Positions 1-64,000 of a stretch of DNA of 64,000 bases are shown piece by piece (positions within the stretch are counted from its first letter, which is position 1; the number at the start of each line of letters is the position of its first letter). Origin of the DNA: a virus. The notes beneath the pieces were generated by a model. The model was not told the origin of the DNA. It searched no databases and worked only from the letters and a program-made list of their open reading frames with translations. The translations under genes and the position numbers were made by a program. Where the stretch lies: positions 62,001 through 126,000 of the IMG/VR virus record IMGVR_UViG_3300050015_000276; one strand, 5' to 3'.

Positions 1-3
1 ACG

Positions 4-89
4 GAAGGTCCGGCCCCAATTCGTACACCAATAAGGAGAATGTCATGAAGAATACAAACGATTTCGCCGTCAGGCGCGGCCGGACCTTC
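4..89. repeat. 12-bp inverted repeat around a small gene start
   Basis: GAAGGTCCGGCC at 4-15 is matched by its exact reverse complement at 78-89. The arms enclose the ribosome binding site (AAGGAG) and the first codons of the 33-residue ORF at 45. A folded leader could hide that start. The pairing is seen directly; a regulatory role is inference. Confidence 0.5.
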
Positions 90-146
90 ACCACGTTTTC
101 GACTTCCATAGCCGCCGCGGCCTACCAGAATGTTACGCTCGGATAG
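45..146 (+). CDS. Small hypothetical protein, 33 aa
   Basis: A short ORF starts 5 nt after a good AAGGAG ribosome binding site and ends at TAG. It is Thr/Ala/Arg rich and I do not recognise it. The same frame stays open past this TAG except for two further TAG codons (189, 219), until a TGA at 249 that lies inside the downstream terminator hairpin. Other genes here use TAG as a normal stop, so I take the first TAG as the end. The alternative is a decayed 58-68 codon gene. Confidence 0.4.
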   Translation: MKNTNDFAVRRGRTFTTFSTSIAAAAYQNVTLG

Positions 147-233
147 GTCCTGATGGTCCGGACCGCATCGGGTTGGAAGAACCTGTTCTAGAAGTCCAAG
201 TTTGTGGTTGCCGGGAGGTAGACATCCATAGTG

Positions 234-268
234 AATGGAGGCTGGCTCTGAACCCCAGCCTCCATTTT
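234..268 (+). terminator. Rho-independent terminator
   Basis: The 10-bp stem TGGAGGCTGG/CCAGCCTCCA with a 9-nt loop is followed by TTTT. It lies directly downstream of the small gene at 45. Confidence 0.75.
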
Positions 269-342
269 CCGGTCTATAACTCACTTATCATAACGGGACC
301 TTGGCGATCTAATAGCCAACGATCTAATAGCATGTATACTAC

Positions 343-371
343 TTGACAATCCATATACATTCTGATACACT
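343..371 (+). promoter_or_regulatory. Sigma70-type promoter, leaderless
   Basis: TTGACA, 17 bp, then TGA-TACACT (extended -10). Only 6 nt separate the -10 box from the ATG at 378, so transcription should start at or next to the start codon. No Shine-Dalgarno sequence fits in that space. Confidence 0.75.
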
Positions 372-377
372 TACCCT

Positions 378-581
378 ATGATCGACATGCAGAATTTCAT
401 GAAAAGGCCAGACTCCTTCGACATGAAGATTGCTATGGTCAATGGAAGTCCGGTCTGTATATTCCGGGATTGCCATTTGGACAAGCCAGGTATGGAGATG
501 GTTTTCCCGAATGCTCCAGTTGTCACGTCTCCATTGGATGCCTGGGACCTGGCACTCCGTGAAGATGAGGATAAGTATTAG
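378..581 (+). CDS. Hypothetical protein, 67 aa
   Basis: Unrecognised small soluble protein of mixed composition. The first ATG follows the promoter -10 box by 6 nt, so the message is probably leaderless; a second ATG lies three codons in. It is the first gene of a rightward run of three small ORFs (378, 584, 774), and its TAG stop lies 2 nt before the next ATG. Confidence 0.55.
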   Translation: MIDMQNFMKRPDSFDMKIAMVNGSPVCIFRDCHLDKPGMEMVFPNAPVVTSPLDAWDLALREDEDKY

Positions 582-583
582 CC

Positions 584-754
584 ATGGAGCGAAAATACTA
601 TATTCCGTTTGTCATGGAGGTGACAGTGGTATCCAGGCCTCCAATGCCTTGGGCTTTGCTCTATGATGGAAAAGAATCCACCAATCTGGAAATCTTACCT
701 GGAGGCCTGTTTCTAATAGGCCTATTGGTCTCCGTATGGATATCATCTCCATAA
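584..754 (+). CDS. Small protein with C-terminal membrane segment, 56 aa
   Basis: The ORF runs from ATG 584 to TAA 752-754. The N-terminal 38 residues are polar. The C-terminus is a hydrophobic stretch (GGLFLIGLLVSVWI) that could span a membrane. It is coupled to the gene at 378 by a 2-nt gap. No family is recognised. Tail-anchored phage peptides of this size often act on host membranes, but nothing here shows that. Confidence 0.45.
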   Translation: MERKYYIPFVMEVTVVSRPPMPWALLYDGKESTNLEILPGGLFLIGLLVSVWISSP

Positions 755-773
755 GGAGATGGAAGGATGCGTT

Positions 774-851
774 ATGATAAGAGTATCTAATAGAATGGAA
801 GGATCTGTTATGGTAACAAATGGAACTAATAGCCACATGCTTTGCTTATGA
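774..851 (+). CDS. Very small ORF, 25 aa (doubtful)
   Basis: ATG lies 6 nt after GGAAGG and the ORF runs 25 codons to TGA. It is mentioned because its start has a plausible ribosome binding site and it follows the 56-residue ORF. The sequence contains near-repeats (ATGGAAGGAT, CTAATAG), so it may be regulatory DNA rather than a gene. Confidence 0.2.
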   Translation: MIRVSNRMEGSVMVTNGTNSHMLCL

Positions 852-867
852 TAACGCGACCTTGAAC

Positions 868-902
868 CAAAGGAAACGCCCGGGCCTCGGAGGCCCGGGC
901 GT
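868..902 (-). terminator. Strong leftward terminator
   Basis: A 12-bp perfect GC-rich stem (876-887 with 891-902, loop CGG). Read leftward it is followed by TTTCCTTT. It ends the leftward transcript of the gene at 916-1356. Confidence 0.8.
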
Positions 903-915
903 CGGTCGGAGTGGA

Positions 916-1356
916 TTACTCGGTGACGGTCAGGTCGGCGACGGTCTCGGGAGCAGGCCCCTCGATCAGCTTCGGTTCGGTATTGACGGGCGGAGCGGTG
1001 CGCTTGGACTTCGCTTCGCGCTTCGGTTTCGCTTCCTTCTTGGCTTTCGGCTCGACAACGGCGACGGCAGCCTTGGAGGCAGACGCGGCGAGCTTGAACA
1101 CGGACAGGTTGTAGATGCCCGGGGTGTTTTTGACTTTCGCCGACAGGTTGCGCCCGATGAAATACGGCATATATTTCTTGCCCCGGAGGGACTGGTTGGC
1201 GGTGATCAATTGCTTGGAGGACAGCTTGGTCTCGCCCTTGTGGAACGCGATGATATCCTGAATGATCTTGAACTGGTCGGTGGATAGCGCGTACCCGCGG
1301 AATAGCGTGTGCGGAGTCCCCTTCTCAGTCGTCCCGTCGATAATCTTGAAAGACAT
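916..1356 (-). CDS. Lys/Ala-rich-tailed small-domain protein, 146 aa
   Basis: Hypothetical phage protein in two parts. Residues 1-85 form a compact domain with the pattern LSSKQLITANQSLRGKKY...IGRNL...GIYNLSVF. Residues 90-146 are an Ala/Lys/Pro-rich basic, probably disordered tail. The same layout is seen in the 150-residue protein at 60484: a domain ending in PxWxxxNLxxxxxxGxYxLSVL, then a Lys/Ala/Pro tail. The N-terminus of the CobS-like ATPase at 60962 also carries the domain, so I infer one shared family. It has its own leftward promoter (1405-1432), ribosome binding site GAGGAGAA and terminator, and is a single-gene unit. A nucleic-acid-binding role would fit the tail but is unproven. 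Confidence 0.75.
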   Translation of the reverse strand: MSFKIIDGTTEKGTPHTLFRGYALSTDQFKIIQDIIAFHKGETKLSSKQLITANQSLRGKKYMPYFIGRNLSAKVKNTPGIYNLSVFKLAASASKAAVAVVEPKAKKEAKPKREAKSKRTAPPVNTEPKLIEGPAPETVADLTVTE

Positions 1357-1404
1357 GTGTTTAATTCTCCTCTGTTTTCGTTTGTACTGTTTCAGTACTC
1401 TATA

Positions 1405-1432
1405 AGTGTATCAAATGCGGGGACGTGGTCAA
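1405..1432 (-). promoter_or_regulatory. Sigma70-type promoter, leftward
   Basis: Read leftward: TTGACC, 16 bp, TGA-TACACT. It drives the gene at 916-1356. Unlike many promoters in this window it leaves a leader of about 40 nt with a normal Shine-Dalgarno sequence. Confidence 0.7.
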
Positions 1433-1621
1433 GCGTTTTTGGTAAGAAAAAGGCGAAGCCGAAGCGAAAGCCGCATTAAAGTATTTTAATGTTAAAAAGC
1501 TTGACATTCCATCGGTTCTATTGCGCAAGCTTGCGTTATCTGTTTCCTTTTCCAAGCTTGCGTTATCATAAGCGAAGCTTGCGCTGCCAAGGTCACGTTA
1601 TCATAAGCGAAGCTTGGAACC

Positions 1622-1650
1622 AAAGGAAAGGGGGATCCTTTTGATCCCCC
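1622..1650 (-). terminator. Leftward terminator
   Basis: GGGGGATC/GATCCCCC stem (1630-1650). Leftward it is followed by TTTCCTTT. It closes the leftward small-gene run that ends at 1668. Confidence 0.7.
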
Positions 1651-1667
1651 GATCCGTTTCTATTAGG

Positions 1668-1853
1668 TCAGGCGTCCTTGAGACCCCAATACCACTCCCG
1701 ATCTATTAGTTCCTTGCGGAGTGTAACCAGCCGCGCTATTAGAGCGGCCCGCGTTTCAGGGTCCGTGACACTCTGCAAGCGGTACTCGGTCAGGCAGATA
1801 TCGCTTTTGATCCCCGAGGTTCGAACCTCATTGATTGAATCCAAAAAACTCAT
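1668..1853 (-). CDS. Hypothetical protein, 61 aa
   Basis: The start (MSFLDSIN) is chosen because AGGAGGG lies 6 nt upstream; a longer in-frame extension overlaps other small genes and lacks a binding site. The protein is helical and charged, ending in a Trp-rich WYWGLKDA. Its ATG overlaps the TGA of the preceding 38-residue ORF (ATGA), so the two are translationally coupled. No family recognised. Confidence 0.55.
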   Translation of the reverse strand: MSFLDSINEVRTSGIKSDICLTEYRLQSVTDPETRAALIARLVTLRKELIDREWYWGLKDA

Positions 1854-1966
1854 GAGGCCCTCCTGATTACTGCGGGTTCTATTGACCGGACCAGAACTGC
1901 GGGTCCATGGATGGGCCGCGCGGGCAGGTGCACCCAGAAGCATAGCAGTACTATTAGAACCTGCAC
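1850..1966 (-). CDS. Small protein with hydrophobic N-terminus, GTG start, 38 aa
   Basis: GTG start preceded by GGAGGTG at a good distance. The first 12 residues (MQVLIVLLCFWV) are hydrophobic like a signal or anchor, and the rest is Pro/Arg-rich. It overlaps the end of the 28-residue gene upstream and the start of the 61-residue gene downstream. A short membrane peptide followed by a short secreted peptide recalls lysis or spanin pairs, but there is no lipobox and no sequence match that I can name. Confidence 0.35.
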   Translation of the reverse strand: MQVLIVLLCFWVHLPARPIHGPAVLVRSIEPAVIRRAS

Positions 1967-2040
1967 TTTTCACCTCCAAAGACCACTGATATTAGCAGCC
2001 CAATAGCCAACACACCAAGGACGAGGACTTGCGTATTCAT
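1954..2040 (-). CDS. Single-span membrane peptide, 28 aa
   Basis: ATG follows GGGAGAAACC. Residues 4-21 are continuously hydrophobic (VLVLGVLAIGLLISVVF), followed by a short basic tail. It is first of three overlapping leftward small genes (2040 to 1668). Function unknown. Confidence 0.45.
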   Translation of the reverse strand: MNTQVLVLGVLAIGLLISVVFGGEKCRF

Positions 2041-2105
2041 TGGTTTCTCCCGACACTATCGTGTTTCGGCTGGGGACCACCCAGCCTCATCGGGGGAGGC
2101 GGCCC

Positions 2106-2474
2106 CTATCGGGCCGCTTCTAGCTGCGCTTTCGCCTTCGCTTCGATCATGCGGACTAGCTGTTTACGGTATTTCCCGATTGTTATCACGGGGGTCTTCC
2201 CGCGATGCCAAGGACGGCGGGCCTCTGCAAGCTGGTCTACTGAGAGGTGAGTCCCACTCATGATTTGACGCGCATATTGCCCGAATAGCTTAGCATCGGC
2301 TTGTTGCATTCCCTTGTCATTGTCATCGATAGTGACGCCCGCTGCGCGTTCTAGTTCAGTCTGGCGCTTGTAGAGTGCAACAATGCTTTGTTCGACCCAC
2401 GAATCAGATGTTTCGAGCATATACAGGACCTTGTCGGGGGTCCAGTCTGTCAGTTTGTTGTAGTTGACGTACAT
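2106..2474 (-). CDS. Conserved phage small-domain protein, 122 aa
   Basis: It contains a pattern I know from many phage proteins of unknown function: VALYKRQTELE near residue 35, DAKLFGQYARQIMSGTHLSVDQLAEAR at about 60-86, then a K/R-rich KYRKQL. In other phages this module sits at the N-terminus of nucleic-acid enzymes. The start follows AAGGAGAG, which itself contains the stop of the upstream 36-residue gene, so the pair is coupled. GC-rich hairpins just past its end (2048-2066 and 2100-2118) may attenuate transcription into the next small genes. Confidence 0.7.
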   Translation of the reverse strand: MYVNYNKLTDWTPDKVLYMLETSDSWVEQSIVALYKRQTELERAAGVTIDDNDKGMQQADAKLFGQYARQIMSGTHLSVDQLAEARRPWHRGKTPVITIGKYRKQLVRMIEAKAKAQLEAAR

Positions 2475-2486
2475 TGTGTTCTCTCC

Positions 2487-2597
2487 TTACTCGCACACTT
2501 CAAGAGAATTGTCATTCAAAAATTCAATGACGTAACCGGCCAATGCGATATCATCGAGTACATTATCGGCTGTGTGTTCGAGCATGAATTGTTTCAT
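2487..2597 (-). CDS. Acidic small protein, 36 aa
   Basis: ATG lies 12 nt after the -10 box of a clear leftward promoter. The product is acidic and helical (DNVLDDIALAGYVIEFLND) and ends CE. Its TAA lies within the ribosome binding site of the 122-residue gene. No family recognised; its position as first gene behind a possible operator suggests an early regulator. Confidence 0.5.
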   Translation of the reverse strand: MKQFMLEHTADNVLDDIALAGYVIEFLNDNSLEVCE

Positions 2598-2601
2598 GTG
2601 A

Positions 2602-2637
2602 CTAGAACAATTCTAGCACAAGCTCGCGTTATGTCAA
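2602..2637 (-). promoter_or_regulatory. Leftward promoter with inverted repeat over the -10
   Basis: Read leftward: TTGACA (2632-2637), 16 bp, TGC-TAGAAT (2610-2615). The -10 box lies inside the inverted repeat CTAGAA-CAA-TTCTAG (2602-2616), a plausible repressor site. The promoter is seen directly; the operator is inferred. Confidence 0.65.
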
Positions 2638-3065
2638 CACATTTTTCACTTTATTTGACAAAGTGGAAAATAAAAGCGAACAAAAAGCGAAACTAGTGTT
2701 TGCTGCGATTTGTAGACGTTTTAACACGTATTTAAGCTTTTTGCGCTATGACGTACTAGCTCGTTCTGGGCGATCGATCCTAGACGTGTTTCTGCGCGAT
2801 TAACGAGCATTTGTAGCAGCGTACGCGTACGTGTGTTTTGAGAGTCTGCAAGAGTATAGTATACACTTGTTACGGGGTGTATGGGGTGTATAATGGCAGT
2901 GTTATGCATATATTGCATTTTGCGATGTGGGGCGTTAACGGCATAATATGCATAATATACCCCCGTCAAATACGTCCTGGCGACTTTAGATACTATCAGT
3001 AAACTTCAAGTACAGTAGTACGTGTTATCGGACTTTCATATCCAAAAAATTTTTCTGGGTTTTAA
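2638..3065. other. No confident gene
   Basis: An open frame of 82 codons on the minus strand (2721-2969) begins with TTG, has no binding site and has an odd composition, so I do not call it. The stretch is rich in ACGT-type palindromes and near-repeats of TATGCATAATAT around 2900-2960. A TGTATAAT box (2886-2893, +) lacks a clear -35. It may be regulatory. Confidence 0.4.
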
Positions 3066-3125
3066 TCATCTATCGAGGCCTCGAATTAAGAACACTACAA
3101 TAATTACAATAAAAAGTATTACCAT
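3066..3125 (-). CDS. Tiny membrane peptide, 19 aa
   Basis: MVILFIVIIVVFLIRGLDR: one hydrophobic span with a positive end. It is third in a leftward row of three tiny membrane peptides with gaps of 7 nt or less. No clear ribosome binding site, so confidence is limited. Confidence 0.35.
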   Translation of the reverse strand: MVILFIVIIVVFLIRGLDR

Positions 3126-3132
3126 AATTTTC

Positions 3133-3273
3133 TTATCTGAAAAATTTTTGGAACCAAAAAGCTCTAAAACAAGGCCAATATTTACCTTTACTACCTTTAA
3201 AGTCCCATCCAGGATTAATGGCAATCATTAACAATAAAGGTATACAATTTAAAATAAAAATAAAGTTTTTCAT
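3133..3273 (-). CDS. Small membrane protein, 46 aa
   Basis: Residues 3-19 form a membrane span (NFIFILNCIPLLLMIAI). The tail is aromatic and basic (GWDFKGSKGKYWPCFRAFW). Its ATG lies 1 nt past the TAA of the 23-residue peptide (TAATATG). Function unknown. Confidence 0.45.
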   Translation of the reverse strand: MKNFIFILNCIPLLLMIAINPGWDFKGSKGKYWPCFRAFWFQKFFR

Positions 3274-3274
3274 A

Positions 3275-3346
3275 TTAGGAAAATAAAATTTTAATAATTG
3301 AGAGCACTATTATTAAAAAACACAATACAAATAAAATATCAAACAT
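3275..3346 (-). CDS. Tiny membrane peptide, 23 aa
   Basis: Almost entirely hydrophobic (FDILFVLCFLIIVLSIIKILF). Its ATG overlaps the TGA of the broken gene upstream (ATGTTTGA), which supports translation as part of that operon. Confidence 0.4.
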   Translation of the reverse strand: MFDILFVLCFLIIVLSIIKILFS

Positions 3347-3565
3347 ATATTCCATTAAAACCAGTTTGGAAATTTTTTTCCCAATATCGATTTTCTATTA
3401 GCTTTTTAGCATCACAGAAATAAGGACTGAGTTCCATACCAGATGCGTCGAACCAACACTCACCTAGATTCTGTATACCGAAACCACCCAACACATCGAA
3501 TCAACTTCAACTCCATTTACTACAAAATAATTAATACCACCATCTGTTATCCATTCATAATTCAT
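3339..3565 (-). pseudogene. Small gene broken by a one-base shift
   Basis: The first 25 codons (MNYEWITDGGINYFVVNGVE) are in one frame. From about 3495 the coding frame changes and continues (GGFGIQNLGECWFDASGMEL...) to TGA at 3339-3341. The total length is 3n-1, so adding one base restores a protein of about 75 aa with WFDASG and YWEKNF motifs. Either a true frameshift mutation or a sequencing deletion. No family recognised. Confidence 0.5.
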
Positions 3566-3632
3566 TTGCTTTACCTTTTCGTATCTTCATAATAGCATCA
3601 AGACAATAAAATAGCTATCATACAGAATCCTT

Positions 3633-3790
3633 TTAATATGTCATCGAATGCCATTCATCAATTTCCTGTAAAAGAGATGCAATCTTTCCAATCAAATCTC
3701 TACCTGTGTACTTACCAAGAATTTGGCGGCCGACTCGGCATACTCTTCTGGAATATCTACCCAGACAGTTCCATCTTTTAGAAACATCAT
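3633..3790 (-). pseudogene. Small gene broken by a one-base shift
   Basis: It begins ATGATG overlapping the stop of the upstream 70-residue gene (MMFLKDGTVWVDIPEEY). At about 3722 (AAATTCTTGG) the frame shifts. The other frame reads LGKYTGRDLIGKIASLLQEI to a TAA at 3633-3635. Length is 3n-1; one extra base restores a 52-residue helical protein. It has the same defect type as its neighbour at 3339. Confidence 0.5.
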
Positions 3791-3999
3791 AGAACACCAA
3801 AACTCGTACAACCAGTAGTACATAGATAACGTGGCCACTCTATCAATTCCATCTCGTCATCCGTCTTTTCTGAAATATCATCCGTACGATGGATTTCAAC
3901 ACAAGGTTCATCAGTTGTAAACGTAACCTCAATTTCTAGATCTCTTGCAGCGGCGTTTGCGCGCCGTAAAAATTCGTCATAACGTTCTTGTATGCTCAT
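3787..3999 (-). CDS. Small acidic protein, paralogue of the gene at 57874
   Basis: The N-terminus (MSIQERYDEFLRRANAAARD) aligns without gaps to the protein at 57874 (MTVKERYEEWLRRANKIAED). Both continue with LEIEV/I-x-FT and differ afterwards. So an amphipathic N-terminal helix of about 30 residues is shared by two small proteins 54 kb apart. Its ATG overlaps the TAA of the upstream gene (TAATG). Function unknown. Confidence 0.65.
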   Translation of the reverse strand: MSIQERYDEFLRRANAAARDLEIEVTFTTDEPCVEIHRTDDISEKTDDEMELIEWPRYLCTTGCTSFGVL

Positions 4000-4433
4000 T
4001 ATTCCTCCATTAATATGTCTAGTTGCCGAACCAAAAGGTCCTGAACCAGTTTCATGTCTTCTACAGCCTTCACTAATGTTTCAAATTCGGCCACGGTAAT
4101 GAATTTACTCTTTCTATACTTTTCTGCACTATCAGTTTTGTCCTTTTCAAGTCTTTCATCTGCTATTTTCTGTAATCCGGGAGATAATGGACGCCAAAGT
4201 AACACCTTACTAAATTCTCCTGTAAACTTAATACCACTTACTGCACTCCATGACGTGTCCCATTTACCAATAACAAAGAGAGGATAATGTTGGTAATTCA
4301 TTAATGATTCTACAAAATCAACATTCCATTCACGTATACCGGTAAATATATTTTCTCTACCAAACCGGTCTGGATATACAACAGTTGCTTCTGTACCATC
4401 CATCATTACTATTGTAAAATTCGTATCCATCAT
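3999..4433 (-). CDS. Hypothetical protein, 144 aa
   Basis: The N-terminal half looks like a beta-rich domain (VMMDGTEATVVYPDRFG). Residues 90-144 are strongly helical and charged, possibly a coiled coil. It is coupled to both neighbours, with a 1-nt gap upstream and overlap downstream. No recognised family. Confidence 0.6.
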   Translation of the reverse strand: MMDTNFTIVMMDGTEATVVYPDRFGRENIFTGIREWNVDFVESLMNYQHYPLFVIGKWDTSWSAVSGIKFTGEFSKVLLWRPLSPGLQKIADERLEKDKTDSAEKYRKSKFITVAEFETLVKAVEDMKLVQDLLVRQLDILMEE

Positions 4434-4434
4434 A

Positions 4435-4824
4435 TTACCAACTCACCTGAAAAATCCATTCCGTATAAGCATCACGGCTATAGGCGAAACCGTCATCGAC
4501 TGATCCGGAATAGGCATCATGGTAAATTACTTCTGTTGGAGATGTCCAAAATCCTCTTCCAACAAGAATATTTTTGACTAAATTGGAAGTAATTTGGGAA
4601 ACAGTTGTTGAAATTTTACATGAACGTTTATTTTGATTAATCGCTTTTGGTAACCATTCATCGTTAAATTGTTTCGTTATAAAAATAACAGCATCTACTC
4701 TAATATATCTTTTGTGTTTTTCTTTTTCAATACGCTCTTTTTCGGCGGCAAGTTCTTTTTTATTTTTATTTTTCAAAGCCACTTTGTCAGATAATTCTTT
4801 CGCTTCTATTGCTGTCATGATCAT
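4435..4824 (-). CDS. Hypothetical protein, 129 aa
   Basis: First gene of the leftward operon behind the promoter at 4902-4931, with AGGAGA before the start. Residues 8-40 are a Lys/Glu-rich helix; the rest is mixed and ends in aromatic residues. No known domain recognised. Confidence 0.6.
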   Translation of the reverse strand: MIMTAIEAKELSDKVALKNKNKKELAAEKERIEKEKHKRYIRVDAVIFITKQFNDEWLPKAINQNKRSCKISTTVSQITSNLVKNILVGRGFWTSPTEVIYHDAYSGSVDDGFAYSRDAYTEWIFQVSW

Positions 4825-4901
4825 ATTAATCTCCTAATAAATCCTTTCAAAATAAATTTAGTTATTTTCTGAATTTCTTTGATGGTCATCATTTCAGACC
4901 T

Positions 4902-4931
4902 ATTCTATCATAGACAAATACTGTTTGTCAA
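4902..4931 (-). promoter_or_regulatory. Sigma70-type promoter, leftward
   Basis: Read leftward: TTGACA, 18 bp, TGA-TAGAAT. It precedes the operon 4824 to about 3066 by about 80 nt. Confidence 0.6.
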
Positions 4932-4942
4932 TACAAAAGACC

Positions 4943-4950
4943 CATAAATA
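4943..4950 (+). promoter_or_regulatory. Late-type promoter box CATAAATA
   Basis: CATAAATA followed by 5 nt and ATG (4956). It fits the T4 gp55 late consensus TATAAATA with the start codon at the expected transcription start. Confidence 0.5.
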
Positions 4951-4955
4951 TTAAT

Positions 4956-5120
4956 ATGATTTATGAACAACTGTGGTTACCATTTGATTTGCCACAAAGT
5001 GAGGCATTTCGAAAACAAGATAATGTTAGTACTCCTAAGGAGGTGATCTATTCTCTGGATGATATCCAGTATACGTGTCCGCGTAATGTAGAAACCACTT
5101 ATAAGGAGGACAGGTGCTAG
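4956..5120 (+). CDS. Hypothetical protein, 54 aa
   Basis: Starts 5 nt past CATAAATA and ends with tandem stops TAG TAA. The composition is ordinary for a soluble protein (MIYEQLWLPFDLP...). No Shine-Dalgarno sequence, in keeping with a leaderless late transcript. No family recognised. Confidence 0.5.
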   Translation: MIYEQLWLPFDLPQSEAFRKQDNVSTPKEVIYSLDDIQYTCPRNVETTYKEDRC

Positions 5121-5190
5121 TAAGTTAAAAATGCTAAATAGTGTTGTATGTCCAAAGATATTGGAATACTAATTTAGAAAGGATCTAAAT

Positions 5191-5454
5191 ATGTTCAGGT
5201 TTCATATAAAGCAGTACGGCCTAAAAGGCGACGGTAGTGGACCCACAGGTACACTTCCTTATCAATTGATCTTGCGTGTTGTCGGAGTTACAGAAGCCAG
5301 TCCTAAAAATGTCTGGATGAAAGACTATGACACCGTTGCAGATGCAAAAGTCGGCGCGGCCGCATTATTTGCCACAGGCACAGTTACACCTTGGGTAGAT
5401 AGTGGTAGTCCAGTTGTGGAAAGCCTAAGCGCAATTTTCACACCAACATTCTAA
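5191..5454 (+). CDS. Hypothetical protein, 87 aa
   Basis: GAAAGGATC lies before the start. A small beta-rich, Gly/Thr/Val-rich protein without membrane segments. The composition resembles small virion or decoration proteins, but I cannot name a family. It stands alone between divergent and convergent neighbours. Confidence 0.6.
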   Translation: MFRFHIKQYGLKGDGSGPTGTLPYQLILRVVGVTEASPKNVWMKDYDTVADAKVGAAALFATGTVTPWVDSGSPVVESLSAIFTPTF

Positions 5455-5464
5455 TTGCTTCATA

Positions 5465-5486
5465 GGGGCGGCTAATTAACCGCCTC
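5465..5486. terminator. Possible bidirectional terminator hairpin
   Basis: GGGGCGG/CCGCCTC stem around CTAATTAA, at the meeting point of convergent genes (5454 + and 5485 -). There is no good T-run, so the call is weak. Confidence 0.35.
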
Positions 5487-5841
5487 ACCTCCCCCTCCCA
5501 TAAGAACCTTTATTTTTCCTCATACGTATTAGTATGTCATTAGAAAGTCCTGGACAAAGTTCTTTTGGTTCTCCCCACCAGTCTGGAAGTAATGCTCTCT
5601 TATACCAATAATCTGTATTGTAAATATTAAAATTTGTCCGTAATCGATTTACAAAAGCATTATAATTGACCTGAATTTCATGTTTCTTAAACGGATGTAA
5701 TCTATGTTTACAAACTGGTCCAATCATCCTATATCTAGAATCAAAAGAATATCCATTATCACGAGTATAATTTTCTTCCCAACAATATAGACATTCTCCA
5801 AATTTGGGATGTTTTGTATTAATCGGGCCCATACTTGACAT
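5485..5841 (-). CDS. Cysteine-containing hypothetical protein, 118 aa
   Basis: CLYC near residue 17, followed by a Cys/His group (PVCKHRLHP), suggests a small zinc-binding fold in the first 55 residues. The C-terminus is basic (RMRKNKGSYGRGR). Last gene of a leftward operon of four, 1 nt after the upstream stop. Function unknown. Confidence 0.6.
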   Translation of the reverse strand: MSSMGPINTKHPKFGECLYCWEENYTRDNGYSFDSRYRMIGPVCKHRLHPFKKHEIQVNYNAFVNRLRTNFNIYNTDYWYKRALLPDWWGEPKELCPGLSNDILIRMRKNKGSYGRGR

Positions 5842-5842
5842 A

Positions 5843-6205
5843 TTAATATACCTGGTTAGTTATCAATGCTCGAATTGATTCGGCATTATGTGGCAAATCA
5901 ATACTTAAATATTTCACTGCCGCTTTTTCTACTAATTCATACTGAATTTCTGGAAACAATGCAATAGACGATGACCGTGCAATTTCTTCGAGTTGGGCGG
6001 CCTCATTTAAAATCTTCCAATACTCTTTTTCATTTTTGGTTCGGTATTCAGTATTACTCTTTCCGAGTTGATAAAATTCAAAAGAAGTTGTAACAAACAA
6101 TAAAAGTCCCCAAATGGGTGTCAACATACCAACTTGAACGGCCGACCAGATAACTACAATCGCTAGTAAAATACCAGATAATAGTGTAAGTCTAAATTTA
6201 AACAT
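5843..6205 (-). CDS. Two-span membrane protein, 120 aa
   Basis: Two hydrophobic segments at about residues 7-25 and 28-45, then a soluble Glu-rich helical domain. A hairpin membrane anchor with a cytoplasmic tail is the simplest reading. It is in an operon with the acidic 72-residue protein and the basic 57-residue protein. Family unknown. Confidence 0.6.
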   Translation of the reverse strand: MFKFRLTLLSGILLAIVVIWSAVQVGMLTPIWGLLLFVTTSFEFYQLGKSNTEYRTKNEKEYWKILNEAAQLEEIARSSSIALFPEIQYELVEKAAVKYLSIDLPHNAESIRALITNQVY

Positions 6206-6207
6206 CT

Positions 6208-6426
6208 TTAATCTCCTTCTTCAATTGTGCGTTCAATGTCCTCTTCTAGAATTTCATGGTATCTCTCCAAAGTCACTTCGTATTCTTGGAGAAGATCATT
6301 TAGACTATGATTGAACAAATCAATATTATCTTCGGAAAAATTATCATCCATCAAATTATAAAGATATTCAATTTCTTTTATTAGACAGCTTTCATTAAAG
6401 ATTTCAAAAAATGTATCTTCAAACAT
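6208..6426 (-). CDS. Strongly acidic protein, 72 aa
   Basis: About one third Asp/Glu, predicted all helical. Its ATG overlaps the stop of the basic 57-residue gene (TAATG). An acidic and a basic small protein made by coupled translation may form a pair. This is inference. Confidence 0.6.
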   Translation of the reverse strand: MFEDTFFEIFNESCLIKEIEYLYNLMDDNFSEDNIDLFNHSLNDLLQEYEVTLERYHEILEEDIERTIEEGD

Positions 6427-6599
6427 TAAATTTTCCTAAAATTATATACCATTCCGTGTCCATCAGCAGATTGCATGGTACTCATATCAATTTTAATATA
6501 TCCTAGATTCTTGGGTTTGGGAGTCTTTGGAAGTTTTACTTTCTTCGTAACCTTCTTTTTATTCAAGACTTTTTCGATTTTTTTGGTTGTTTTTGACAT
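6426..6599 (-). CDS. Basic small protein, 57 aa
   Basis: MSKTTKKIEKVLNKKKVTKK...: the first 33 residues are about 45% Lys, then a neutral tail. ATG is 9 nt after the -10 box of its own promoter, so it is probably leaderless. The 5' part of the opposing open frame (6475-6630) is only the antisense shadow of this gene. Nucleic-acid binding is plausible, unproven. Confidence 0.6.
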   Translation of the reverse strand: MSKTTKKIEKVLNKKKVTKKVKLPKTPKPKNLGYIKIDMSTMQSADGHGMVYNFRKI

Positions 6600-6608
6600 T
6601 ACAAATCA

Positions 6609-6637
6609 ATTGTATCATATTCGTGAATGGATGTCAA
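6609..6637 (-). promoter_or_regulatory. Sigma70-type promoter, leaderless, leftward
   Basis: Read leftward: TTGACA, 17 bp, TGA-TACAAT; the ATG at 6599 is 9 nt after the -10. It drives the four-gene operon 6599-5485. Confidence 0.75.
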
Positions 6638-6663
6638 CCCTAAATATTTGTGAGTTTTCTTTT

Positions 6664-7494
6664 ATGTTTTTAGACAATAAATATACCAAAACCTATTACC
6701 GAATCATACATCGTGCCAAAGCCAGGACTAAACCTGAAGGATATACCGAGAAACACCATATCATTCCAAAATGTAAACCTTTATGTGGTCCTAATACTCG
6801 GGAGAATTTAGTAGCACTTACATTTAAGGAGCACTGGGTTTGCCACCATTTATTGCTTAAGATGGTTGAAGGAATTCTAAAATCTAAAATGTATTGTGCT
6901 TTTAAACGTATGGGTCAAACTAATGGAAAACAAGATAAAGTAATAAATTCCAAAATGTTTGAGAGAATAAAAACCGCAAATAGAGCATTATGTTCTGGTA
7001 AAAATAATCCTAGATATGGCAAACATCACTCAGAAGAATCGAAACGAAAAATTAGTGAATCTAATAAAGGGAATAAACCTACAGAAGAACAGAGAAAAAA
7101 ATTAATAGAATCCCATAAAGGTTATGTTCCGTCAGAAGAATCAAAACGAAAAAATAGTGAATCTAATAAAGGCAAACATAATATAAAACGAACTGAAGAA
7201 GGCAAAAGGAATATGTCTTTAGCTCATAAAGGTCTAGATAATCATCAAACTGGAAGAAAACGCTCAGAAGAAACTAAACAAAAATTAATTTTAGCTTGGA
7301 AAAAAAGAAAATTAAAAGGAGAAATTCCTTGGAATAAAGGTGGTAAAAATCTATATTCGGATGAAATCCGAAAGAAAATGTCCGATTCGCATAAAGGAAA
7401 AAAATTATCGGAAGAACAAAAAAAGAAAATATCATTATCTTTATTAGGAAATAAAAGAGCTTTATCCCAGGAAAATAAGAATAAATTATGCTAA
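6664..7494 (+). CDS. HNH homing endonuclease with NUMOD3 repeats
   Basis: Free-standing mobile endonuclease. The catalytic region is near the start (EKHHIIPKCKP, NLVALTFKEHWVCHHLL: the paired His and Asn/His of the HNH type). It is followed by several NUMOD3-type DNA-binding repeats of the form SEESKRKISESNKGN. The start at MFLDNKYTKT is chosen because the homologous gene at 23557 begins its shared region there; ATG 6631 is possible. A CTAAATA late-type box lies 17 nt upstream. The end overlaps the start of the neck gene (ATGCTAA), so it has inserted directly before gene 14. It shares an exact 30-bp DNA stretch with the GIY-YIG gene at 16579. Confidence 0.85.
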   Translation: MFLDNKYTKTYYRIIHRAKARTKPEGYTEKHHIIPKCKPLCGPNTRENLVALTFKEHWVCHHLLLKMVEGILKSKMYCAFKRMGQTNGKQDKVINSKMFERIKTANRALCSGKNNPRYGKHHSEESKRKISESNKGNKPTEEQRKKLIESHKGYVPSEESKRKNSESNKGKHNIKRTEEGKRNMSLAHKGLDNHQTGRKRSEETKQKLILAWKKRKLKGEIPWNKGGKNLYSDEIRKKMSDSHKGKKLSEEQKKKISLSLLGNKRALSQENKNKLC

Positions 7495-8519
7495 ATCAAA
7501 ATTTTAATTTCCAAACTAGATTTTCTGAACAAGATCTCTATGAAAATTTAATTATTGAGAGTGTACAAACATATGGAATGGATATACAATATTGTCCCAA
7601 AACTCTCGTTAATTTTGATGCTCTACTGGGTGAGGATAACCAGCGAGCCTTTTTAAAATCCATCACTATAGAAGCTTACCAGGAAAATTTAGATGGATTT
7701 TTTGGCGATAAGAATTTCTTAAATAAACTAGGCCTCAACATTGACAAGGAAGCATCTTTTATTATTGCAAAACGCCGGTTTGATGAAGTTGTTCTTGGAT
7801 TAAATTGGCGGGATTTTTGGAAAGAAACAAATACCTATTCAGTTAATGATGCTGTTCATTATCAAGGTAAGGTGTATACTAATATTTCCGCGGTCCACAA
7901 CTTACAATTTACTTTAAGTGGTGTTTCTGGTATTTTTACTCAATTCGATCCTATTATAGGGTTGACTAGCGGTGCAACCGGTTTAGTTAGTAGTTTCGAT
8001 CCACTAACAAATATTCTAATATTGACTGACGTGGTAGGAACTTTTGTTGTTTCTGAAACAATAAACGATACATTTGGAAGTTTTCCTTCTCCAGAATCAA
8101 TTATAACAGACAGTTCGATTAATTTTATATTTCCTGGTACAGGAATAATAAATACAATCACAACCGGAACAAATATTTCACCTTTGAGCGATACAACACA
8201 TTGGAAAGTAATGCAACAGGTTCGTCCAATGGAAGGTGATTTGATTTATTTACCTATCACTGGAGATATATTTGAAATTTTATTTGCAGATCATGAAGAA
8301 GTATTTTATCAATTAGGTAAAATATATGTTTGGAAAATTACCGCAGAGAAATTCCGTTATTCACATGAAACTCTTGATACTGGTATTGATGCGATAGATG
8401 AAATAGCTACTCAATTAGAAAATGATGATAGTCTTATTAACGATCCTCTCGCGGACAATGATAATATTAGTGATTCTGTTGAAGCCTTTCTGAATTTGGA
8501 CAATAATCGACCCTTTTAA
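7488..8519 (+). CDS. gp14: Neck protein (T4 gp14-like) with inserted domain
   Basis: Head-completion/neck protein joining portal and tail. The C-terminal signature ITGDIFEILFADHEEVFYQLGK...FRYSHETLDTGI is typical of gp14. At 343 aa it is longer than T4 gp14 (256). Residues about 115-245 are an insertion that starts TYSVNDAVHYQGKVY and ends SDTTHWKV, the pattern of carbohydrate-binding modules that bracket an aromatic site. A further beta domain (SGATGLVSSFDPLTNILILT) is nested within it. First of the T4-ordered run gp14, 15, 16, 17, 18, 19, 20. The inserted domain may decorate the neck surface. Confidence 0.88.
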   Translation: MLNQNFNFQTRFSEQDLYENLIIESVQTYGMDIQYCPKTLVNFDALLGEDNQRAFLKSITIEAYQENLDGFFGDKNFLNKLGLNIDKEASFIIAKRRFDEVVLGLNWRDFWKETNTYSVNDAVHYQGKVYTNISAVHNLQFTLSGVSGIFTQFDPIIGLTSGATGLVSSFDPLTNILILTDVVGTFVVSETINDTFGSFPSPESIITDSSINFIFPGTGIINTITTGTNISPLSDTTHWKVMQQVRPMEGDLIYLPITGDIFEILFADHEEVFYQLGKIYVWKITAEKFRYSHETLDTGIDAIDEIATQLENDDSLINDPLADNDNISDSVEAFLNLDNNRPF

Positions 8520-8528
8520 AGGAAATAT

Positions 8529-9452
8529 ATGCTAGGTCAAAATATCTGGAACTTTCATACTATTGAGCGTATCACACGCGCATTCGGATATATTTTTGAA
8601 GATATTTCTATTCAAAGAATTAATCCTACAACATCTGCGGTACAGACCATAAAAATTCCTATAAGCCTGGCATCAAAAGATAAATGGGTAATACGAGCGG
8701 CCGAGGATCCTTCGGCCGGTGACGAAACCAAACAACGTCATGTACAAATTGTCCTTCCAAGGTTGGCATACGATTTGACAAATATTCGGTATGATTCTAA
8801 ACGAAAATTATCTACTATCAATTATCGTGCAAACTTATCAGGTGACGGCATCTTATCTCCGATGTTCCAATTAAATCCGGTACCGATGATTTTTGATTTT
8901 TCTTTGTATATGCAAGCTAGAACTTTAAGCGATTCGTATGCCATTCTTGAACAAATTCTAGCATTTTTCCGGCCAGATTATACAGTTCCCATTATGGATA
9001 TTCCCGAGATGAATATCAAACGTGATATCATTATAACATTAATGAATCAATCTCATAGTGATTCATATGAAGGATCATTTTTCGATAAAAGAGTTATTGA
9101 ATGGCAATTAGATTTTCAAGCACAAGGTCATATTTATCCTCCGGTAAAGACTAAACCGCTTATCAATACTGCTACCATTACAGATGGATATGGGGATACA
9201 CTTCTTACTGTTACCAATGCAACTCTTCCAATAAATTATACTTATTATGTTGATCCTCTGACAGGAAATGACTCTAATTCAGGTTTATCTATTGATAGTG
9301 CGTGGGCCACAACAACACCAGCAGATGCAGTTACTTTAACAATATCTCAGTCAATAGGGTATAAACTTAATGGTGTATGGTACTTATATCGAGCACTAGG
9401 AATGACAGCCGATTTAAATTTATTAAGTGCTGATATTGTGTCGGTACCATAA
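8529..9452 (+). CDS. gp15: Tail sheath stabiliser (T4 gp15-like) with C-terminal extension
   Basis: Tail completion protein capping the sheath. The gp15 core covers residues 1-215 (LASKDKW, ETKQRHVQIVLPRLAYDL, NIKRDIIITLMNQS, GHIYPPVK). Beyond it are about 90 extra residues including TYYVDPLTGNDSNSGLS, the motif that usually opens right-handed beta-helix surface proteins, and a final YKLNGVWYLYR. Preceded by AAAGGAAATAT. It fits the conserved order directly after gp14. Confidence 0.85.
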   Translation: MLGQNIWNFHTIERITRAFGYIFEDISIQRINPTTSAVQTIKIPISLASKDKWVIRAAEDPSAGDETKQRHVQIVLPRLAYDLTNIRYDSKRKLSTINYRANLSGDGILSPMFQLNPVPMIFDFSLYMQARTLSDSYAILEQILAFFRPDYTVPIMDIPEMNIKRDIIITLMNQSHSDSYEGSFFDKRVIEWQLDFQAQGHIYPPVKTKPLINTATITDGYGDTLLTVTNATLPINYTYYVDPLTGNDSNSGLSIDSAWATTTPADAVTLTISQSIGYKLNGVWYLYRALGMTADLNLLSADIVSVP

Positions 9453-9469
9453 AATAGTTTCTAAATGTT

Positions 9470-9476
9470 CTAAATA
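9470..9476 (+). promoter_or_regulatory. Late-type promoter box CTAAATA
   Basis: CTAAATA, 5 nt, ATG (9482). Same spacing as six other genes in this window; implies a leaderless late transcript for the small terminase. Confidence 0.5.
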
Positions 9477-9481
9477 TTACT

Positions 9482-10015
9482 ATGGCACAACGTGGAAGAC
9501 CAAAAAAACAACCTATAGACCAACGGATCTCTTCGAGTTTAGATATTGCTCAAAAAGAAGTGGATTCACTATTACCTGCTGTTATACAAAATGAAATCAT
9601 TCCTAAAATTGAATCACCAGAAGTTTTAAAAGCTAATCTTCCCATTCTTTCACAAGATGTATTTGATGATTATGAATTTGCAAGGAATAATCTACATAGT
9701 CTTTTAGAACGCGGGAATACTATATTAGATGGAATTGTCGCATTATCTGAAGATAGCGATCAACCCCGAACTTTTGAAGTTGCTGGTAATGTCCTTAAAG
9801 TATTATTAGAAGGAACCAGAGAACTTATGACACTTCAAAAGGATATTAGAGAGGTTGAAAAGAAAAGTAATAGTGAAATGTCTACTCCTGTAAATATTGA
9901 AAATGCCACAGGAGTAACAAACAACACCATGGTTATTGAAGGAACTACACTTGAAATGCTAGAAATGCTCCAAAAAATGAAACAACAGAAATTAGAACAA
10001 CAAAATAAAGATTAG
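9482..10015 (+). CDS. gp16: Small terminase subunit (T4 gp16-like)
   Basis: DNA-recognition subunit of the packaging motor. The conserved central segment (QPRTFEVAGNVLKVLLEGTRELMTLQKDIREVEKK) is the oligomerising coiled coil of T4-type gp16. The basic N-terminus (QRGRPKKQP) and the variable C-terminus are also as in the family. At 177 aa it is close to T4 (164). It lies directly before the large subunit and is one of the few genes ending in TAG; the next gene is in the same frame 6 nt further on. Confidence 0.85.
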   Translation: MAQRGRPKKQPIDQRISSSLDIAQKEVDSLLPAVIQNEIIPKIESPEVLKANLPILSQDVFDDYEFARNNLHSLLERGNTILDGIVALSEDSDQPRTFEVAGNVLKVLLEGTRELMTLQKDIREVEKKSNSEMSTPVNIENATGVTNNTMVIEGTTLEMLEMLQKMKQQKLEQQNKD

Positions 10016-10021
10016 AGTGAT

Positions 10022-10942
10022 ATGAATTCCTACCTCGGCAATCCGGCATTAAAAGACGCTAACGTAAAGGTGGTTTGGACTCCTAAACGTTTAGAAGAAC
10101 TCCAAAAGTGTCAAGAGGATCCGGTTTACTTCATTACTCATTATATTCAGGTAGTAACATTAGATGAAGGTGTTACTAATTTCAAATTGTGGGATTTTCA
10201 AGCTAAATTAATTAAGAATGTACACGAAAATCGGTATGTTATTACCGTTATGCCGAGACAGTCTGGGAAATCAACAACCATGATTGCCTACTTTCTTCAT
10301 TTTATTTTATTCAACAAGTATAAAAGTGTTGCAATTCTTGCCAATAAACGCGATACTGCGGTTGAATTGTTGTCACGTCTTCAACTTGCTTTCGAATTAT
10401 TACCGATGTGGCTTCAACAAGGTGTTAAAGTTTGGAATAAAACGAGGATTGAACTTGAAAATGGTTGTATTATAACGGCTCATGCTACATCAAGCGCATC
10501 AGTTCGTGGACAGACATACAATATCATTTTCTTAGATGAATTCGCACATATTGATCCTAAATTGGCAGATAAGTTCTGGACTTCGACTTACCCCGTAATT
10601 TCTTCTGGTAAAACGTCAAAGGTTATTATTGTTTCAACGCCCAATGGAATGAATTTATTTTACGAGATGTGGGTGAAAGCAAATTTAGCTCACGATCATA
10701 AAGATTGGAATCAATTCATACCTCTTGAAGTTCATTATACTGAGGTACCCGGGAGAGAAGATCATGCCTGGGCAGATAAAATTATTTCTATAATTGGACA
10801 GGACCGATTCGATCAGGAATTTGGTCCGTGCGTACTAAAAACCCCTATATACTTATATGATACCATTTTACAAAAATGTGTTATAATACCTATAGGACAA
10901 TTATATGAAAGATTATGCGAACCTGAATTACTGGATAAATGA
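10022..10942 (+). CDS. gp17: Large terminase N-terminal part fused to split-intein N fragment
   Basis: Residues 1-269 are the ATPase half of T4-type gp17: Walker A MPRQSGKST, Walker B FLDEFAH, and a coupling motif STPNG. From Cys270 (codon at 10829) the sequence leaves the terminase family and becomes an intein N fragment of 37 residues (CVLKTPIYLYD...GQLYERL). This resembles the very short N half of the known AceL-TerL split intein. The ORF stops there. The matching C fragment and the nuclease half of terminase are at 11937. Protein trans-splicing should join residue 269 (EFGP) to CEFLGSG and give a terminase of about 579 aa, the normal size. An endonuclease gene separates the halves. Confidence 0.9.
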   Translation: MNSYLGNPALKDANVKVVWTPKRLEELQKCQEDPVYFITHYIQVVTLDEGVTNFKLWDFQAKLIKNVHENRYVITVMPRQSGKSTTMIAYFLHFILFNKYKSVAILANKRDTAVELLSRLQLAFELLPMWLQQGVKVWNKTRIELENGCIITAHATSSASVRGQTYNIIFLDEFAHIDPKLADKFWTSTYPVISSGKTSKVIIVSTPNGMNLFYEMWVKANLAHDHKDWNQFIPLEVHYTEVPGREDHAWADKIISIIGQDRFDQEFGPCVLKTPIYLYDTILQKCVIIPIGQLYERLCEPELLDK

Positions 10943-11069
10943 ACGTGGTTTAAATGAAACTGAAGCCCAACAACGAATAGAACAATATTTACAACGCCAA
11001 CATGATTCTGCAATACTTAATTCCGAAGACTTTTGGATTAACAAAAGAAATTTTAGAAAACGATTATAA
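10905..11069 (+). pseudogene. Probable N-terminal piece of the terminase-intein endonuclease
   Basis: This frame starts at an ATG inside the intein N fragment and reads MKDYANLNYWINERGLNETEAQ.... The same YWIxxGxxExEA motif occurs three times in the sister endonuclease at 44086. The frame runs to 11069, but the endonuclease continues in the frame open from 11002. Removing one T from the T4 run at 11031-11034 joins them (NSEDF-GLTKEIL). So the endonuclease gene probably begins at 10905 and carries a one-base insertion or a sequencing error. Confidence 0.55.
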
Positions 11070-11991
11070 AGAACTAAAATCTAAATACCAAGTTAAATTA
11101 AAATATGGAATTTCATTACATGTAATACAGAGATGGTTTAAAGAATTTGGAATAGAAACTACCTATTACAAGAAAATTGATAAAGTAAAAATGAAGGAAC
11201 TTTGTATTTCCGGAGAACCTGTTATTTATGCCGCAGACCAATTAGGTTGTCCAATTCATTATTATACAACAGAACGCAATAGATTAGGTTGGGTTTCAGA
11301 GCCAAAATTATTTGATTTTGAAACAACCAAAAAATTATGTGAAGAAATTGTAGGAATTTATTCGCAAGGAATAGACAAGGCTTTTCTTGCCGATCCAAAT
11401 TTAAGACACAGTGTAGAACATTACACTAAAGACCATTTTTTGGAATCGGATAAATTTACCGAAAGAGTATATCGAATAATACATAATTATAAACCAGATC
11501 AAAAAGATAAATGTAAAGTTACTGATGAACCTTTAAAATTCTATACAATCGTAAAAGGATATGGAGAATCTGAATTAAAAATTTCTAAACGAGGATCATT
11601 ATATTGTAAGTCTGCTGTTTCACAAAAAATGTTCAATGAAATTCACAAAAAACTTCCAAAAAAATTGCAAAAGAAGTGTAAGTTTTCTTCATTGAATAAA
11701 GAAGGACAAGTAAAAATAAATAAAAAAGATCAAAAACTTCCAGGAATGAATAAATTTCATTATCAATTAGATTTTTGTCTTGATAAACATAATATTGAAT
11801 TTGATGGAACTTATTGGCACTCCAACCGAAAAAACCAAGATAGTACAAGAGATAAATACTTACAAGGAAAAGGATATAAAATTCTTAGGATTACAGAATC
11901 CGAATATAATAAATACCCAAAAATTACCGTACAAAAATGTCTACAATTCTTGAAGGACTCCAACAAAATAACGGCCGCTACAAAATCTTAA
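11002..11991 (+). CDS. Vsr-like homing endonuclease between split-intein halves
   Basis: An endonuclease of the very-short-patch-repair-like class that accompanies fractured genes. The C-terminal catalytic block reads YQLDFCLDKHNIEFDGTYWH, then DSTRDKYLQGKGYKILRITE: the D...E-x-DG-x-YWH...RD...G-x-x-ILRI-x-E order of Vsr-type nucleases. The N-terminal region has helix-turn-helix-like segments (LTKEILENDYKEL...LHVIQRWFKEFGI). Its end overlaps the start of the terminase C part by 55 nt. It likely cuts intein-less terminase alleles to spread the element. The true start is probably 10905, with a one-base disruption at about 11031. Confidence 0.8.
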   Translation: MILQYLIPKTFGLTKEILENDYKELKSKYQVKLKYGISLHVIQRWFKEFGIETTYYKKIDKVKMKELCISGEPVIYAADQLGCPIHYYTTERNRLGWVSEPKLFDFETTKKLCEEIVGIYSQGIDKAFLADPNLRHSVEHYTKDHFLESDKFTERVYRIIHNYKPDQKDKCKVTDEPLKFYTIVKGYGESELKISKRGSLYCKSAVSQKMFNEIHKKLPKKLQKKCKFSSLNKEGQVKINKKDQKLPGMNKFHYQLDFCLDKHNIEFDGTYWHSNRKNQDSTRDKYLQGKGYKILRITESEYNKYPKITVQKCLQFLKDSNKITAATKS

Positions 11992-13226
11992 CACCAAATG
12001 GATATGAAGATTTTTCTGGTATAAGAAAATTAAAAAAAGATAAAGTTATTCATATCACTTTCATGGATGGTAGTTCAATTTCTTCCGCAGAAAATCATAT
12101 TTTTGTACTTTGGAATACAAAACTCATTTTTGCTGGAACATTAAAAGTTGGAGATGCTTTATACGCCAAAGATAGTATTCAATATATTTCCTCTATTGTT
12201 ATCGAAGAAAAAGAAACTGATTTTTATTGTGTTGTGAATTCTGGAAAAGATCAAGTTTATTTTAATGGAGAAAACAAAGTACTTTCCCACAATTGTGAGT
12301 TCCTTGGTTCTGGAGCTACATTAATTAATGGAAGATTTTTAAAAGCGATGGTTATTCTACCTCCAAAATATTCACAAAATGGTTTGGATGTATATAAAGA
12401 TCCCGGAAGAACTTTAAATGAACCTCGAATTTATGTTATTGCAGTTGATACCGCAAGAGGTAGACAACTGGATTATTCAGCATTTACTATCATCGACGTG
12501 ACGGAATCTCCTTATGAAGTAGTGGCTAAATATAGAAGTAATACCATTCCACCTGTTTTATTTGCTGATGTAATTGTTCCAATTGCTCAAAAATATAATA
12601 ATGCTTATATTATGATGGAAAATGATGGACCGGGATATCAAGTAGCAGATGATTTACATCACATACATGAATATCCTAATATTTTAATGGTTGCAACAAA
12701 AGGTCGGTCAGGACAAATATTAGCAACTGGATTTGGAAATACAGGTAAGAATGTTCAACGTGGTGTTAAAATGAGTACTCCGGTCCGTCGGACTGGTTGT
12801 ACCAATTTAAAAACACTTATCGAAACAAAACGATTAATTATCTATGATAATGACATAAAAGGTGAATTAGCCTCATTCGAATTGAAAGGTGATAAGTATC
12901 AGGCAGCCGAAAATCATCATGACGATTTGGTAATGACTCTGGTAACTTTTAGTTGGCTGACAACCCAAAAGCATTTTAGAGATATGGTTGAGGCCGCATT
13001 ACGTGAAGATTTACAAGAAGAATATACCCCGCAATTTGACCACGATTTAACCCCTTATGGATGGATTGAAACACACCATGATGTTGAAGAAGTTATACTT
13101 ACCGACAGAGATATTTGGAAAAGTGCTCAAAACGATGTTTGGGAACATTATGCCGAACAAGAACGGATAAAAGCTACCATTGATATGGTGAAATTAAAGC
13201 GATTGCAAGAAGTTGGTTGGGGTTAA
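11937..13226 (+). CDS. gp17: Split-intein C fragment fused to terminase nuclease part
   Basis: Residues 1-119 are the intein C fragment: YKILTPNGYEDFSGIRKL resembles the start of AceL-TerL IntC, block B is SSAENHIFVL, and block F/G is FYCVVN...VLSHN. The intein ends with Asn119, followed by Cys+1 (codon 12294). From there the C-terminal terminase half runs 310 residues, with nuclease acidic motifs VDTARG, MMENDGPG and HHDDLVM. Translation starts at an ATG inside the endonuclease gene. Residues 120-429 complete the 269-residue N part. All residues needed for splicing (Cys1, block B His, HN, Cys+1) are visible. Confidence 0.9.
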   Translation: MSTILEGLQQNNGRYKILTPNGYEDFSGIRKLKKDKVIHITFMDGSSISSAENHIFVLWNTKLIFAGTLKVGDALYAKDSIQYISSIVIEEKETDFYCVVNSGKDQVYFNGENKVLSHNCEFLGSGATLINGRFLKAMVILPPKYSQNGLDVYKDPGRTLNEPRIYVIAVDTARGRQLDYSAFTIIDVTESPYEVVAKYRSNTIPPVLFADVIVPIAQKYNNAYIMMENDGPGYQVADDLHHIHEYPNILMVATKGRSGQILATGFGNTGKNVQRGVKMSTPVRRTGCTNLKTLIETKRLIIYDNDIKGELASFELKGDKYQAAENHHDDLVMTLVTFSWLTTQKHFRDMVEAALREDLQEEYTPQFDHDLTPYGWIETHHDVEEVILTDRDIWKSAQNDVWEHYAEQERIKATIDMVKLKRLQEVGWG

Positions 13227-13250
13227 ATGAAATTTCAAAAATTGTGGAAA

Positions 13251-13258
13251 TATAAATA
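13251..13258 (+). promoter_or_regulatory. T4-type late promoter TATAAATA
   Basis: Perfect TATAAATA 62 nt before the sheath gene, which has its own AAGGAGATAC ribosome binding site. Here the late transcript has a leader. Confidence 0.7.
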
Positions 13259-13320
13259 TCTTCGAAGCAAAGATTAAGAAATAATCAAAGTTAGAGATTA
13301 TAAAATAAGGAGATACATAA

Positions 13321-15906
13321 ATGGCATTTCAATTATTGAGTCCGGGTGTTCAAACCACCGAAATTGATCTATCAACCGTTGTGACCAGTCTTGCCACAAC
13401 TGGTGGTGTTATTGCCGGTCCTCTACCATGGGGCCCAGGTGGTGTAAAAACATTAGTTGATAGTGAAATTACCTTGGTTAATACTTTCGGAAAACCTGAT
13501 AATGATTCCGCCAATGTTTTTTTCTCAGCAGCTTCGTTTTTGCAATATGGAAATAACTTAAATGTTGTCCGTGTATTGCCAAAGAATGCTCGAAATGCTG
13601 CGGAAATTAACGATGGCGTAACATTCATCACAATTACAGTTCCTGGTGTGGGATACGTACACACACCAACATTAACATTTTCTAGTGGTTCAGCAACCGC
13701 AACCGCCTCGGTAGCAAATGGTGAAATCGTTGCGGTAACGGTCACTGCTCCTGGTTCGGGATATTCAGTAGAACATCCTCCAACTATTACAGTCACACCT
13801 AATGGTGGAGATACAATTACACAAGCGGCGAGTTTGACGCCAAGAGTTGGCGTACAAATCGCAAATGATACAGATTATACCTTCAATTATGCTGGTGGTA
13901 CTGAAGGTGTTGGACAATTTGCTGCCAAATATGCTGGTGAATTAGGAAATGGATTACAAGTTTTTATTTGTGACAATCCTAGTCAGTATGCTTCGTGGAC
14001 TTATAAAAATCAATTTACTAGTGCTCCGGGAACATCAGATTATGTTGCTAATTTGGGTGGTAGTAATGATGAACTTCATATCGTAGTAGTTGATACGGTT
14101 GGTATCATTACCGGTACTGCTGGTGATGTTGTTGAAAAATTCGGTTTTGTGTCTAAAGCATCAGATGCCAAGAATGCACAAGGACAAAGTATTTATTATC
14201 CGCAGGTGCTAACAACCCAATCTCAATGGATTCGATGGATGAATTTTCCTTCAACTGTTTATAATTGGGGAACACCTTCAAGAAATACAGTATATGATGG
14301 TTACTTCGTGAATGGTGCGGCCGCGTATTTAACTGTTGGCGCGACAAATTCAGGTATTCGTTATGCCTCTAAAGTTCCTGGAACTGGTGGAAATGCGATT
14401 ACAGTTCAATATACAAATCCTGGAGTAAACAGTGCATTATCAGTTGCCGTTAATGGTACAGCAATCAATGTGACTTTAGCATATGCAACTGGTGCAGTTA
14501 CTTCAACTGCAAAAAACGTGCGTGATGCTATTTTAGCCTATCCTGCTGCCGCAGCTTTAGTTTCTGCTGAGTATGTGGTTGGTGGAAATGGTGCAGATCT
14601 TGTTGTTGCTTCTGGACCAACCAATTTGACCGGCGGTGTCAATGGTCCTGGAAATAAAGCAGTTCTTGACGTTTTTAGTGGAAATAAAGGAATAACATAC
14701 ACCGCAGTTAATTATGGTGCGAATGGTAACCTTGTCACTATAACCTATACTGATCCGGGTGGGGTCTCTGCAACACTAGGAGTGACCGTAACTGGAACAG
14801 CAATTAATGTAAATTTGGGCCGCGCTACGAGTGCAATTAATACAACGGCTGCTAATTTACAGACTCTATTAGCTGCCACTCCTGCTGTAACAGCTTTAGT
14901 AACAGCAACTCTTAATGGTGATGGTTCGTCATTATTGACAGCATCTAGTACAACTCCATTAGCAAATGGTGCCGATCCTGCCGTATATTCTGTATTGTTA
15001 GAGGGTGGACAATCTGTAGGATCTGAAGTAACTGATGGTGAAATTATCCTTGGTTATGACAAGTTCTTAGATGAAGAATTCCAATTTGCATTATTGATTA
15101 CGGCAGACCATAGTCCTACTGTTGTTCAGTATTGTATTTCTAATATCTCCGAATTTCGTAGAGATAACGTAACTTTCATTTCGCCACAGTATTCGTCTGT
15201 TGTGAACAATATTGGTAATGAATCAACAGATGTTATCACTGATCGTAATGTTTATGGCAGTTCAAGTTATGCCTTTATGGATGGCAATTGGCTTCAAATT
15301 TACGATAAATATAATGATTTGTACCGTTGGGTTCCAGCAAATGGTAGTGTAGCTGGACTCTGCGTGCGAACTGATTATACACGCGATCCATGGTTCTCAC
15401 CTGCTGGTTTGAATAGAGGAAACATCAAGAATGTGACCGGTTTGGCGTGGAATCCTCGCCAAGCATACCGCGATGTACTATATCAAGCGGGCGTAAACCC
15501 AATTGTTTCCTTCCCTGGTCAAGGTGCTGTATTATTTGGCGATAAGACCATGCAAGTGAAACCATCAGCATTTGACCGTATTAACGTTCGTAGGTTATTC
15601 ATTGTAATTGAACAAGCAATTGCCAAAGCAGCAAAATATGTTTTGTTCGAATTCAACGATGATGTTACCAGAACGCAGTTCCGTGGTTTGATCGATCCAT
15701 TCTTACGAGATATTCAAGGCCGTCGTGGTCTTTATGCTTATAAGATCGTTTGTGATTCTTCAAATAATACACCACAAATGATTGATACAAATCGATTCCA
15801 AGGTGATATTTATTTGCAGCCAGCGAGATCGATTAACTTTATTCAATTGAATTTCATCGCCACGCGTACAGGTGTTGATTTCAATACTATTGTCGGACAA
15901 TTCTAA
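13321..15906 (+). CDS. gp18: Contractile tail sheath protein (T4 gp18-like), enlarged
   Basis: Sheath subunit that contracts to drive the tube. The N-terminus (LLSPGVQTTEIDLSTVV, GGVIAGPLPWGPGG) and the C-terminal third (NPRQAYRDVLYQAGVNPIVSFPGQG, FEFNDDVTRTQFRGLIDPFL) are classic gp18. At 861 aa it exceeds T4 (659) because of insertions. Residues about 97-163 hold a GVGYVHTPTLTF/GSGYS repeat domain. Residues about 345-550 hold two tandem copies of a domain of about 100 residues (GNAITVQYTNPG...VNGTAINVTLAYATGAV and GNLVTITYTDPG...VTGTAINVNLGRATSAI). These loops would sit on the outer sheath surface. Strong ribosome binding site and late promoter upstream. Confidence 0.93.
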   Translation: MAFQLLSPGVQTTEIDLSTVVTSLATTGGVIAGPLPWGPGGVKTLVDSEITLVNTFGKPDNDSANVFFSAASFLQYGNNLNVVRVLPKNARNAAEINDGVTFITITVPGVGYVHTPTLTFSSGSATATASVANGEIVAVTVTAPGSGYSVEHPPTITVTPNGGDTITQAASLTPRVGVQIANDTDYTFNYAGGTEGVGQFAAKYAGELGNGLQVFICDNPSQYASWTYKNQFTSAPGTSDYVANLGGSNDELHIVVVDTVGIITGTAGDVVEKFGFVSKASDAKNAQGQSIYYPQVLTTQSQWIRWMNFPSTVYNWGTPSRNTVYDGYFVNGAAAYLTVGATNSGIRYASKVPGTGGNAITVQYTNPGVNSALSVAVNGTAINVTLAYATGAVTSTAKNVRDAILAYPAAAALVSAEYVVGGNGADLVVASGPTNLTGGVNGPGNKAVLDVFSGNKGITYTAVNYGANGNLVTITYTDPGGVSATLGVTVTGTAINVNLGRATSAINTTAANLQTLLAATPAVTALVTATLNGDGSSLLTASSTTPLANGADPAVYSVLLEGGQSVGSEVTDGEIILGYDKFLDEEFQFALLITADHSPTVVQYCISNISEFRRDNVTFISPQYSSVVNNIGNESTDVITDRNVYGSSSYAFMDGNWLQIYDKYNDLYRWVPANGSVAGLCVRTDYTRDPWFSPAGLNRGNIKNVTGLAWNPRQAYRDVLYQAGVNPIVSFPGQGAVLFGDKTMQVKPSAFDRINVRRLFIVIEQAIAKAAKYVLFEFNDDVTRTQFRGLIDPFLRDIQGRRGLYAYKIVCDSSNNTPQMIDTNRFQGDIYLQPARSINFIQLNFIATRTGVDFNTIVGQF

Positions 15907-15924
15907 AAGTAAGGAGAATATTTA

Positions 15925-16509
15925 ATGCCAAGAAGTATTACGGGGTTTCGCTCGCAATTAGTTGGAAGCGGCGCAAGACCTAATTTATTCCAAATTTCCA
16001 TGACCTTTCCCTTGCTTGTTCCGATTGCTTCGGCAGCCGGGTTAGTCACATTCATGGCAGAATCTACATCGATTCCAGCAGATAAATTAGGTGAAATCGA
16101 AGTTCCCTACATGGGACGTAAGATTTATTACCCAGGTGATCGTGAATTTGATCCTTGGACAATTACAGTAATGAATGATGAAAACTTTGCTATCCGCGAT
16201 GCATTCGAATTATGGATGTCATCCCTGAATCAACACGAAGGTAATATCCGAGATTCAGCCGCGGCCGTTCCTGCGGGATATACAACCAATGCGATTGTGC
16301 AACAGTTCTCTAAGTTAGATTTACCACCATTAAAGCAATATGAGATGGTGTCTTTCTTCCCAACAGAATTGGGTGCAATTGAATTGGATTGGGGAACAAA
16401 CAACACCATTGAGAAATTTCAAGTAACTCTGCGTTATCAGTGGTGGAATGCTATTGGGCAATTTGGTCCTACAACTGATGGTGGGGCCGGAATATCATTG
16501 AATCCATAA
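15925..16509 (+). CDS. gp19: Tail tube protein (T4 gp19-like)
   Basis: Inner tube subunit, 194 aa (T4: 163). Family hallmarks: AESTSIPADKLGEIEVPYMGRKIYYPGDREFDPWTITVMND. AAGGAG lies before the start. It directly follows the sheath gene as in T4. A second protein with the same fold is at 37716. Confidence 0.92.
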   Translation: MPRSITGFRSQLVGSGARPNLFQISMTFPLLVPIASAAGLVTFMAESTSIPADKLGEIEVPYMGRKIYYPGDREFDPWTITVMNDENFAIRDAFELWMSSLNQHEGNIRDSAAAVPAGYTTNAIVQQFSKLDLPPLKQYEMVSFFPTELGAIELDWGTNNTIEKFQVTLRYQWWNAIGQFGPTTDGGAGISLNP

Positions 16510-16520
16510 TCCAAAACTCA

Positions 16521-16528
16521 TATAAATA
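16521..16528 (+). promoter_or_regulatory. T4-type late promoter TATAAATA
   Basis: TATAAATA just after gene 19, followed by a UUCG hairpin and then the GIY-YIG gene. The promoter could serve the endonuclease and gene 20. Confidence 0.6.
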
Positions 16529-16540
16529 TTATCGCGCAAT

Positions 16541-16558
16541 GAGGAGCTTCGGCTCCTC
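16541..16558 (+). terminator. GAGGAGC-TTCG-GCTCCTC hairpin
   Basis: Perfect 7-bp stem with a UUCG tetraloop, flanked by outer CGCG pairs (16533 and 16563). It lacks a T-run, so it may be an RNA-stability or translation-control hairpin between the tube gene and the endonuclease rather than a terminator. Confidence 0.5.
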
Positions 16559-16578
16559 TATTCGCGGTTAGGAATATA

Positions 16579-17286
16579 ATGGAATATTATACGTATATTT
16601 GGTATCGAACAGATAAAGAAAAACCTGAACCATTTTATGTTGGAAAAGGTAAAGGAAAGAGATTCGAGAAATACCACAATAAACATTTTGACAATATTGT
16701 GAAGAAACATGAAAAATTAGGAATTAAACCTCTTGTAGGTTTTTATTATAAAGGTCCGTCGGAAGAAATGGCATATAAAAACGAAATGGCATTAATTGCA
16801 AAATTCGGAAGAAAATGTTTGGGTACTGGGCCTTTAATTAATTTAACTGAAGGAGGAGAAGGTGGTTGTCCTTCAGGTGATCAACATTGGAATTATGGTA
16901 AAAAAGCTTCTAAGGAAATGCGAAAAAAATTAAGTTTGGCGCATCTAGGTATTAAACCTTCTGAAGATTCAAAGAAAAAGAATAGTGAATCTAATAAAGG
17001 CAAACATAATTTTAAACACACTAAAGAATCTATAGAAAAAATGAGCCGAAACCGAAAGGGTATTGAAGCTTGGAATAAAGGTAAAACCTCTGAAGTTATT
17101 TCTAATGTTAAATCTCAAAATTGGGTAGTTATTTTTCCTGATAGTCACGAAGAACAAATTAAAAATCTAACAAAATTTTGTAAAGAATATAAATTAAATC
17201 AAGGAAAAATGAGTTCAGTTGCTTCAGGAAAAAGAAAGCAACATAAAGGATTTAAATGCAAAAAACTTGAGGTGATCGATGCCTAA
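16579..17286 (+). CDS. GIY-YIG homing endonuclease with NUMOD3 repeats
   Basis: Free-standing mobile endonuclease inserted between genes 19 and 20. The N-terminal GIY-YIG fold (YTYIWYRTDKEKPEPFYVGKGKGKR) is followed by Asn/Glu-containing helices and NUMOD3 repeats (SKEMRKKLSLAHLGIKPSED). The C-terminal IFPDSHEEQ...LTKFCKEYKLNQGKM...GKRKQHKGFKCKK module is shared with the HNH protein at 23557. The end overlaps gene 20 by 8 nt. A UUCG hairpin precedes it, a layout that recalls T4 endonuclease genes whose late translation is controlled by RNA structure. Confidence 0.87.
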   Translation: MEYYTYIWYRTDKEKPEPFYVGKGKGKRFEKYHNKHFDNIVKKHEKLGIKPLVGFYYKGPSEEMAYKNEMALIAKFGRKCLGTGPLINLTEGGEGGCPSGDQHWNYGKKASKEMRKKLSLAHLGIKPSEDSKKKNSESNKGKHNFKHTKESIEKMSRNRKGIEAWNKGKTSEVISNVKSQNWVVIFPDSHEEQIKNLTKFCKEYKLNQGKMSSVASGKRKQHKGFKCKKLEVIDA

Positions 17287-18862
17287 TAAATTTTTAACTG
17301 AGGCCTTTAAATTACTCGGGTTCCAAATAGGCGATAAGGATCCTGTCCAAAAGTTTAAATCATTTGCCATACCTGCTAATCTCGATGGTGCAAGTCAGAT
17401 TGCATCCGGCGGAATTTATGGAACTTATGTGGATTTAGAGGGCACGGCAAAGAATGAAGCTGAACTTATTACCAGATACCGTGATATGGCAATGCAGCCT
17501 GAATGCGAACAGGCTATTGAAGATATCATAACTGATGCCATCGTACAAGAAGATAATCGTCCAGCAGTCCAAGTAAACCTCGAACAACTTGATGAACCTG
17601 AATCCATTAAAACCGACATTCGGGAATCTTTTGATGAAATTCAAAAACTTTTAAATTTTTCTGAAGATGCAATGGAAATATTTCGGCGCTGGTATGTTGA
17701 TGGACGATTATTCTACCATATTATGGTAGATGAAGAATCTCCGAGCGACGGTATTAAAGAACTTCGTTATTTAGATCCTCGTAGAGTCCGTAAAATTCGA
17801 GAAATTAAAAAGAAACTTGGAGAAGGTGGTGTTGAAGTTATTGATGCCATTCTCGAATATTATCTCTACAATGAACGTGGAATTGTAAACGTAGAATCCA
17901 CAACAGCCGTTGGTGTTAAAATTGCACCAGATTCTATTTGCTATGTACATTCTGGACAAATTGATAGTACAAGAAATATGGTTGTTAGCTACTTACACAA
18001 AGCTATTAAACCCCTAAATCAATTACGTGCGATGGAAGATGCTCATGTAATTTATCGTCTTAGCCGTGCCGCAGAACGCCGCGTATTTTATATCGATGTT
18101 GGTAATATGCCAACCAATCGCGCGGAACAATATATTAAAATGATTATGAATGATTTTAGAAATAAACTCGTTTATGATTCAAATACTGGTGAAGTTCGAG
18201 ACGATAAGAAATTCCTTTCAATGCAAGAGGACTTTTTCCTACCAAGACGTGAAGGTGGCAAAGGAACTGAAGTAACAACATTACCAGCCGGAACAAATCT
18301 CGGCCAAATTGAAGATATTATGTACTTCCAAGAACGGTTGTACAAAGCGTTGCATGTTCCGACATCAAGATTAAAATCTGATGGTGGTCTTGGTATGGGT
18401 CGAGAAGCTGAAATTTCACGCGACGAAGTTAAATTCTCCAGATTTATTACAAAACTTCGTAAGAGATTTGACCACGTATTCAAAGAATTATTGAAGATTC
18501 AGTTGATATTGAAACAAGTAATCGTCCTTGATGATTGGGATAGATTCCGTGAAAATATAACATTTGATTATGCCAAAGATTCAGTATTTACGGAAGCCAA
18601 ACAACAACAAATTTGGATGACTCGTTTGCAATTATTGCAGATGTTTGATCCAAATACTGAACCTGTGGGAACTTATGTTTCTAGAGAATGGGTAAAGAAA
18701 AATGTGCTTTCTCAAACTGACGAAGAAATTGAATTGATGGAAAAGCAAATGAAAGTAGAAGCCCCCGCAATCGAGGATGAAAAAGAAAAAGCCGCGGCTC
18801 TAGAAACCGGCACATTCTTTGAACCACCTGAACCAAAAAAGAAATCAGGAGATAAAAAATAA
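17279..18862 (+). CDS. gp20: Portal protein (T4 gp20-like)
   Basis: Dodecameric portal through which DNA is packaged, 527 aa (T4: 524). Recognisable segments: ELITRYRDMAMQPECEQAIEDI, FRRWYVDGRLFYH, LDPRRVRKIRE, AAERRVFYIDVGNMP, and DFFLPRREGGKGTEV. The C-terminus is charged and disordered. Its stop overlaps the start of the next small gene (TAATG). Confidence 0.94.
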   Translation: MPNKFLTEAFKLLGFQIGDKDPVQKFKSFAIPANLDGASQIASGGIYGTYVDLEGTAKNEAELITRYRDMAMQPECEQAIEDIITDAIVQEDNRPAVQVNLEQLDEPESIKTDIRESFDEIQKLLNFSEDAMEIFRRWYVDGRLFYHIMVDEESPSDGIKELRYLDPRRVRKIREIKKKLGEGGVEVIDAILEYYLYNERGIVNVESTTAVGVKIAPDSICYVHSGQIDSTRNMVVSYLHKAIKPLNQLRAMEDAHVIYRLSRAAERRVFYIDVGNMPTNRAEQYIKMIMNDFRNKLVYDSNTGEVRDDKKFLSMQEDFFLPRREGGKGTEVTTLPAGTNLGQIEDIMYFQERLYKALHVPTSRLKSDGGLGMGREAEISRDEVKFSRFITKLRKRFDHVFKELLKIQLILKQVIVLDDWDRFRENITFDYAKDSVFTEAKQQQIWMTRLQLLQMFDPNTEPVGTYVSREWVKKNVLSQTDEEIELMEKQMKVEAPAIEDEKEKAAALETGTFFEPPEPKKKSGDKK

Positions 18863-19032
18863 TGCCTATTAAAGTTTATGGAGCTACCGCAGCGCACGTT
18901 TTAAAAAATCAGCCTGTGAGGCCCACACCAATACCTAAAGTACCAGCATTAAAGGCTGGAATTGTAGAATTGAAACAAGAAATTGAAATCCCAGTTTTGG
19001 AGTCTGAAAATGTCAAACCAAAGAGTAAATAA
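18862..19032 (+). CDS. Small protein in the gp67 position, 56 aa
   Basis: MPIKVYGATAAHVLKNQPVR..., Pro/Lys-rich, coupled to the portal gene by TAATG. T4 encodes the prohead core protein gp67 here, and the position suggests a head-assembly peptide. The sequence itself is not diagnostic. Confidence 0.6.
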   Translation: MPIKVYGATAAHVLKNQPVRPTPIPKVPALKAGIVELKQEIEIPVLESENVKPKSK

Positions 19033-19642
19033 AATTGTTCTATCTTGTGAAAGTAGAGATCCAGAACAATTAGTAAAATCTGTAAATTTAGCATTAACTG
19101 AAAAAGTTATTGGCGCTTTACAGAATAAAAAAGCTACTATTGGTAAAAGTTTATTGGAGCATACAGGCTGCAAATCGGAAACTGATAATTACGAATCTTA
19201 TGAGCCTAAGGTCCAAGAAGCTATAGACTATGTTGTAGAAAGTATTCTAGAAAGTGAATTGGAATTAGAAAATACTATCTGTATAGCCTCAAAGCAATAT
19301 GCCGTTAAAGAAGAATCATTACGAGAATATTTTGATAGTTTATTAGAATCTGGAAGAACAGAGACACAAGTAGTTAGTACATCTTCCGACGACCACGATG
19401 AAAAAGGTGGAGTGAGAGATGACGAAGACACAAACAAACGTGTCCGATATGAATCGGCTACTCTCACATTTAAAGATGGCAAAACAATGGTAATTAAAGA
19501 AGGATTTTGGGAAAATAATATTGATCCAGTAATGCAACAATTATCAAAAGAAAATAAAAATTCTCTTATGGCATTATTGACTAGTAATAAAGCTGGTTTT
19601 ATGAAAGCTGTAGAATACTGTCATAAAGTTGCTTTAGTATAA
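19010..19642 (+). CDS. Probable prohead core component, 210 aa
   Basis: Helical, Glu-rich protein with an acidic linker (SSDDHDEKGGVRDDED) near residue 130 and a small C-terminal domain. It lies between portal and protease where T4 has gp67/gp68. The start at MSNQRVNK is chosen over an upstream ATG because GGAG lies at a workable distance. Not recognised by sequence; role inferred from position. Confidence 0.6.
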   Translation: MSNQRVNKIVLSCESRDPEQLVKSVNLALTEKVIGALQNKKATIGKSLLEHTGCKSETDNYESYEPKVQEAIDYVVESILESELELENTICIASKQYAVKEESLREYFDSLLESGRTETQVVSTSSDDHDEKGGVRDDEDTNKRVRYESATLTFKDGKTMVIKEGFWENNIDPVMQQLSKENKNSLMALLTSNKAGFMKAVEYCHKVALV

Positions 19643-19645
19643 ATA
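19638..19645 (+). promoter_or_regulatory. T4-type late promoter TATAAATA
   Basis: TATAAATA overlapping the previous stop codon, 14 nt before the next ATG, with GGAGA between. Confidence 0.6.
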
Positions 19646-19659
19646 TAAATGGAGACACC

Positions 19660-19896
19660 ATGCCACTAAGAAATATTGTCAATGCTATCGAACATAAGCA
19701 ATCTTTACAGGCCACAGAACTTTTAGAAAAAACTCTTTATATTAAAGCTGGTGTTTTTCTTGAAGAAAAGAAAAAACAAGTGGCCGCCAAAACTTGGCCT
19801 GCTCATAATATTAATGAATCTTCCGATAAATTAAAAACAAAAGCCGAACGCCGTAAAGAATTTGCAGAAAAATTAAAAAAGAAAACAAAGAAGTAA
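19660..19896 (+). CDS. Prohead core protein (gp67/gp68-like), 78 aa
   Basis: Short Lys-rich helical protein (MPLRNIVNAIEHKQSLQATELLEKTL) whose length, charge and position before gp21 match the small prohead core proteins of T4-like phages. The C-terminus is nearly all Lys/Glu. These cores are normally cleaved by gp21. Confidence 0.65.
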   Translation: MPLRNIVNAIEHKQSLQATELLEKTLYIKAGVFLEEKKKQVAAKTWPAHNINESSDKLKTKAERRKEFAEKLKKKTKK

Positions 19897-19900
19897 ATCT

Positions 19901-20587
19901 ATGACAACATTCAATGGCGAAAAAGCAGAAATACTAATCGAATCTTGTGAAAATTTCAATTTTTTAACTGAAGAGTTAAATGGTAAGAAATATCATATGG
20001 TTGAAGGTGTGTTTTTGCAACAGGAAATTCCTAACAAAAACCGTCGTAAGTATACGAAGGATGTTATGGAACCAGAAGTAAATCGCTATATCAATGAAAT
20101 GGTTGGAAGAAACCGGGCCGTAGGTGAATTAGGGCATCCTGAAGGACCAACTATTAATCCCGAGCGTGTATCCCATAAAATTATTTCATTAATTCAAGAT
20201 GGTAATAATTATATTGGTAGAGCGAGAGTTTCAAATTCACCATTTGGTAAAATTGTTCAGAATTTTTTGGATGAAGAAATTCAATTCGGTGTTTCTTCTC
20301 GTGGCATCGGCACTTTAAGGCGAGTTAGTGGTATTGACATGGTTCAAAAAGATTTTAGACTTGCCACTGCTGCTGATATAGTTTTAGATCCATCTGCTCC
20401 AGATGCGTTTGTAAGAGGTGTGACAGAAAATAAAGAATATATTTTTGCTGATGGATTAATTCAAGAAGAGAATTTGGAAATGTGGAAAAAAGCAATTAAA
20501 TCTGCTTCTAGTAATAATTTACACGAAACGATATTAAACTCTTACCACGAATTTCTGAATCAACTAGATTTGCAGTTTAAATTCTAA
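19901..20587 (+). CDS. gp21: Prohead maturation protease (T4 gp21-like)
   Basis: Serine protease that cleaves scaffold and capsid. Catalytic His in GELGHPEGP and Ser in GVSSRGIGTL, spaced as in T4 gp21. Upstream segment NKNRRKYTKDV. 228 aa (T4: 212). It lies between core proteins and scaffold, as in T4. Confidence 0.92.
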   Translation: MTTFNGEKAEILIESCENFNFLTEELNGKKYHMVEGVFLQQEIPNKNRRKYTKDVMEPEVNRYINEMVGRNRAVGELGHPEGPTINPERVSHKIISLIQDGNNYIGRARVSNSPFGKIVQNFLDEEIQFGVSSRGIGTLRRVSGIDMVQKDFRLATAADIVLDPSAPDAFVRGVTENKEYIFADGLIQEENLEMWKKAIKSASSNNLHETILNSYHEFLNQLDLQFKF

Positions 20588-20592
20588 TATTT

Positions 20593-20600
20593 ACTAAATA
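20593..20600 (+). promoter_or_regulatory. Late-type box ACTAAATA
   Basis: ACTAAATA 25 nt before the scaffold start, which also has AAGGAG. Confidence 0.45.
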
Positions 20601-20625
20601 TGGATAAGAGATAATAAGGAGAAAT

Positions 20626-21957
20626 ATGACTTTTCAAGAGAAATTAGAAAGGATCCTCAGCGAAGATAAAAAGTCTGTACTAAAAGAGTCCGAAGAAGCT
20701 TATGGCACTCATAGTCCTACTCAGGTTAAACCTGAAAAGGGCCAGGAAGTTACCTCAAGTTTGGATGGTACAGGTAAAATCGACGCCACAGGTCCAATAC
20801 CAACTGGTGCAGAAGCGACATTGAAGACCACACCTGGCGTCTCGGCGTCTGAGGGTCCAACAGGTCATATTCCGCAAAATTCTGATCTTCCACGTAAACA
20901 ATTGGATGGTTTGGGAACTGATAATAAGGCCGCCGGTAAAAATAGTTTACCTCCAACTCCAAAAGTCTATGGACTTCATGAGGAAGAAGATGATGAAAAG
21001 AAAGAAGTAAAAGAAGAGAAGAAAGAACTTCCTCCTTTTATGAAGAAGAAAGAAGTAAAAGAGGAAACTGATGCTGCGAAAACTCTAAAGTCTCCTCCTT
21101 CTGGTGCTGGTGAAAAAGCTGAAAAGTTACAAGTAAAAGAAGAAACAGATCAAGAAGAAGGCGATAAAACCAAATCCAGTATTAAAGAAGAAGAAAAAGA
21201 GCCAGATGATGACAAAGACGACAAAAAAGCGGTAAAAGAAGCCACGGCCGCACTATTTGCCGGTGAAATGATTTCAGAAGTTTTGAGAGAGAAAACTTCA
21301 GTTATTTTTGAAGCTACTTTATCAGCCCGCATTAAAGATATTCGTGAAAAATTAACCCAACGATTTACCAAACAACTTAATGAACGTGTTGAAAAAATCC
21401 GCGAAGATTTAACAGAAGCCGTTAGTGGTCACCTTGATTTAGTAGTTGAGCATTGGGTAAAAGAAAATGAAGTTCCATTAGAGAGAGCAATTAAATCGGA
21501 ACTAGTAGAAGAATTTATTAGTGGTTTAAAAACTCTTTTCGAAGAAAACTACATTGAATTGCCTCAGGAAAAAGTTGATGTTGTTTCCGAAATGGTAACT
21601 CGCATTACTAAACTTGAAACAAGACTCAATGAGCAAATTGAAACAAACGTACAATTAAAGAATGCTGTAAAACTTCATGAGCGTTCGGATGTGTTCGAGA
21701 AAGTAACAAAGGGAATGGTAAGTACTAAAGCTGAAAAGTTAAGAAACTTATCAGAAAGCGTGGAATACAAAAATGCGAAACAATTTGAAACCGCGTTGAC
21801 CACTTTGAAAGAAAGTGTCGATAATTCCACACAAAAGACTGCACCGGCAAAGCAAACTTTGTCAGAGCAAACATTAGAGCAAAGTCCAGATCCTGTAGCT
21901 TCTAATATGATGAGTTCATTGAAAGCAACAGCGGCTCGAATGAAGGAAAATCGGTAA
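20626..21957 (+). CDS. gp22: Prohead scaffold protein (T4 gp22-like)
   Basis: Internal scaffold on which the capsid assembles; destroyed by gp21. The C-terminal 230 residues are long helices with coiled-coil character (RIKDIREKLTQRFTKQLNER, VTRITKLETRLNEQIETN). The N-terminal 200 are charged, with KEEK/VKEETD repeats. At 443 aa it is longer than T4 (269) because of this low-complexity N-terminus. Glu-rich sites suitable for gp21 cleavage are abundant. Confidence 0.9.
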   Translation: MTFQEKLERILSEDKKSVLKESEEAYGTHSPTQVKPEKGQEVTSSLDGTGKIDATGPIPTGAEATLKTTPGVSASEGPTGHIPQNSDLPRKQLDGLGTDNKAAGKNSLPPTPKVYGLHEEEDDEKKEVKEEKKELPPFMKKKEVKEETDAAKTLKSPPSGAGEKAEKLQVKEETDQEEGDKTKSSIKEEEKEPDDDKDDKKAVKEATAALFAGEMISEVLREKTSVIFEATLSARIKDIREKLTQRFTKQLNERVEKIREDLTEAVSGHLDLVVEHWVKENEVPLERAIKSELVEEFISGLKTLFEENYIELPQEKVDVVSEMVTRITKLETRLNEQIETNVQLKNAVKLHERSDVFEKVTKGMVSTKAEKLRNLSESVEYKNAKQFETALTTLKESVDNSTQKTAPAKQTLSEQTLEQSPDPVASNMMSSLKATAARMKENR

Positions 21958-21969
21958 AAATTAAGGAAA

Positions 21970-21977
21970 TATAAATA
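21970..21977 (+). promoter_or_regulatory. T4-type late promoter TATAAATA
   Basis: TATAAATA 52 nt before gene 23. The leader contains AAGGAG at a good distance. Confidence 0.7.
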
Positions 21978-22028
21978 ACTCCTGAAGAGTTAAATATATT
22001 ATCCATTTAGAGAATTTAAGGAGAATAC

Positions 22029-23381
22029 ATGATTACCACAGATAAGCTCGTTGACAAATGGGCCGAGGTTCTTGACGACGAAAATTTTGGCAAATTGACT
22101 AATCGCCACAAACGCCGTGTAGTTGCGACGGTTATGGAGAATCAGCAAGTTGAGTTTGAAAAGACTCGCCAAATTCTTTCAGAGTCCGCTCCAACCCTTA
22201 GTACAGGTGCTGGAATTGCAAACTTTGACCCCATTCTAATTTCATTGGTACGCCGGGCTATGCCCAACTTGATTGCTTATGATGTTTGCGGTGTTCAACC
22301 AATGGTTGGACCAACCGGACTCATTTTCGCAATGAAATCGCGTTATCAATCCAAACAAGGTACAGAAGCTCTATTCAATGAAGCGAATACCGCTTTCACT
22401 GGACAAGATCCTAATGGACCTTATGGCCAAACTTGGGGTGCGCCAAATTCAACCGGTGCAACACAAACATTCTCAGGTGCAACACCTCATGCCGGTACTG
22501 ATCCTGTAGCAACTGGATTTCCTCCAACCGCTTCTGGTTATACAACTGGCCGTGCGATGCGTACTCAAGAAGCCGAAGCATTAGGCGATGGTGTGGGAGC
22601 AGACTTTAATCAAATGGCATTCAGCATTGATAAAATTTCTGTCGAAGCAAAGACCCGTGCATTAAAAGCTGAGTATTCTGTAGAAGTTGCTCAAGACTTA
22701 AAAGCTATCCATGGTCTTGATGCCGAAACCGAATTAGCTAATATTCTTTCCGCTGAAATCTTAACCGAAATCAATAGAGAGATTATCCGCACAATCTATT
22801 ATATTGCTGTCCCTGGCGCCGCACAAACTACAAATCCTGGTGTGTTTGACTTGGATGTAGATGCAAATGGTCGTTGGTCAGTTGAGAAGTTTAAGGGTTT
22901 GATGTTCCAAGTGGAACGCGAAGCCAATGCGATTGCGAAGGCTACACGTAGAGGCCGTGGGAATGTTATCATCTGTTCTAGTGACGTGGCAAGCGCATTA
23001 GTAATGGCTGGTAAATTAGATTATACTCCTGCGCTTCAGAATGATTTAACTGTTGACGATACTGGCAATACCTTTGCTGGTGTATTAAATGGTAGATTCC
23101 GCGTATATATCGATCCTTACTTCGGTAATGGTGGTGTTAATGAGGAATTCTTATTGGTAGGATATAAGGGCGCCAATGCATACGACGCGGGCCTTTTTTA
23201 TTGTCCGTATGTACCCCTACAATTATTCCGCGCTCAGGATCCACACAGCTTCCAGCCAAAAATTGCATTCAAAACCCGTTACGCAGTTGCTCCAAATCCA
23301 TTCTGGTCGGATGCTAATGCCACTCTTCAAGCTAATAGTTCCGCTTATTATAGAATGATCCGAATTATAAATCTTCTATAA
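22029..23381 (+). CDS. gp23: Major capsid protein (T4 gp23-like)
   Basis: HK97-fold capsid subunit, 450 aa. Typical stretches: LVRRAMPNLIAYDVCGVQPM, FSIDKISVEAKTRALKAEYSVE, LANILSAEILTEINREIIRTIY, IIRTIYYIAVPGA, YAVAPNP. The N-terminal 65 residues include the expected propeptide with a Glu-rich cleavage site. A perfect terminator follows. Confidence 0.96.
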   Translation: MITTDKLVDKWAEVLDDENFGKLTNRHKRRVVATVMENQQVEFEKTRQILSESAPTLSTGAGIANFDPILISLVRRAMPNLIAYDVCGVQPMVGPTGLIFAMKSRYQSKQGTEALFNEANTAFTGQDPNGPYGQTWGAPNSTGATQTFSGATPHAGTDPVATGFPPTASGYTTGRAMRTQEAEALGDGVGADFNQMAFSIDKISVEAKTRALKAEYSVEVAQDLKAIHGLDAETELANILSAEILTEINREIIRTIYYIAVPGAAQTTNPGVFDLDVDANGRWSVEKFKGLMFQVEREANAIAKATRRGRGNVIICSSDVASALVMAGKLDYTPALQNDLTVDDTGNTFAGVLNGRFRVYIDPYFGNGGVNEEFLLVGYKGANAYDAGLFYCPYVPLQLFRAQDPHSFQPKIAFKTRYAVAPNPFWSDANATLQANSSAYYRMIRIINLL

Positions 23382-23410
23382 TCAGTAACTTACAGATATT
23401 TCTTTCGAAA

Positions 23411-23440
23411 GGGGAAACCTTTTGGTTTCCCCTTCTTTTT
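23411..23440 (+). terminator. Rho-independent terminator after gene 23
   Basis: GGGGAAACC-TTTT-GGTTTCCCC followed by TTCTTTTT. It closes the capsid transcript and separates the structural module from the next endonuclease genes. Confidence 0.9.
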
Positions 23441-23504
23441 GATTAATATCAATTGAAGTCAAACATACAAAACCAACATAAAATCAAGTTCTTTTTGAAT
23501 TTTC

Positions 23505-23533
23505 TTGTTATTCATCCCACGATATGCTATAAT
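23505..23533 (+). promoter_or_regulatory. Sigma70-type promoter
   Basis: TTGTTA, 17 bp, TGC-TATAAT. An ATG lies 6 nt later (23540) and opens a 15-codon peptide that overlaps the true endonuclease start at 23557 in another frame. Confidence 0.65.
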
Positions 23534-23556
23534 CTAAATATGAGTAACACAATCAA

Positions 23557-24207
23557 ATGCAACCAAACATACAAAACTCATTCTTAAATAACAAATACAC
23601 TAAAACTTACATTCGTATCACAGAACGTGCCAAGGACAGGATAATTCCTTTTGGTTACACCGAAAAACATCATATAATTCCAAAATGTAAACCATTTTGT
23701 GGACCAAACACAAAAGAAAATCTGGTCTCCTTATCATTCAAAGAACATTTGGTCTGTCATCATCTGTTACTGAAAATGTGTAAAACAAAATTAGAGAAAA
23801 TGAAAATGTATTATGCATTTAACCGAATGGGGCAAACAAGTTCAAATAATAAAAGGATTATTAATCTTAAATCTTATGACAGAATTAAGACTTATTATTA
23901 TGAATTAGGTTTAGGACGAATACCTTGGAATAAAGGTAAAAAAGGTAATAACCTTAAAAAAGAAACATGTATAAAAATGTCTTTGAGCAGAATTGGAAAT
24001 AAAAATAATTTAGGAAATTTTTGGTCTAAAGAAACTTATAACAAAAATTGTTGCAATTATAAAATAACTTTTCCCGACGGACACACCGAAATTGTAAATA
24101 ATTTGAGGCAGTTTTGTAAATATAATAATTTAAATTCAGGAAATATGAATCAAGTAGCTTTAGGTAATTTTAAACAACATAAAGGTTTTAAAGCCACCAA
24201 ATTATGA
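23557..24207 (+). CDS. HNH homing endonuclease
   Basis: Close relative of the HNH protein at 6664: NNKYTKTYIRITERAKDR, EKHHIIPKCKPFCGPNT, LSFKEHLVCHHLLLKM. It has fewer NUMOD3 repeats and carries the C-terminal TFPDGHTE...LRQFCKYNNLNSGNM...KQHKGFKATK module found in the GIY-YIG protein at 16579. It is under its own promoter after the capsid terminator and overlaps the next gene (TTATGAG). Confidence 0.87.
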   Translation: MQPNIQNSFLNNKYTKTYIRITERAKDRIIPFGYTEKHHIIPKCKPFCGPNTKENLVSLSFKEHLVCHHLLLKMCKTKLEKMKMYYAFNRMGQTSSNNKRIINLKSYDRIKTYYYELGLGRIPWNKGKKGNNLKKETCIKMSLSRIGNKNNLGNFWSKETYNKNCCNYKITFPDGHTEIVNNLRQFCKYNNLNSGNMNQVALGNFKQHKGFKATKL

Positions 24208-25568
24208 GAAGAAAAACAACCCAAGAATTTATTGAACAAGCAGAAAAATTATATCCGGGAAAATATTCTTATAAGAACACCGTTTATATAAAAAATTCTT
24301 CTTTAGTTAAAATACATTGTAACCTACATAATCTAGATTTTGAACAATCACCAGCAAATCATTTAAATTTTGAAGGATGTCCGGAATGTTTTTCTAACGC
24401 TCAACGAATAAAATTTTCCAAAACATCAGAACAATTTATAAAAGACGCTCAGGAAATTCATGGAAATAAATACGACTATTCTAAAACCAAATATAAATCT
24501 ATTTTAGAAAAAGTAGAAGTTATTTGTCCCGAACATGGTTCTTTTTTTGTATATCCGACAAATCATTTGAGAGGATGTGATTGTCAAAAGTGTGGTTATA
24601 ATAAAATTGCCGGAGGTTATTTTAATAAGTTTTTCCAAAAATATCCAGAAAAGAAAAATGAACCCGCAGTTATATATTTTTATAAATTTGAAAGACTAGA
24701 TGGAACTTATTTTTATAAATTAGGTATATCTACAAAAATTAAATATAGATATTCGGATAAACAATACAAAGCATTTAAAATTTCTATTATTTGGGAAGAA
24801 AATATGTCTTTATTCCAAACCTGGAATTATGAAAATATTTTAACTAAACTGTGGGAAAACTATCATTATACTCCACCAGAATCATTTAATGGAAAAACAG
24901 AATGTTATTCTAAAGAATTTTCTAAACCAAATTTTATTAATATATTTGATCATGAGTGGGAAAAGAAGAAAGAAATTATAATATCCAGATTTAATATCAA
25001 AAATCAAATAAACCAAAATATTATTCAAAAAATTCCTGCCAGAAAAACCACAATAAAAATAATTAATAAGACTGAGGCTTATAATTTTTTAGAACAAACA
25101 CATATTCAAGGATCTGTTAATTGTTCTATAGCTATAGGATTATATTTTAAAGAAAAATTAGTTTCTATAATGACTTTTGGTAAACCAAGATATTCTAAAT
25201 ATGACTGGGAATTATTACGTTTTTCGTCTGCACTAAATACTATTGTTGTTGGTGGTGCTTCTAGATTATTTCATTTTTTTACAAACGAATTTCATCCAAA
25301 AAATGTCATTTCGTATTCAGATAACAGATGGAATAAAGGAAATATATACGAAACTATTGGAATGAAATTTCTTCATAATTCTGATCCGAATTATTGGTAT
25401 ATTAAAGACGATAAGATATACTCAAGAATAAAATGTCAAAAACATAAATTACCAAAATTATTGGAAAATTTCAATCCAAACCAAACAGAATTACAAAACA
25501 TGACAAATAATGGTTTTAAAAAGGTAATTGATAATGGTAATAGTGTCTTCTTATTTGAAAATTCTTAA
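24204..25568 (+). CDS. Zinc-ribbon repeat protein, probable mobile endonuclease
   Basis: Two DUF723-like repeats at residues 5-60 and 75-130, each with FIxxAxxxxxxKYxYxxTxY and a CxxC pair (GCPECF; VICPEHG...CDCQKCG), which probably bind zinc and DNA. Then a GIY-YIG-like YFYKFERLDGTYFYKLGIS at about 155. Then a C-terminal domain (IQGSVNCSIAIGLYFKEKLV, FGKPRYSKYDWELLRF, ISYSDNRWNKGNIYETIGMK) that I know only from phage proteins of the mobile-endonuclease type. It is coupled to the HNH gene, so the two may form one mobile unit. Activity is unproven. Confidence 0.65.
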   Translation: MRRKTTQEFIEQAEKLYPGKYSYKNTVYIKNSSLVKIHCNLHNLDFEQSPANHLNFEGCPECFSNAQRIKFSKTSEQFIKDAQEIHGNKYDYSKTKYKSILEKVEVICPEHGSFFVYPTNHLRGCDCQKCGYNKIAGGYFNKFFQKYPEKKNEPAVIYFYKFERLDGTYFYKLGISTKIKYRYSDKQYKAFKISIIWEENMSLFQTWNYENILTKLWENYHYTPPESFNGKTECYSKEFSKPNFINIFDHEWEKKKEIIISRFNIKNQINQNIIQKIPARKTTIKIINKTEAYNFLEQTHIQGSVNCSIAIGLYFKEKLVSIMTFGKPRYSKYDWELLRFSSALNTIVVGGASRLFHFFTNEFHPKNVISYSDNRWNKGNIYETIGMKFLHNSDPNYWYIKDDKIYSRIKCQKHKLPKLLENFNPNQTELQNMTNNGFKKVIDNGNSVFLFENS

Positions 25569-25581
25569 ATTTAAAATAACT

Positions 25582-25588
25582 CTAAATA
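25582..25588 (+). promoter_or_regulatory. Late-type box CTAAATA
   Basis: CTAAATATT 24 nt before the chosen start of the glycosyltransferase. Confidence 0.4.
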
Positions 25589-25611
25589 TTCTCAGAGGTT
25601 CGCCAAGTCAA

Positions 25612-26676
25612 ATGTTCAAAAAGATCTGGTATAAAATGTTGAAAAAACCTTTACCTAAAATTCCAAAAGTCTTAATAACTTTCAAACATCCAAAAACCGA
25701 TTTACCTACAGCTTGTCACGAAGGATTAGGAGTAACAGCATTACACCTAACAATGTCATTAAGAGAAATAAATGTTAATGTTGATTGTTTTCCTATTTCT
25801 AATGGCGAATTTCTCTGGAAAAAATTATTAAAAGAGTGGGCCTCATATACTCATGTTGTTATGTGCGCTCCTTTTATAGATTCTGTTTTCATAGAGAAGC
25901 TAGTATCTAATTTTCCTTCAATAAATTTCACTATCGTTTATCATTCTAATTTAGGATTCTTAAGCCAAGATCGTTTTGCAGTTTCTTCTTTACTTCCATT
26001 TTTTGAAATCGAATCAAAATATCCAAATTTTAGAGTAGGAACAAATTCAGAAGAATTCTCAAATGCTATTGAGCAGGCGTCAAATCGGAAATTCCTTTAT
26101 TTGCCAAATCTTATTCATTTGCCTTATGGTGTAAGGCGCCAACGCCCCAAAAACAAATCAAATGTAATTCATGTTGGTTTATTTGGAGCTTCTAGAGTAT
26201 TAAAAAATTGGTTAACGGCAACTGTGGCTGTTATGATTATTGCCAATAAAACAAAGAAACAAATAGTATTTCATGTATCTAGTAAACGAGATGAAGGTGC
26301 ACTCCATACTCGGTCAAATATGACAGATTTATTAAAATTGAATACTCATGTTAGTTTGGTAGATGTTCCTTGGTTAGATCATGATGATTTCATTCGTTAT
26401 TTATATTCAATGGATCTTTTATTACAGCCTAGTTTTACTGAAACATTCAATAATGTGACGGCCGAAGGATGTCTTTGTGGTGTGCCCAGTGTGGTTTCTG
26501 AAGCTATATTTTGGGTTCCTGATACTTGGAAAACAAATGCTGATAGTGCGGTAGATATTGCAAATGTAGGTATAAAATTACTAAACGACAAATCAGCTAA
26601 TTTAGATGGTTGGAAAGCATTAAATAATTACAATAAAAAATCTGAAAAGCAATGGTTAACCTGGATTAATTCTTAA
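25612..26676 (+). CDS. GT4-like glycosyltransferase
   Basis: 354 aa, GT-B fold. N-terminal domain with HEGLGVTALHLTMSL. The C-terminal Rossmann domain includes NVIHVGLFGASRVLKNW, then VPWLDHDDFIRYLYSMDLLLQPSFTETFNNVTAEGCLCGVPSV: the E-x7-E region and the S-x-x-E-T-F signature of GT4 enzymes. ATG 25612 is used because the frame upstream overlaps the previous gene and ends the family similarity. It lies between endonucleases and fibre genes; likely substrates are phage surface proteins, host envelope or modified DNA. Confidence 0.8.
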   Translation: MFKKIWYKMLKKPLPKIPKVLITFKHPKTDLPTACHEGLGVTALHLTMSLREINVNVDCFPISNGEFLWKKLLKEWASYTHVVMCAPFIDSVFIEKLVSNFPSINFTIVYHSNLGFLSQDRFAVSSLLPFFEIESKYPNFRVGTNSEEFSNAIEQASNRKFLYLPNLIHLPYGVRRQRPKNKSNVIHVGLFGASRVLKNWLTATVAVMIIANKTKKQIVFHVSSKRDEGALHTRSNMTDLLKLNTHVSLVDVPWLDHDDFIRYLYSMDLLLQPSFTETFNNVTAEGCLCGVPSVVSEAIFWVPDTWKTNADSAVDIANVGIKLLNDKSANLDGWKALNNYNKKSEKQWLTWINS

Positions 26677-26687
26677 GTTTTAATTCA

Positions 26688-26695
26688 TATAAATA
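26688..26695 (+). promoter_or_regulatory. T4-type late promoter TATAAATA, leaderless
   Basis: Perfect TATAAATA, 5 nt, ATG (26701). No Shine-Dalgarno sequence is possible. Start of the fibre locus. Confidence 0.7.
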
Positions 26696-26700
26696 CCTTT

Positions 26701-26916
26701 ATGACCTTAAATATACTTCATGGAACAGGATACCGAGTGGGTGAATCTGACAGAGTAATTGGATCCTCTATACCCAATCAACCTGATGGATTTATAGTTA
26801 TTAACCAACAAAATGGAAAAATATTCATATACTCTGGTGGTGTATGGACTGATGGTGGTACTTTTCCAAATGCATTTTTTACTCAAGACAATTTAGATTT
26901 GTGGATTTTAAGTTAA
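26701..26916 (+). CDS. Small virion-type protein, paralogue of the next gene, 71 aa
   Basis: TGYRVGESDRVIGSSIPNQPDGFIVINQQNGKIFIYSGGVW parallels [24 protein letters not shown]...VSGGVW in the next gene. The pattern (short beta strands, then a GGVW) is common in fibre-associated or adaptor proteins. First gene of the fibre locus, behind a leaderless late promoter. Confidence 0.65.
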   Translation: MTLNILHGTGYRVGESDRVIGSSIPNQPDGFIVINQQNGKIFIYSGGVWTDGGTFPNAFFTQDNLDLWILS

Positions 26917-26918
26917 AT

Positions 26919-27203
26919 ATGTCTGTTGCTGCTTATCACACACCCAAATATCGCGTAGGAAATTCATCAAGAACATTAGGAGATTCTACTAATGATCCTG
27001 AAGGATTCATTGTGCTCAATTTAAGTACATTGCAATGTTTTCAGGTTTCTGGTGGTGTTTGGATTAATTTTGGGCTTGTACCTTTGGCTTTAGTTACTGT
27101 GTGGAATTTACCTGCTAGTTTGGCTAATCTTTCTTGGAGCGGTATAACCGAATCACAATGGGCTAATATGACATCTGACCAATGGTCTTCAATAAAAGAA
27201 TAA
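26919..27203 (+). CDS. Small virion-type protein, 94 aa
   Basis: Tandem paralogue of the preceding gene, with an extra C-terminal tail containing [20 protein letters not shown]. The start is the ATG overlapping TTAAATATG, 2 nt after the upstream stop. Likely tail-fibre adaptor; inference from position and sequence style. Confidence 0.6.
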
Positions 27204-27210
27204 GGAACAC

Positions 27211-28104
27211 ATGAAAATACTCTTACTTTTAATGGCTGCATCAGGTATTATGTGGGGACAATGCCCCACAATACCGGCCACACAATATTCAGCATTAAAT
27301 ACTTTTATTAGTTCCAAAATATGTGGACTTTCTGGAACAGTTGCACCAACAGCATCGTGGTGTACAACTGCATTAGTAGGACTTGCAACATATACAAATA
27401 CAACTACAAGTATAATTTATGATTGTACTGCAAATCTTACATGGACACCTCGATCCATACCAGTATCAATTATTAATCAGAGAGGAATATTTAATTCTAG
27501 TACAATATATTCTACTGGCGATGAAGTAGGATATGGTACTCCAACAACACTTTTCATTTCATTAATTGATAATAATAGTGGAAATACACCTTCCGGTAAT
27601 TCTATATACTGGGCAATTCCAGGTCCTCAAGGTCCTGTTGGAGCTACTGGACCTCAAGGGGATACTGGACCTCAAGGTCCTGTTGGAGCTACTGGACCTC
27701 AAGGAACTACAGGAGCTACTGGCCTTACTGGTCCACAAGGACCTACAGGAAATACCGGCCCACAAGGTGCCACTGGTCCTCAAGGTCCTGTTGGAGTTAC
27801 TGGATCTCAAGGGTCTACTGGACCTCAAGGAACTACAGGAGCTACAGGGCCTCAAGGAGCTACTGGCCTTACTGGTCCACAAGGACCTACAGGAAATACC
27901 GGCCCACAAGGTGCCACTGGTCCTCAAGGATCTACAGGGCTTGGATGGATAATAAATCATGGTATTGGTGTACCAAATAGTGTATGTTCTGCTTCTGCTC
28001 AATATTGGGACATTAGTGTAACTCCACAAACATTGTGGATTTGTTCTTACGGTACAACAGGAAATAATGGTGTTTGGCAACTTATAAATACAACAGTTCC
28101 TTAG
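27211..28104 (+). CDS. Secreted collagen-like fibre protein
   Basis: Starts with a Sec-type signal peptide ([17 protein letters not shown], cleavage expected after GQ or near Cys). Residues about 139-245 are nearly 35 uninterrupted Gly-X-Y triplets ([15 protein letters not shown]...), a collagen-like triple helix. A C-terminal globular domain with [12 protein letters not shown]...CSASAQYWD follows. AAGGAACAC lies before the start; stop TAG. Collagen repeats are known in phage fibres, but a leading signal peptide is unusual for a virion part. First of eight consecutive proteins with such signals. Confidence 0.82.
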
Positions 28105-28112
28105 GATTTAAT

Positions 28113-28880
28113 ATGAAATATATTTTTATATTACTTCTAATACCTTTTTCTTTATTGAGTCAACAATTGCGCACATGTGGTTATAGGGCATCAGATAAAC
28201 CAGGAGATTGTCTTGGTTGGGTTACTCAGGGATTAACAATAACACAAGTAACCAACCTACCTAAAGTTTCAATAATGTCGCCATTTTATGATGTGATTGA
28301 TGGTATATCTGAAACAGATTGTACTATAGGAAATAATGGTACACCATTGTATCACGTACTTTGTGGACCTAATTCTACCGGAACTTCTTGGGTAGCATAT
28401 GGTGGAAGTGGTGGAAGTGGTACTATGTCTTGGCCGAACAATATTGGTATTGCATTATATGGTGGTAATAATACATGGGGAAATTCTCTTGGATTAGTTA
28501 CTAACATAAATATTTTAGGGTCGGATAATAATATCCCAAGTGAAAAGGCTGTCCGTACAGCTATTGATGAAATTTCTTCGCCGCATTATTCTATTGTGGG
28601 GTGGTCAGCAACTCCCACAATAGATATGGCAATTGCTAAAAGTTTTAAAATTACATTAACTGGAGATGTAACCACCTTATCATTTCCTACAATAACGGCA
28701 GGTATCGGAGTTACCATTATTATTTGTCAAGATTCAACTGGAGGCCATTTTCTAACATGGCCAAGTACAATACATGGAGGAATTGTGATTGGATATCAAA
28801 AAAATAAATGTTCTGTACAAGATTTTATAAGTGATGGAGTAAACTTGTACGCTAGAACATTAGGAGTGATCGATCAATGA
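28113..28880 (+). CDS. Secreted fibre/adhesin-like protein, 255 aa
   Basis: The start is set at MKYIFILLLIPFSLLSQQL, a clear signal peptide; an upstream in-frame ATG lies in the previous gene. It contains GGSGGSGTMSWPNNIGIALYGGNNTWG, the SWP-x-x-x-G-I repeat type seen again at 31464, and a final domain WSATPTIDMAIAKSFKITLTG...FLTWPSTIHGG. That last domain is homologous to the C-terminus of the next protein. Its stop overlaps the next start (ATGA). Confidence 0.72.
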   Translation: MKYIFILLLIPFSLLSQQLRTCGYRASDKPGDCLGWVTQGLTITQVTNLPKVSIMSPFYDVIDGISETDCTIGNNGTPLYHVLCGPNSTGTSWVAYGGSGGSGTMSWPNNIGIALYGGNNTWGNSLGLVTNINILGSDNNIPSEKAVRTAIDEISSPHYSIVGWSATPTIDMAIAKSFKITLTGDVTTLSFPTITAGIGVTIIICQDSTGGHFLTWPSTIHGGIVIGYQKNKCSVQDFISDGVNLYARTLGVIDQ

Positions 28881-30139
28881 CGAAACAACTAACTAAATTA
28901 CTTATTTTTGGACTTTTAGGATTTTCTCTATATGGCCAAACTATTAACGGAGTACCTGTATCTAGCACTGGCATCGAACTTACAGCAAATAAAGATGCCG
29001 CGAGTGGATATGCCGGACTAACAGCGGGAACTCTTCTGAAAACGGCGGAGATGCCCGCGTTTACTGGTGATGCTACAACTGTAGCTGGTAACGTGGCGAT
29101 CACCGTAGCTAAGGTCAACGGGACTACAGTTCCGGTAAACTCGGCTGCCGACCAAGTGCTTCTAACGACAGCCTCGGCTACTGGGTCGTGGGGATCGATT
29201 GGTTCCTGTTCGGGGACCGGGCAGGCTTTGCAGTACAACACATCGACCCACGTTTTTGCCTGTGTGACTTTGGGCGTGGATGGATCAGGAACGGCGTCTC
29301 ACTTAGCCTACTATGCGGCAACAGGCTCAACCATTGCAGACGCTGGAGCCGATTTCACTTACGACGGGACGCACACGTGGTCCATGGGGGCATCTGGCAT
29401 CTTGGACTTACATGCTGCCGCTGTAGCCAACGTCAAGTTGCCGGGGGCGAGTACCACTGGGCTAGTGCGCGTGACAACCACAACAGGAGCCATAGGTAGC
29501 GCAGAGTTAAGTGGGGATGCTACGACCAATGCTTCTAATGCGGTTACGGTTGCTAAGATAAATGGAACATCTGTCCCAACTAATTCCGCTGCTGATCAGT
29601 TCCTTGGGACTACGGCGTCGGCAACTGGCGCGTGGGCATCTATAACAAATTGCCTAGACTCGGCTGGAAACCACTTAAATTACAACACCAGCACACATAC
29701 TTTTTCATGCGGTACTACTTCATCTGCGGCAGGCACAGTTACTTCGGTATCTGGAACTGCAAACCAGATAACCTCCAGCGGAACTTCTACTCCTACATTA
29801 TCTTTACCAGCTACAGTATTATTTCCCGGTATTTATCAGGATAAAGTTAATGCTGTTAGTTTCTCTGCTACTCCTGCCTTTGATCTGTCGGCAGGAAATA
29901 CAATCACTATTACTTTAACGGGTAATGTTACCGCTTCTACAATTACCAATCATGTTTCGGGCGAAAGAGTTAATTTCTTGGTTTGTCAAAATGGTACTGG
30001 TGGATATACATTTGCATGGCCCACAACTGTTAAAGGTGCGCCAACAGTAGGTACCACTTTAAGTACTTGTACTTCTGCTTCTTTTATTGATAATGGTACA
30101 AATCTTTATGCCACAGGTATCGGCAACGTCAACATGTAA
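28877..30139 (+). CDS. Secreted tail-fibre-like protein, 420 aa, mosaic GC
   Basis: Signal peptide KLLIFGLLGFSLYGQ, then TINGVPVSSTGIEL. Repeats of the form AVTVAKINGTSVPTNSAADQFLGTTASATGAW occur twice. C-terminal domain FSATPAFDLSAGNTITITLTG...GGYTFAWPTTVKG as in the previous gene. From about 29000 to 29640 the DNA is clearly richer in G+C than either flank, so part of the repeat region was probably exchanged with a GC-rich relative. Probably a receptor-binding or surface fibre; the export signal is the odd feature. Confidence 0.72.
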   Translation: MTKQLTKLLIFGLLGFSLYGQTINGVPVSSTGIELTANKDAASGYAGLTAGTLLKTAEMPAFTGDATTVAGNVAITVAKVNGTTVPVNSAADQVLLTTASATGSWGSIGSCSGTGQALQYNTSTHVFACVTLGVDGSGTASHLAYYAATGSTIADAGADFTYDGTHTWSMGASGILDLHAAAVANVKLPGASTTGLVRVTTTTGAIGSAELSGDATTNASNAVTVAKINGTSVPTNSAADQFLGTTASATGAWASITNCLDSAGNHLNYNTSTHTFSCGTTSSAAGTVTSVSGTANQITSSGTSTPTLSLPATVLFPGIYQDKVNAVSFSATPAFDLSAGNTITITLTGNVTASTITNHVSGERVNFLVCQNGTGGYTFAWPTTVKGAPTVGTTLSTCTSASFIDNGTNLYATGIGNVNM

Positions 30140-30142
30140 GAG

Positions 30143-30149
30143 CTAAATA
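30143..30149 (+). promoter_or_regulatory. Late-type box CTAAATA, leaderless
   Basis: CTAAATA, 5 nt, ATG (30155). Confidence 0.5.
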
Positions 30150-30154
30150 TGAAT

Positions 30155-30499
30155 ATGAAGATAATTTATACAATAATTTGCGTGATATTACTGTTTTCCC
30201 CGGTATTAGCACAAGCACAAAATAAACCTACAGAAGTAAAAACTACAGTGCCAAATATTAGTGAAGCGAAGCAAGTTAGTTATTGGTCAGCTAGAGCAGT
30301 AATGATGGATTCTAGGCTTCAATTGGCTAATTTACAACTATTAGGGGGTTCTGGAAAAGATTGGCAAACTGTTAATACTGATTTAAAAAATAGAGAAAGC
30401 AAATTTAATGAGATTGTAAAATCTATTGAAAATATTTGTACTATTGATATAAAATCTCTAAATTTGGGAGTATTAAAGTGCCAGGATACAACTCCATAA
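30155..30499 (+). CDS. Small secreted helical protein, 114 aa
   Basis: Signal peptide MKIIYTIICVILLFSPVLAQAQ with a good AQA cleavage site, then a helical domain with two Cys near the end (ICTIDIK...LKCQD). The ATG 5 nt after CTAAATA is preferred over one two codons earlier. It breaks the run of beta-rich fibre genes and could be a chaperone or an envelope-acting protein; no family recognised. Confidence 0.62.
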   Translation: MKIIYTIICVILLFSPVLAQAQNKPTEVKTTVPNISEAKQVSYWSARAVMMDSRLQLANLQLLGGSGKDWQTVNTDLKNRESKFNEIVKSIENICTIDIKSLNLGVLKCQDTTP

Positions 30500-31443
30500 A
30501 GGTAGTATTAATATTAATATTATTAAGTGTTAGTTTGTATGGCCAGACCGTTAACGGGGTTCCAGTTATTATAACTGGAACCACGACCGTTAACGGTCAA
30601 ACCTGTAATTTAGGGTCATCATGCACCATTACTGCCAGTCCATCAGGTATTGTATCTGAAGCCTTAGGTGGAACTGGAACAAATAATACACCAGGGGCCG
30701 CCGGCCATATACTTCGTAGTAATGGCAGCCATTATATTGATTCGGCAATCCAGTCGGCCGATGTTCCTCCTATAATTGCTTATACTGTAACTACGGATTC
30801 TTCTACGGCCCGTACATTATCTGCAAATGATAATGCGACAATCATTTTATTTACATCTTCATCAACAATAACTGTAACTGTACCTGCAGGATTGGGTGCA
30901 GGATATAATGTTATTATAGAACAAGGTGGAACCGGAGTAATAAATTTTACAGGTTCGGGTACCACATTACATCAACTCATTGGATTTCCTAGTACTAATG
31001 GTCAATGGGCTAAAGTTCTCCTAACTTCTGATTCAGATACATCATGGGGATTAAGTGGTAATTTATTAGGAACCGTTACTCGTACCATAGGATGCGCTGT
31101 TGGAGATCCGGCTGGTTCAGCACTTGCTACGGGAATATTATGTTATGTTCCTGTACCGACAAGTTGCACGATTTCTTCCTGGGATATAAAAGTTGATTCT
31201 GGTACAGCAACAGTTGATATTTGGCAAACAGGATCAAGTACAACTTTGCCCACAATATCAAATACAATTACGGCTTCAGCTATACCAGCAATTGCAAGTA
31301 ATACAATGATAAATAGTACAACAACAACCGGTTGGGCAACTTCAAATGGTGGCCTTATATTATTAGCCAAAGATACTTTAGCTTTTAATTTGAAAACTAC
31401 CTCTGGACCGAAATACGTATACGCCGGTATACGTTGTGAATAA
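30478..31443 (+). CDS. Secreted fibre-like protein, AT-rich version of a family, 321 aa
   Basis: GTG start overlapping the previous gene, signal peptide VVLILILLSVSLYGQ, then TVNGVPVIITG. The C-terminal 220 residues (YTVTTDSSTARTL...VTVPAGLGAGYNVIIEQGGTG...RTIGCAVGDPAGSALATGILCYV...TSGPKYVYAGIRC) are the same domains as in the next protein, which encodes them in GC-rich DNA. The conserved Cys and GDPAGSALATG block may be a receptor-binding head. Confidence 0.72.
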   Translation: MPGYNSIKVVLILILLSVSLYGQTVNGVPVIITGTTTVNGQTCNLGSSCTITASPSGIVSEALGGTGTNNTPGAAGHILRSNGSHYIDSAIQSADVPPIIAYTVTTDSSTARTLSANDNATIILFTSSSTITVTVPAGLGAGYNVIIEQGGTGVINFTGSGTTLHQLIGFPSTNGQWAKVLLTSDSDTSWGLSGNLLGTVTRTIGCAVGDPAGSALATGILCYVPVPTSCTISSWDIKVDSGTATVDIWQTGSSTTLPTISNTITASAIPAIASNTMINSTTTTGWATSNGGLILLAKDTLAFNLKTTSGPKYVYAGIRCE

Positions 31444-31463
31444 ATATGATTAGGAGATAATAA

Positions 31464-33995
31464 ATGAAATCGTTTCTATTAATATTTTGTGCCTTTTCTT
31501 TATGGGGACAAATTGTTGATCTACCGAACAATATACCCGTTAAGAATATACCTGCGGCAGTCAATCATAATATAACTGCTTTAAGAAATGCCGTTCCACA
31601 AAAATTCTTTGGAACTATAGCACCTGGTACAATTATTGGAAATCTTCCAGGAGATTGGTATTATGATACTTCGGCTCATAATGTTTATAAATGTGGCGCA
31701 CCTGCCAACACTGCCGCACCAGCATGTACTTCTGTAGATGTTGGAGGTTGGGAACAAATTGGTGCTGGAAGTGGAAATATAACTTATCCTGGTGCTGGTA
31801 TCCCACAATCTGTTGGTGGAACATCATGGGGCACGTCACTTGGTCTAGTAACTACAGTTGGTTCTCCTGGAACAGATACACATATAGCAACAGAAAAGGC
31901 AATTGCATCCGCTTTAAGTGGTAAGGCAAATGTGGGTTCTTACGCTCCTGCTACTAGTGGTTCGTCAATATTAAAAGGTAACGGTTCTGGAGGAACAGCA
32001 TCAGCAACTTATTCGGATATTGTTGGTTTATTCGCATCTGGATCTTGCAGCGGCTACCTAAAAAATGATGGAACATGCGGTTCTGGAGGAAGTGGGATGA
32101 CTTGGCCTACTGGATCTGGTATTGCGGTCTATAATGGAAGTGCATGGGGAACTTCACTTACAGCGCCGTCTAGTGCTTTAGTAGGCACTACCGACACACA
32201 AACACTTAGCAACAAAACAATAGATGGCGTGTCACCCACAACTTTAGCCTATGTAGACGCAACTTCAAGCGTCCAGACACAACTTAATAGCAAACAGGCA
32301 ACCATTAGCGGGGCCCCCAGCACGTGGCCCTCGCTAGGCACGGCCGCATCGCACGCAGTGGCCGATTTCGAGGCCGCACTTGGCAACCCCAGCGTAACGG
32401 GGTACATTCTGTCCTCCACCACGGGCGGGTCGCGCTCCTGGATTGCACCTGCTGCGGGCGGTGGAAGTATGACCTGGCCGGCGGCTGCCGGCGTCGCGGT
32501 GTATGGCGGCAGCAGCGCCTGGGGCTCATCGCTCCCAGTGGGCACGGGAGCCAATAATCTGGTGCAGCTTGATACGAGCGCGCACCTGCCAGCGGTCGAT
32601 GGATCGGCGCTTACGGGAGTAGTGGCGTCGGGTGTAGCTGGCCCTTCCGGTACCGCAGTCCTCGTAGAGGGCGCGGAGGGAGCGAAGCCCACAGCACCGG
32701 CCAGCGGCAGCGGGAATATCTGGTTCGATTCGACTAATCACCTCCCGCAGTACCAGGGAAGCGCGGGAACAATAATCGGCACGATGGTGGTTCCGGCAGC
32801 CGCGCGAACGGTGCATCAGTTCGCTACGCACATTCCGTCTACGGGGAGTGCGGGGACGGCGGCCATCGACAATTCCGATTTGCCAACCGCGGCGCTCAGT
32901 GGCGTGCTGATATACACCGCTGGCGTCCCGGCCGCTATCGGAACCTCGGCTACCAACTGCGTGCATGAGGATGGGAGCAGCGGCGGATGTGTGGCGTCGG
33001 TACCGGTGGCCTATACGGTTACGACGGACACCACCACGGCGCGCACGCTATCGAGCGGTGACAACGCCAGCGTGATCTCGTTCACGTCATCGTCACCCAT
33101 CACGCTGACCGTTCCCAGCGGACTCGGCGCGGGGTTCAACGCCATCGTGGAGCAGGCGGGCGCTGGCGTGGTGAGTCTGACGGGATCTGGCGCCACGCTA
33201 CACCAGCTTGCGGGAAGCGCCGCCACGGCGGGGCAGTGGGCCAAGGTGGGGATATATGCCACTACTGATACGAGTTGGCAACTGACCGGCGAGCTGGCGG
33301 GGACTTCCGGATTCGCCAATCCCATGACCGGAGTCGGTGATATGATTCGCGGCGGCGCATCGGGAGCGCCCACCGCGCTAGCCGCCGACACCAGCAATAC
33401 TCGCAAGTTCCTGCGGGAGCAATCGACCGGAGGAAGCCCCAACGCCCCGGCGTGGGACACGCTGCAATCTGGAGACATCCCGAATAATGCCGCCAATACG
33501 AGCGGTACAGCGGCCGACCTGTCCGCGACGCTCTCTATCGCCCACGGCGGTACGGCGCAGACCTCCGTGCCGGGTAGCAGTGGCAATTACGTCTACAACA
33601 ACGGGGGAGCGTACGGGGCGAAGGCGCTTACGCAGACCCACGCCATCGGGTGCGGCGTTGGAGATCCGCCGGGATCGGCGCTCGCTACCGGCGTGCTCTG
33701 TTATGTGGTGGCTGCCGCGGCCTGCACAATCCAATCCTGGGACATCCTGGTAGATGCGGGGACGGCGACGGTGGACGTCTGGAAAGTGGCCAGCGGCACG
33801 GCCGTACCCACGGTGAGTAATAGCATCGTGTCATCGGCGGCTCCAGCCATCAGCACGGGGACTTCGCTGCATTCGACCACGCTGACCGGCTGGACGACTG
33901 CCGTGGAGCAGTATGACCGGATCGGGTTCAACCTGACGACAACCTCGGGTCCTAAATATATTTACGTGGGGGTAAACTGCGATGAGAGTAAGTAA
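31464..33995 (+). CDS. Secreted tail-fibre-like protein with GC switch, 843 aa
   Basis: Signal peptide MKSFLLIFCAFSLWGQ. Residues about 25-70 (NNIPVKNIPAAVNHNITALRN) resemble fibre N-termini; then SWP/TWP-x-GIAVYNGSAWG repeats, the fibre phrase TLSNKTIDGVSPTTLAYVDA...QTQLNSK, and C-terminal domains paralogous to those at 30478. Up to about 32230 the DNA is AT-rich like the phage; beyond it is strongly GC-rich with different codon use. A recombination joint inside the gene is the simplest reading. AGGAG precedes the start. Confidence 0.75.
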   Translation: MKSFLLIFCAFSLWGQIVDLPNNIPVKNIPAAVNHNITALRNAVPQKFFGTIAPGTIIGNLPGDWYYDTSAHNVYKCGAPANTAAPACTSVDVGGWEQIGAGSGNITYPGAGIPQSVGGTSWGTSLGLVTTVGSPGTDTHIATEKAIASALSGKANVGSYAPATSGSSILKGNGSGGTASATYSDIVGLFASGSCSGYLKNDGTCGSGGSGMTWPTGSGIAVYNGSAWGTSLTAPSSALVGTTDTQTLSNKTIDGVSPTTLAYVDATSSVQTQLNSKQATISGAPSTWPSLGTAASHAVADFEAALGNPSVTGYILSSTTGGSRSWIAPAAGGGSMTWPAAAGVAVYGGSSAWGSSLPVGTGANNLVQLDTSAHLPAVDGSALTGVVASGVAGPSGTAVLVEGAEGAKPTAPASGSGNIWFDSTNHLPQYQGSAGTIIGTMVVPAAARTVHQFATHIPSTGSAGTAAIDNSDLPTAALSGVLIYTAGVPAAIGTSATNCVHEDGSSGGCVASVPVAYTVTTDTTTARTLSSGDNASVISFTSSSPITLTVPSGLGAGFNAIVEQAGAGVVSLTGSGATLHQLAGSAATAGQWAKVGIYATTDTSWQLTGELAGTSGFANPMTGVGDMIRGGASGAPTALAADTSNTRKFLREQSTGGSPNAPAWDTLQSGDIPNNAANTSGTAADLSATLSIAHGGTAQTSVPGSSGNYVYNNGGAYGAKALTQTHAIGCGVGDPPGSALATGVLCYVVAAAACTIQSWDILVDAGTATVDVWKVASGTAVPTVSNSIVSSAAPAISTGTSLHSTTLTGWTTAVEQYDRIGFNLTTTSGPKYIYVGVNCDESK

Positions 33996-34743
33996 ACCGA
34001 TTTCCTTGGCGGCATTGGTGCTGTGCTGTATGTGCTCAGTGTCTCAGGGCGCGATACGCTTTGTGGCGAGTGCTGTCGCACTTCGCTGTTCGCCAGCATT
34101 CTGCACTGCGACCACATCCGGCATCGACACGACCGGCGCGACTTTGCTCGTGGTCGCAGTGCAGCAGTACGCTATGTCTACCACTGGCGGTTATGCGGTT
34201 GTGGTTTCCGATTCCGTCGGCGGGTCCAGTAATACATGGACGGTCCTGACCAACTATGCGTCCAACGGCTCGGAGAACACCACGCTGTTCTACGCGGTTC
34301 CCACGCACACAGGCAGCGGTCACACCTTTAGCGTGTACGGATATTACGCATCGCTTGTCGTGGGGTCGTGGTCTGGAACGCTCGCGGCGTCGCCGCTAGA
34401 CGGCCAGGTTGGCTCGGGTAGTACGGGTGCTGTTGTGTCGTTTCAACCCGGCGCGCTGCTCCCCAGCGAAGACGGAGGCCTAGTTGTTGTGGCGGCCGTG
34501 GCCAATGCGGGGACGGACACTGCGATTGCGGTGGATGGGCCGTTCGCTGACAATCTGTTCGCGGAGGATGAGTCAGGGCAAACGCTAGCCATGTCATACG
34601 AGATTCAGACTACGGCCACATCCCGCAATCCAACTTGGTCCGGCCCAGGTAATTATGTTTATGCAGCAATCTCAGCAGTGTTTAAGCCAGCGGCGGGGGG
34701 CGGCGGGCCTGCGCCGCGCCGGAGGGTGGTGATCGTACAATGA
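33982..34743 (+). CDS. Secreted hypothetical protein, 253 aa
   Basis: Signal peptide SLAALVLCCMCSVSQGA, then a beta-rich Gly/Ser/Thr/Val domain. It ends YVYAAISAVFKPA and a basic tail RRRVVIVQ. It resembles extracellular beta-sandwich proteins seen in bacterial genomes and GC-rich phages. Overlaps both neighbours (14 nt; ATGA). GC-rich throughout. Confidence 0.68.
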   Translation: MRVSKPISLAALVLCCMCSVSQGAIRFVASAVALRCSPAFCTATTSGIDTTGATLLVVAVQQYAMSTTGGYAVVVSDSVGGSSNTWTVLTNYASNGSENTTLFYAVPTHTGSGHTFSVYGYYASLVVGSWSGTLAASPLDGQVGSGSTGAVVSFQPGALLPSEDGGLVVVAAVANAGTDTAIAVDGPFADNLFAEDESGQTLAMSYEIQTTATSRNPTWSGPGNYVYAAISAVFKPAAGGGGPAPRRRVVIVQ

Positions 34744-37598
34744 GAGCAGCTTTCTTGTTGCTCGCCTGCGCGATTGTGACATGGGCGCAAACGCCGGCGC
34801 ACACGCCGCACTATCCCAATACTTCAAACGGCCTCGTGATCTATGGGGCGATGCACCAGGAATCCTCGAATCTCTGGCCCTCCGTTAACACTTGGCTGGG
34901 TGCGCACTTCGACTGGATCGTAGGCGGCCCCGATCAGTACATCGGCTGGCAAAGTACGGGAGACCCTCATGGGTCTTATCCGACTAAGACGTATTGGGCC
35001 GCTTACCAGGACATTCCTTCCCAGCGGCCTACGGAGATGTATCAGCTTCAGGAGTCGGCGGTAGCCAGCTCCTTGACGCTGGAGGATATGTTTCTGCACT
35101 CCAGCGTGGATATGGCGTACGCGAGCGGCCAGAGCTACACATCTCGAACGAGCCAGTTCGACTTCATGGAGCCCTACTACCAGAACACCGGGAATGTGTA
35201 CCAAGGAGGCGTCTTCCTCTACAACGGGAGCGTCTATACGGACGTGACCTCGGACACGTGGCTAGGAGGCGCCACGACGATCTCCAATACGCTTTGCGTT
35301 GGTTCCATGGAACCATTCGATCAGATGAACCTAGTCATGGTGACGCCGCGCGCTGGCGGAACGGTGACATACAAGTATTGGAATGGAACCGCTTGGAGCG
35401 TCTTGACGCCGAACTCGGACGGGACTTCCGGCCTCACGACAGCGGGCAAGATTTACTTCTACCCGCCCCCGGACTGGACGGCGCGTACCCTGCCCGTCAA
35501 GGAGACGACGCCAGTCGCGATCCCCGTGACCACTTCCAAGTTCTGGGTACAGATCGTGGTGTCTGGCGCCACCACCGCGCCGGTATACTCGACAATCAAA
35601 GGTGATGACTGGTCGGTTTCTTCGAGCGGAAATAACTCTCGGGGTTGGAGCGCCACCGATTCGCATCGTATCAACGTGGGGACGCGTCTGGAGTACAACC
35701 CCACTCCACCGGCGAACGCTTCCGCCAAGTTCCGCTACCAGGCCCGCATTACCGGGTACGGGCTGAACCTCGCGTATGGGAACCCGGCCAATGTGCAGCG
35801 GGGCGTATATTCCTGGGGTCGATACCTGGCCGACATGATTGATAGCCACATTTCCCCGAGCGCGGATTGGGCGCAGCGCACCGGGGCGTTGAGCAATAAC
35901 TACGATGGGGCGTTCTTCGACGACGCCGGGCAAACCCCACCGACTCCGACTACGCCAGCGAATGCCACGCAATACTACGACAACTACACCAACTCGGCCG
36001 CATGGGTTTCAGCCTGGGCGGGAGCCTACGCGCAGACTATCTCAGATCTCAAGACCAGACATGGGACGGCATTTTCGGTGAGCACTAATGGGTCGATCCC
36101 GTGGAGTCCCGATGGTGTTGCGACATTGGGCGATGCCTCCCTGGTGGAGTGGAACTATAGCGGAGCGGGTTCTCCGGCCACGTGGTCCCCCTACCCGACG
36201 TACGGCTACGGCGCAGGGACAATCTATTACGACTGGGGCCTTCCGGCGCACAACCCAAACAGCACGAAGTTTTATTTCCAGTGCATCGACAATTGGAGCC
36301 TCGGGTTCTCTTGGTCGTACCGGCTTGGCACGACGAATTGGCACTATGGAGACAGCGGAAATCGGACTCCGCTTATGTGCTTGGCGATGCACTATCTAGG
36401 GTGGAATTCGAACACGGGTTTCAGCTACGACGGCAGCGGCGCGACGTTTGCCAATTATAGCACCGTCGATCAGGTCTACACGTACCTTCCGGCAACAACG
36501 CTGACATCCCCGGTATCTCCGAACAATACGTCTTGCAACTGGGGAAGCCTCACGTGCGATGCGCGGACGGTAACGTTAGCGAGCGCCGCCGGCTGCGGAA
36601 CATACATCCGTCTCGGACCAACGACCGGCGGCGACGACGTCTACGCGCTGCCAGCCGGGGTTAAAGTGTACGTCTACGGACCTACCGACGTCACGAATGC
36701 CAGTCTCACTGGATCGGGACGAATCGCTTTGCAGAGCGGCCCTGCAAGTTGGGCGGGAAGCGCTTCGAAATTTGCGAGCCTGACCTTTGGCGGAATTACC
36801 CCCGTGGCCGGACAATCCGTGACGTGGCAGTACTGGAATGGAAGCGCGTGGGCAGCTCTTTCCATGACCTCCGACGCCACATCCGGCCTGACGACGGACG
36901 GAACGGTGTCCTGGACGGCTCCCAGCGACTGGGCCGCCACAACTATCAGCGGGACGACGGCGTATTTCGTGCAATGGACCATCACGACTTCTGGGCCGTA
37001 CTTCTACTACTCCACTCTGCGTTCCGCCGATTGGAAGACATTCAGCACTACATACCCGATCTGGAACTCTTACTCCTCCGGCGACTCGGCGTCCTGCATT
37101 CAACAGCAGCACTTATCCACCATGGCGGACCCGCCAGCGTCAAGCGTGTACAGTTGGACGCGCTGGTTCCCCGCCATGGGGGTGGATATCGGAACCCCCG
37201 ATCCAAGCGGCCTCAACGGCGGCGCGCGCATGGTCGAGGCTCCCTGGAAGAAGGGCGGCTCGCCGGATTACATTTCCGGCCAGAGCCATGGGACGTGCGA
37301 CGCGTCCGGCTGTTCGGACCTGTGGCGGCGCGATTTCACGCAAGCGCTCGTCCTGTTCCGCCCGTGGAAAAACACGCTTTCCGAGGCCGAACTAGACACG
37401 CCCTCGCAGTCCATCGCGCTCGGTGGGACCTACTACCCACTGAGCGCGGATGGAACGATTGGCGGCGGCGTGACCAGCGTGGCGCTCCGGGGCGGGGAGG
37501 GAGCCATCCTGATGAAGTCCGGGGGAGCGCCGCCGGTAGTGTCCGGCGGGGCGGGCTCGATCCGGGGGACTCGGATCACGGGCGTTGTGATCCGCTGA
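34740..37598 (+). CDS. Secreted glycoside-hydrolase-like protein, 952 aa
   Basis: Signal peptide MRAAFLLLACAIVTWAQ. The central part looks like a TIM-barrel glycosidase: NYDGAFFDDAG at about 386 (acidic pair at a strand end), SVSTNGSIPW, LVEWNYSGAG at about 468, and WHYGDSG. Two beta modules with near-identical wording flank it (KYWNGTAWSVLTPNSDGTSG at about 210; WQYWNGSAWAALSMTSDATSG at about 694), probably carbohydrate-binding. It would suit a depolymerase or cell-wall/capsule-degrading spike, but the signal peptide sends it out of the cell. GC content is far above the phage core. The exact GH family is not assigned. Confidence 0.65.
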   Translation: MRAAFLLLACAIVTWAQTPAHTPHYPNTSNGLVIYGAMHQESSNLWPSVNTWLGAHFDWIVGGPDQYIGWQSTGDPHGSYPTKTYWAAYQDIPSQRPTEMYQLQESAVASSLTLEDMFLHSSVDMAYASGQSYTSRTSQFDFMEPYYQNTGNVYQGGVFLYNGSVYTDVTSDTWLGGATTISNTLCVGSMEPFDQMNLVMVTPRAGGTVTYKYWNGTAWSVLTPNSDGTSGLTTAGKIYFYPPPDWTARTLPVKETTPVAIPVTTSKFWVQIVVSGATTAPVYSTIKGDDWSVSSSGNNSRGWSATDSHRINVGTRLEYNPTPPANASAKFRYQARITGYGLNLAYGNPANVQRGVYSWGRYLADMIDSHISPSADWAQRTGALSNNYDGAFFDDAGQTPPTPTTPANATQYYDNYTNSAAWVSAWAGAYAQTISDLKTRHGTAFSVSTNGSIPWSPDGVATLGDASLVEWNYSGAGSPATWSPYPTYGYGAGTIYYDWGLPAHNPNSTKFYFQCIDNWSLGFSWSYRLGTTNWHYGDSGNRTPLMCLAMHYLGWNSNTGFSYDGSGATFANYSTVDQVYTYLPATTLTSPVSPNNTSCNWGSLTCDARTVTLASAAGCGTYIRLGPTTGGDDVYALPAGVKVYVYGPTDVTNASLTGSGRIALQSGPASWAGSASKFASLTFGGITPVAGQSVTWQYWNGSAWAALSMTSDATSGLTTDGTVSWTAPSDWAATTISGTTAYFVQWTITTSGPYFYYSTLRSADWKTFSTTYPIWNSYSSGDSASCIQQQHLSTMADPPASSVYSWTRWFPAMGVDIGTPDPSGLNGGARMVEAPWKKGGSPDYISGQSHGTCDASGCSDLWRRDFTQALVLFRPWKNTLSEAELDTPSQSIALGGTYYPLSADGTIGGGVTSVALRGGEGAILMKSGGAPPVVSGGAGSIRGTRITGVVIR

Positions 37599-37687
37599 CA
37601 AGCGTATGAAGGGATTTATGTTAAGCAAACTTACGATGAGTTGTCAATCCTTATAAAGAGTTAATAAATTAGTATATTAAATTCTTA

Positions 37688-37733
37688 ACTTAAAGTTGGA
37701 CTCATAAATATATTTATGAGTCCAACTTTAAGT
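37688..37733. repeat. 46-bp perfect palindrome over a late promoter and start codon
   Basis: Two 23-bp arms without any spacer or mismatch, centred at 37710/37711. The centre is CATAAATA-TATTTATG, so the late box is present on both strands. The right arm contains the ATG at 37716 and the first six codons. In read-through RNA it would form a 23-bp hairpin hiding the start; RNA begun at the late promoter would contain only one arm. Confidence 0.95.
37703..37710 (+). promoter_or_regulatory. Late-type promoter CATAAATA, leaderless
   Basis: CATAAATA, 5 nt, ATG (37716), inside the palindrome. Confidence 0.6.
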
Positions 37734-38294
37734 GGTATTTATACACGTCAACAAAAAAATGTAAATCCTTTATTACCAAATAAATTTACATTTATGCTCA
37801 CCAAGTTACCAGAATTATCAATGGCAGCTACAAGCTGTAATATTCCTGGTATTACTTTGCCAAATTGGAAACAATTGAGTCAATTTAATCCCATTCCACG
37901 ATCCGGTCTTAATCTTGAATATGAAGATTTAGAAGTCCGGTTCATTGTTGATGAAGATTTCAATAATTGGAGTGAACTTAATAATTGGATGAGATTGATG
38001 GCACTCTCAAAAGATAGTACTGAATATCAACAAGTAAAATTAGAACAATTACAACCTGGTCCTGAAGGTGGATTAGTATCAGATGCCCAAGTTGTTGTTC
38101 TCACTAACCAATCAGTTGCTAATATGGTATTTTACTTTCGTGATGCTTTCCCAGTTTATCTCAGTGAAATAGCTTTAACAAATTCAACAGATGATCCTAG
38201 TGTAATCGAATGTGTTGTACGTTTTGCCTACTCATACTACGAGTTCGAAAATGTTAATCCAGAACCATTAGACCCAACAGAACAGTCCTCATAA
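37716..38294 (+). CDS. Second tail-tube-fold protein (gp19/gp54-like)
   Basis: 192 aa. KFTFMLTKLPELSMAATSCNIPGITLPNW and LEYEDLEVRFIVDEDFNNWSELNNWMR match the tube-protein fold. Compare SIPADKLGEIEVPYMGRK in gp19 at 15925. In T4-like phages the tube initiator gp54 is a relative of gp19, so a baseplate tube-initiator role is likely. It is clearly AT-rich again after the GC-rich fibre block. Its start lies in the 46-bp palindrome. Confidence 0.75.
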   Translation: MSPTLSGIYTRQQKNVNPLLPNKFTFMLTKLPELSMAATSCNIPGITLPNWKQLSQFNPIPRSGLNLEYEDLEVRFIVDEDFNNWSELNNWMRLMALSKDSTEYQQVKLEQLQPGPEGGLVSDAQVVVLTNQSVANMVFYFRDAFPVYLSEIALTNSTDDPSVIECVVRFAYSYYEFENVNPEPLDPTEQSS

Positions 38295-38297
38295 ATA
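38290..38297 (+). promoter_or_regulatory. Late-type promoter CATAAATA, leaderless
   Basis: CATAAATA, 5 nt, ATG (38303). The region TCATAAA-TAGT-TTTATGA is a small inverted repeat that again spans box and start. Confidence 0.55.
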
Positions 38298-38302
38298 GTT
38301 TT

Positions 38303-38494
38303 ATGAATGATATTTTATGGATTGTTTTTAAAGTTTCTGAAGTGGTGGAGTTTCAAGGTGTTTTTGAAAATGAGAAAGATGCTATTGACGCTTGCCGTGA
38401 TGAACGATATTGCATTGGTCCGGTAAAATTAAATGTTTCATTACCTGATAAGTGTGAAGTATGGCCTGGTTCTTATTTTCCAAAACAATTATAA
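38303..38494 (+). CDS. Conserved small phage protein, 63 aa
   Basis: LWIVFKVSEVVEFQGVFENEKDAIDACRDERYCIGPVKLNVSLP follows a pattern common in T4-like phages (x-GVF-x-x-E-x-x-A-x-x-AC...GP-x-x-LN-x-x-LP). No known function. Confidence 0.7.
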   Translation: MNDILWIVFKVSEVVEFQGVFENEKDAIDACRDERYCIGPVKLNVSLPDKCEVWPGSYFPKQL

Positions 38495-38508
38495 TTATGG
38501 AGTAATAA

Positions 38509-38946
38509 ATGAATCTTAAAGAATTGCAAGATAAGATTAAAATTGATTTAAAAATACAAAGCGATGAACTAGTATATGAATCTGTGAGAACACCTGATCT
38601 ACATAATGAATATTCCAAAATATACATGTCTGAAAAAATGGCCTTTAAAAAGCTAGAACGTGAATATGACATCTTATATCTCCAACAGTGGGAATATTAC
38701 AGAAAAAAGGCACCAGAAAGTTCCTATGTTGCAAAACCTCTATTAAAGAAGATATTGGATTCTGATATTAAAATTTATCTTGCGGCAGATCCTGAAATGC
38801 AAGAACTTAGAGCCCAAATAGATTCAAAAGAAGAAATAGTTGATTTATTGAAGCGTGCCTTAGACCAAATATCCAACCGACAATGGATTATTCGTAATTC
38901 TATTGAATATCTAAAGTATCTTGGAAATGAAAAGGGCCCTGCATAA
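38509..38946 (+). CDS. uvsY: Recombination mediator UvsY
   Basis: Loads UvsX recombinase on ssDNA. 145 aa (T4: 137). MNLKELQDKIKIDLKIQSDELVYES and the C-terminal DLLKRALDQISNRQWIIRNSIEYLK match UvsY in layout: basic helices with a conserved C-terminal oligomerisation segment. Directly before UvsW, as in T4. Confidence 0.82.
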   Translation: MNLKELQDKIKIDLKIQSDELVYESVRTPDLHNEYSKIYMSEKMAFKKLEREYDILYLQQWEYYRKKAPESSYVAKPLLKKILDSDIKIYLAADPEMQELRAQIDSKEEIVDLLKRALDQISNRQWIIRNSIEYLKYLGNEKGPA

Positions 38947-39059
38947 ATTAAAAATAACGCATTTTTATTCAATTTTAATTAAATACACAGTAAATTACCC
39001 CGTGTTTGTATAAACAATTCACTGGTGAGTCTAGGAATGTCAAGGAAAGTACTTTTATA

Positions 39060-40595
39060 ATGTTGCCTGAAAACACAATAATGGTCCGTAAGAAAAACGA
39101 AACCTATTTAGAAGTTCTTGCGGTCGATTCTATTATGATGACCCTCCGTGATTTTTTCAGTTTCTTTGTACCTGGTCATCAGTTCATGGAGAAATTTCGT
39201 AAAAAATTCTGGGATGGTAAAATTTATCTTCTGAATAGAAATAATGGTGAATTGTATTGTGGTCTCCTCCAACATTTGAAGGAATTCGCACGTCAACATG
39301 AATATGAAATTGTATATACAGATGGTGATCTGGATATCGAAGAAGAATTTTCTATCCAAGAAGCCGAAGACTTTGCAACCAAGTTAAATCTTCATGTAAA
39401 ACGTATAGAGGATGGTAAAGAAGTTTATATACCTATCACGCCACACGATTATCAAATAGCCGCTTTCAGACATGCAGTACAAACAAAACGGTGTTTGTTA
39501 TTATCTCCCACTGCTTCCGGAAAATCTGCCATTTTATACCTTCTCATTCGCTACTATCAAGAACAAATAGAATCAAATCGTAAGATTTTACTTATTGTTC
39601 CTACAGTAAATTTGGTAAGTCAAATGTATACGGATTTTGGTGAATATTCTTATGATAATACCTGGGATGTACGAAATGAAGTACATATGGTTTATCAAGG
39701 AAAAGAAAAAGGATCCGAAAAACAAATTATAATTTCCACATGGCAATCATTATATCAATTACCTCTTTCTTATTTTGAACAATTTGACGTGATCTTAGGT
39801 GATGAATGCCATCTTGCCAAAGCACAATCTATTTCATCAATGTTACAAAAGTCCTATAAAGCCCAATATCGTATAGGAACTACAGGAACTCTTGATGGAT
39901 CAAAATGTAATAAATTAGTTTTGGAAGGACTTTTTGGTAAGGTATATAAAGTAACCACAACTGTACAATTACAAGAAAAAGGTACCTTGGCACAAATGAT
40001 GATTAATTGTTTGATGCTTCATTATCCTGAAGATGTTTGTAAGAAAATGAAAGGTGCCAAATACCAAGATGAGGTTTCTTTTATTGTTGAACACGAAGGA
40101 CGAAATAAATTTATTCGAAATCTATCACTTTCACTAAAAGGAAACACATTAGTACTTTTCAATCTCGTTGAACGCCATGGAAAAATATTATACGAAGACA
40201 TTTTAAACCATGCCAAAGATGGTAGGAAAGTTTTCTTTATTTCAGGAAAGGTTGATGTTGTAGACCGAGAATTATTCCGTAAAATTGTCGAAACTGAATC
40301 CGATGCCATTATTGTGGCGAGTCTGGGAACATTTTCTACTGGTGTAAATCTCAGAAATCTTCACAATATTGTGTTGGCATCACCATCTAAATCTAGAATC
40401 CGTGTATTGCAGAGTTTAGGACGAGGATTACGTCTTGGAGAAACTAAAGACACCTTATATCTTTTTGACATATCAGATGATCTCCAATATAAAACATATA
40501 AGAACCACGGACTAAAACATTTTCTTGAACGGATGAAAATTTATAACAGCGAGAAATTTTTGTATAAAATCTACAAAGTGAGATTAAAATCCTAA
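39060..40595 (+). CDS. uvsW: UvsW helicase
   Basis: Superfamily 2 helicase that unwinds R-loops and branches forks; in T4 it ends origin-dependent replication. N-terminal UvsW domain (LRDFFSFFVPGHQFMEKFRK, FWDGKIYLLNR). Motifs: Walker A SPTASGKS, DECH box (LGDECHLAKAQSISSM), TGTLDG, and C-terminal ASLGTFSTGVNLRNLHNIVLA, LQSLGRGLRLGE (motif VI). The start at MLPENTIM has AAGGAAAG upstream; a TTG 54 nt earlier is less likely. 511 aa (T4: 503). Confidence 0.93.
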   Translation: MLPENTIMVRKKNETYLEVLAVDSIMMTLRDFFSFFVPGHQFMEKFRKKFWDGKIYLLNRNNGELYCGLLQHLKEFARQHEYEIVYTDGDLDIEEEFSIQEAEDFATKLNLHVKRIEDGKEVYIPITPHDYQIAAFRHAVQTKRCLLLSPTASGKSAILYLLIRYYQEQIESNRKILLIVPTVNLVSQMYTDFGEYSYDNTWDVRNEVHMVYQGKEKGSEKQIIISTWQSLYQLPLSYFEQFDVILGDECHLAKAQSISSMLQKSYKAQYRIGTTGTLDGSKCNKLVLEGLFGKVYKVTTTVQLQEKGTLAQMMINCLMLHYPEDVCKKMKGAKYQDEVSFIVEHEGRNKFIRNLSLSLKGNTLVLFNLVERHGKILYEDILNHAKDGRKVFFISGKVDVVDRELFRKIVETESDAIIVASLGTFSTGVNLRNLHNIVLASPSKSRIRVLQSLGRGLRLGETKDTLYLFDISDDLQYKTYKNHGLKHFLERMKIYNSEKFLYKIYKVRLKS

Positions 40596-40596
40596 T

Positions 40597-41019
40597 ATGA
40601 CCATGAATGAAGAAATCACAAATGAAATCCTCAATTTACTTCCATGTTTTACAGAAGATGAATTGCATAATCTCCGAGCCATTAAATTAAATAATGGTAA
40701 TGATATTATTGGCTGTATTCTCACAATAGATTCGGAAAAATTAATTGTCAAGAGGCCTTGCCAAATATTCCGTATTTCTGATGAACATAATAACGTTTCA
40801 TTATTATTAACAAAATGGCAACCATTTTCCGATGATATCAATTTTGTTATTTCCAAAATATCACTTGTTACATATTGTAAAGTTAATGATTATATGAAAG
40901 AATCATATATCGATACTATACAAAAACAAATAGAAGATGATAATATTCCTAAAACCATTAATGATTTTGGCTGGCCAGCCAGGATTGGCCAATCCATCGA
41001 TTTATCAAAAATTAATTAA
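40597..41019 (+). CDS. Sm-like-fold conserved phage protein, 140 aa
   Basis: LRAIKLNNGNDIIGCILTIDSEKLIVKRPCQIFRI followed by LLLTKWQPFSDDINFVISKISLV: short beta strands around a GxDIIGxI motif, the pattern of small Sm/LSm-like proteins often encoded in large myoviruses. It starts 1 nt after the uvsW stop. RNA binding is a reasonable guess only. Confidence 0.6.
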   Translation: MTMNEEITNEILNLLPCFTEDELHNLRAIKLNNGNDIIGCILTIDSEKLIVKRPCQIFRISDEHNNVSLLLTKWQPFSDDINFVISKISLVTYCKVNDYMKESYIDTIQKQIEDDNIPKTINDFGWPARIGQSIDLSKIN

Positions 41020-41159
41020 AGAGAAAATAGAAACCACAATGCTCCTGCTGCAAGTGCCAATATACCAAAGAAAACAAATAAGGCTCCAAATACATATGTG
41101 AAACCTTTCTTCCAACCAAAAAGGAATACTGCCACAATTAATGCAATCAGGATCGTCAT
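41016..41159 (-). CDS. Two-span membrane protein, 47 aa
   Basis: MTILIALIVAVFLFGWKKGFTYVFGALFVFFGILALAAG...: two membrane spans around a WKKG turn. AGGAGA before the start. It is antisense to its neighbours, with its own promoter at 41240-41268 and a leader of about 75 nt that can fold (GTTCTT/AAGAAC). Possible holin-like or immunity peptide; not shown. Confidence 0.6.
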   Translation of the reverse strand: MTILIALIVAVFLFGWKKGFTYVFGALFVFFGILALAAGALWFLFSL

Positions 41160-41239
41160 AATAAATTTCTCCTAAGGCCTTTAAGGTTCTTAAAGGTTTA
41201 AAGAACTTTAAATAACCTTTATCAATAGGCTACACAAGC

Positions 41240-41268
41240 ATTGTAGCATGTGTCAAGCTGGAAAGCAA
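41240..41268 (-). promoter_or_regulatory. Sigma70-type promoter, leftward
   Basis: Read leftward: TTGCTT, 17 bp, TGC-TACAAT. Same boxes as the promoter at 60421. Confidence 0.6.
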
Positions 41269-41371
41269 GTGTTTATTTTAGAAAATGAATGAAATTGCTG
41301 TAAGTTATTGAAAACAAAAGAAAGATAGTTCCGAGAAATATTGTGGATTATAAAAATATTTTATAATATAC

Positions 41372-41400
41372 TTGATTTCCTGTAGTAATCGTGCTATAAT
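41372..41400 (+). promoter_or_regulatory. Sigma70-type promoter for gene 55
   Basis: TTGATT, 17 bp, TGC-TATAAT. Leaves a leader of about 37 nt with an AAGGA motif before the ATG at 41444. Confidence 0.7.
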
Positions 41401-41443
41401 AGAACAATAACAATTAGTCCCTCAGAGGCTATGCAAGGATTAC

Positions 41444-42091
41444 ATGGCATTAAAAAACACCAAACATTATGTTGACAACACCCTTTTCTTAGAGGCTCTT
41501 AAAAAATATTTACCATTGTTGAAAACTCTTAGAGTCGAACACACCAAGGTATGTAAGAAATTGATAAAGCAAGGAACATCAGAGGAAGATTTGCCTTCAT
41601 TTGTTAGACCACAAACACCAGATTACAATTATATTGGTGAATGCCTGATGAAGATTGCTAACCATCTATCATATAGTCCAAAATTCTTTCCTAATTTTAA
41701 TAACCAAAGTCTCCGTGAGGAAATGATTGGTGACGCATTAGAGAATGCTATTAAATGTTTGGAGAATTTTGATGTTAAAAAATATAAAAATCCTTTTGCT
41801 TATTTCACTCAGGTGATGTGGTATTCATTCTATAGAACAATAACTGAGGAATCTTATCATTCTTATATTAAACAAAAGAGTTTGGCGAGTGCTATTGAAT
41901 TCTTTTCAACACAAAATGATGATGATGGAGAATATAAAAATACATATGTCAAATTCTTAAGAGAACATCAAAATGATGTGATTGTTGATTTCGAGAAAAG
42001 AAAAGAAGATAAGAAAAAGGCTTCTATATCAACAAGGACTCGTAAGAAAATAGATAATCCTGGTATTGAAAAATTTATGGTGGTTGTATGA
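41444..42091 (+). CDS. gp55: Late sigma factor (T4 gp55-like)
   Basis: Phage sigma factor that directs host RNA polymerase to TATAAATA late promoters, with the gp45 clamp as activator. The core EEMIGDALENAIKCLENFDVKKYKNPFAYFTQVMWYSFYRTI matches gp55 (region-2-like helices). 215 aa (T4: 185). Driven by a host-type promoter; followed by the gp47/gp46 genes as in T4. It explains the many late boxes in this window. Confidence 0.9.
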   Translation: MALKNTKHYVDNTLFLEALKKYLPLLKTLRVEHTKVCKKLIKQGTSEEDLPSFVRPQTPDYNYIGECLMKIANHLSYSPKFFPNFNNQSLREEMIGDALENAIKCLENFDVKKYKNPFAYFTQVMWYSFYRTITEESYHSYIKQKSLASAIEFFSTQNDDDGEYKNTYVKFLREHQNDVIVDFEKRKEDKKKASISTRTRKKIDNPGIEKFMVVV

Positions 42092-42438
42092 AATTTAATG
42101 ATGTTGCCGATATTTGTTTAATAGTAGAAGAAATATTAGGAATTGAACCGATCAAAGTATTACATTTCTTATCCAAAGAAACTGATATGTGTATGTCAAC
42201 TTTCGATTTTGCATATGATATTATTACAGATAAGAGTACAAGTTATAAAGGAACAATAAATTCTAATATTTTACGGCGTCAAAAATCACCAAAAGGAAAT
42301 TGGGTTAATATAGATGGAAATAAAGAACAAAATTTAAATGCTCTTGATATGGCTCAGAAATATGGATTGTCGCCTCATTATTTTCGTTTAATTTTACGTG
42401 GAGAAAAAGAAACATACAAAGGTTGGCATCTTGAATAA
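42088..42438 (+). CDS. DNA-binding protein with NUMOD1-type C-terminus, 116 aa
   Basis: The C-terminal NALDMAQKYGLSPHYFRLILRGEKETYKGWHL is the helix-turn-helix module usually attached to homing endonucleases. There is no nuclease motif in the first 80 residues. It overlaps gp55 (ATGA) and the start of gp47. Either a remnant of a mobile endonuclease or a domesticated regulator. Confidence 0.6.
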   Translation: MKFNDVADICLIVEEILGIEPIKVLHFLSKETDMCMSTFDFAYDIITDKSTSYKGTINSNILRRQKSPKGNWVNIDGNKEQNLNALDMAQKYGLSPHYFRLILRGEKETYKGWHLE

Positions 42439-43489
42439 AATAGCAATTTTGACAGACCAACATTTTGGAGCCAGATCTGATAGTTTAGTTTTCTTAGATT
42501 ATTTTGAAAGATTTTACCAAGATATATTTTTTCCTTTTCTAAAGAAAAATAAAATTACTGAAATAATTTCTTTAGGTGATATGTTTGAGAGAAGGAAATT
42601 TTGTAATTTCTTAACATTAAAGAGAACACGCAAAATGTGGCTTGAACCATTATTAGAAAATAATTTTAAAGTTCACTGTTTATTAGGAAACCATGATGTT
42701 TATTATAAAAATACTAATGATGTTAATTCAATAAAAGAAATTCTTGGAAATTATTCAAATTTTATAATTTATAATGAAACTGAAGAAATAATGATCGATG
42801 ATACCAAGGTACTATTAGTTCCTTGGATTAACGATGAAAATCGAGAAACTTCTTTAAAAATCATTAATGAAACTGATGCCAAATATTGTTTTGGACATTT
42901 AGAACTTAACGGATTTTTAATGAATCGAGGTCAAAAATCAGAAGTTGGATTTGATGCTGAGCCTTTCAAAAAATTTGAAATGGTTGCAACGGGACATTAC
43001 CATCACAAATCGGATAAAGAAAACATTCATTATCTAGGATCCCCATATGAGATGACCTTTGCAGATATTAATGATCCTCGGGGTTTTCATATCTGGAATA
43101 CCAATACAAAAGAATTGGATTTTCATAAAAATCCCTATAAGATGTTTTATAAGATTTTCTATGATGATAAGGATCAACCTCTTTCTTCGTTGTTAAAGAA
43201 AATAACCGACAGATATCAAGATACCTATGTCAAAGTGGTAGTACATAACCGAACCAATCCTGAATATTTTGACAAATTCATGGAACATTTGTTTTCTATG
43301 CAACCTGCCGATATTAAAATTGAAGAGGATATATCAATAGATGCACCAGATATAATTGTGGATATGGCTGAAGACACACTTACCATTTTAAATAAGTATG
43401 TTGATACTTTGGAAGTTGATATTGACAAAGATAAAATTAAAGAGGAATTACGTTTGCTTCATATGGAAGCCGTAAATATGGAAAGATAA
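42431..43489 (+). CDS. gp47: Recombination nuclease subunit gp47 (Mre11-like)
   Basis: Calcineurin-type phosphoesterase that works with gp46 in DNA end resection. Metal motifs in order: ILTDQHFG, SLGDMFERRKF, LLGNHDVYY, FGHLELNG, ATGHYHHKS. 352 aa from a TTG start that overlaps the previous stop; T4 gp47 is 339 aa. A GTG further upstream would only add residues encoded over the preceding gene. Confidence 0.93.
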   Translation: MNKIAILTDQHFGARSDSLVFLDYFERFYQDIFFPFLKKNKITEIISLGDMFERRKFCNFLTLKRTRKMWLEPLLENNFKVHCLLGNHDVYYKNTNDVNSIKEILGNYSNFIIYNETEEIMIDDTKVLLVPWINDENRETSLKIINETDAKYCFGHLELNGFLMNRGQKSEVGFDAEPFKKFEMVATGHYHHKSDKENIHYLGSPYEMTFADINDPRGFHIWNTNTKELDFHKNPYKMFYKIFYDDKDQPLSSLLKKITDRYQDTYVKVVVHNRTNPEYFDKFMEHLFSMQPADIKIEEDISIDAPDIIVDMAEDTLTILNKYVDTLEVDIDKDKIKEELRLLHMEAVNMER

Positions 43490-43846
43490 ATGACAGTTCC
43501 TACTTTTACCGCATCAATTTTTATTGGTCTCAAACGTGGTTATACTGGTAAGGAGATGACAGTACAAGAAGTTGAAGACTTTTTGCAAGAAAAAGTAGAT
43601 AAAATTGGTTTGTGTGTTTCTATTACACCCACGCGATATGTCTATACTAATGGAAACGAAAATGGTTTAATAATTGGTCTGATAAATTATCCACGTTTTC
43701 CGTCTGATGAATATAAGATCCGTATGTGTGCTCTGGAATTAGCTGGCGATTTAATGTTGTTTTGTAAACAAATGCGTGTTTGTGTTGTATTTCCTGATAA
43801 AACTATTATGCTTTCTAATAGTGAAGAAATTGAAAAAGTAAAATGA
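43490..43846 (+). CDS. Hypothetical protein between gp47 and gp46, 118 aa
   Basis: Small alpha/beta protein (TASIFIGLKRGYTGKEMTVQEVEDFLQEKVDKIGLCVSITPT). The order 47 / small gene / 46 is common in T4-like phages. The start abuts the gp47 stop and the end overlaps gene 46 (ATGA). Function unknown. Confidence 0.65.
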   Translation: MTVPTFTASIFIGLKRGYTGKEMTVQEVEDFLQEKVDKIGLCVSITPTRYVYTNGNENGLIIGLINYPRFPSDEYKIRMCALELAGDLMLFCKQMRVCVVFPDKTIMLSNSEEIEKVK

Positions 43847-44061
43847 CAATCTTTAAACGTATAAAGTGGAAGAATTTACTCGGAACTGGTGACCAATTTA
43901 CAGAAATTGACCTTAATAAATCACCAACTACTTTAATTTATGGAACCAACGGAACTGGAAAGTGCCTTGCAAATTCCACAATTGTTAGTATCTTTGAAAG
44001 TGAAGAAAATAAAGCATTTAAAGAATTTAGAAATTTTATTAAAAATAAGTCTCTTTCTTAA
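43843..44061 (+). CDS. gp46: gp46 N-terminal piece fused to split-intein N fragment
   Basis: Residues 1-40 are the start of the gp46 (Rad50-like) ATPase up to the Walker A lysine (LIYGTNGTGK). Cys41 (codon 43963) then opens an intein N fragment of 32 residues (CLANSTIVSIFESEENKAFK...). The rest of Walker A (STLLDAL) is on the polypeptide encoded from 45188. Splicing must therefore occur for the ATP-binding site to exist. Between the two pieces is the endonuclease gene at 44086. Confidence 0.9.
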   Translation: MTIFKRIKWKNLLGTGDQFTEIDLNKSPTTLIYGTNGTGKCLANSTIVSIFESEENKAFKEFRNFIKNKSLS

Positions 44062-44072
44062 ACCGTTATAAG

Positions 44073-44080
44073 CATAAATA
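44073..44080 (+). promoter_or_regulatory. Late-type promoter CATAAATA, leaderless
   Basis: CATAAATA, 5 nt, ATG (44086): the intein endonuclease has its own late start. Confidence 0.55.
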
Positions 44081-44085
44081 TATGT

Positions 44086-45186
44086 ATGAATTTTAAAAGA
44101 AATCGTACATATGAAGAAAAATTAATTGATGCGTTGGACAATAATATTAAAAATATTGAACCTTCCAAAAGAGAAAATATTTTACAGGAAATGAAAACAA
44201 ATCTCGTAAGTGAAAATGTTATCAAAATACGAAAATATATTGTAGAAAAATATTTTGGAAGTCTACCTGAAAATGGAGCAAACACAGCGATTTATTGGAT
44301 TGCAAGAGGCTGGGAAGAATATACAGCAAAACGAAAATCTTCAGAATTTTTAGCCAAGAAAGGAAAGAGAAAATCACCTTTTCAAGTTTCGTTTTGGTTA
44401 GAAAAAGAAAATCCAAATACAGGTAAAAAGTTTACTGAACAGGAAGCAGAATATAAAGTAAGATCTCAAAGACCAATTAATTCAGAATATTGGATAGAAA
44501 AAGGATATTCTGAAGAGGAATCAATTAAATTAGCTTTAGATAAAAAAGATTCTAACAATAAAAGTGGTGCAAAAGCTAGTAGGAATAGATCTGGATTATC
44601 TATACGAAAAAGCAGTAAACGATGTGCTGAATATTGGATAGAACGAGGTAAGACAAAAGAAGAGGCTATTGAAGAAGTTAAAAAAAGTCAAAGTACTTTT
44701 TCTTTGGAAAAATGTATACTTAAGTTTGGTGAGGAAGAAGGAACTAAAAAGTGGCAAAAAAGACAAGACAAATGGATAAAAACTTTAAATTCTAAACCTC
44801 AAGAAGAAAAAGATAGAATTAATAGATCAAAAGTTGCTTTCGGTGGTATTTCAAAAGCCGAAAAATTTATAATGTCTAAAATAATTGATATTATTCCAGA
44901 ATTGCAAGTTCAATATAATATTGGAAATTATATTTGTGATTTTGTTTTGAACAAAAATGCTGTGGAATATTTTGGAGATTATTGGCATTGTAATCCTAAA
45001 AAATATAAACCAAAATTCATTAATAAAGTTAGTGGTTTGTCTGCTGAAGAAATTTGGGAAAAAGATAAGAAGCGAATAAAAGTTTATGAAGAAAATGGAT
45101 TCACAGTTAAAATTATTTGGGAAGATGACTTTAAAAAAAATCCTGAAAAAATTATATTGGATATTTTAAGTTTTTTGAAATCATAA
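44086..45186 (+). CDS. Vsr-like homing endonuclease between gp46 intein halves
   Basis: 366 aa. Three or four repeats of EYWIERGxxxEEAI (about 60, 95, 145, 180) probably bind DNA. The C-terminal Vsr-like nuclease block reads LQVQYNIGNYICDFVLNKNAVEYFGDYWH, then IWEKDKKRIKVYEENGFTVKIIWEDD. Ends 1 nt before the gp46 C piece. Same class as the terminase endonuclease at 11002. Likely cuts intein-free gene 46. Confidence 0.83.
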   Translation: MNFKRNRTYEEKLIDALDNNIKNIEPSKRENILQEMKTNLVSENVIKIRKYIVEKYFGSLPENGANTAIYWIARGWEEYTAKRKSSEFLAKKGKRKSPFQVSFWLEKENPNTGKKFTEQEAEYKVRSQRPINSEYWIEKGYSEEESIKLALDKKDSNNKSGAKASRNRSGLSIRKSSKRCAEYWIERGKTKEEAIEEVKKSQSTFSLEKCILKFGEEEGTKKWQKRQDKWIKTLNSKPQEEKDRINRSKVAFGGISKAEKFIMSKIIDIIPELQVQYNIGNYICDFVLNKNAVEYFGDYWHCNPKKYKPKFINKVSGLSAEEIWEKDKKRIKVYEENGFTVKIIWEDDFKKNPEKIILDILSFLKS

Positions 45187-45187
45187 A

Positions 45188-47143
45188 ATGATTTGTACAC
45201 TTCAAGATATTTATAACTTTTATAAAGAGTTTCCACAATATAGGGGACAACTTTCGGTTGAAACTCGTTTTGGATATTATCCAATTTTAGCTTGCGAATA
45301 TACGGCATACAATTCAGATGTTTATTTGGTAGAAATAGAAAATAATCATCTACTTTGTTCGCCAGAACATGAATTGTTTGTCAACGATTCATGGAAACAT
45401 GTTAGGGATATTCATTTAGGAGATAATATAAAAACTAAAGATGGTAATGAGAAAGTGAAAATATCCTTACTTCCGCAAAAAATGGATTTAATGGATTTAC
45501 AAGTTGCTGAAGTACATGAATTTTATGCCAATGATATTGTTTCTCATAATTCAACTTTATTGGATGCATTAACATTTGTATTGTTTGGAGTACCCTTTAG
45601 GAATGTTAATATTCCTATGTTAGTAAATGATACTAATGAAAGGGACATGGTTGTTGAGATTGAATTTAATTCTGGAAGAACAAACTATAAAGTCCGACGT
45701 GGATTAAAACCGCGAGTATTTGAAATTTATGCAAATAATGTGATGCTAGACCAGGAGTCTAAGGCAAAGGATTATCAGAAGTATCTTGAACAAAATATCC
45801 TTAAGTTAAATTTGAAATCATTCAAACAGGTTGTGGTACTTGGAAGTGCATCTTTTACACCATTTTTACAATTGTCTGCGGTTGAACGCCGAAATATTAT
45901 TGAAGATCTTTTAGATATTCAGATTTTTTCAGCCATGAATCTTGCACTTAAAGTAAAAGTGGCAGAAATGAAAGAGGAATACATTTCTCTTTCTAATTCT
46001 ATCGAATTACAAACGGAAAAGATTGCGCTTATAAATGCTTATCTTAATAAATTAAAATCGGATAATGTGAATGCTATATCTGATAAGCGTTTAATTATTA
46101 ATGATAATAATCAACAAATAGAAACAATTTCAGATCAGATCAGAGGTATTGAGGAAGAAATTTCAGAGTTATTTACAACAATCGATGATAAGGAAAAAGT
46201 TCAGGGTAGAATTCAAAAATTACAATCTGCGGAAGACAAATTAGAGACCAATAAAATTAAGGTTGTTAAAGAAAAAAAGTTTTATGAAGAAACAAGTAAT
46301 TGCCCAACATGTAAACAAGGTATTGATGATACATTTAAAAATGATATAATATCTCAAAAAACAGTTTTAATAAAAGATATTGAAAAGGCTTTGGTATCTT
46401 TAACAAAAGATCTGAATACTTCAGAGGCTAGGTTAGTTGAGATTTTGGAAATTACAAAAAATATTGAGAACAAAACAAATGAGATTAGACATTTGGAAAG
46501 TACTGTCCGCGCCATCGATTCCTTCATTAATAAAGTCGAAGTTGAGATTGAAGATCTCCAAAAGAATAATGGTAACACGAAAGAACAGGAAACTAAATTA
46601 CAAGATCTTGAAAGTGATATGATTTCTTTGGCATCGGAACGTGATATTTTGATTTCTAGAAAGCATTCATTGGATATTATTTCTGTGTTATTGAAAGATA
46701 CTGGAATTAAGACCAAGATTATTAGACAGTATCTTCCAATCATGAATAAATATGTCAATAGGTATTTGGCCGATATGGATTTCTTTGCCAACTTTGCACT
46801 GGATGAAAATTTTCGAGATACAATTCACATTCGTGGAAGTAAAGAAAGAACCTATTACCAATTAAGTGAAGGACAAAAATTAAGAATTGATTTGGCACTT
46901 TTATTTTGTTGGCGGGATATAGCTAAAATTAAAAATAGTGCAAGTACTAATCTTCTCATAATGGATGAGATATTTGAACGTAGTATGGATGCTACCGGTC
47001 TTGAGGATTTATTAAAAGTAATTCATAGTTTGAGTAGGGATATTAATATTTTTATTCTCAGTCCTCAGGGTGATTTGTTGATTGATAAGTTTATCAATAC
47101 TATTAAGTTTGTAGAAGATCATGGATTTTCCGTGATTGAATGA
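45188..47143 (+). CDS. gp46: Split-intein C fragment fused to gp46 C-terminal part
   Basis: Residues 1-121 form the intein C fragment (block B LLCSPEHELF, HLGDNIKTKDG, block F/G EVHEFYANDIVSHN). Ser122 is the +1 nucleophile and second half of Walker A (STLLDALTFVLFG). The following 530 residues are gp46: coiled-coil arms, zinc hook CPTCKQG at about 371, ABC signature QLSEGQKLRIDLALL, Walker B LLIMDEIFERS. Spliced length 40 + 530 = 570, close to T4 gp46 (560). Confidence 0.93.
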   Translation: MICTLQDIYNFYKEFPQYRGQLSVETRFGYYPILACEYTAYNSDVYLVEIENNHLLCSPEHELFVNDSWKHVRDIHLGDNIKTKDGNEKVKISLLPQKMDLMDLQVAEVHEFYANDIVSHNSTLLDALTFVLFGVPFRNVNIPMLVNDTNERDMVVEIEFNSGRTNYKVRRGLKPRVFEIYANNVMLDQESKAKDYQKYLEQNILKLNLKSFKQVVVLGSASFTPFLQLSAVERRNIIEDLLDIQIFSAMNLALKVKVAEMKEEYISLSNSIELQTEKIALINAYLNKLKSDNVNAISDKRLIINDNNQQIETISDQIRGIEEEISELFTTIDDKEKVQGRIQKLQSAEDKLETNKIKVVKEKKFYEETSNCPTCKQGIDDTFKNDIISQKTVLIKDIEKALVSLTKDLNTSEARLVEILEITKNIENKTNEIRHLESTVRAIDSFINKVEVEIEDLQKNNGNTKEQETKLQDLESDMISLASERDILISRKHSLDIISVLLKDTGIKTKIIRQYLPIMNKYVNRYLADMDFFANFALDENFRDTIHIRGSKERTYYQLSEGQKLRIDLALLFCWRDIAKIKNSASTNLLIMDEIFERSMDATGLEDLLKVIHSLSRDINIFILSPQGDLLIDKFINTIKFVEDHGFSVIE

Positions 47144-47151
47144 TATTTAAC

Positions 47152-47180
47152 TTGTTCTCCTTAGAATTTTGTGTTATAAT
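47152..47180 (+). promoter_or_regulatory. Sigma70-type promoter, leaderless
   Basis: TTGTTC, 17 bp, TGT-TATAAT, then 9 nt to ATG (47190). Drives the six-gene biosynthetic/methyltransferase operon. Confidence 0.72.
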
Positions 47181-47189
47181 AGTTAATGT

Positions 47190-48149
47190 ATGAATATTTC
47201 TTTGCCCAAATATACTCCAAATAATTATGAAAATTTAATGTCCTCGATAGATCCGATTGATGAATATTTGGGATTTTCACTGAAAATGGGAGATAATTTT
47301 CATCTTGGACCAATTGTTGGCTCGAAGGCGCGCCAATGTTTGCATGTTGTACATTCTAATTTGGAATATATCAAAAATAAATGTAACGGTGGTATTTTAA
47401 CTGCCGCAGGATTGCCATCTCCTCAAACAATGATTGTCTCGGCGGTTGCTAAATATTTTGGTTTAAAATGTGTTATTACGATTCCCAAATACGATAATAC
47501 TAAACGAGATTTTAATCGTATTAATGCTTCAATGGCGCAGAAATTTGGAGCGATTGTATACGGTGTGGGAAATCCAAATCCGGCTGGTCCAGAACATGAT
47601 GCAAAAGAATTATCAAAACAATTAGGATATTTTCAAGTTAAATTTGGTATGACAGGTGATGTTGCAATGCAGCCCGTATCTAATCAAGTTCAAAATATTC
47701 CAGAATATGTTAAAGATATTGTAATTATTAGTGGATCTGGTTTATCGGCATTGAGTGTCCTATTAGGTACAGCAATGTTCGATAATAATATTGAGACTCT
47801 CCATACTGTGTGTTTGAGCAATCATATATTAAAGAATAAAGAAAAGTGGTATGATTCTAATCCACTTTCATGTAAAGTAAAAACTAAGTTACATTTGATT
47901 CCTTCAGATATTAATTATCGAACAGAATATAAATGGAATAAATCTTTCGACTTTGATTTGATTTATGAGAGTAAAGCATTTTTGTGGATGGTTGAGAATT
48001 TTAAGCCTTCGAAGGAAGTTTTGTTTTGGGTTGTTGGAAAAAGATTATATGATTTGACTTTGATTGAGGATATAAACTGGCATATGTCCAATCATGAAAA
48101 AGAGTTAAGAGAAGAACCGACAGATTTTATGGAACAATTTTTCGTATGA
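47190..48149 (+). CDS. PLP-dependent fold-type II enzyme (deaminase/desulfhydrase-like)
   Basis: 319 aa. GSKARQ (probable PLP lysine K46), GGILTAAGLPSPQTMIVSAVAKYFGLKCVITIPKYD and IISGSGLSALSVLLG (phosphate-binding loop) match the ACC deaminase/D-cysteine desulfhydrase/threonine-synthase group. The substrate cannot be read. First gene of an operon with overlapping stops and starts that also holds GNAT, ACP, SDR and ligase. Leaderless promoter. Confidence 0.75.
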   Translation: MNISLPKYTPNNYENLMSSIDPIDEYLGFSLKMGDNFHLGPIVGSKARQCLHVVHSNLEYIKNKCNGGILTAAGLPSPQTMIVSAVAKYFGLKCVITIPKYDNTKRDFNRINASMAQKFGAIVYGVGNPNPAGPEHDAKELSKQLGYFQVKFGMTGDVAMQPVSNQVQNIPEYVKDIVIISGSGLSALSVLLGTAMFDNNIETLHTVCLSNHILKNKEKWYDSNPLSCKVKTKLHLIPSDINYRTEYKWNKSFDFDLIYESKAFLWMVENFKPSKEVLFWVVGKRLYDLTLIEDINWHMSNHEKELREEPTDFMEQFFV

Positions 48150-48628
48150 GTTTACTAAGACTAGCAAAAATAGAGGAAGTTCCACAAATACATAAAGAGT
48201 TTCAAAAGTTTGAAAAGAAACAAAAGTTGGAGGGTAAACCTCCAGTATTTGCTTTTATTAGACAAGATTATTTAAAGCGGTGTGTTGCTGATGCAACATT
48301 GTATTTTGATGATGGAATTATTGCCGTATTGAAACAATATAAAGTGAGAACGAAATACGGTAATGAAAAAGGTGAGTGGGGTTTATTGGAACTTTTAAAT
48401 ACTAATTTATCGAATAATTTTACTATATTGAAATTCATGCATAAGTTATTAGATGAAAAGGTTAAAAATAGTAAACTTTATGCTACTATTAGAGATGATA
48501 ATGTAGCGTCAATAAAATTTCATACGGCGTTTGGATATAAACGTACAAAAGATATTATGTGGTCTAATGGTACGTTACCTGGTGGAGTTTATGTTTTTAA
48601 CAATATGAAAGATAAGGATTGGTTTTAA
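48146..48628 (+). CDS. GNAT-family acyltransferase
   Basis: 160 aa. The fold is suggested by GEWGLLELLNTNLSNNF followed by LYATIRDDNVASIKFHTAFGYKRTKDIMW, the motif-B region (N-x-x-S-I-x-F-x-x-x-x-G-F/Y). Overlaps the PLP gene by ATGA. In this context it might acylate an amino group made by the PLP enzyme or take an acyl group from the adjacent carrier protein; inference. Confidence 0.72.
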   Translation: MSLLRLAKIEEVPQIHKEFQKFEKKQKLEGKPPVFAFIRQDYLKRCVADATLYFDDGIIAVLKQYKVRTKYGNEKGEWGLLELLNTNLSNNFTILKFMHKLLDEKVKNSKLYATIRDDNVASIKFHTAFGYKRTKDIMWSNGTLPGGVYVFNNMKDKDWF

Positions 48629-48631
48629 ATA

Positions 48632-48934
48632 ATGGAAAAAACCTGTGTAGAAACACTTTGTGATATTTATTCGCGGTTTATACCTACCGGACAAGTATAC
48701 GTTGCAACTGCTAACACTAAGATTTTTGGATGTGATACTGTTTTGGATTCTTTTGGATTAGTTTCTTTCCTGGTAGATGTCGAACAGCATTTTAATGATT
48801 TGTATGATGCCAATATTGTTGTGACAGATAGTAAAGCTATGTCACAAAAACATAGTCCTTTCCGTACAATTGATACGTTATCCAAATATATAATTAAATT
48901 GTTGTCAGAAAAAGGTATCGCCAATGTTGTCTGA
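48632..48934 (+). CDS. Acyl carrier protein-like
   Basis: 100 aa. LDSFGLVSFLVDVEQHFND carries the DSxxxVxxxxxxE phosphopantetheine site, with Ser40 as attachment. It is a free-standing carrier; the C-terminus is helix-rich. Overlaps the SDR gene by 11 nt. A host phosphopantetheinyl transferase would be needed. Carrier proteins are rare in phages. Confidence 0.78.
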   Translation: MEKTCVETLCDIYSRFIPTGQVYVATANTKIFGCDTVLDSFGLVSFLVDVEQHFNDLYDANIVVTDSKAMSQKHSPFRTIDTLSKYIIKLLSEKGIANVV

Positions 48935-49628
48935 TTTACCGATTGCTCTTGTTACTGGTAGCAGAACTGGTTTGGGAGAATTCATTGCTAAAGGTCTTGT
49001 TTCCAAAGGTTTTTATGTTGTTGGATGCAGTCGCAATCAACCAAATTGGTCATTGAAAGGATACGAACATATTATTGCTGATGTGAGTGATGAAAATTCT
49101 GTATTAGATTTGATGAAGTATATTAGAGTTGAGTATGGACGTTTGGATGCCACTATTAATAATGCTGGAATAGCTTCCATGAACCATTCATTATTAACAC
49201 CTACGAAAACAGTGGAACATCTTCTTGGTGTAAATGTTTGTGGTACATTTACAGTATGCCGAGAAAGTGCAAAAATTATGCAAAAACAGAAATATGGACG
49301 TATTGTTAATTTTACTACCGTTGCGGTTCCTATGCATATTGAAGGTGAAGCTTTATATGCTGCCAGTAAAAGTGCTGTAGAAACTCTTACTAAAGTATTG
49401 GCATTTGAATTGGGTAGTTATGGTATTACTATTAACGCTGTAGGTCCTACTCCTATTGATACTAATTTAATACTTAATGTTCCTGAATATCGAACAAATC
49501 AGGTTATTCAGAAATTGGCAATTAAACGGATGGGTACGCGCGAGGACGTTTTTAATGTTATTGAGTTTTTTATACGTCCAGAAAGTAGTGCCATTACAGG
49601 GCAAGTTATATATTTGGGTGGGGTATAA
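48924..49628 (+). CDS. Short-chain dehydrogenase/reductase (FabG-like)
   Basis: 234 aa. Cofactor motif ALVTGSRTGLGEFIAKGL, NNAG at about 80, catalytic YAASKSAVETL, and a C-terminus ITGQVIYLGG as in 3-oxoacyl-ACP reductases. Located between the carrier protein and the ligase, so reduction of a carrier-bound keto group is a natural guess. Confidence 0.88.
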   Translation: MLSDLPIALVTGSRTGLGEFIAKGLVSKGFYVVGCSRNQPNWSLKGYEHIIADVSDENSVLDLMKYIRVEYGRLDATINNAGIASMNHSLLTPTKTVEHLLGVNVCGTFTVCRESAKIMQKQKYGRIVNFTTVAVPMHIEGEALYAASKSAVETLTKVLAFELGSYGITINAVGPTPIDTNLILNVPEYRTNQVIQKLAIKRMGTREDVFNVIEFFIRPESSAITGQVIYLGGV

Positions 49629-50968
49629 TGAATCATCTTGATTGGTTGTTTGATATATTTAAACAAAATGCTGGCCGGACTTTCATGGTTTGGGGTGGCC
49701 TTCCTATTACATATTCAAATTTAATACGTTATATACAATATTATAAAGAGAAATTTATTGAATCTGGAATTAAAGGTGGAAAAGTAATAGCTTTACATGG
49801 GGATTATTCACCTAATAATGTGGCCGCTTTGTTAGCTTTGGTTGATGATGGAAATATTGTAGTTCCTTTAGCATCAATTAAAGAAGAATTTATAGATATT
49901 GCTGAAGTTCAGGCTATTTGTTCTTTTGATGAATATGGAAAAATACAACTTAAGTGGTTTCCTAGAGAAGTACATCACCAACTTAATTTGGATATAATTG
50001 CTAGTGGTAATCCGGGTTTGATTTTGTTTAGTTCAGGATCTACTGGAAAATGTAAAGCGTCAATGCATGATTTTTTGCAAGTATTGAATAAATTTAAAAT
50101 TCCTAGACGACAATTGGTAACATTACCTTTTCTTAAATTTGACCATATGGGAGGAATCAATACACTTTTTGGTGTATTATCAAATGCTGGTACTCTAGTT
50201 CTTAGTTCTAATCGAGATCCAGAATTTGTGTGTTCGGCTATTGAAAAGTATAGAGTTGAATTGTTGCCAACTTCACCTACTTTCCTTAATCTTTTGTTGG
50301 TTTCCGAGGCATATCAGAAATATGATTTATCTTCTCTCAAATTTATTAGTTATGGATCTGAAATGATGCCTCAGGTGACCTTATTACGTATTGCAGAACT
50401 TTTTCCCAATGTTAAGTTATTACAAACTTATGGACTTTCTGAGGTTGGTGTTTTAAGATCAAAGAGTGAGAGTTCCAATTCTTTGTGGCTCAAAGTTGGT
50501 GGTGAAGATTTTCAAACTAAAGTTGAGGATGGAATATTATTCATTAAGGCAAATTCTGCGATGAAAGGATATTTTAATGCTCCTTCTCCTTTTGTTGATG
50601 GTTGGATGAATACTGGCGACCGAGTAGAAGTGAAGGGAGAATATATACGTTTTCTTGGTCGTGATTCAGAAATCATTAATGTTGGTGGACAAAAAGTTTA
50701 TCCGGCAGAAGTTGAAAATGTTTTACTGTCTATGAGTAATGTTTGTGATGTTACCGTTTCGGCTGAATCTAATTTTTTAATGGGTTATATAGTAGTAGCT
50801 CGATTTAATCTAATTGATAATGAAGATTTCTTATCATTTAAATCCAGAGTGAGAGAATATTGTAAGTCGCGTCTTGAGTCATTTAAAATACCAACTCGAA
50901 TAGAGATAGTAGAAAAAGAACTATTTAATAGTCGTTTTAAGAAAATAAGGTTTCAGGAGCAAATGTGA
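49628..50968 (+). CDS. AMP-forming acyl/aryl ligase (ANL superfamily)
   Basis: 446 aa. Core motifs in order: P-loop LILFSSGSTGKCKA, QTYGLSEVG, MNTGDRVEV, GRDSEIINVGGQKVYPAEVE, and a lysine near the end (SRFKKIRF). It activates a carboxylic acid as adenylate and loads CoA or the neighbouring carrier protein. Starts on the SDR stop (TAATG) and overlaps the next gene (ATGTGA). Confidence 0.88.
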   Translation: MNHLDWLFDIFKQNAGRTFMVWGGLPITYSNLIRYIQYYKEKFIESGIKGGKVIALHGDYSPNNVAALLALVDDGNIVVPLASIKEEFIDIAEVQAICSFDEYGKIQLKWFPREVHHQLNLDIIASGNPGLILFSSGSTGKCKASMHDFLQVLNKFKIPRRQLVTLPFLKFDHMGGINTLFGVLSNAGTLVLSSNRDPEFVCSAIEKYRVELLPTSPTFLNLLLVSEAYQKYDLSSLKFISYGSEMMPQVTLLRIAELFPNVKLLQTYGLSEVGVLRSKSESSNSLWLKVGGEDFQTKVEDGILFIKANSAMKGYFNAPSPFVDGWMNTGDRVEVKGEYIRFLGRDSEIINVGGQKVYPAEVENVLLSMSNVCDVTVSAESNFLMGYIVVARFNLIDNEDFLSFKSRVREYCKSRLESFKIPTRIEIVEKELFNSRFKKIRFQEQM

Positions 50969-52674
50969 ATAACCAACCAAAGTATTATTATGATAGAAAT
51001 TCTTATATTATCGATGATTATAACATTAATAAAACTTTTGAAGAATTGTTGTTAATGTCAGTTACAGAATTTGAAGGGTGGGTTGACCACATGCGTTCAA
51101 GTGTTTTGAAGGTGTGGGATGAAAAAGGAATACCACCTCTTTCTGGAATGACTGAAGATGATATGTCTGAAGAATTCCGTAAAATGAGCGGAACGCCTGG
51201 TAAAACTATTTCATTATATAAACCAAAATCTGGAAGTACTAAGCCATATATTGATGAATTAGATGGTAAGGCTAATGTGATTATCAATGATGGTTATATG
51301 GGAAGTTGTGTAAATCAGTTCTTTCCAACAATGGCCCAGACAAAGATTAATTATCAGACAAAGATTAATGATGAAGGTAGTTTTTCTGGATATGCCGTAT
51401 ATGATCTTTTTGCTAATGATAAATTTCGAAATAGAATGCAAAAGGGATGTCGGAGACATTTTAAACGAGACTCATTCTACCGTTATTCAGCATCTATTCT
51501 CAAAAATAGTAATTTAGGGCTCGTACCAGCAGAAACCGGCAAAGAGTGGGTTCAATTATTTAAAAGAGATTTTGTCCGATTTGTAGATTATGGATATTGG
51601 CTCAATAGAGTAGAACCGACAGAAGAAGGTGAAACTGGTAGCGGATATACAGAAGTTGATGCTTCTAATTTCTTGTGGTTATCTAAAGCCGAGATTTTGG
51701 AATTATATCATTTAGGAATTATTAATGATGAAAATCTTACTAATTTGGTTGATTTGAGATCATATGAATTACTTCCTAAATTTGTTTGTTGGACTCCAGA
51801 ATTGGAATTAGAAAGACATTTGAAAGAGGATGAACAATATCATATTCGATTTTATAAGAAATCAACACGAATATTTCCAATAGGATTTACCGCTTTTAAA
51901 ATAGGTTACATACAAGTTGCAGTTAATTTTCCACCTATGATTGCTAAGTATTTGTATGAAAAATACACAGATAATTGTAAAGGACAGCATGTTATTAATG
52001 TTTACGACCCATCATCCGGATGGGGCGGCCGCATAGCTGGTGCTATGACAGTTCAGGAAGATCGGCATATTAATTATATTGGAACCGATCCGAATACAGA
52101 TAATTTTATTGATGAACTTGGTATTACTCGTTATGAGTATTTGGCACAATTTATTAATCAATCGCTTTCATCAGGATGGGGGTATGAACCTCATACTTAT
52201 GATGTTTATCAATTGGGTTCCGAAGTAATTGGAAAAGATAAGAAATTTAAAAAGTATAAAGGTAAATTAGATTTGGTGTTCACCTCTCCGCCATATTTTA
52301 ATCGTGAAGGTTATTCTGAAGATGAAACTCAATCTTTGAAGAAATTCCCTCAGTATGATGCCTGGCGAGAAGGATTTTTGAAGCCAACGCTGACAACAGC
52401 ATATACTTATTTAAAACCAGACCGGTATCTTTTATGGAATATTGCCGACATTAAAACATCTGAAGGATATTATCCTCTTGAACAAGATAGTAAAGATATT
52501 TTAAAATCTCTGGGAGCCGAATTTGTTGGAGTGGAAAAGATGGTTTTGGCAAATATGCCTGGAACTAATCGGGTAGGTGAAGATGGTAAACCTACATGCA
52601 AAAATTTCTGCAAAGTAAATGGTCGTTGGCATAAAACTGAATTGATTTTTATTTTTAGGAAACCAAAGATATAA
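50965..52674 (+). CDS. DNA methyltransferase-like protein (TSPPY type)
   Basis: 569 aa. SAM-binding motif DPSSGWGGRIAGAM at about 348 and catalytic TSPPYFNREGYSEDE at about 440, typical of N4-cytosine/N6-adenine methyltransferases. The N-terminal 330 residues are an unrecognised domain with an SGTPGKTISLYKPKSG segment. Last gene of the operon starting at 47190. It may protect phage DNA, or act with the upstream enzymes in base modification (speculative). Its last 17 bp before the stop region are repeated after the next gene. Confidence 0.82.
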   Translation: MNNQPKYYYDRNSYIIDDYNINKTFEELLLMSVTEFEGWVDHMRSSVLKVWDEKGIPPLSGMTEDDMSEEFRKMSGTPGKTISLYKPKSGSTKPYIDELDGKANVIINDGYMGSCVNQFFPTMAQTKINYQTKINDEGSFSGYAVYDLFANDKFRNRMQKGCRRHFKRDSFYRYSASILKNSNLGLVPAETGKEWVQLFKRDFVRFVDYGYWLNRVEPTEEGETGSGYTEVDASNFLWLSKAEILELYHLGIINDENLTNLVDLRSYELLPKFVCWTPELELERHLKEDEQYHIRFYKKSTRIFPIGFTAFKIGYIQVAVNFPPMIAKYLYEKYTDNCKGQHVINVYDPSSGWGGRIAGAMTVQEDRHINYIGTDPNTDNFIDELGITRYEYLAQFINQSLSSGWGYEPHTYDVYQLGSEVIGKDKKFKKYKGKLDLVFTSPPYFNREGYSEDETQSLKKFPQYDAWREGFLKPTLTTAYTYLKPDRYLLWNIADIKTSEGYYPLEQDSKDILKSLGAEFVGVEKMVLANMPGTNRVGEDGKPTCKNFCKVNGRWHKTELIFIFRKPKI

Positions 52675-52703
52675 TTGACATCCTAGAATTTTCTTGATAA
52701 AAT
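52675..52703 (+). promoter_or_regulatory. Sigma70-type promoter, leaderless
   Basis: TTGACA, 17 bp, TGA-TAAAAT, 7 nt, ATG (52711). Confidence 0.75.
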
Positions 52704-52710
52704 TGTTATT

Positions 52711-53184
52711 ATGAATATCTTTGTTTTGGATACTGATTTTGAAAAGTGTGCTAATTACATGGTAGATTCTCATGTGGTTAAAATGCCAACAGAACATACG
52801 CAGATTTTGTCCACAGTTTGTAGAGTTAATGGTTTAGATGTTGGAATGAAATCAACGCACCAACATCATCCCTGTACTTTGTGGGCCGGTAAATCTAAAC
52901 AAAATTATATTTGGTTACGTGATCTTACTCTGGTTATTGGTGAAGAATGGTGTACAAGATTTAATCATATTTGTGCGGATGAACATAAGAGTATTGCGGT
53001 ACTTAAAACTCTTCCAATACCAAATCTTCCTAATATTGGGTTGACAGAGCACGCATTGGCCATGCCGGAAGAATATCGGGAGTGTGATCCTGTTAAGGCC
53101 TATCGCAAATATTACATCGGAGCCAAACAGCATTTGGCTAAATGGAAGCACGGGATTACTCCTTCTTGGTATACAACCAAATAA
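52711..53184 (+). CDS. Conserved phage protein, possible DNA glycosylase-like
   Basis: 157 aa. MNIFVLDTDFEKCANYMVDSHVVKMPTEHTQIL, then HQHHPCTLWAGKSKQNYIWL and ALAMPEEYRECDPVKAYRKYY. This His/Trp-rich family is widespread in T4-like phages and is sometimes linked to pyrimidine-dimer glycosylases. The catalytic role is not certain. It sits in a cassette with its own promoter and flanking direct repeats. Confidence 0.65.
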   Translation: MNIFVLDTDFEKCANYMVDSHVVKMPTEHTQILSTVCRVNGLDVGMKSTHQHHPCTLWAGKSKQNYIWLRDLTLVIGEEWCTRFNHICADEHKSIAVLKTLPIPNLPNIGLTEHALAMPEEYRECDPVKAYRKYYIGAKQHLAKWKHGITPSWYTTK

Positions 53185-53238
53185 TAGTAATTATGATGAT
53201 TAAATTAAAGTTCGTTGATTTTTAGGAAACCAAAATAA

Positions 53239-54684
53239 ATGCAAAACCCCTTAGTATCCTGTATAACTGTTACGACCGCAAACCGTAAAGAATTCTTTCC
53301 GCAATTACTTCGTTGTTGGTGGGAACAGACATATCTAAACACGGAACTTGTAATTGTTTCGGAAGATGATATGTCTGATGTTATTCCAGTTCATCCGAGA
53401 ATTCGTTTTATTTCATGTCCATCCGGAACGTCCTTGGGACAAAAACGTAATATTGCATGTGAAAATTCTCAAGGTGAAATTATTGCTCATTTTGATGATG
53501 ATGATTGGAGTGCACCTATCCGAATTGAGGAATGTGTAAAGGCTTTAATTAAACATAAAGTCTTTATTACAGGTTATAGAAATGCTCGTTTCTATGAAGT
53601 TGATACTAAATTAACGCGTGTGTGGGATGGTGGTCCAAATCTTATTATTGGATCGAGTTTAGTATATGCTAAGAATTTTTGGCAAACTCATAAATTTGAA
53701 GATATTCCAACAGGAGAAGATCTTAAGTTTTTAGCATCTTCAGGTTTAATATATGCTATGAATGGTATGGAAAGAATGATTTTCCGAGATCATTCGAACA
53801 ATACGTGGCCACGTGCAGAAAAATATAATAAAGCTTGGAAAATTGTTGATTCTATTGAAACTCAAGAATTGTTATATAGTCAGAAACCTATTAAAATTGT
53901 AATGGGTATGTTGTCTTGGAATGATAAGGAAACAACACTCAATAATCTTGATACTTTATATGCTGAAGCAAAGAGATTACGACAATTTAATTTTGATTCG
54001 GAGGTTGTTGTAGTTGATAATGGATCTACTGATGGTACAAAACAGGCCCTTAGAAAAGTAAAGAATATTCATGTTATATCCAATAAAACTAATTTGGGTA
54101 TTGCGCCGGCTCGTAATCAATTGTTTGAATATGCCAAAGTCTTCGATTCGGAATTTACATTTTCTGTAGATTGTGATATTGCTGTAGTTCCATTTTCAGT
54201 TTTAGAAATGCTACGTTGGTTACGTTTACGGGCGAATATTGCAGCGTGTATTGGAACTGAATGGGATTTATGCACTGAAGATCCAACAAAAGTGGCCACT
54301 TGGTGTCCTACTATTACTATTAATACGCACATTCAACCACATCAGGCACCATTAGGATATGGTTTGTGGTTTACAAATGTTTTGAATCGATATAGATTTG
54401 ATGAACGATTTGGACCTGGTTGGGGTGGGGAAGATAATGATTTAGCATTGACAATTGAGTCTGAAACATATTTGAAAATGTTTGTATTTCCTTTAAAGTA
54501 TTTACATTTACATCCACATAAATCTATAGATTTACTTAAAGTTGATGGTGTGGATCCTGAAAAGGTTGTTCGTGAACGCTACCAAATACTTATTGATAAA
54601 TGGGTAGAAATTCCAGAGTTTAAACCTTTTATTAAAAGGTTAGTGCAATCTAAGAATTTGGAAAGTAATATTTTACCAACATGA
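53239..54684 (+). CDS. Tandem GT2 glycosyltransferase (two GT-A domains)
   Basis: 481 aa. Domain 1 (1-205): SCITVTTANRKEFFPQLL, HFDDDDWSAPIR (DxD), TGEDLKF. Domain 2 (215-450): VMGMLSWNDKETTL, VVVDNGSTDGTKQAL, VDCDIAVVP (DxD), FGPGWGGEDNDLAL, as in polypeptide/chondroitin-type synthases. Two active sites could build an alternating or two-step sugar. It forms a unit with a GT32 gene and a methyltransferase. Confidence 0.85.
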   Translation: MQNPLVSCITVTTANRKEFFPQLLRCWWEQTYLNTELVIVSEDDMSDVIPVHPRIRFISCPSGTSLGQKRNIACENSQGEIIAHFDDDDWSAPIRIEECVKALIKHKVFITGYRNARFYEVDTKLTRVWDGGPNLIIGSSLVYAKNFWQTHKFEDIPTGEDLKFLASSGLIYAMNGMERMIFRDHSNNTWPRAEKYNKAWKIVDSIETQELLYSQKPIKIVMGMLSWNDKETTLNNLDTLYAEAKRLRQFNFDSEVVVVDNGSTDGTKQALRKVKNIHVISNKTNLGIAPARNQLFEYAKVFDSEFTFSVDCDIAVVPFSVLEMLRWLRLRANIAACIGTEWDLCTEDPTKVATWCPTITINTHIQPHQAPLGYGLWFTNVLNRYRFDERFGPGWGGEDNDLALTIESETYLKMFVFPLKYLHLHPHKSIDLLKVDGVDPEKVVRERYQILIDKWVEIPEFKPFIKRLVQSKNLESNILPT

Positions 54685-55397
54685 AACCTATAATTTGGGT
54701 TTATTGGGAAAATAAACCAGGACAGTCTGATCCATTAATAGTTCAGAGATGCAAAGAGATTTTTAGACAATATAAAAATGTAATTATTCTCAATGAAAAT
54801 ACAATTAAAAATTATGTGAATTTGATAGATTGTAGTCATATAAAAATTCTAGCATATAAAGGTGATTATTATCGTGCCAAATTACTTTCTGAATATGGTG
54901 GAATTTGGTTTGATGCTGATTCTATTTTGTTGGATGATTTTAGTGATTTGTATGATCAATTATTAAATAGTGATTTTGAGATGTGCGCAGAGAATTCGGC
55001 CGAAAGTTGTAGTCCATCTTGTTTGTTATTTAAACCTAAAAGTGTTATTGCGAAGAAATGGAGTTTATATTGTGAAGAAATGATACTTGCTGGAAAATGT
55101 ATGGATTTAAATGATTGGGGACAACTTGCTGGATATGCTCTTGCTAGAATTATTAAAGAAACTAATAATAGTGTGATGGAATTTCCTGGAAGATATATGT
55201 TTTCTCTTGGTTACGAAAATAGAATTTTTATGAATTATTATAGTCAAGATGCCAGATATATTAAACAACAATTGCAACAAATTAAAACACAAGGAGCCAA
55301 AGTTATCACATTATATGGTACGTTTATGTATAATCTTATTATACCAAACCAATGCTTATTAGAACAGATGTGGACAATGGCAAAAATAAATGAATAA
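54681..55397 (+). CDS. GT32-family glycosyltransferase
   Basis: 238 aa. IIWVYWENKPGQSDPLIVQRC, then KGDYYRAKLLSEYGGIWFDADSILLDD: the DxD motif and YGG-x-x-x-D-x-D signature of capsular-polysaccharide GT32 enzymes. Overlaps the GT2 gene (ATGA) and the next methyltransferase start. Confidence 0.85.
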   Translation: MKPIIWVYWENKPGQSDPLIVQRCKEIFRQYKNVIILNENTIKNYVNLIDCSHIKILAYKGDYYRAKLLSEYGGIWFDADSILLDDFSDLYDQLLNSDFEMCAENSAESCSPSCLLFKPKSVIAKKWSLYCEEMILAGKCMDLNDWGQLAGYALARIIKETNNSVMEFPGRYMFSLGYENRIFMNYYSQDARYIKQQLQQIKTQGAKVITLYGTFMYNLIIPNQCLLEQMWTMAKINE

Positions 55398-55961
55398 TAA
55401 CGAAGATGTTTCGGTATCGGGTGTTGGTTCCTCTCGGGCCGCTACTAAAAAATTAGATTAGAAATTCCTGAATTATTAAAAACTTTTAAGGTTAAGACAT
55501 TATTGGATTTACCGTGTGGGGATTATCATTGGATGCAACATGTTAATTTGTACGGTATATTGTATACTGGGGCCGATATAAATGAGGAAAGAATTGTGGA
55601 TAACAAACAAAAGTATCCAGAAATTCACTTTGAAGTATTAGATATTACTTCAGATCCTCTTCCTAAAAGTGATGTTGTTTTGGTGAGAGATTGTTTGGTT
55701 CATTTGGACAATAAGAGTATTTGGAAGACTATCAAAAATCTGAAGAAGAGTGGATCAACATATCTATTAACTACGAATTTTCCAGTCATTATTCATTCTA
55801 CTTTAAATAATAATATTAAAACCGGTGGTTGGCGTCCATTAAATTTTCAATTAAAACCTTTTAATTTTCCAGAACCTATTGGCGTGATTGTAGAGAATTG
55901 TACTGAGGAACCTTGGATTGATAAATCATTGTGCCTTTGGAAAATTGAAAATCTTTCTTGA
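55390..55961 (+). CDS. Class I SAM methyltransferase, apparent frameshift
   Basis: Family pattern in two frames: MNNNEDVSVSGVGSSRAATK in the first frame up to 55452, then IRLEIPELLKTFKVKTLLDLPCGDYHWM (motif I) to the end. One extra A in the A6 run at 55447-55452 would restore a continuous 190-residue protein. Without it only the part from about 55503 can be read, which lacks the N-terminal helices. Overlaps the GT32 gene as an intact gene would. Likely methylates a sugar or small substrate made with the adjacent glycosyltransferases. Confidence 0.7.
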
Positions 55962-55986
55962 CATTTAATTGTGTTTGTGATATACT
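55958..55986 (+). promoter_or_regulatory. Sigma70-type promoter, leaderless
   Basis: TTGACA, 17 bp, TGA-TATACT, 6 nt, ATG (55993). The -35 box overlaps the upstream stop codon. Confidence 0.78.
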
Positions 55987-55992
55987 TTATGT

Positions 55993-56841
55993 ATGGTACC
56001 TTTGAAGAATCGAAATCGAAAGGCGTATTCATTCGCCAATATTAATTTATTGGGAAAATGTAATGCTGATTGTTATTTTTGTCTCGGTAAAGATATTCCT
56101 TCTGAATTGGTCGGAAAGAATCAACTTTCGGTTCATTTTACACAATGGAAGAATTTTAAGAGTTTCTTAACGCAGTGCCGAGATAATGACATTTCGAAAT
56201 TATATTTAACTGGACAAACGGCCGACGGACTTCAATATGTTTACCTAGATGAATTAATTGATTATCTTCAGGATAAATGTGGATTTTCTGTTGGTATTCG
56301 AACGAATGGTTATCTCGCTTTAAAAAGGATGACAACCATTCGTAAGATGAAAGATGAAATCGGGTACAGTATTCACACCCTGAATTGTACTAATAATAAC
56401 CTTATTATGGGTAGACGAGATTTGCCAGAGTGGAATAAGATTATACCACAAAGTGGTGATAATGTACGAGTTGCCATTGTATTGAATCGTTATAATGTTT
56501 TAGAATTTTATTCTCTTTGTGAATATATTTCTCAATTTCCAAATGTTAATTATATTCAGGTTCGCCGGGTTTCAACAGATACTCGAATGGTATTTCTTAA
56601 TGAAGATATTGATATTTTTGAAAAGTTTTACCAATGCTTTATTTCTTACAATAAACCTATCCGCGAATATTATGGTGCTCCTATTTTCAAACTTTTTGGT
56701 AAGGATATTGTATTTTGGAGAACAGTTGAGACTTCAATAAATTCCTTAAACTACTTTACAGACGGAACGTGTTCCGATGAGTATTTTGTGGTAGAAGGAT
56801 ATCTTAAGAATCAGGATGTAAATAATGCAGAAGGCACTTAG
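55993..56841 (+). CDS. Radical SAM protein
   Basis: 282 aa. CNADCYFC at 23-30 is the CxxxCxxC iron-sulfur motif. NINLLGKC before it and LYLTGQTADGLQ after it fit the SAM-binding barrel. VGIRTNGYL and YSIHTLN follow. A lone Cys near the end does not make a full SPASM cluster. Substrate unknown. Ends in TAG, overlapping the next start. It is in an operon with an IMP-dehydrogenase-like gene, so a nucleotide or peptide substrate is possible. Confidence 0.8.
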   Translation: MVPLKNRNRKAYSFANINLLGKCNADCYFCLGKDIPSELVGKNQLSVHFTQWKNFKSFLTQCRDNDISKLYLTGQTADGLQYVYLDELIDYLQDKCGFSVGIRTNGYLALKRMTTIRKMKDEIGYSIHTLNCTNNNLIMGRRDLPEWNKIIPQSGDNVRVAIVLNRYNVLEFYSLCEYISQFPNVNYIQVRRVSTDTRMVFLNEDIDIFEKFYQCFISYNKPIREYYGAPIFKLFGKDIVFWRTVETSINSLNYFTDGTCSDEYFVVEGYLKNQDVNNAEGT

Positions 56842-57871
56842 TTTTGATGATACACTATTAGTTCCAAAAAGAACATTTGGTGGCAGTCGTGGGCAGGTTG
56901 ATATATCCACAAATATTTGTGGATATAATATGAAAATTCCTATTTTTTCGGCTAATATGTCTTCGGTAACTGAATCAGAAATGGCTATTGCAATGCGGCG
57001 AAATGGTGGCCTTGGAGTTCTTCATCGAATGTGTGATCCTGCCGAAAATATTAAAATGGTGAAAAATGTGTATTTGGGACTTTCAGAAGACGACTATACT
57101 AAAACTCCAGTATTTGTTTCTTTGCCATCTAATGGATTTGATGCTCTCAATAGAATAAAGGATACTCTTGAATTTAAACCTTATGGTTATTGCATAGATG
57201 TAGCACATGCTGATTCTCCTGATGTGGAAGAAACTGTAAAACGAATTATACAAGAATATCCGGAATTAAATTTGATTGTTGGTAATTATGCGACACCCGA
57301 AGGTATTAGAAATCTTATCAATATAATTGATAAAAAAGATCTTTCTAGAGTTGCATTTAAAGTGGGAATTGGTAGCGGAAGCCAATGTTCTACACGTATT
57401 GTTACCGGTTGTGGTATTCCTACATTAGAAAGTATATTTCGAATTAGAAATAATGATTATATACCAAAAGATATTAAATTGATTGCTGATGGTGGAATTC
57501 GTAATTCTGGTGATATTGTAAAAGTTTTGGCCTCTGGCGCGGATGCAGTTATGTTAGGTAGTTTGTTGGCTGGAACTAAAGAGGCTCCCGGTAATGTTAT
57601 TAAAAATTCTGGTGGTCTTTATAAGATTTATAGAGGCAGCGCCTCATATGGACAGAAGTTTGAAGTGGGAAAACAAGGATATATTGAAGGAACAGAAACT
57701 TTAGTGCCATACAAAGGCCATGTTACAACTATTCTTACTCAATTGGTAGAGGGAATCAAATCAGGATTTTCCTATTGTGGTTCCCTTAATCTTGAAGAAT
57801 TGCAAGATAATGCGGAATTTGTCGAAATATCAAATGCTGGATATAGAGAAAGTACACCTCATGGGGTTTAA
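56825..57871 (+). CDS. IMP dehydrogenase/GMP reductase-like protein
   Basis: 348 aa without a CBS module. SFDDTLLVPKRTFGGSR, GGLGVLHRMCDP, GIGSGSQCSTRIVTGCGIPTL (catalytic Cys loop at about 190), LIADGGIRNSGDIVKVLASGADAVMLGSLLAG, YRGSASYGQK and LVPYKGHVTTI (flap). The YRGxxS and VPYKG forms are closer to IMPDH than to GMP reductase. It would steer purines toward guanine nucleotides during infection. Confidence 0.88.
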   Translation: MQKALSFDDTLLVPKRTFGGSRGQVDISTNICGYNMKIPIFSANMSSVTESEMAIAMRRNGGLGVLHRMCDPAENIKMVKNVYLGLSEDDYTKTPVFVSLPSNGFDALNRIKDTLEFKPYGYCIDVAHADSPDVEETVKRIIQEYPELNLIVGNYATPEGIRNLINIIDKKDLSRVAFKVGIGSGSQCSTRIVTGCGIPTLESIFRIRNNDYIPKDIKLIADGGIRNSGDIVKVLASGADAVMLGSLLAGTKEAPGNVIKNSGGLYKIYRGSASYGQKFEVGKQGYIEGTETLVPYKGHVTTILTQLVEGIKSGFSYCGSLNLEELQDNAEFVEISNAGYRESTPHGV

Positions 57872-57873
57872 AT

Positions 57874-58065
57874 ATGACAGTAAAAGAACGATATGAAGAG
57901 TGGTTGCGGCGAGCAAATAAAATTGCCGAAGATTTGGAAATTGAAATAAATTTCACTGTAGAAGTTCGAGATTATACACCAGAAGCCTGTGTGGACGTTT
58001 GTCAAAAATATACAGATTGTGGTTTTTATTCAAAACCTGGCAATACTTATATTAATTGTTGTTGA
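57874..58065 (+). CDS. Small protein, paralogue of the gene at 3787
   Basis: 63 aa. The N-terminal helix ERYEEWLRRANKIAEDLEIEI is shared with 3787-3999. The C-terminus has four Cys (ACVDVCQ...DCGF...NCC) that may bind a metal. Its stop overlaps the -35 box of the next promoter. Confidence 0.65.
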   Translation: MTVKERYEEWLRRANKIAEDLEIEINFTVEVRDYTPEACVDVCQKYTDCGFYSKPGNTYINCC

Positions 58066-58090
58066 CATTCCCGGTCGTTTGTGCTAACAT
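58062..58090 (+). promoter_or_regulatory. Sigma70-type promoter, leaderless
   Basis: TTGACA, 17 bp, TGC-TAACAT, 6 nt, ATG (58097). Confidence 0.75.
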
Positions 58091-58096
58091 ATTAGT

Positions 58097-60415
58097 ATGT
58101 CTGAAGAAACTAATATTGTAAATGTCCAAGCTAAAAAACTCCTGGCTCGATTGTTAGTAACGGAAGCTATAACAGTTATTCATGCAGGAACTAGGACAGC
58201 ATCATTTGATCCAAAACGAAGAATATTGACTCTTCCAATTTGGAAAACAATGAGTGGCGACCTTTATGACCTTTTTGTTCTTCATGAAGTATCTCATGCA
58301 CTTTATACTCCACAAGGAAGTAAACCTTTAATTGATGCGTGTAACCGGGTTGCTTCCAAATATCCAAAAGCAGCAAAAAGATTTGTTAATATTGTGGAAG
58401 ATGCCAGGATTGAACGACTTATTAAAGTAACATATCCGGGTGGTCGTGGTGCATTTATTCGTGGTTATACGGAACTGGTTGAACGTGATTTCTTCGGCAC
58501 AAAAGGAAGAGATATAAACGATTTTGGTATCATTGATAGGATAAACATTTATTTCAAAACTGGTAATAATGATATTCAGTTTACTGATTACGAAATGCAA
58601 TTTATTCATGATATTGAAAAGGTTTTAACTTTCGATGAAGTTATTGGAATTTGTGAAAGATTGTATACTTATGCCAAAGAGGAAAGAGATAAGAAAAAGG
58701 CTGAATCAGAAGAGGACTGCCAAGAAACAGAGAATGACGATCCAGAATCTGGAAATGAAGAATTGGATCCAAATTCTAAAACCTCAAAATCTTCCATGAA
58801 TGATTCGGAAGATGACGACGATTCTGATGTAGATGTCGATCCAGATACGGATGATGACGAAGATATACCGGATGAAAATGATGAATCTATACCGGATGAA
58901 AATGAAGAAACTTCAGGAGATGCTGATAATGGCGAAGAAACTAATTCGGACGAAAAGACCGATGAGGACAAGAAACCCGAAAAAGCCTTTAAAGACTCTG
59001 AAGCCGAAGCACCCAAAATAAATGATGATCCTATTGAATCTGTAACAGATAAAACTTGGGAAGAAAAACAGGAAGAGTTGTGTGATTTATATGCACGTCC
59101 AATTCGGTATTTGGGTATTCCTAAACCAATATTAGAAAATATAATTGTTCCTTATAAGAAAGTTCATTCTAATATTCGAAAACATTATTTGAATGCTGGT
59201 GTAGGTTTTGTAACGAGTCATTCAGAAGAATTTGCACGTTTCAAAGATGAAAATAAAACAGTTGTTGATTGGCTTATTAAAGAATTTGAAATGCGTAAGG
59301 CTGCCAATCAATATTCTAGATCATTATCTGCTAAGACTGGTATATTGGATATGAATAAATTGAACCAGTATAGGTTTGCGGATGATATCATGAAGAAGGT
59401 GACTTCAATTATTGGTGGAAAGAATCATGCGCTTGAGATATTTGTTGACTGGTCAGGTTCTATGGTCCAACATGCATTGGGAACAATACATCAATTAATA
59501 AATATTGCGATGTTTTGTCGTAAAGAACAAATACCATTTAATGCTTATACTTTTGGTGCCGAGACTGTCCATAGCCAAGAACTCAGAGGTAAAACAGGTC
59601 AGTGTGGCAATGCTGATGTTTTCCAATTTGAAATTGAGGATTTTGGTTTCTTTTATGGTTTTTCTTTACACCAAGTGCTTTCGAGTACAATGTCCGCAAT
59701 GGAATTTAATGATGCATGTATTAATTTATTCATGATGGCATCTTCTTGTGGTTCGGGACAAAGAGGACTTCCAAAAGCTGAAAAAATGAGTGGAACACCT
59801 TTGAATGAAGCCATTGTTTCTGCCATTGAAATTGTAAATCGCCTTCGTAAGAAAACTAATATTCAAGTTATAAATACAGTTTTTATTACTGATGGTGAGG
59901 CAACTACAGATGGCCGGTATATTCACGAAGTTAAAACATTATTTGAAACCACCTATATTGATTATGGAAAAGAAGATGTGTTTTTGCGAGATTCAGTAAC
60001 ACATATAGATTATCCGTTAAGCAATATAAAAAGGGATACTACAAAGGCATTTCTTCAAATATTTCGAAATAGAACTAAGACTAATGTAATTGGGTTTTTT
60101 ATTTCGGGAGGTGACAAATATAGTCAAAAGATTGACATCGCTACATTATATCCAGAACGTTGGGGTAAAGGTGAATTTGAACAAAATAAAATTGAAAAGG
60201 AATTAGAAGAAAATAATTTTGTTCTCGTGCCAAATATGGGTTATACTGAATTTTATATAATTCCTGGTGGAAGAGAATTACGAATTTCTTTACCAGGTTC
60301 ACCGTTAACTGGAATTATGGGAAATGGAAAAATGGTTACGGCGATGTCTGCACATGGTTTAAAGCAACGAAAGCAACGAATTTGTTTGAACCGTTTTATA
60401 AAAATTATTTCATAA
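58097..60415 (+). CDS. CobT-like VWA protein with HExxH motif
   Basis: 772 aa. Residues 1-195: metallopeptidase-like domain with HEVSH at 63-67 and EDARIERL at about 101. Residues 200-330: very acidic disordered linker. Residues about 445-772: von Willebrand A domain with MIDAS motif DWSGSM, SGTPLNEAI and ITDGEAT. This partners the AAA+ protein at 60962 as in CobT/CobS or MoxR/VWA pairs. Such pairs use ATP to remodel or insert metal into a target. The target here is unknown, and cobalt chelation should not be assumed. Confidence 0.8.
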   Translation: MSEETNIVNVQAKKLLARLLVTEAITVIHAGTRTASFDPKRRILTLPIWKTMSGDLYDLFVLHEVSHALYTPQGSKPLIDACNRVASKYPKAAKRFVNIVEDARIERLIKVTYPGGRGAFIRGYTELVERDFFGTKGRDINDFGIIDRINIYFKTGNNDIQFTDYEMQFIHDIEKVLTFDEVIGICERLYTYAKEERDKKKAESEEDCQETENDDPESGNEELDPNSKTSKSSMNDSEDDDDSDVDVDPDTDDDEDIPDENDESIPDENEETSGDADNGEETNSDEKTDEDKKPEKAFKDSEAEAPKINDDPIESVTDKTWEEKQEELCDLYARPIRYLGIPKPILENIIVPYKKVHSNIRKHYLNAGVGFVTSHSEEFARFKDENKTVVDWLIKEFEMRKAANQYSRSLSAKTGILDMNKLNQYRFADDIMKKVTSIIGGKNHALEIFVDWSGSMVQHALGTIHQLINIAMFCRKEQIPFNAYTFGAETVHSQELRGKTGQCGNADVFQFEIEDFGFFYGFSLHQVLSSTMSAMEFNDACINLFMMASSCGSGQRGLPKAEKMSGTPLNEAIVSAIEIVNRLRKKTNIQVINTVFITDGEATTDGRYIHEVKTLFETTYIDYGKEDVFLRDSVTHIDYPLSNIKRDTTKAFLQIFRNRTKTNVIGFFISGGDKYSQKIDIATLYPERWGKGEFEQNKIEKELEENNFVLVPNMGYTEFYIIPGGRELRISLPGSPLTGIMGNGKMVTAMSAHGLKQRKQRICLNRFIKIIS

Positions 60416-60420
60416 AGGTC

Positions 60421-60449
60421 TTGCTTTTTAGACCAAAATGTAGTACAAT
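60421..60449 (+). promoter_or_regulatory. Sigma70-type promoter
   Basis: TTGCTT, 17 bp, TACAAT. Close to ATGATG at 60454/60457. Confidence 0.65.
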
Positions 60450-60453
60450 AGTA

Positions 60454-60480
60454 ATGATGAAAGGTATACAAGAAGGTTAA
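60454..60480 (+). CDS. Possible leaderless leader peptide (MMKGIQEG)
   Basis: Eight codons opening 4 nt after the -10 and ending TAA, TGA, directly before the ATG at 60484. AAGAAGG within it can serve the downstream start. It may couple leaderless entry to the real gene, or be chance. Confidence 0.25.
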   Translation: MMKGIQEG

Positions 60481-60483
60481 TGA

Positions 60484-60936
60484 ATGGCAAAAGATAAAGT
60501 TGTTAATAAGAATCAACCAAAGAGTTTGACTTCCGCACAACATATGTTTGTGGAGCAACTTCAGGCGCGTTTTGGTGAGCAATTTACAAATGTTAAACGC
60601 AATGAATTGTTGAAGGCATCTCAAGATATTTTGAAGGCCGCTACAATTCCAGCTTGGATTGCAAGAAATTTGAAAGTTCGTAATAAGGAGAAGCGTGGAA
60701 GATATGATCTTAGTGTACTTCTTAAGTTGCCTGTTGTAGCCTTTGAAGAGGTGAAGACGGCAAAAGTAAAGAAGACTCCTAAGGTTGTTGCAAAGAAGGC
60801 TACTAAGGCACCTAAGGTTCCAAAAACTACTAAGAAAACTAAAGAAACAGGGATTGTTGATACTGAGACGGCATTGGCAGATTTAAATACGCCGGCAATT
60901 CAAGATGATCCTTTTTCCGAAGAAATAGCCGAGTAA
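60484..60936 (+). CDS. Small-domain protein with Lys/Pro tail, 150 aa
   Basis: Residues 15-85 (FVEQLQARFGEQFTNVKRNE...IPAWIARNLKVRN...GRYDLSVLL) match the N-terminus of the ATPase at 60962 (IKSPTWLVNDLQ...ARGKYKLPNLL) and the domain at 916-1356. Residues 95-130 are Lys/Ala/Pro/Thr repeats, and the end is acidic. Lies between the CobT-like and CobS-like genes, so it may compete for, or adapt, the ATPase N-domain. Confidence 0.72.
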   Translation: MAKDKVVNKNQPKSLTSAQHMFVEQLQARFGEQFTNVKRNELLKASQDILKAATIPAWIARNLKVRNKEKRGRYDLSVLLKLPVVAFEEVKTAKVKKTPKVVAKKATKAPKVPKTTKKTKETGIVDTETALADLNTPAIQDDPFSEEIAE

Positions 60937-60961
60937 TACCATTTATATTGGCGAGTAATAT

Positions 60962-62188
60962 ATGACACTTAAACAAAAACAAGAGAATTTTGTTTCCATT
61001 GTTCAGAAACAATATGGAATTAATAGAGATTATATTACTCGCCAAGAAGTTATTTGGTTAATTAAGAATATTGGAATTAAAAGTCCAACCTGGTTAGTAA
61101 ACGATCTTCAATATAAAATTGCAAGAGGAAAGTATAAATTGCCGAATTTGTTACTTGGCCAAACTGCGCCACAATCCTCAGATGATGAAGATTTGACAAC
61201 TGTAGCCGAAGAAATATTTAATCCAAAACCAAAAAAAGAAGTAAAAAGGATTTTTCCAAAACATATTTCATATGTTCCTAGTGAAGGACTTGTTCCTGGT
61301 GCAGAACCTACATTTGTTCCTTTTGGTTGTTTTCAGGATGTGAAATCCATTATTGAAAGTGGTGTGTTTCTTCCAATTTATATTTCTGGACCGACACGTT
61401 CTGGAAAAACCTTAACGCCTATTCAAGTTTGTTCTCAACTCAAGAAAAATTTGTATCGTGTTAATATTACTATTGAGACAGATGAGAGTGATCTCTTAGG
61501 TGGATATAAATTGATTAACGGAGAAACAGTATGGGAGGATGGACCAGCAGTTAAAGCTATTGAAGATCCTACTGGTGCTGTATTGTTGCTAGATGAAATT
61601 GATTTGGGTTCTAATAAACTTCTTTGTCTCCAACCTATTTTAGAAGGAAATGGAATTTACATTAAGAAAACAAATAGGTGGGTTCGTCCTTCAGAAGGAT
61701 TTAATGTTATTGCGACAGCTAATACAAAAGGACGTGGTAGTGAAGATGGCCGATATATTGGTACTAATGTAATGAATGAAGCTATGTTAGAGCGGTTTCC
61801 TATTACATATGACCAAGGATATGCAAATAAGAAAATTGAGGCATCGATCCTTAAAAAGAATCTTAAAATGTATGGTGAAGAATCTCCGCAATTTATAGAT
61901 TGTTTGTGCCAATGGGCTGATAATATAAGGAAAACAAATGCTAACGGCGGCGTTGATGAAACTATTTCAACGGGGCGTTTGGTATACATTATTAAAACTT
62001 ATGTAGTTTTTGGACGTAATCGTATGAAAGCTATCAAAGATAATATTGCCCGATTTGATTTGAATACACAGACTAGTTTTTTGGATATGTATACCAAGAT
62101 TGATGAACATGCCGTAGATGGTCCAGACGACCAAATAGTTTTGGGAGTCGATCTTCAAACTCCTGTTGTGAAAAAAGTTTGTTGGTAG
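60962..62188 (+). CDS. CobS/MoxR-like AAA+ ATPase
   Basis: 408 aa. The N-terminal small domain (ITRQEVIWLIKNIGIKSPTW) is shared with two other proteins here. AAA+ core: Walker A GPTRSGKT at about 142, TDESDLLGGYKL, Walker B AVLLLDEID at about 206, sensor-1 FNVIATANTKGRGSEDGRYIGT, arginine region EAMLERFP. Partner of the VWA protein at 58097. Ends in TAG just before a promoter. Confidence 0.85.
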   Translation: MTLKQKQENFVSIVQKQYGINRDYITRQEVIWLIKNIGIKSPTWLVNDLQYKIARGKYKLPNLLLGQTAPQSSDDEDLTTVAEEIFNPKPKKEVKRIFPKHISYVPSEGLVPGAEPTFVPFGCFQDVKSIIESGVFLPIYISGPTRSGKTLTPIQVCSQLKKNLYRVNITIETDESDLLGGYKLINGETVWEDGPAVKAIEDPTGAVLLLDEIDLGSNKLLCLQPILEGNGIYIKKTNRWVRPSEGFNVIATANTKGRGSEDGRYIGTNVMNEAMLERFPITYDQGYANKKIEASILKKNLKMYGEESPQFIDCLCQWADNIRKTNANGGVDETISTGRLVYIIKTYVVFGRNRMKAIKDNIARFDLNTQTSFLDMYTKIDEHAVDGPDDQIVLGVDLQTPVVKKVCW

Positions 62189-62218
62189 TTGACTTCCAAT
62201 AGAAAATTGTGTTATAAT
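62189..62218 (+). promoter_or_regulatory. Sigma70-type promoter, leaderless
   Basis: TTGACT, 18 bp, TGT-TATAAT, 8 nt, ATG (62227). Confidence 0.7.
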
Positions 62219-62226
62219 TGATCAAT

Positions 62227-62643
62227 ATGAATAGTGCTGTGTGGGTCAAAGAACCTGACCCAGTAAAAAATAATTTACCTGCCGTGTGGGATCTGGTTTT
62301 GTCGGACCTTGAATTGTCACGGAAGAATCTTTCTAATGCTCCTCAATATCAAATATTGGATCTGTTAATAGCAGATATTCATTTGAGAGATATTACAGGC
62401 GAGAAGAAATATGGAGTTCGTCTTCAACCATTTAATGGTAGGAAGAATCTCAAAGATGCATATGAGGAGTTCTTGGATGCTGTTGTATATTTGCGTGCTG
62501 AATACTTCGAAATGACTTCTGGTGAGAAGACCGAAGAAATTGAAAGTTATGCCAGAAGTATTGGAGTTTTGTATACGACGGCACTGGATGCTTCTCTTAA
62601 ATTAAGATATTTAATGGAATTGAAAAAGGAACAGAATGGCTAA
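62227..62643 (+). CDS. Conserved phage protein, 138 aa
   Basis: GEKKYGVRLQPFNGRKNLKDAYEEFLDAVVYLRAE is the YG-x-x-LQ-x-x-NGR-x-x-L-x-DAYEE-x-LDA-x-VYLR pattern found in many phage proteins, sometimes beside nucleotide-pool enzymes. No proven role. The ATG 8 nt after the -10 is preferred to a TTG inside the -10. Overlaps the clamp gene. Confidence 0.65.
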   Translation: MNSAVWVKEPDPVKNNLPAVWDLVLSDLELSRKNLSNAPQYQILDLLIADIHLRDITGEKKYGVRLQPFNGRKNLKDAYEEFLDAVVYLRAEYFEMTSGEKTEEIESYARSIGVLYTTALDASLKLRYLMELKKEQNG

Positions 62644-63352
62644 AGCGAAATCGAAAATGGTAACAGAAATTACACCGGCAACAATTGAAGTTTTAAAGAA
62701 TGCTGCCCAGATTAATCAAACTCTGCTATTTCCTGTGGGAAATAAGTTGATAACGCGTTCAGTGAAAAAGCATACTTATTTGGAGACAGTTGTTGCTGAA
62801 TCTTTTCCAAAGAGGTTTACTATTTATGATTTGAATCAATTTCTTTCGGTAGTTACCCAATTTGAGAAACCAACATTGAATTTTGGTGATGCTGAGGAAT
62901 ATGTTAAGATCAGTGATGACGGTGGAGGAATGTCTGTTAAGTTTCATTATGGTGATGAATCGTTAGCATATATTCCTGATCCCAATAAGAGTGTTGCATT
63001 GCCAAGTACAGAAGTGACTGTGAAATTAACTGAAAAGGATTTCCGTCAAATTACAAATATGGCTCGTACTTTAGGCACTCCAGAACTTGCCCTCGAAAGT
63101 GATGGAAAAGTGTTAAAGTTGGTAACGATGGATAGTAAGAATTCGGCAACGAACACTACTGACCTACCAATTGGTGATGCTCCTTCAGATATTCCTTTTA
63201 CGTTTGTATGGAAGATTGAGTATCTAAAACTTATACCTGGAACCTATGAATTGGCAGTGAGTAAAGCGGGCTTGAGCCGATTCAAGCATTCGGATATGCA
63301 AATTGTATATCATATTGTCCTTGAGGCTGCTAGTACTAAATACGGAGAATAA
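62636..63352 (+). CDS. gp45: Sliding clamp (T4 gp45-like)
   Basis: DNA polymerase processivity ring, which in T4 also activates gp55-dependent late promoters. 238 aa (T4: 228). RFTIYDLNQFLSVVTQFEKPTLNF, VTVKLTEKDFRQITNMARTLGTPELAL, FVWKIEYLKLIPGTYELAVSKAGLSRF match the clamp domains. With gp55 in the same window it completes the late-transcription machinery apart from gp33. Confidence 0.9.
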   Translation: MAKAKSKMVTEITPATIEVLKNAAQINQTLLFPVGNKLITRSVKKHTYLETVVAESFPKRFTIYDLNQFLSVVTQFEKPTLNFGDAEEYVKISDDGGGMSVKFHYGDESLAYIPDPNKSVALPSTEVTVKLTEKDFRQITNMARTLGTPELALESDGKVLKLVTMDSKNSATNTTDLPIGDAPSDIPFTFVWKIEYLKLIPGTYELAVSKAGLSRFKHSDMQIVYHIVLEAASTKYGE

Positions 63353-63354
63353 TT

Positions 63355-63594
63355 ATGACAACAGAAGAGATTTTGAATATTTTAGAATTCATTCAGAAAT
63401 CTGCTGGTAGTGATACGGCGCATTTTATCGTATATGCTGATGGTAGTGGACATTTTGCGGCAGGTTATACGGAGGATTTTCCTCGAAAGACTTCTTGTTA
63501 TTTTAACCATGTTTCGTCAGTTAAATTGACTACGGTAGAAACAGAAATTTTAGAAAGTGATTCTTCATCTTTGATTCTTCCTTCAGAAAATTAA
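63355..63594 (+). CDS. Hypothetical protein, 79 aa
   Basis: Starts just after the clamp stop. Small alpha/beta sequence (FIVYADGSGHFAAGYTEDFP). No family recognised. Confidence 0.6.
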   Translation: MTTEEILNILEFIQKSAGSDTAHFIVYADGSGHFAAGYTEDFPRKTSCYFNHVSSVKLTTVETEILESDSSSLILPSEN

Positions 63595-63602
63595 TAGTTT
63601 AA

Positions 63603-63678
63603 GGGGATGTCTGCCAACTGGTAAAGCAAGCGGACCTTCAATCCATTAATCCGAGTTCGAGTCTCGGCGTCCCTACCA
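63603..63678 (+). tRNA. tRNA, probably Glu (UUC), divergent
   Basis: Acceptor GGGGATG/CGTCCCT (two wobble pairs), D arm TGC...GCA with AACTGGTAAA loop, T arm CCGAG-TTCGAGT-CTCGG, discriminator A and encoded CCA. The anticodon arm is weak: GCGGA-CCTTCAA-TCCAT has one mismatch, one wobble, and C instead of U at position 33. TTC is the best anticodon reading; isotype is uncertain. Confidence 0.72.
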
Positions 63679-63683
63679 AAAAT

Positions 63684-63959
63684 ATGCCCAAATCAAATAA
63701 TGGTCGAGATACAAAACTCCACTGTCAAACATGTGGAAAGAAGCGAAATATGATTCAGTTTTTCGCTATCAACACGGATCAAAAGGATGAAAAGAGTAAG
63801 GTTTATCCTTTTGATCTTAAGAGGTTCTTGGAACTTATTAATTCTAATGAAATGGTAAAGTTGCCAAAGTATTATGTCGGAGTTTGCGGTATGTGTTATC
63901 AGAAGACATTTTTTCGTGGTAAGAATCATGGAAAGAAATTAGAAATTGTTGATGTATAA
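63684..63959 (+). CDS. Zinc-ribbon hypothetical protein, 91 aa
   Basis: Two CxxC pairs (HCQTCGKKR near 14; VCGMCYQK near 70) make a zinc ribbon, and the rest is basic. Follows the tRNA by 5 nt. Possibly nucleic-acid binding. Confidence 0.65.
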   Translation: MPKSNNGRDTKLHCQTCGKKRNMIQFFAINTDQKDEKSKVYPFDLKRFLELINSNEMVKLPKYYVGVCGMCYQKTFFRGKNHGKKLEIVDV

Positions 63960-63984
63960 TTTTCTTTATTGAGGATATTTTATT

Positions 63985-64000
63985 ATGATTAGATCTGAAA
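63985..64000 (+). CDS. Start of a gene cut by the window end
   Basis: ATG after GAGGAT; only MIRSE is visible. Confidence 0.4.

What the first reader, a model, noticed from the sequence alone, without database searches (positions are those of the whole stretch)
43843..47143. Second fractured gene: split intein cuts the Walker A motif of gp46 between K and S
Seen: GTNGTGK ends the first extein, a 32-residue fragment starting with Cys follows, and the second polypeptide has a 121-residue intein C fragment ending SHN before STLLDAL. Neither polypeptide alone has an ATP site, so the recombination nuclease needs trans-splicing. A Vsr-like endonuclease lies between, with its own late promoter. Two independent split inteins with the same layout in one genome, in packaging and recombination genes, suggest either parallel invasion or a phage-controlled switch.
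Basis: partly seen in the sequence, partly recalled or inferred. Interest (0 to 1): 0.87.

Follow-up and report, generated by a model that had tools for sequence, protein, structure and literature searches.

The report
Split-intein fractured gp46 gene in phage
A phage's key DNA-recombination gene (gp46, the phage Rad50) is broken in two at its ATP site by a self-joining split intein with a homing endonuclease gene between the halves; this is a new member of a known class of selfish elements, and over 70 relatives at exactly the same site show how such elements swap parts, decay and sometimes heal.

Summary
Gene 46 (SbcC/Rad50-like) is cut between K and S of its Walker A motif: GTNGTGK + 32-aa IntN (window 43843-44061), a 366-aa Vsr-like endonuclease (44086-45186), then a 121-aa IntC ending SHN + STLLDAL... 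(45188-47143). IntC models as a Hint fold (pLDDT 95.7; best match the split intein VidaL), all class-1 splicing residues are present, the 179.7-kb record holds no other gp46, and the closest gp46 relatives (65-68% identical) carry an intact, intein-free GK|S site. Best reading: a trans-splicing "fractured gene", a known kind (Dassa et al. 2009), here in gp46. The claimed late promoter is not supported, and a phage-controlled switch has no evidence. Two split inteins in one genome is ordinary for intein-rich phages. Beyond the finding: about 76 distinct inteins sit at this gp46 K|S/T site, with intact, broken or absent endonucleases; four are contiguous mini-inteins. Their endonucleases share one recognition module but carry at least three nuclease cores. 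Searching viral contigs with that module alone lands on gp46 in 72 of 75 cases; searching with the whole endonuclease, mostly matched through its nuclease core, in 1 of 30.

The parts
42398..43489 (+). gp47 (SbcD/Mre11-like nuclease), partner of gp46
   Evidence: PHROG_100 E=4e-106, Pfam Metallophos
43843..43962 (+). gp46 N-extein, ends ...GTNGTGK (Walker A up to Lys)
   Evidence: PHROG_77 profile 295-333, E=1.5e-12; start ATG overlaps the previous stop
43963..44058 (+). IntN, 32 aa, begins with Cys1
   Evidence: sequence; homologous IntN of 24-36 aa at the same site in relatives
44073..44080 (+).
   Evidence: 5 bases before the ATG; motif count no higher than in shuffles
44086..45186 (+). homing endonuclease, Vsr/EDxHD-like, 366 aa
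   Evidence: Pfam DUF559 E=9e-6; Foldseek top match I-Bth0305I catalytic domain 3r3p prob 1.00, then Vsr 1vsr 0.99
44365..44628 (+). module A (endonuclease residues 94-181), the stretch that tracks the gp46 site
   Evidence: retrieves gp46 loci in 72 of 75 cases; full-endonuclease search control 1 of 30
44629..44835 (+). module B (residues 182-250), shared also with endonucleases at TerL
44851..45183 (+). Vsr/EDxHD-like nuclease core with CDF, VEYFGDYWH and WEKD motifs kept
45188..45550 (+). IntC, 121 aa: block B SPEH (H61), block F D103, penultimate H120, terminal N121
   Evidence: alignment with 15 relatives; model pLDDT 95.7, best fold match VidaL intein 6vgv TM 0.82
45551..47143 (+). gp46 C-extein starting Ser+1 Thr (STLLDAL), with Zn-hook CPTC, signature LSEGQ and Walker B LLIMDE
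   Evidence: PHROG_77 profile 334-953, E=8e-127; motifs
10022..10942 (+). TerL N fragment + 37-aa IntN (10829-10939): the first fractured gene
11002..11991 (+). endonuclease between the TerL halves, Vsr/DUF559-like
   Evidence: Pfam DUF559 E=2e-7
11937..13226 (+). TerL C fragment: 119-aa IntC (11937-12293) ending SHN before CEFLGSG

Best explanation
This is a 'fractured gene': a mobile class-1 split intein with an atypical split (short IntN) inserted at the Lys|Ser junction of the gp46 P-loop, with a free-standing homing endonuclease gene in the break. The two gp46 polypeptides are translated separately, IntN binds IntC to complete a Hint domain, and trans-splicing (Cys1 / Ser+1, release by Asn121) joins ...GTNGTGK to STLLDAL... 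to restore a working Rad50-like ATPase. The endonuclease probably recognises intein-free gp46 DNA at the P-loop codons and cuts it, so that repair copies the whole cassette (IntN-endonuclease-IntC) into the rival allele. Shown here: gene layout, abutting exteins, splicing residues, Hint fold of IntC, empty site in relatives, recurrence at one site, intein/extein tree conflict, endonuclease decay and loss, association of a recognition module with gp46. Inferred: that splicing occurs, that the endonuclease cuts, and where.
For: Exteins abut in PHROG_77. All class-1 residues are kept, with H61, D103, H120 and N121 invariant in 16 aligned sequences. IntC model pLDDT 95.7 matches VidaL, NrdJ-1 and gp41-1 inteins; the IntC profile hits gp41-1 (E=1.5e-15), VidaL, CatC and NrdJ-1. 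Intein-free near relatives L002-L007; L002 and L003 group with the window's gp46 at 100/100 support, while the intein tree holds only far kin; the window gp46 branch (0.25) is no longer than those of intact relatives (0.19, 0.28), as expected if the spliced product still works. Horizontal transfer: L080/L083 inteins 86% against exteins 52% identical. 32 distinct inteins at the site: 15 split with an intact endonuclease ORF, 13 split without one (one remnant L079, one broken L145), 4 contiguous. Module A alone finds gp46 in 72 of 75 loci, against 1 of 30 for the full-endonuclease query. L208/L213 carry the endonuclease gene (frame-broken in L208) directly before an intact gp46.
Against: No splicing or cleavage data. 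The endonuclease model is of low confidence (pLDDT 65.9) and sequence similarity to I-Bth0305I/Vsr structures is weak (E=0.24). No co-conversion footprint could be seen because the nearest intein-free relatives are too far.
Confidence: 0.88

Rival explanations
1. The split is a phage-controlled switch: recombination nuclease activity is delayed or tuned by when the two halves are made and spliced.
For: gp46 should be inactive until spliced; a second essential gene (TerL) has the same layout.
Against: Near relatives do without it; endonuclease presence changes at least 12 times and split/contiguous state at least 4 times on the intein tree; contiguous forms exist; the late promoter is not supported.
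Confidence: 0.06
2. The two polypeptides work as separate subunits by non-covalent assembly, as with split NrdA of phage Aeh1, and the intein is dead.
For: Split phage enzymes that reassemble without splicing are known (PMC2988022).
Against: The cut lies inside the P-loop between Lys and Ser, where a covalent backbone matters; splicing residues and IntC are conserved across relatives only 28-48% identical and IntC models as a Hint fold, which selection would not keep in a dead intein.
Confidence: 0.04
3. Assembly artefact or pseudogene.
For: The record is a metagenomic virus contig.
Against: Same layout in dozens of contigs from different samples; gp46 frames are intact and the gene's branch is as short as those of intact homologues.
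Confidence: 0.02

Closest known systems
Fractured genes with split inteins and Vsr-like (EDxHD) homing endonucleases (Dassa et al. 2009, cited in PMC7090010 and PMC12350094; full text not held, content from memory)
   Same: Conserved phage enzyme gene broken by a split intein with a free-standing Vsr-like endonuclease gene between
   Different: Host gene is gp46/SbcC; I could not check whether gp46 is among the gene types of that paper. No paper in the searched library uses the phrases gp46 intein, SbcC intein or Rad50 intein
Atypically split inteins AceL-TerL (25/104), GOS-TerL (37/115), VidaL (16-aa IntN) (PMC11766414, PMC13014065)
   Same: Short IntN (here 32 aa), long IntC (121 aa), class 1; VidaL is the best structural match
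   Different: Inserted in gp46; Cys1/Ser+1 instead of the Cys+1 of the TerL inteins
P-loop inteins at Lys|Thr, e.g. TerL1-a of mycobacteriophages (PMC5050341)
   Same: Insertion between the invariant Lys and the following Ser/Thr of Walker A
   Different: This one is split, with the endonuclease as a separate gene in the break; that paper does not mention split inteins
I-Bth0305I and other EDxHD/Vsr homing endonucleases
   Same: Nuclease core of the window endonuclease
   Different: Carries a recognition module (residues 94-250) that in relatives is joined to GIY-YIG-like or a third type of nuclease core

Membership tests
Fractured gene (Dassa type) | Conserved enzyme gene split in two by a split intein, exteins abutting | tested here: met
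   PHROG_77 295-333 and 334-953; IntC Hint fold
Fractured gene (Dassa type) | Free-standing endonuclease gene in the break | tested here: met
   ORF 44086-45186 with its own start and stop
Fractured gene (Dassa type) | Trans-splicing restores the enzyme | not testable with these tools
   Only residues and fold could be checked
Class 1 intein | Cys1, block B His, block F Asp, penultimate His, terminal Asn, Ser/Thr/Cys+1 | tested here: met
   C1, H61, D103, H120, N121, S+1
Atypically split intein | IntN of about 15-37 aa with a correspondingly long IntC | tested here: met
   32 and 121 aa; range from PMC13014065
Atypically split intein | Exact split position S1 or S2 | tested here: inconclusive
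   Contiguous L075 shows where the break falls in sequence, but no fold of the joined intein was made
EDxHD/Vsr homing endonuclease | Vsr-like nuclease fold | tested here: met
   Foldseek 3r3p prob 1.00 E=0.015, 1vsr 0.99, from a low-confidence model; profile top hits 3r3p, 3hrl, Vsr, all weak
EDxHD/Vsr homing endonuclease | Catalytic acidic residues and His kept | tested here: met
   CDF, VEYFGDYWH and WEKD aligned with relatives; D285, E294, G297, H301 invariant among five
EDxHD/Vsr homing endonuclease | Cuts the intein-free allele | not testable with these tools
   Only the association of module A with gp46 loci
gp46 / SbcC / Rad50 | ABC ATPase halves with Zn hook, next to gp47 | tested here: met
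   Walker A, CPTC, LSEGQ, LLIMDE; gp47 at 42398

The most novel reading that the evidence does not exclude
The gp46 P-loop is a homing hotspot at which one DNA-recognition module has been joined to at least three different nuclease cores (Vsr/EDxHD, GIY-YIG-like, and a third, possibly PD-(D/E)XK), while the accompanying split intein is repeatedly transferred, loses its endonuclease, and heals back into a contiguous mini-intein by a small in-frame deletion (L172 split against L179 contiguous, 36 bp). If so, split inteins are not an evolutionary dead end, and a recognition module independent of the catalytic type sets the target.
Probability: 0.6. Interest if true: 0.68.

Novelty: new member of a known kind. 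Interest (0 to 1): 0.55.

Why it matters
It adds the phage Rad50 (gp46) as a recurrent host of split inteins and supplies about 72 natural short-IntN split inteins, useful raw material for protein ligation tools. The family shows most stages of an intein homing cycle at one site: empty site, free-standing endonuclease, fractured with endonuclease, decayed endonuclease, split without endonuclease, contiguous. It also makes a direct test possible of whether target choice lies in a module that is swapped independently of the nuclease. The target is itself a recombination gene that may help repair the break homing depends on (gp46/47 are listed as possibly involved in homing in PMC2988022).

Tried and rejected
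Late promoter before the endonuclease: rejected. Searches for the same intein in bacterial/archaeal genome contigs: 334 pattern matches, none confirmed. Papers on gp46, SbcC or Rad50 inteins: none; gp46 plus intein papers mention them separately. Dassa 2009 full text not held. Co-conversion footprint: nothing readable, relatives too diverged. Clear intein-tree placement of the window intein: unresolved, no starred clade. Kinship of the TerL and gp46 inteins in the window: no significant similarity (best E=0.36).

Full report
Observation. Gene 46 of this 179,687-base virus record is in two pieces. The first ends GTNGTGK followed by Cys and 31 more residues; the second begins with 121 residues ending SHN, then STLLDAL. 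In the SbcC-like family PHROG_77 the first piece covers profile positions 295-333 and the second 334-953, so the two exteins abut. Walker A is thus cut between Lys and Ser. Zn-hook CPTC, signature LSEGQ and Walker B LLIMDE lie in the second piece, and gp47 lies upstream. No other gp46 was found in the record; the record may be incomplete.

The intein. Aligned with 15 relatives, IntC keeps the block B His61, block F Asp103, His120 and Asn121 without exception. Its model (pLDDT 95.7) matches VidaL (TM 0.82), NrdJ-1 and gp41-1 inteins, and its profile finds gp41-1, VidaL, CatC and NrdJ-1 sequences first. IntN of 32 aa is within the 15-37 aa of atypically split inteins (PMC13014065). Lys|Ser/Thr in the P-loop is a classic intein site (PMC5050341).

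The empty site. The nearest gp46 genes (L002-L007, 65-68% identical) are uninterrupted, GK|ST; exteins join the window with L002 and L003 at 100/100 support, and the window's branch is not clearly longer than theirs. Records of L002 and L003 show no intein hit at all.

The family at this site. Profile-guided scans of viral contigs gave 32 distinct inteins at gp46 GK|S/T: 15 split with an intact endonuclease ORF, 13 split without one (including remnant L079, broken L145 and L080 with an unrelated ORF), 4 contiguous. A second scan with an endonuclease module gave 48 loci with a GK|C N fragment, 4 of them already in hand: about 76 distinct sequences, 72 of them split. Intein and extein histories conflict: L072 pairs with L075 by intein (96/90) but with L086 by extein (100/99) (the L072-L075 pairing is weaker in the larger tree, 86/33); L080 and L083 inteins are 86% identical against 52% for exteins. 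The contiguous forms are not one clade (AU p=3e-7) and the state changed at least four times. L172 (split, 28-base gap) and L179 (contiguous) differ at the break by 36 bases in frame, with inteins 80% and exteins 68% identical in DNA; both lie inside a clade whose other members are mostly split and carry endonucleases, so healing of the break is the simpler direction (the tree is not rooted by an outgroup).

The endonuclease. The window protein has a Vsr/EDxHD-like core (model of low confidence) and an upstream recognition region. Residues 94-250 are shared in whole or part (33-54% identity) with the other intact endonucleases found at gp46 in the first set, whose nuclease cores fall into a Vsr type (with a divergent sub-type in L145/L150), a GIY-YIG-like type (L076 and others) and a third type (L027, L139, L143, L160; PD-(D/E)XK is a guess). 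The window's closest recognition modules (L139 54%, L027 51%) carry a different nuclease from its own. Residues 94-181 (module A) were not detected in the endonucleases beside TerL in Cr30, L028 and F379, while 182-250 were. Scanning with module A alone, which contains no gp46 or intein sequence, gave 75 loci, 72 at gp46; scanning with the whole endonuclease, mostly matched through the nuclease core, gave 30, of which one at gp46. Weak module A matches occur at other fractured genes (L259, TerL; L034, L048, L052, L053). L208 and L213 have such an endonuclease gene directly before an intact gp46; in L208 it reads in two overlapping frames. The seeds of the module A query were all gp46-site proteins, so shared descent explains part of the association; what descent alone does not explain is that the link holds across changes of nuclease core and of intein lineage. 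That the module binds DNA is inferred from its position and distribution.

What it does. The evidence fits a selfish homing cassette that is harmless because trans-splicing restores gp46. Splicing and cutting themselves were not tested. A regulatory role is not needed and is made unlikely by the absence of the element in near relatives and its frequent decay. The claimed late promoter (CATAAATA, 5 bases before the ATG) is not above chance and, by the usual T4 late geometry (own knowledge), would start transcription at or after the start codon. A caveat: several exact TATAAATA motifs in the window do lie shortly before structural genes, so the phage may well use such promoters elsewhere.

The TerL case. 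Window 10022-13226 is a second fractured gene with 37-aa IntN and 119-aa IntC, sizes close to GOS-TerL (37/115, PMC11766414). Its intein has no significant similarity to the gp46 intein. A third intein, contiguous with an HNH domain, sits in thymidylate synthase. Several records with the gp46 intein carry further intein hits, so two split inteins together are not remarkable.

Novelty. The kind is known (fractured genes; atypically split inteins; P-loop insertion). The host gene gp46 and the size and life cycle of this family I did not find described in the papers I could search, but the founding paper was not available.

Noticed in passing
window 10022-13226: TerL is also fractured: 37-aa IntN, endonuclease, 119-aa IntC before CEFLGSG, sizes like GOS-TerL.
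   Followed up: partly
G000:C1:165290-165871 (L061 985-2883): Thymidylate synthase (phrog_85) with a contiguous intein holding an HNH domain: a third intein in the same phage.
   Followed up: partly
window 47190-50968: Small metabolic cluster right after gp46: PLP-enzyme-like, GNAT, a small ORF resembling an acyl carrier protein by eye (no Pfam hit), short-chain dehydrogenase, AMP-binding ligase; unusual for a phage.
   Followed up: partly
window 50965-52674: 569-aa ORF with an N6/N4 DNA methylase match at its C-terminal end.
   Followed up: no
window 6475-7494, 16579-17286, 23557-24207, 24204-25568: Several further ORFs that read like homing endonucleases near structural genes; by eye only, no domain search run.
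   Followed up: no
L065 1337-4683 (Campylobacter phage F379): TerL fractured inside its own P-loop region (MQPRQ|C ... SHN|SSKST) with a GIY-YIG-type (T5orf172) endonuclease between.
   Followed up: partly
L029 588-3589: Helicase gene (gp41/DnaB-like by eye) fractured at GVGK|S with a Vsr-type endonuclease between.
   Followed up: no
L067 29-1996 (Vibrio phage vB_VmeM-32): UvsX/RecA-like gene annotated in two pieces with a SegG-like endonuclease between and a HintC domain: looks fractured too.
   Followed up: no
L057 1-2564: The stretch before the gp46 C fragment in this contig holds a TnpB-like gene (by eye) and other ORFs; no N fragment in the 2.5 kb present.
   Followed up: no
L080-L082 5561-5986: A 141-aa ORF without Pfam match takes the place of the endonuclease between gp46 halves.
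   Followed up: partly
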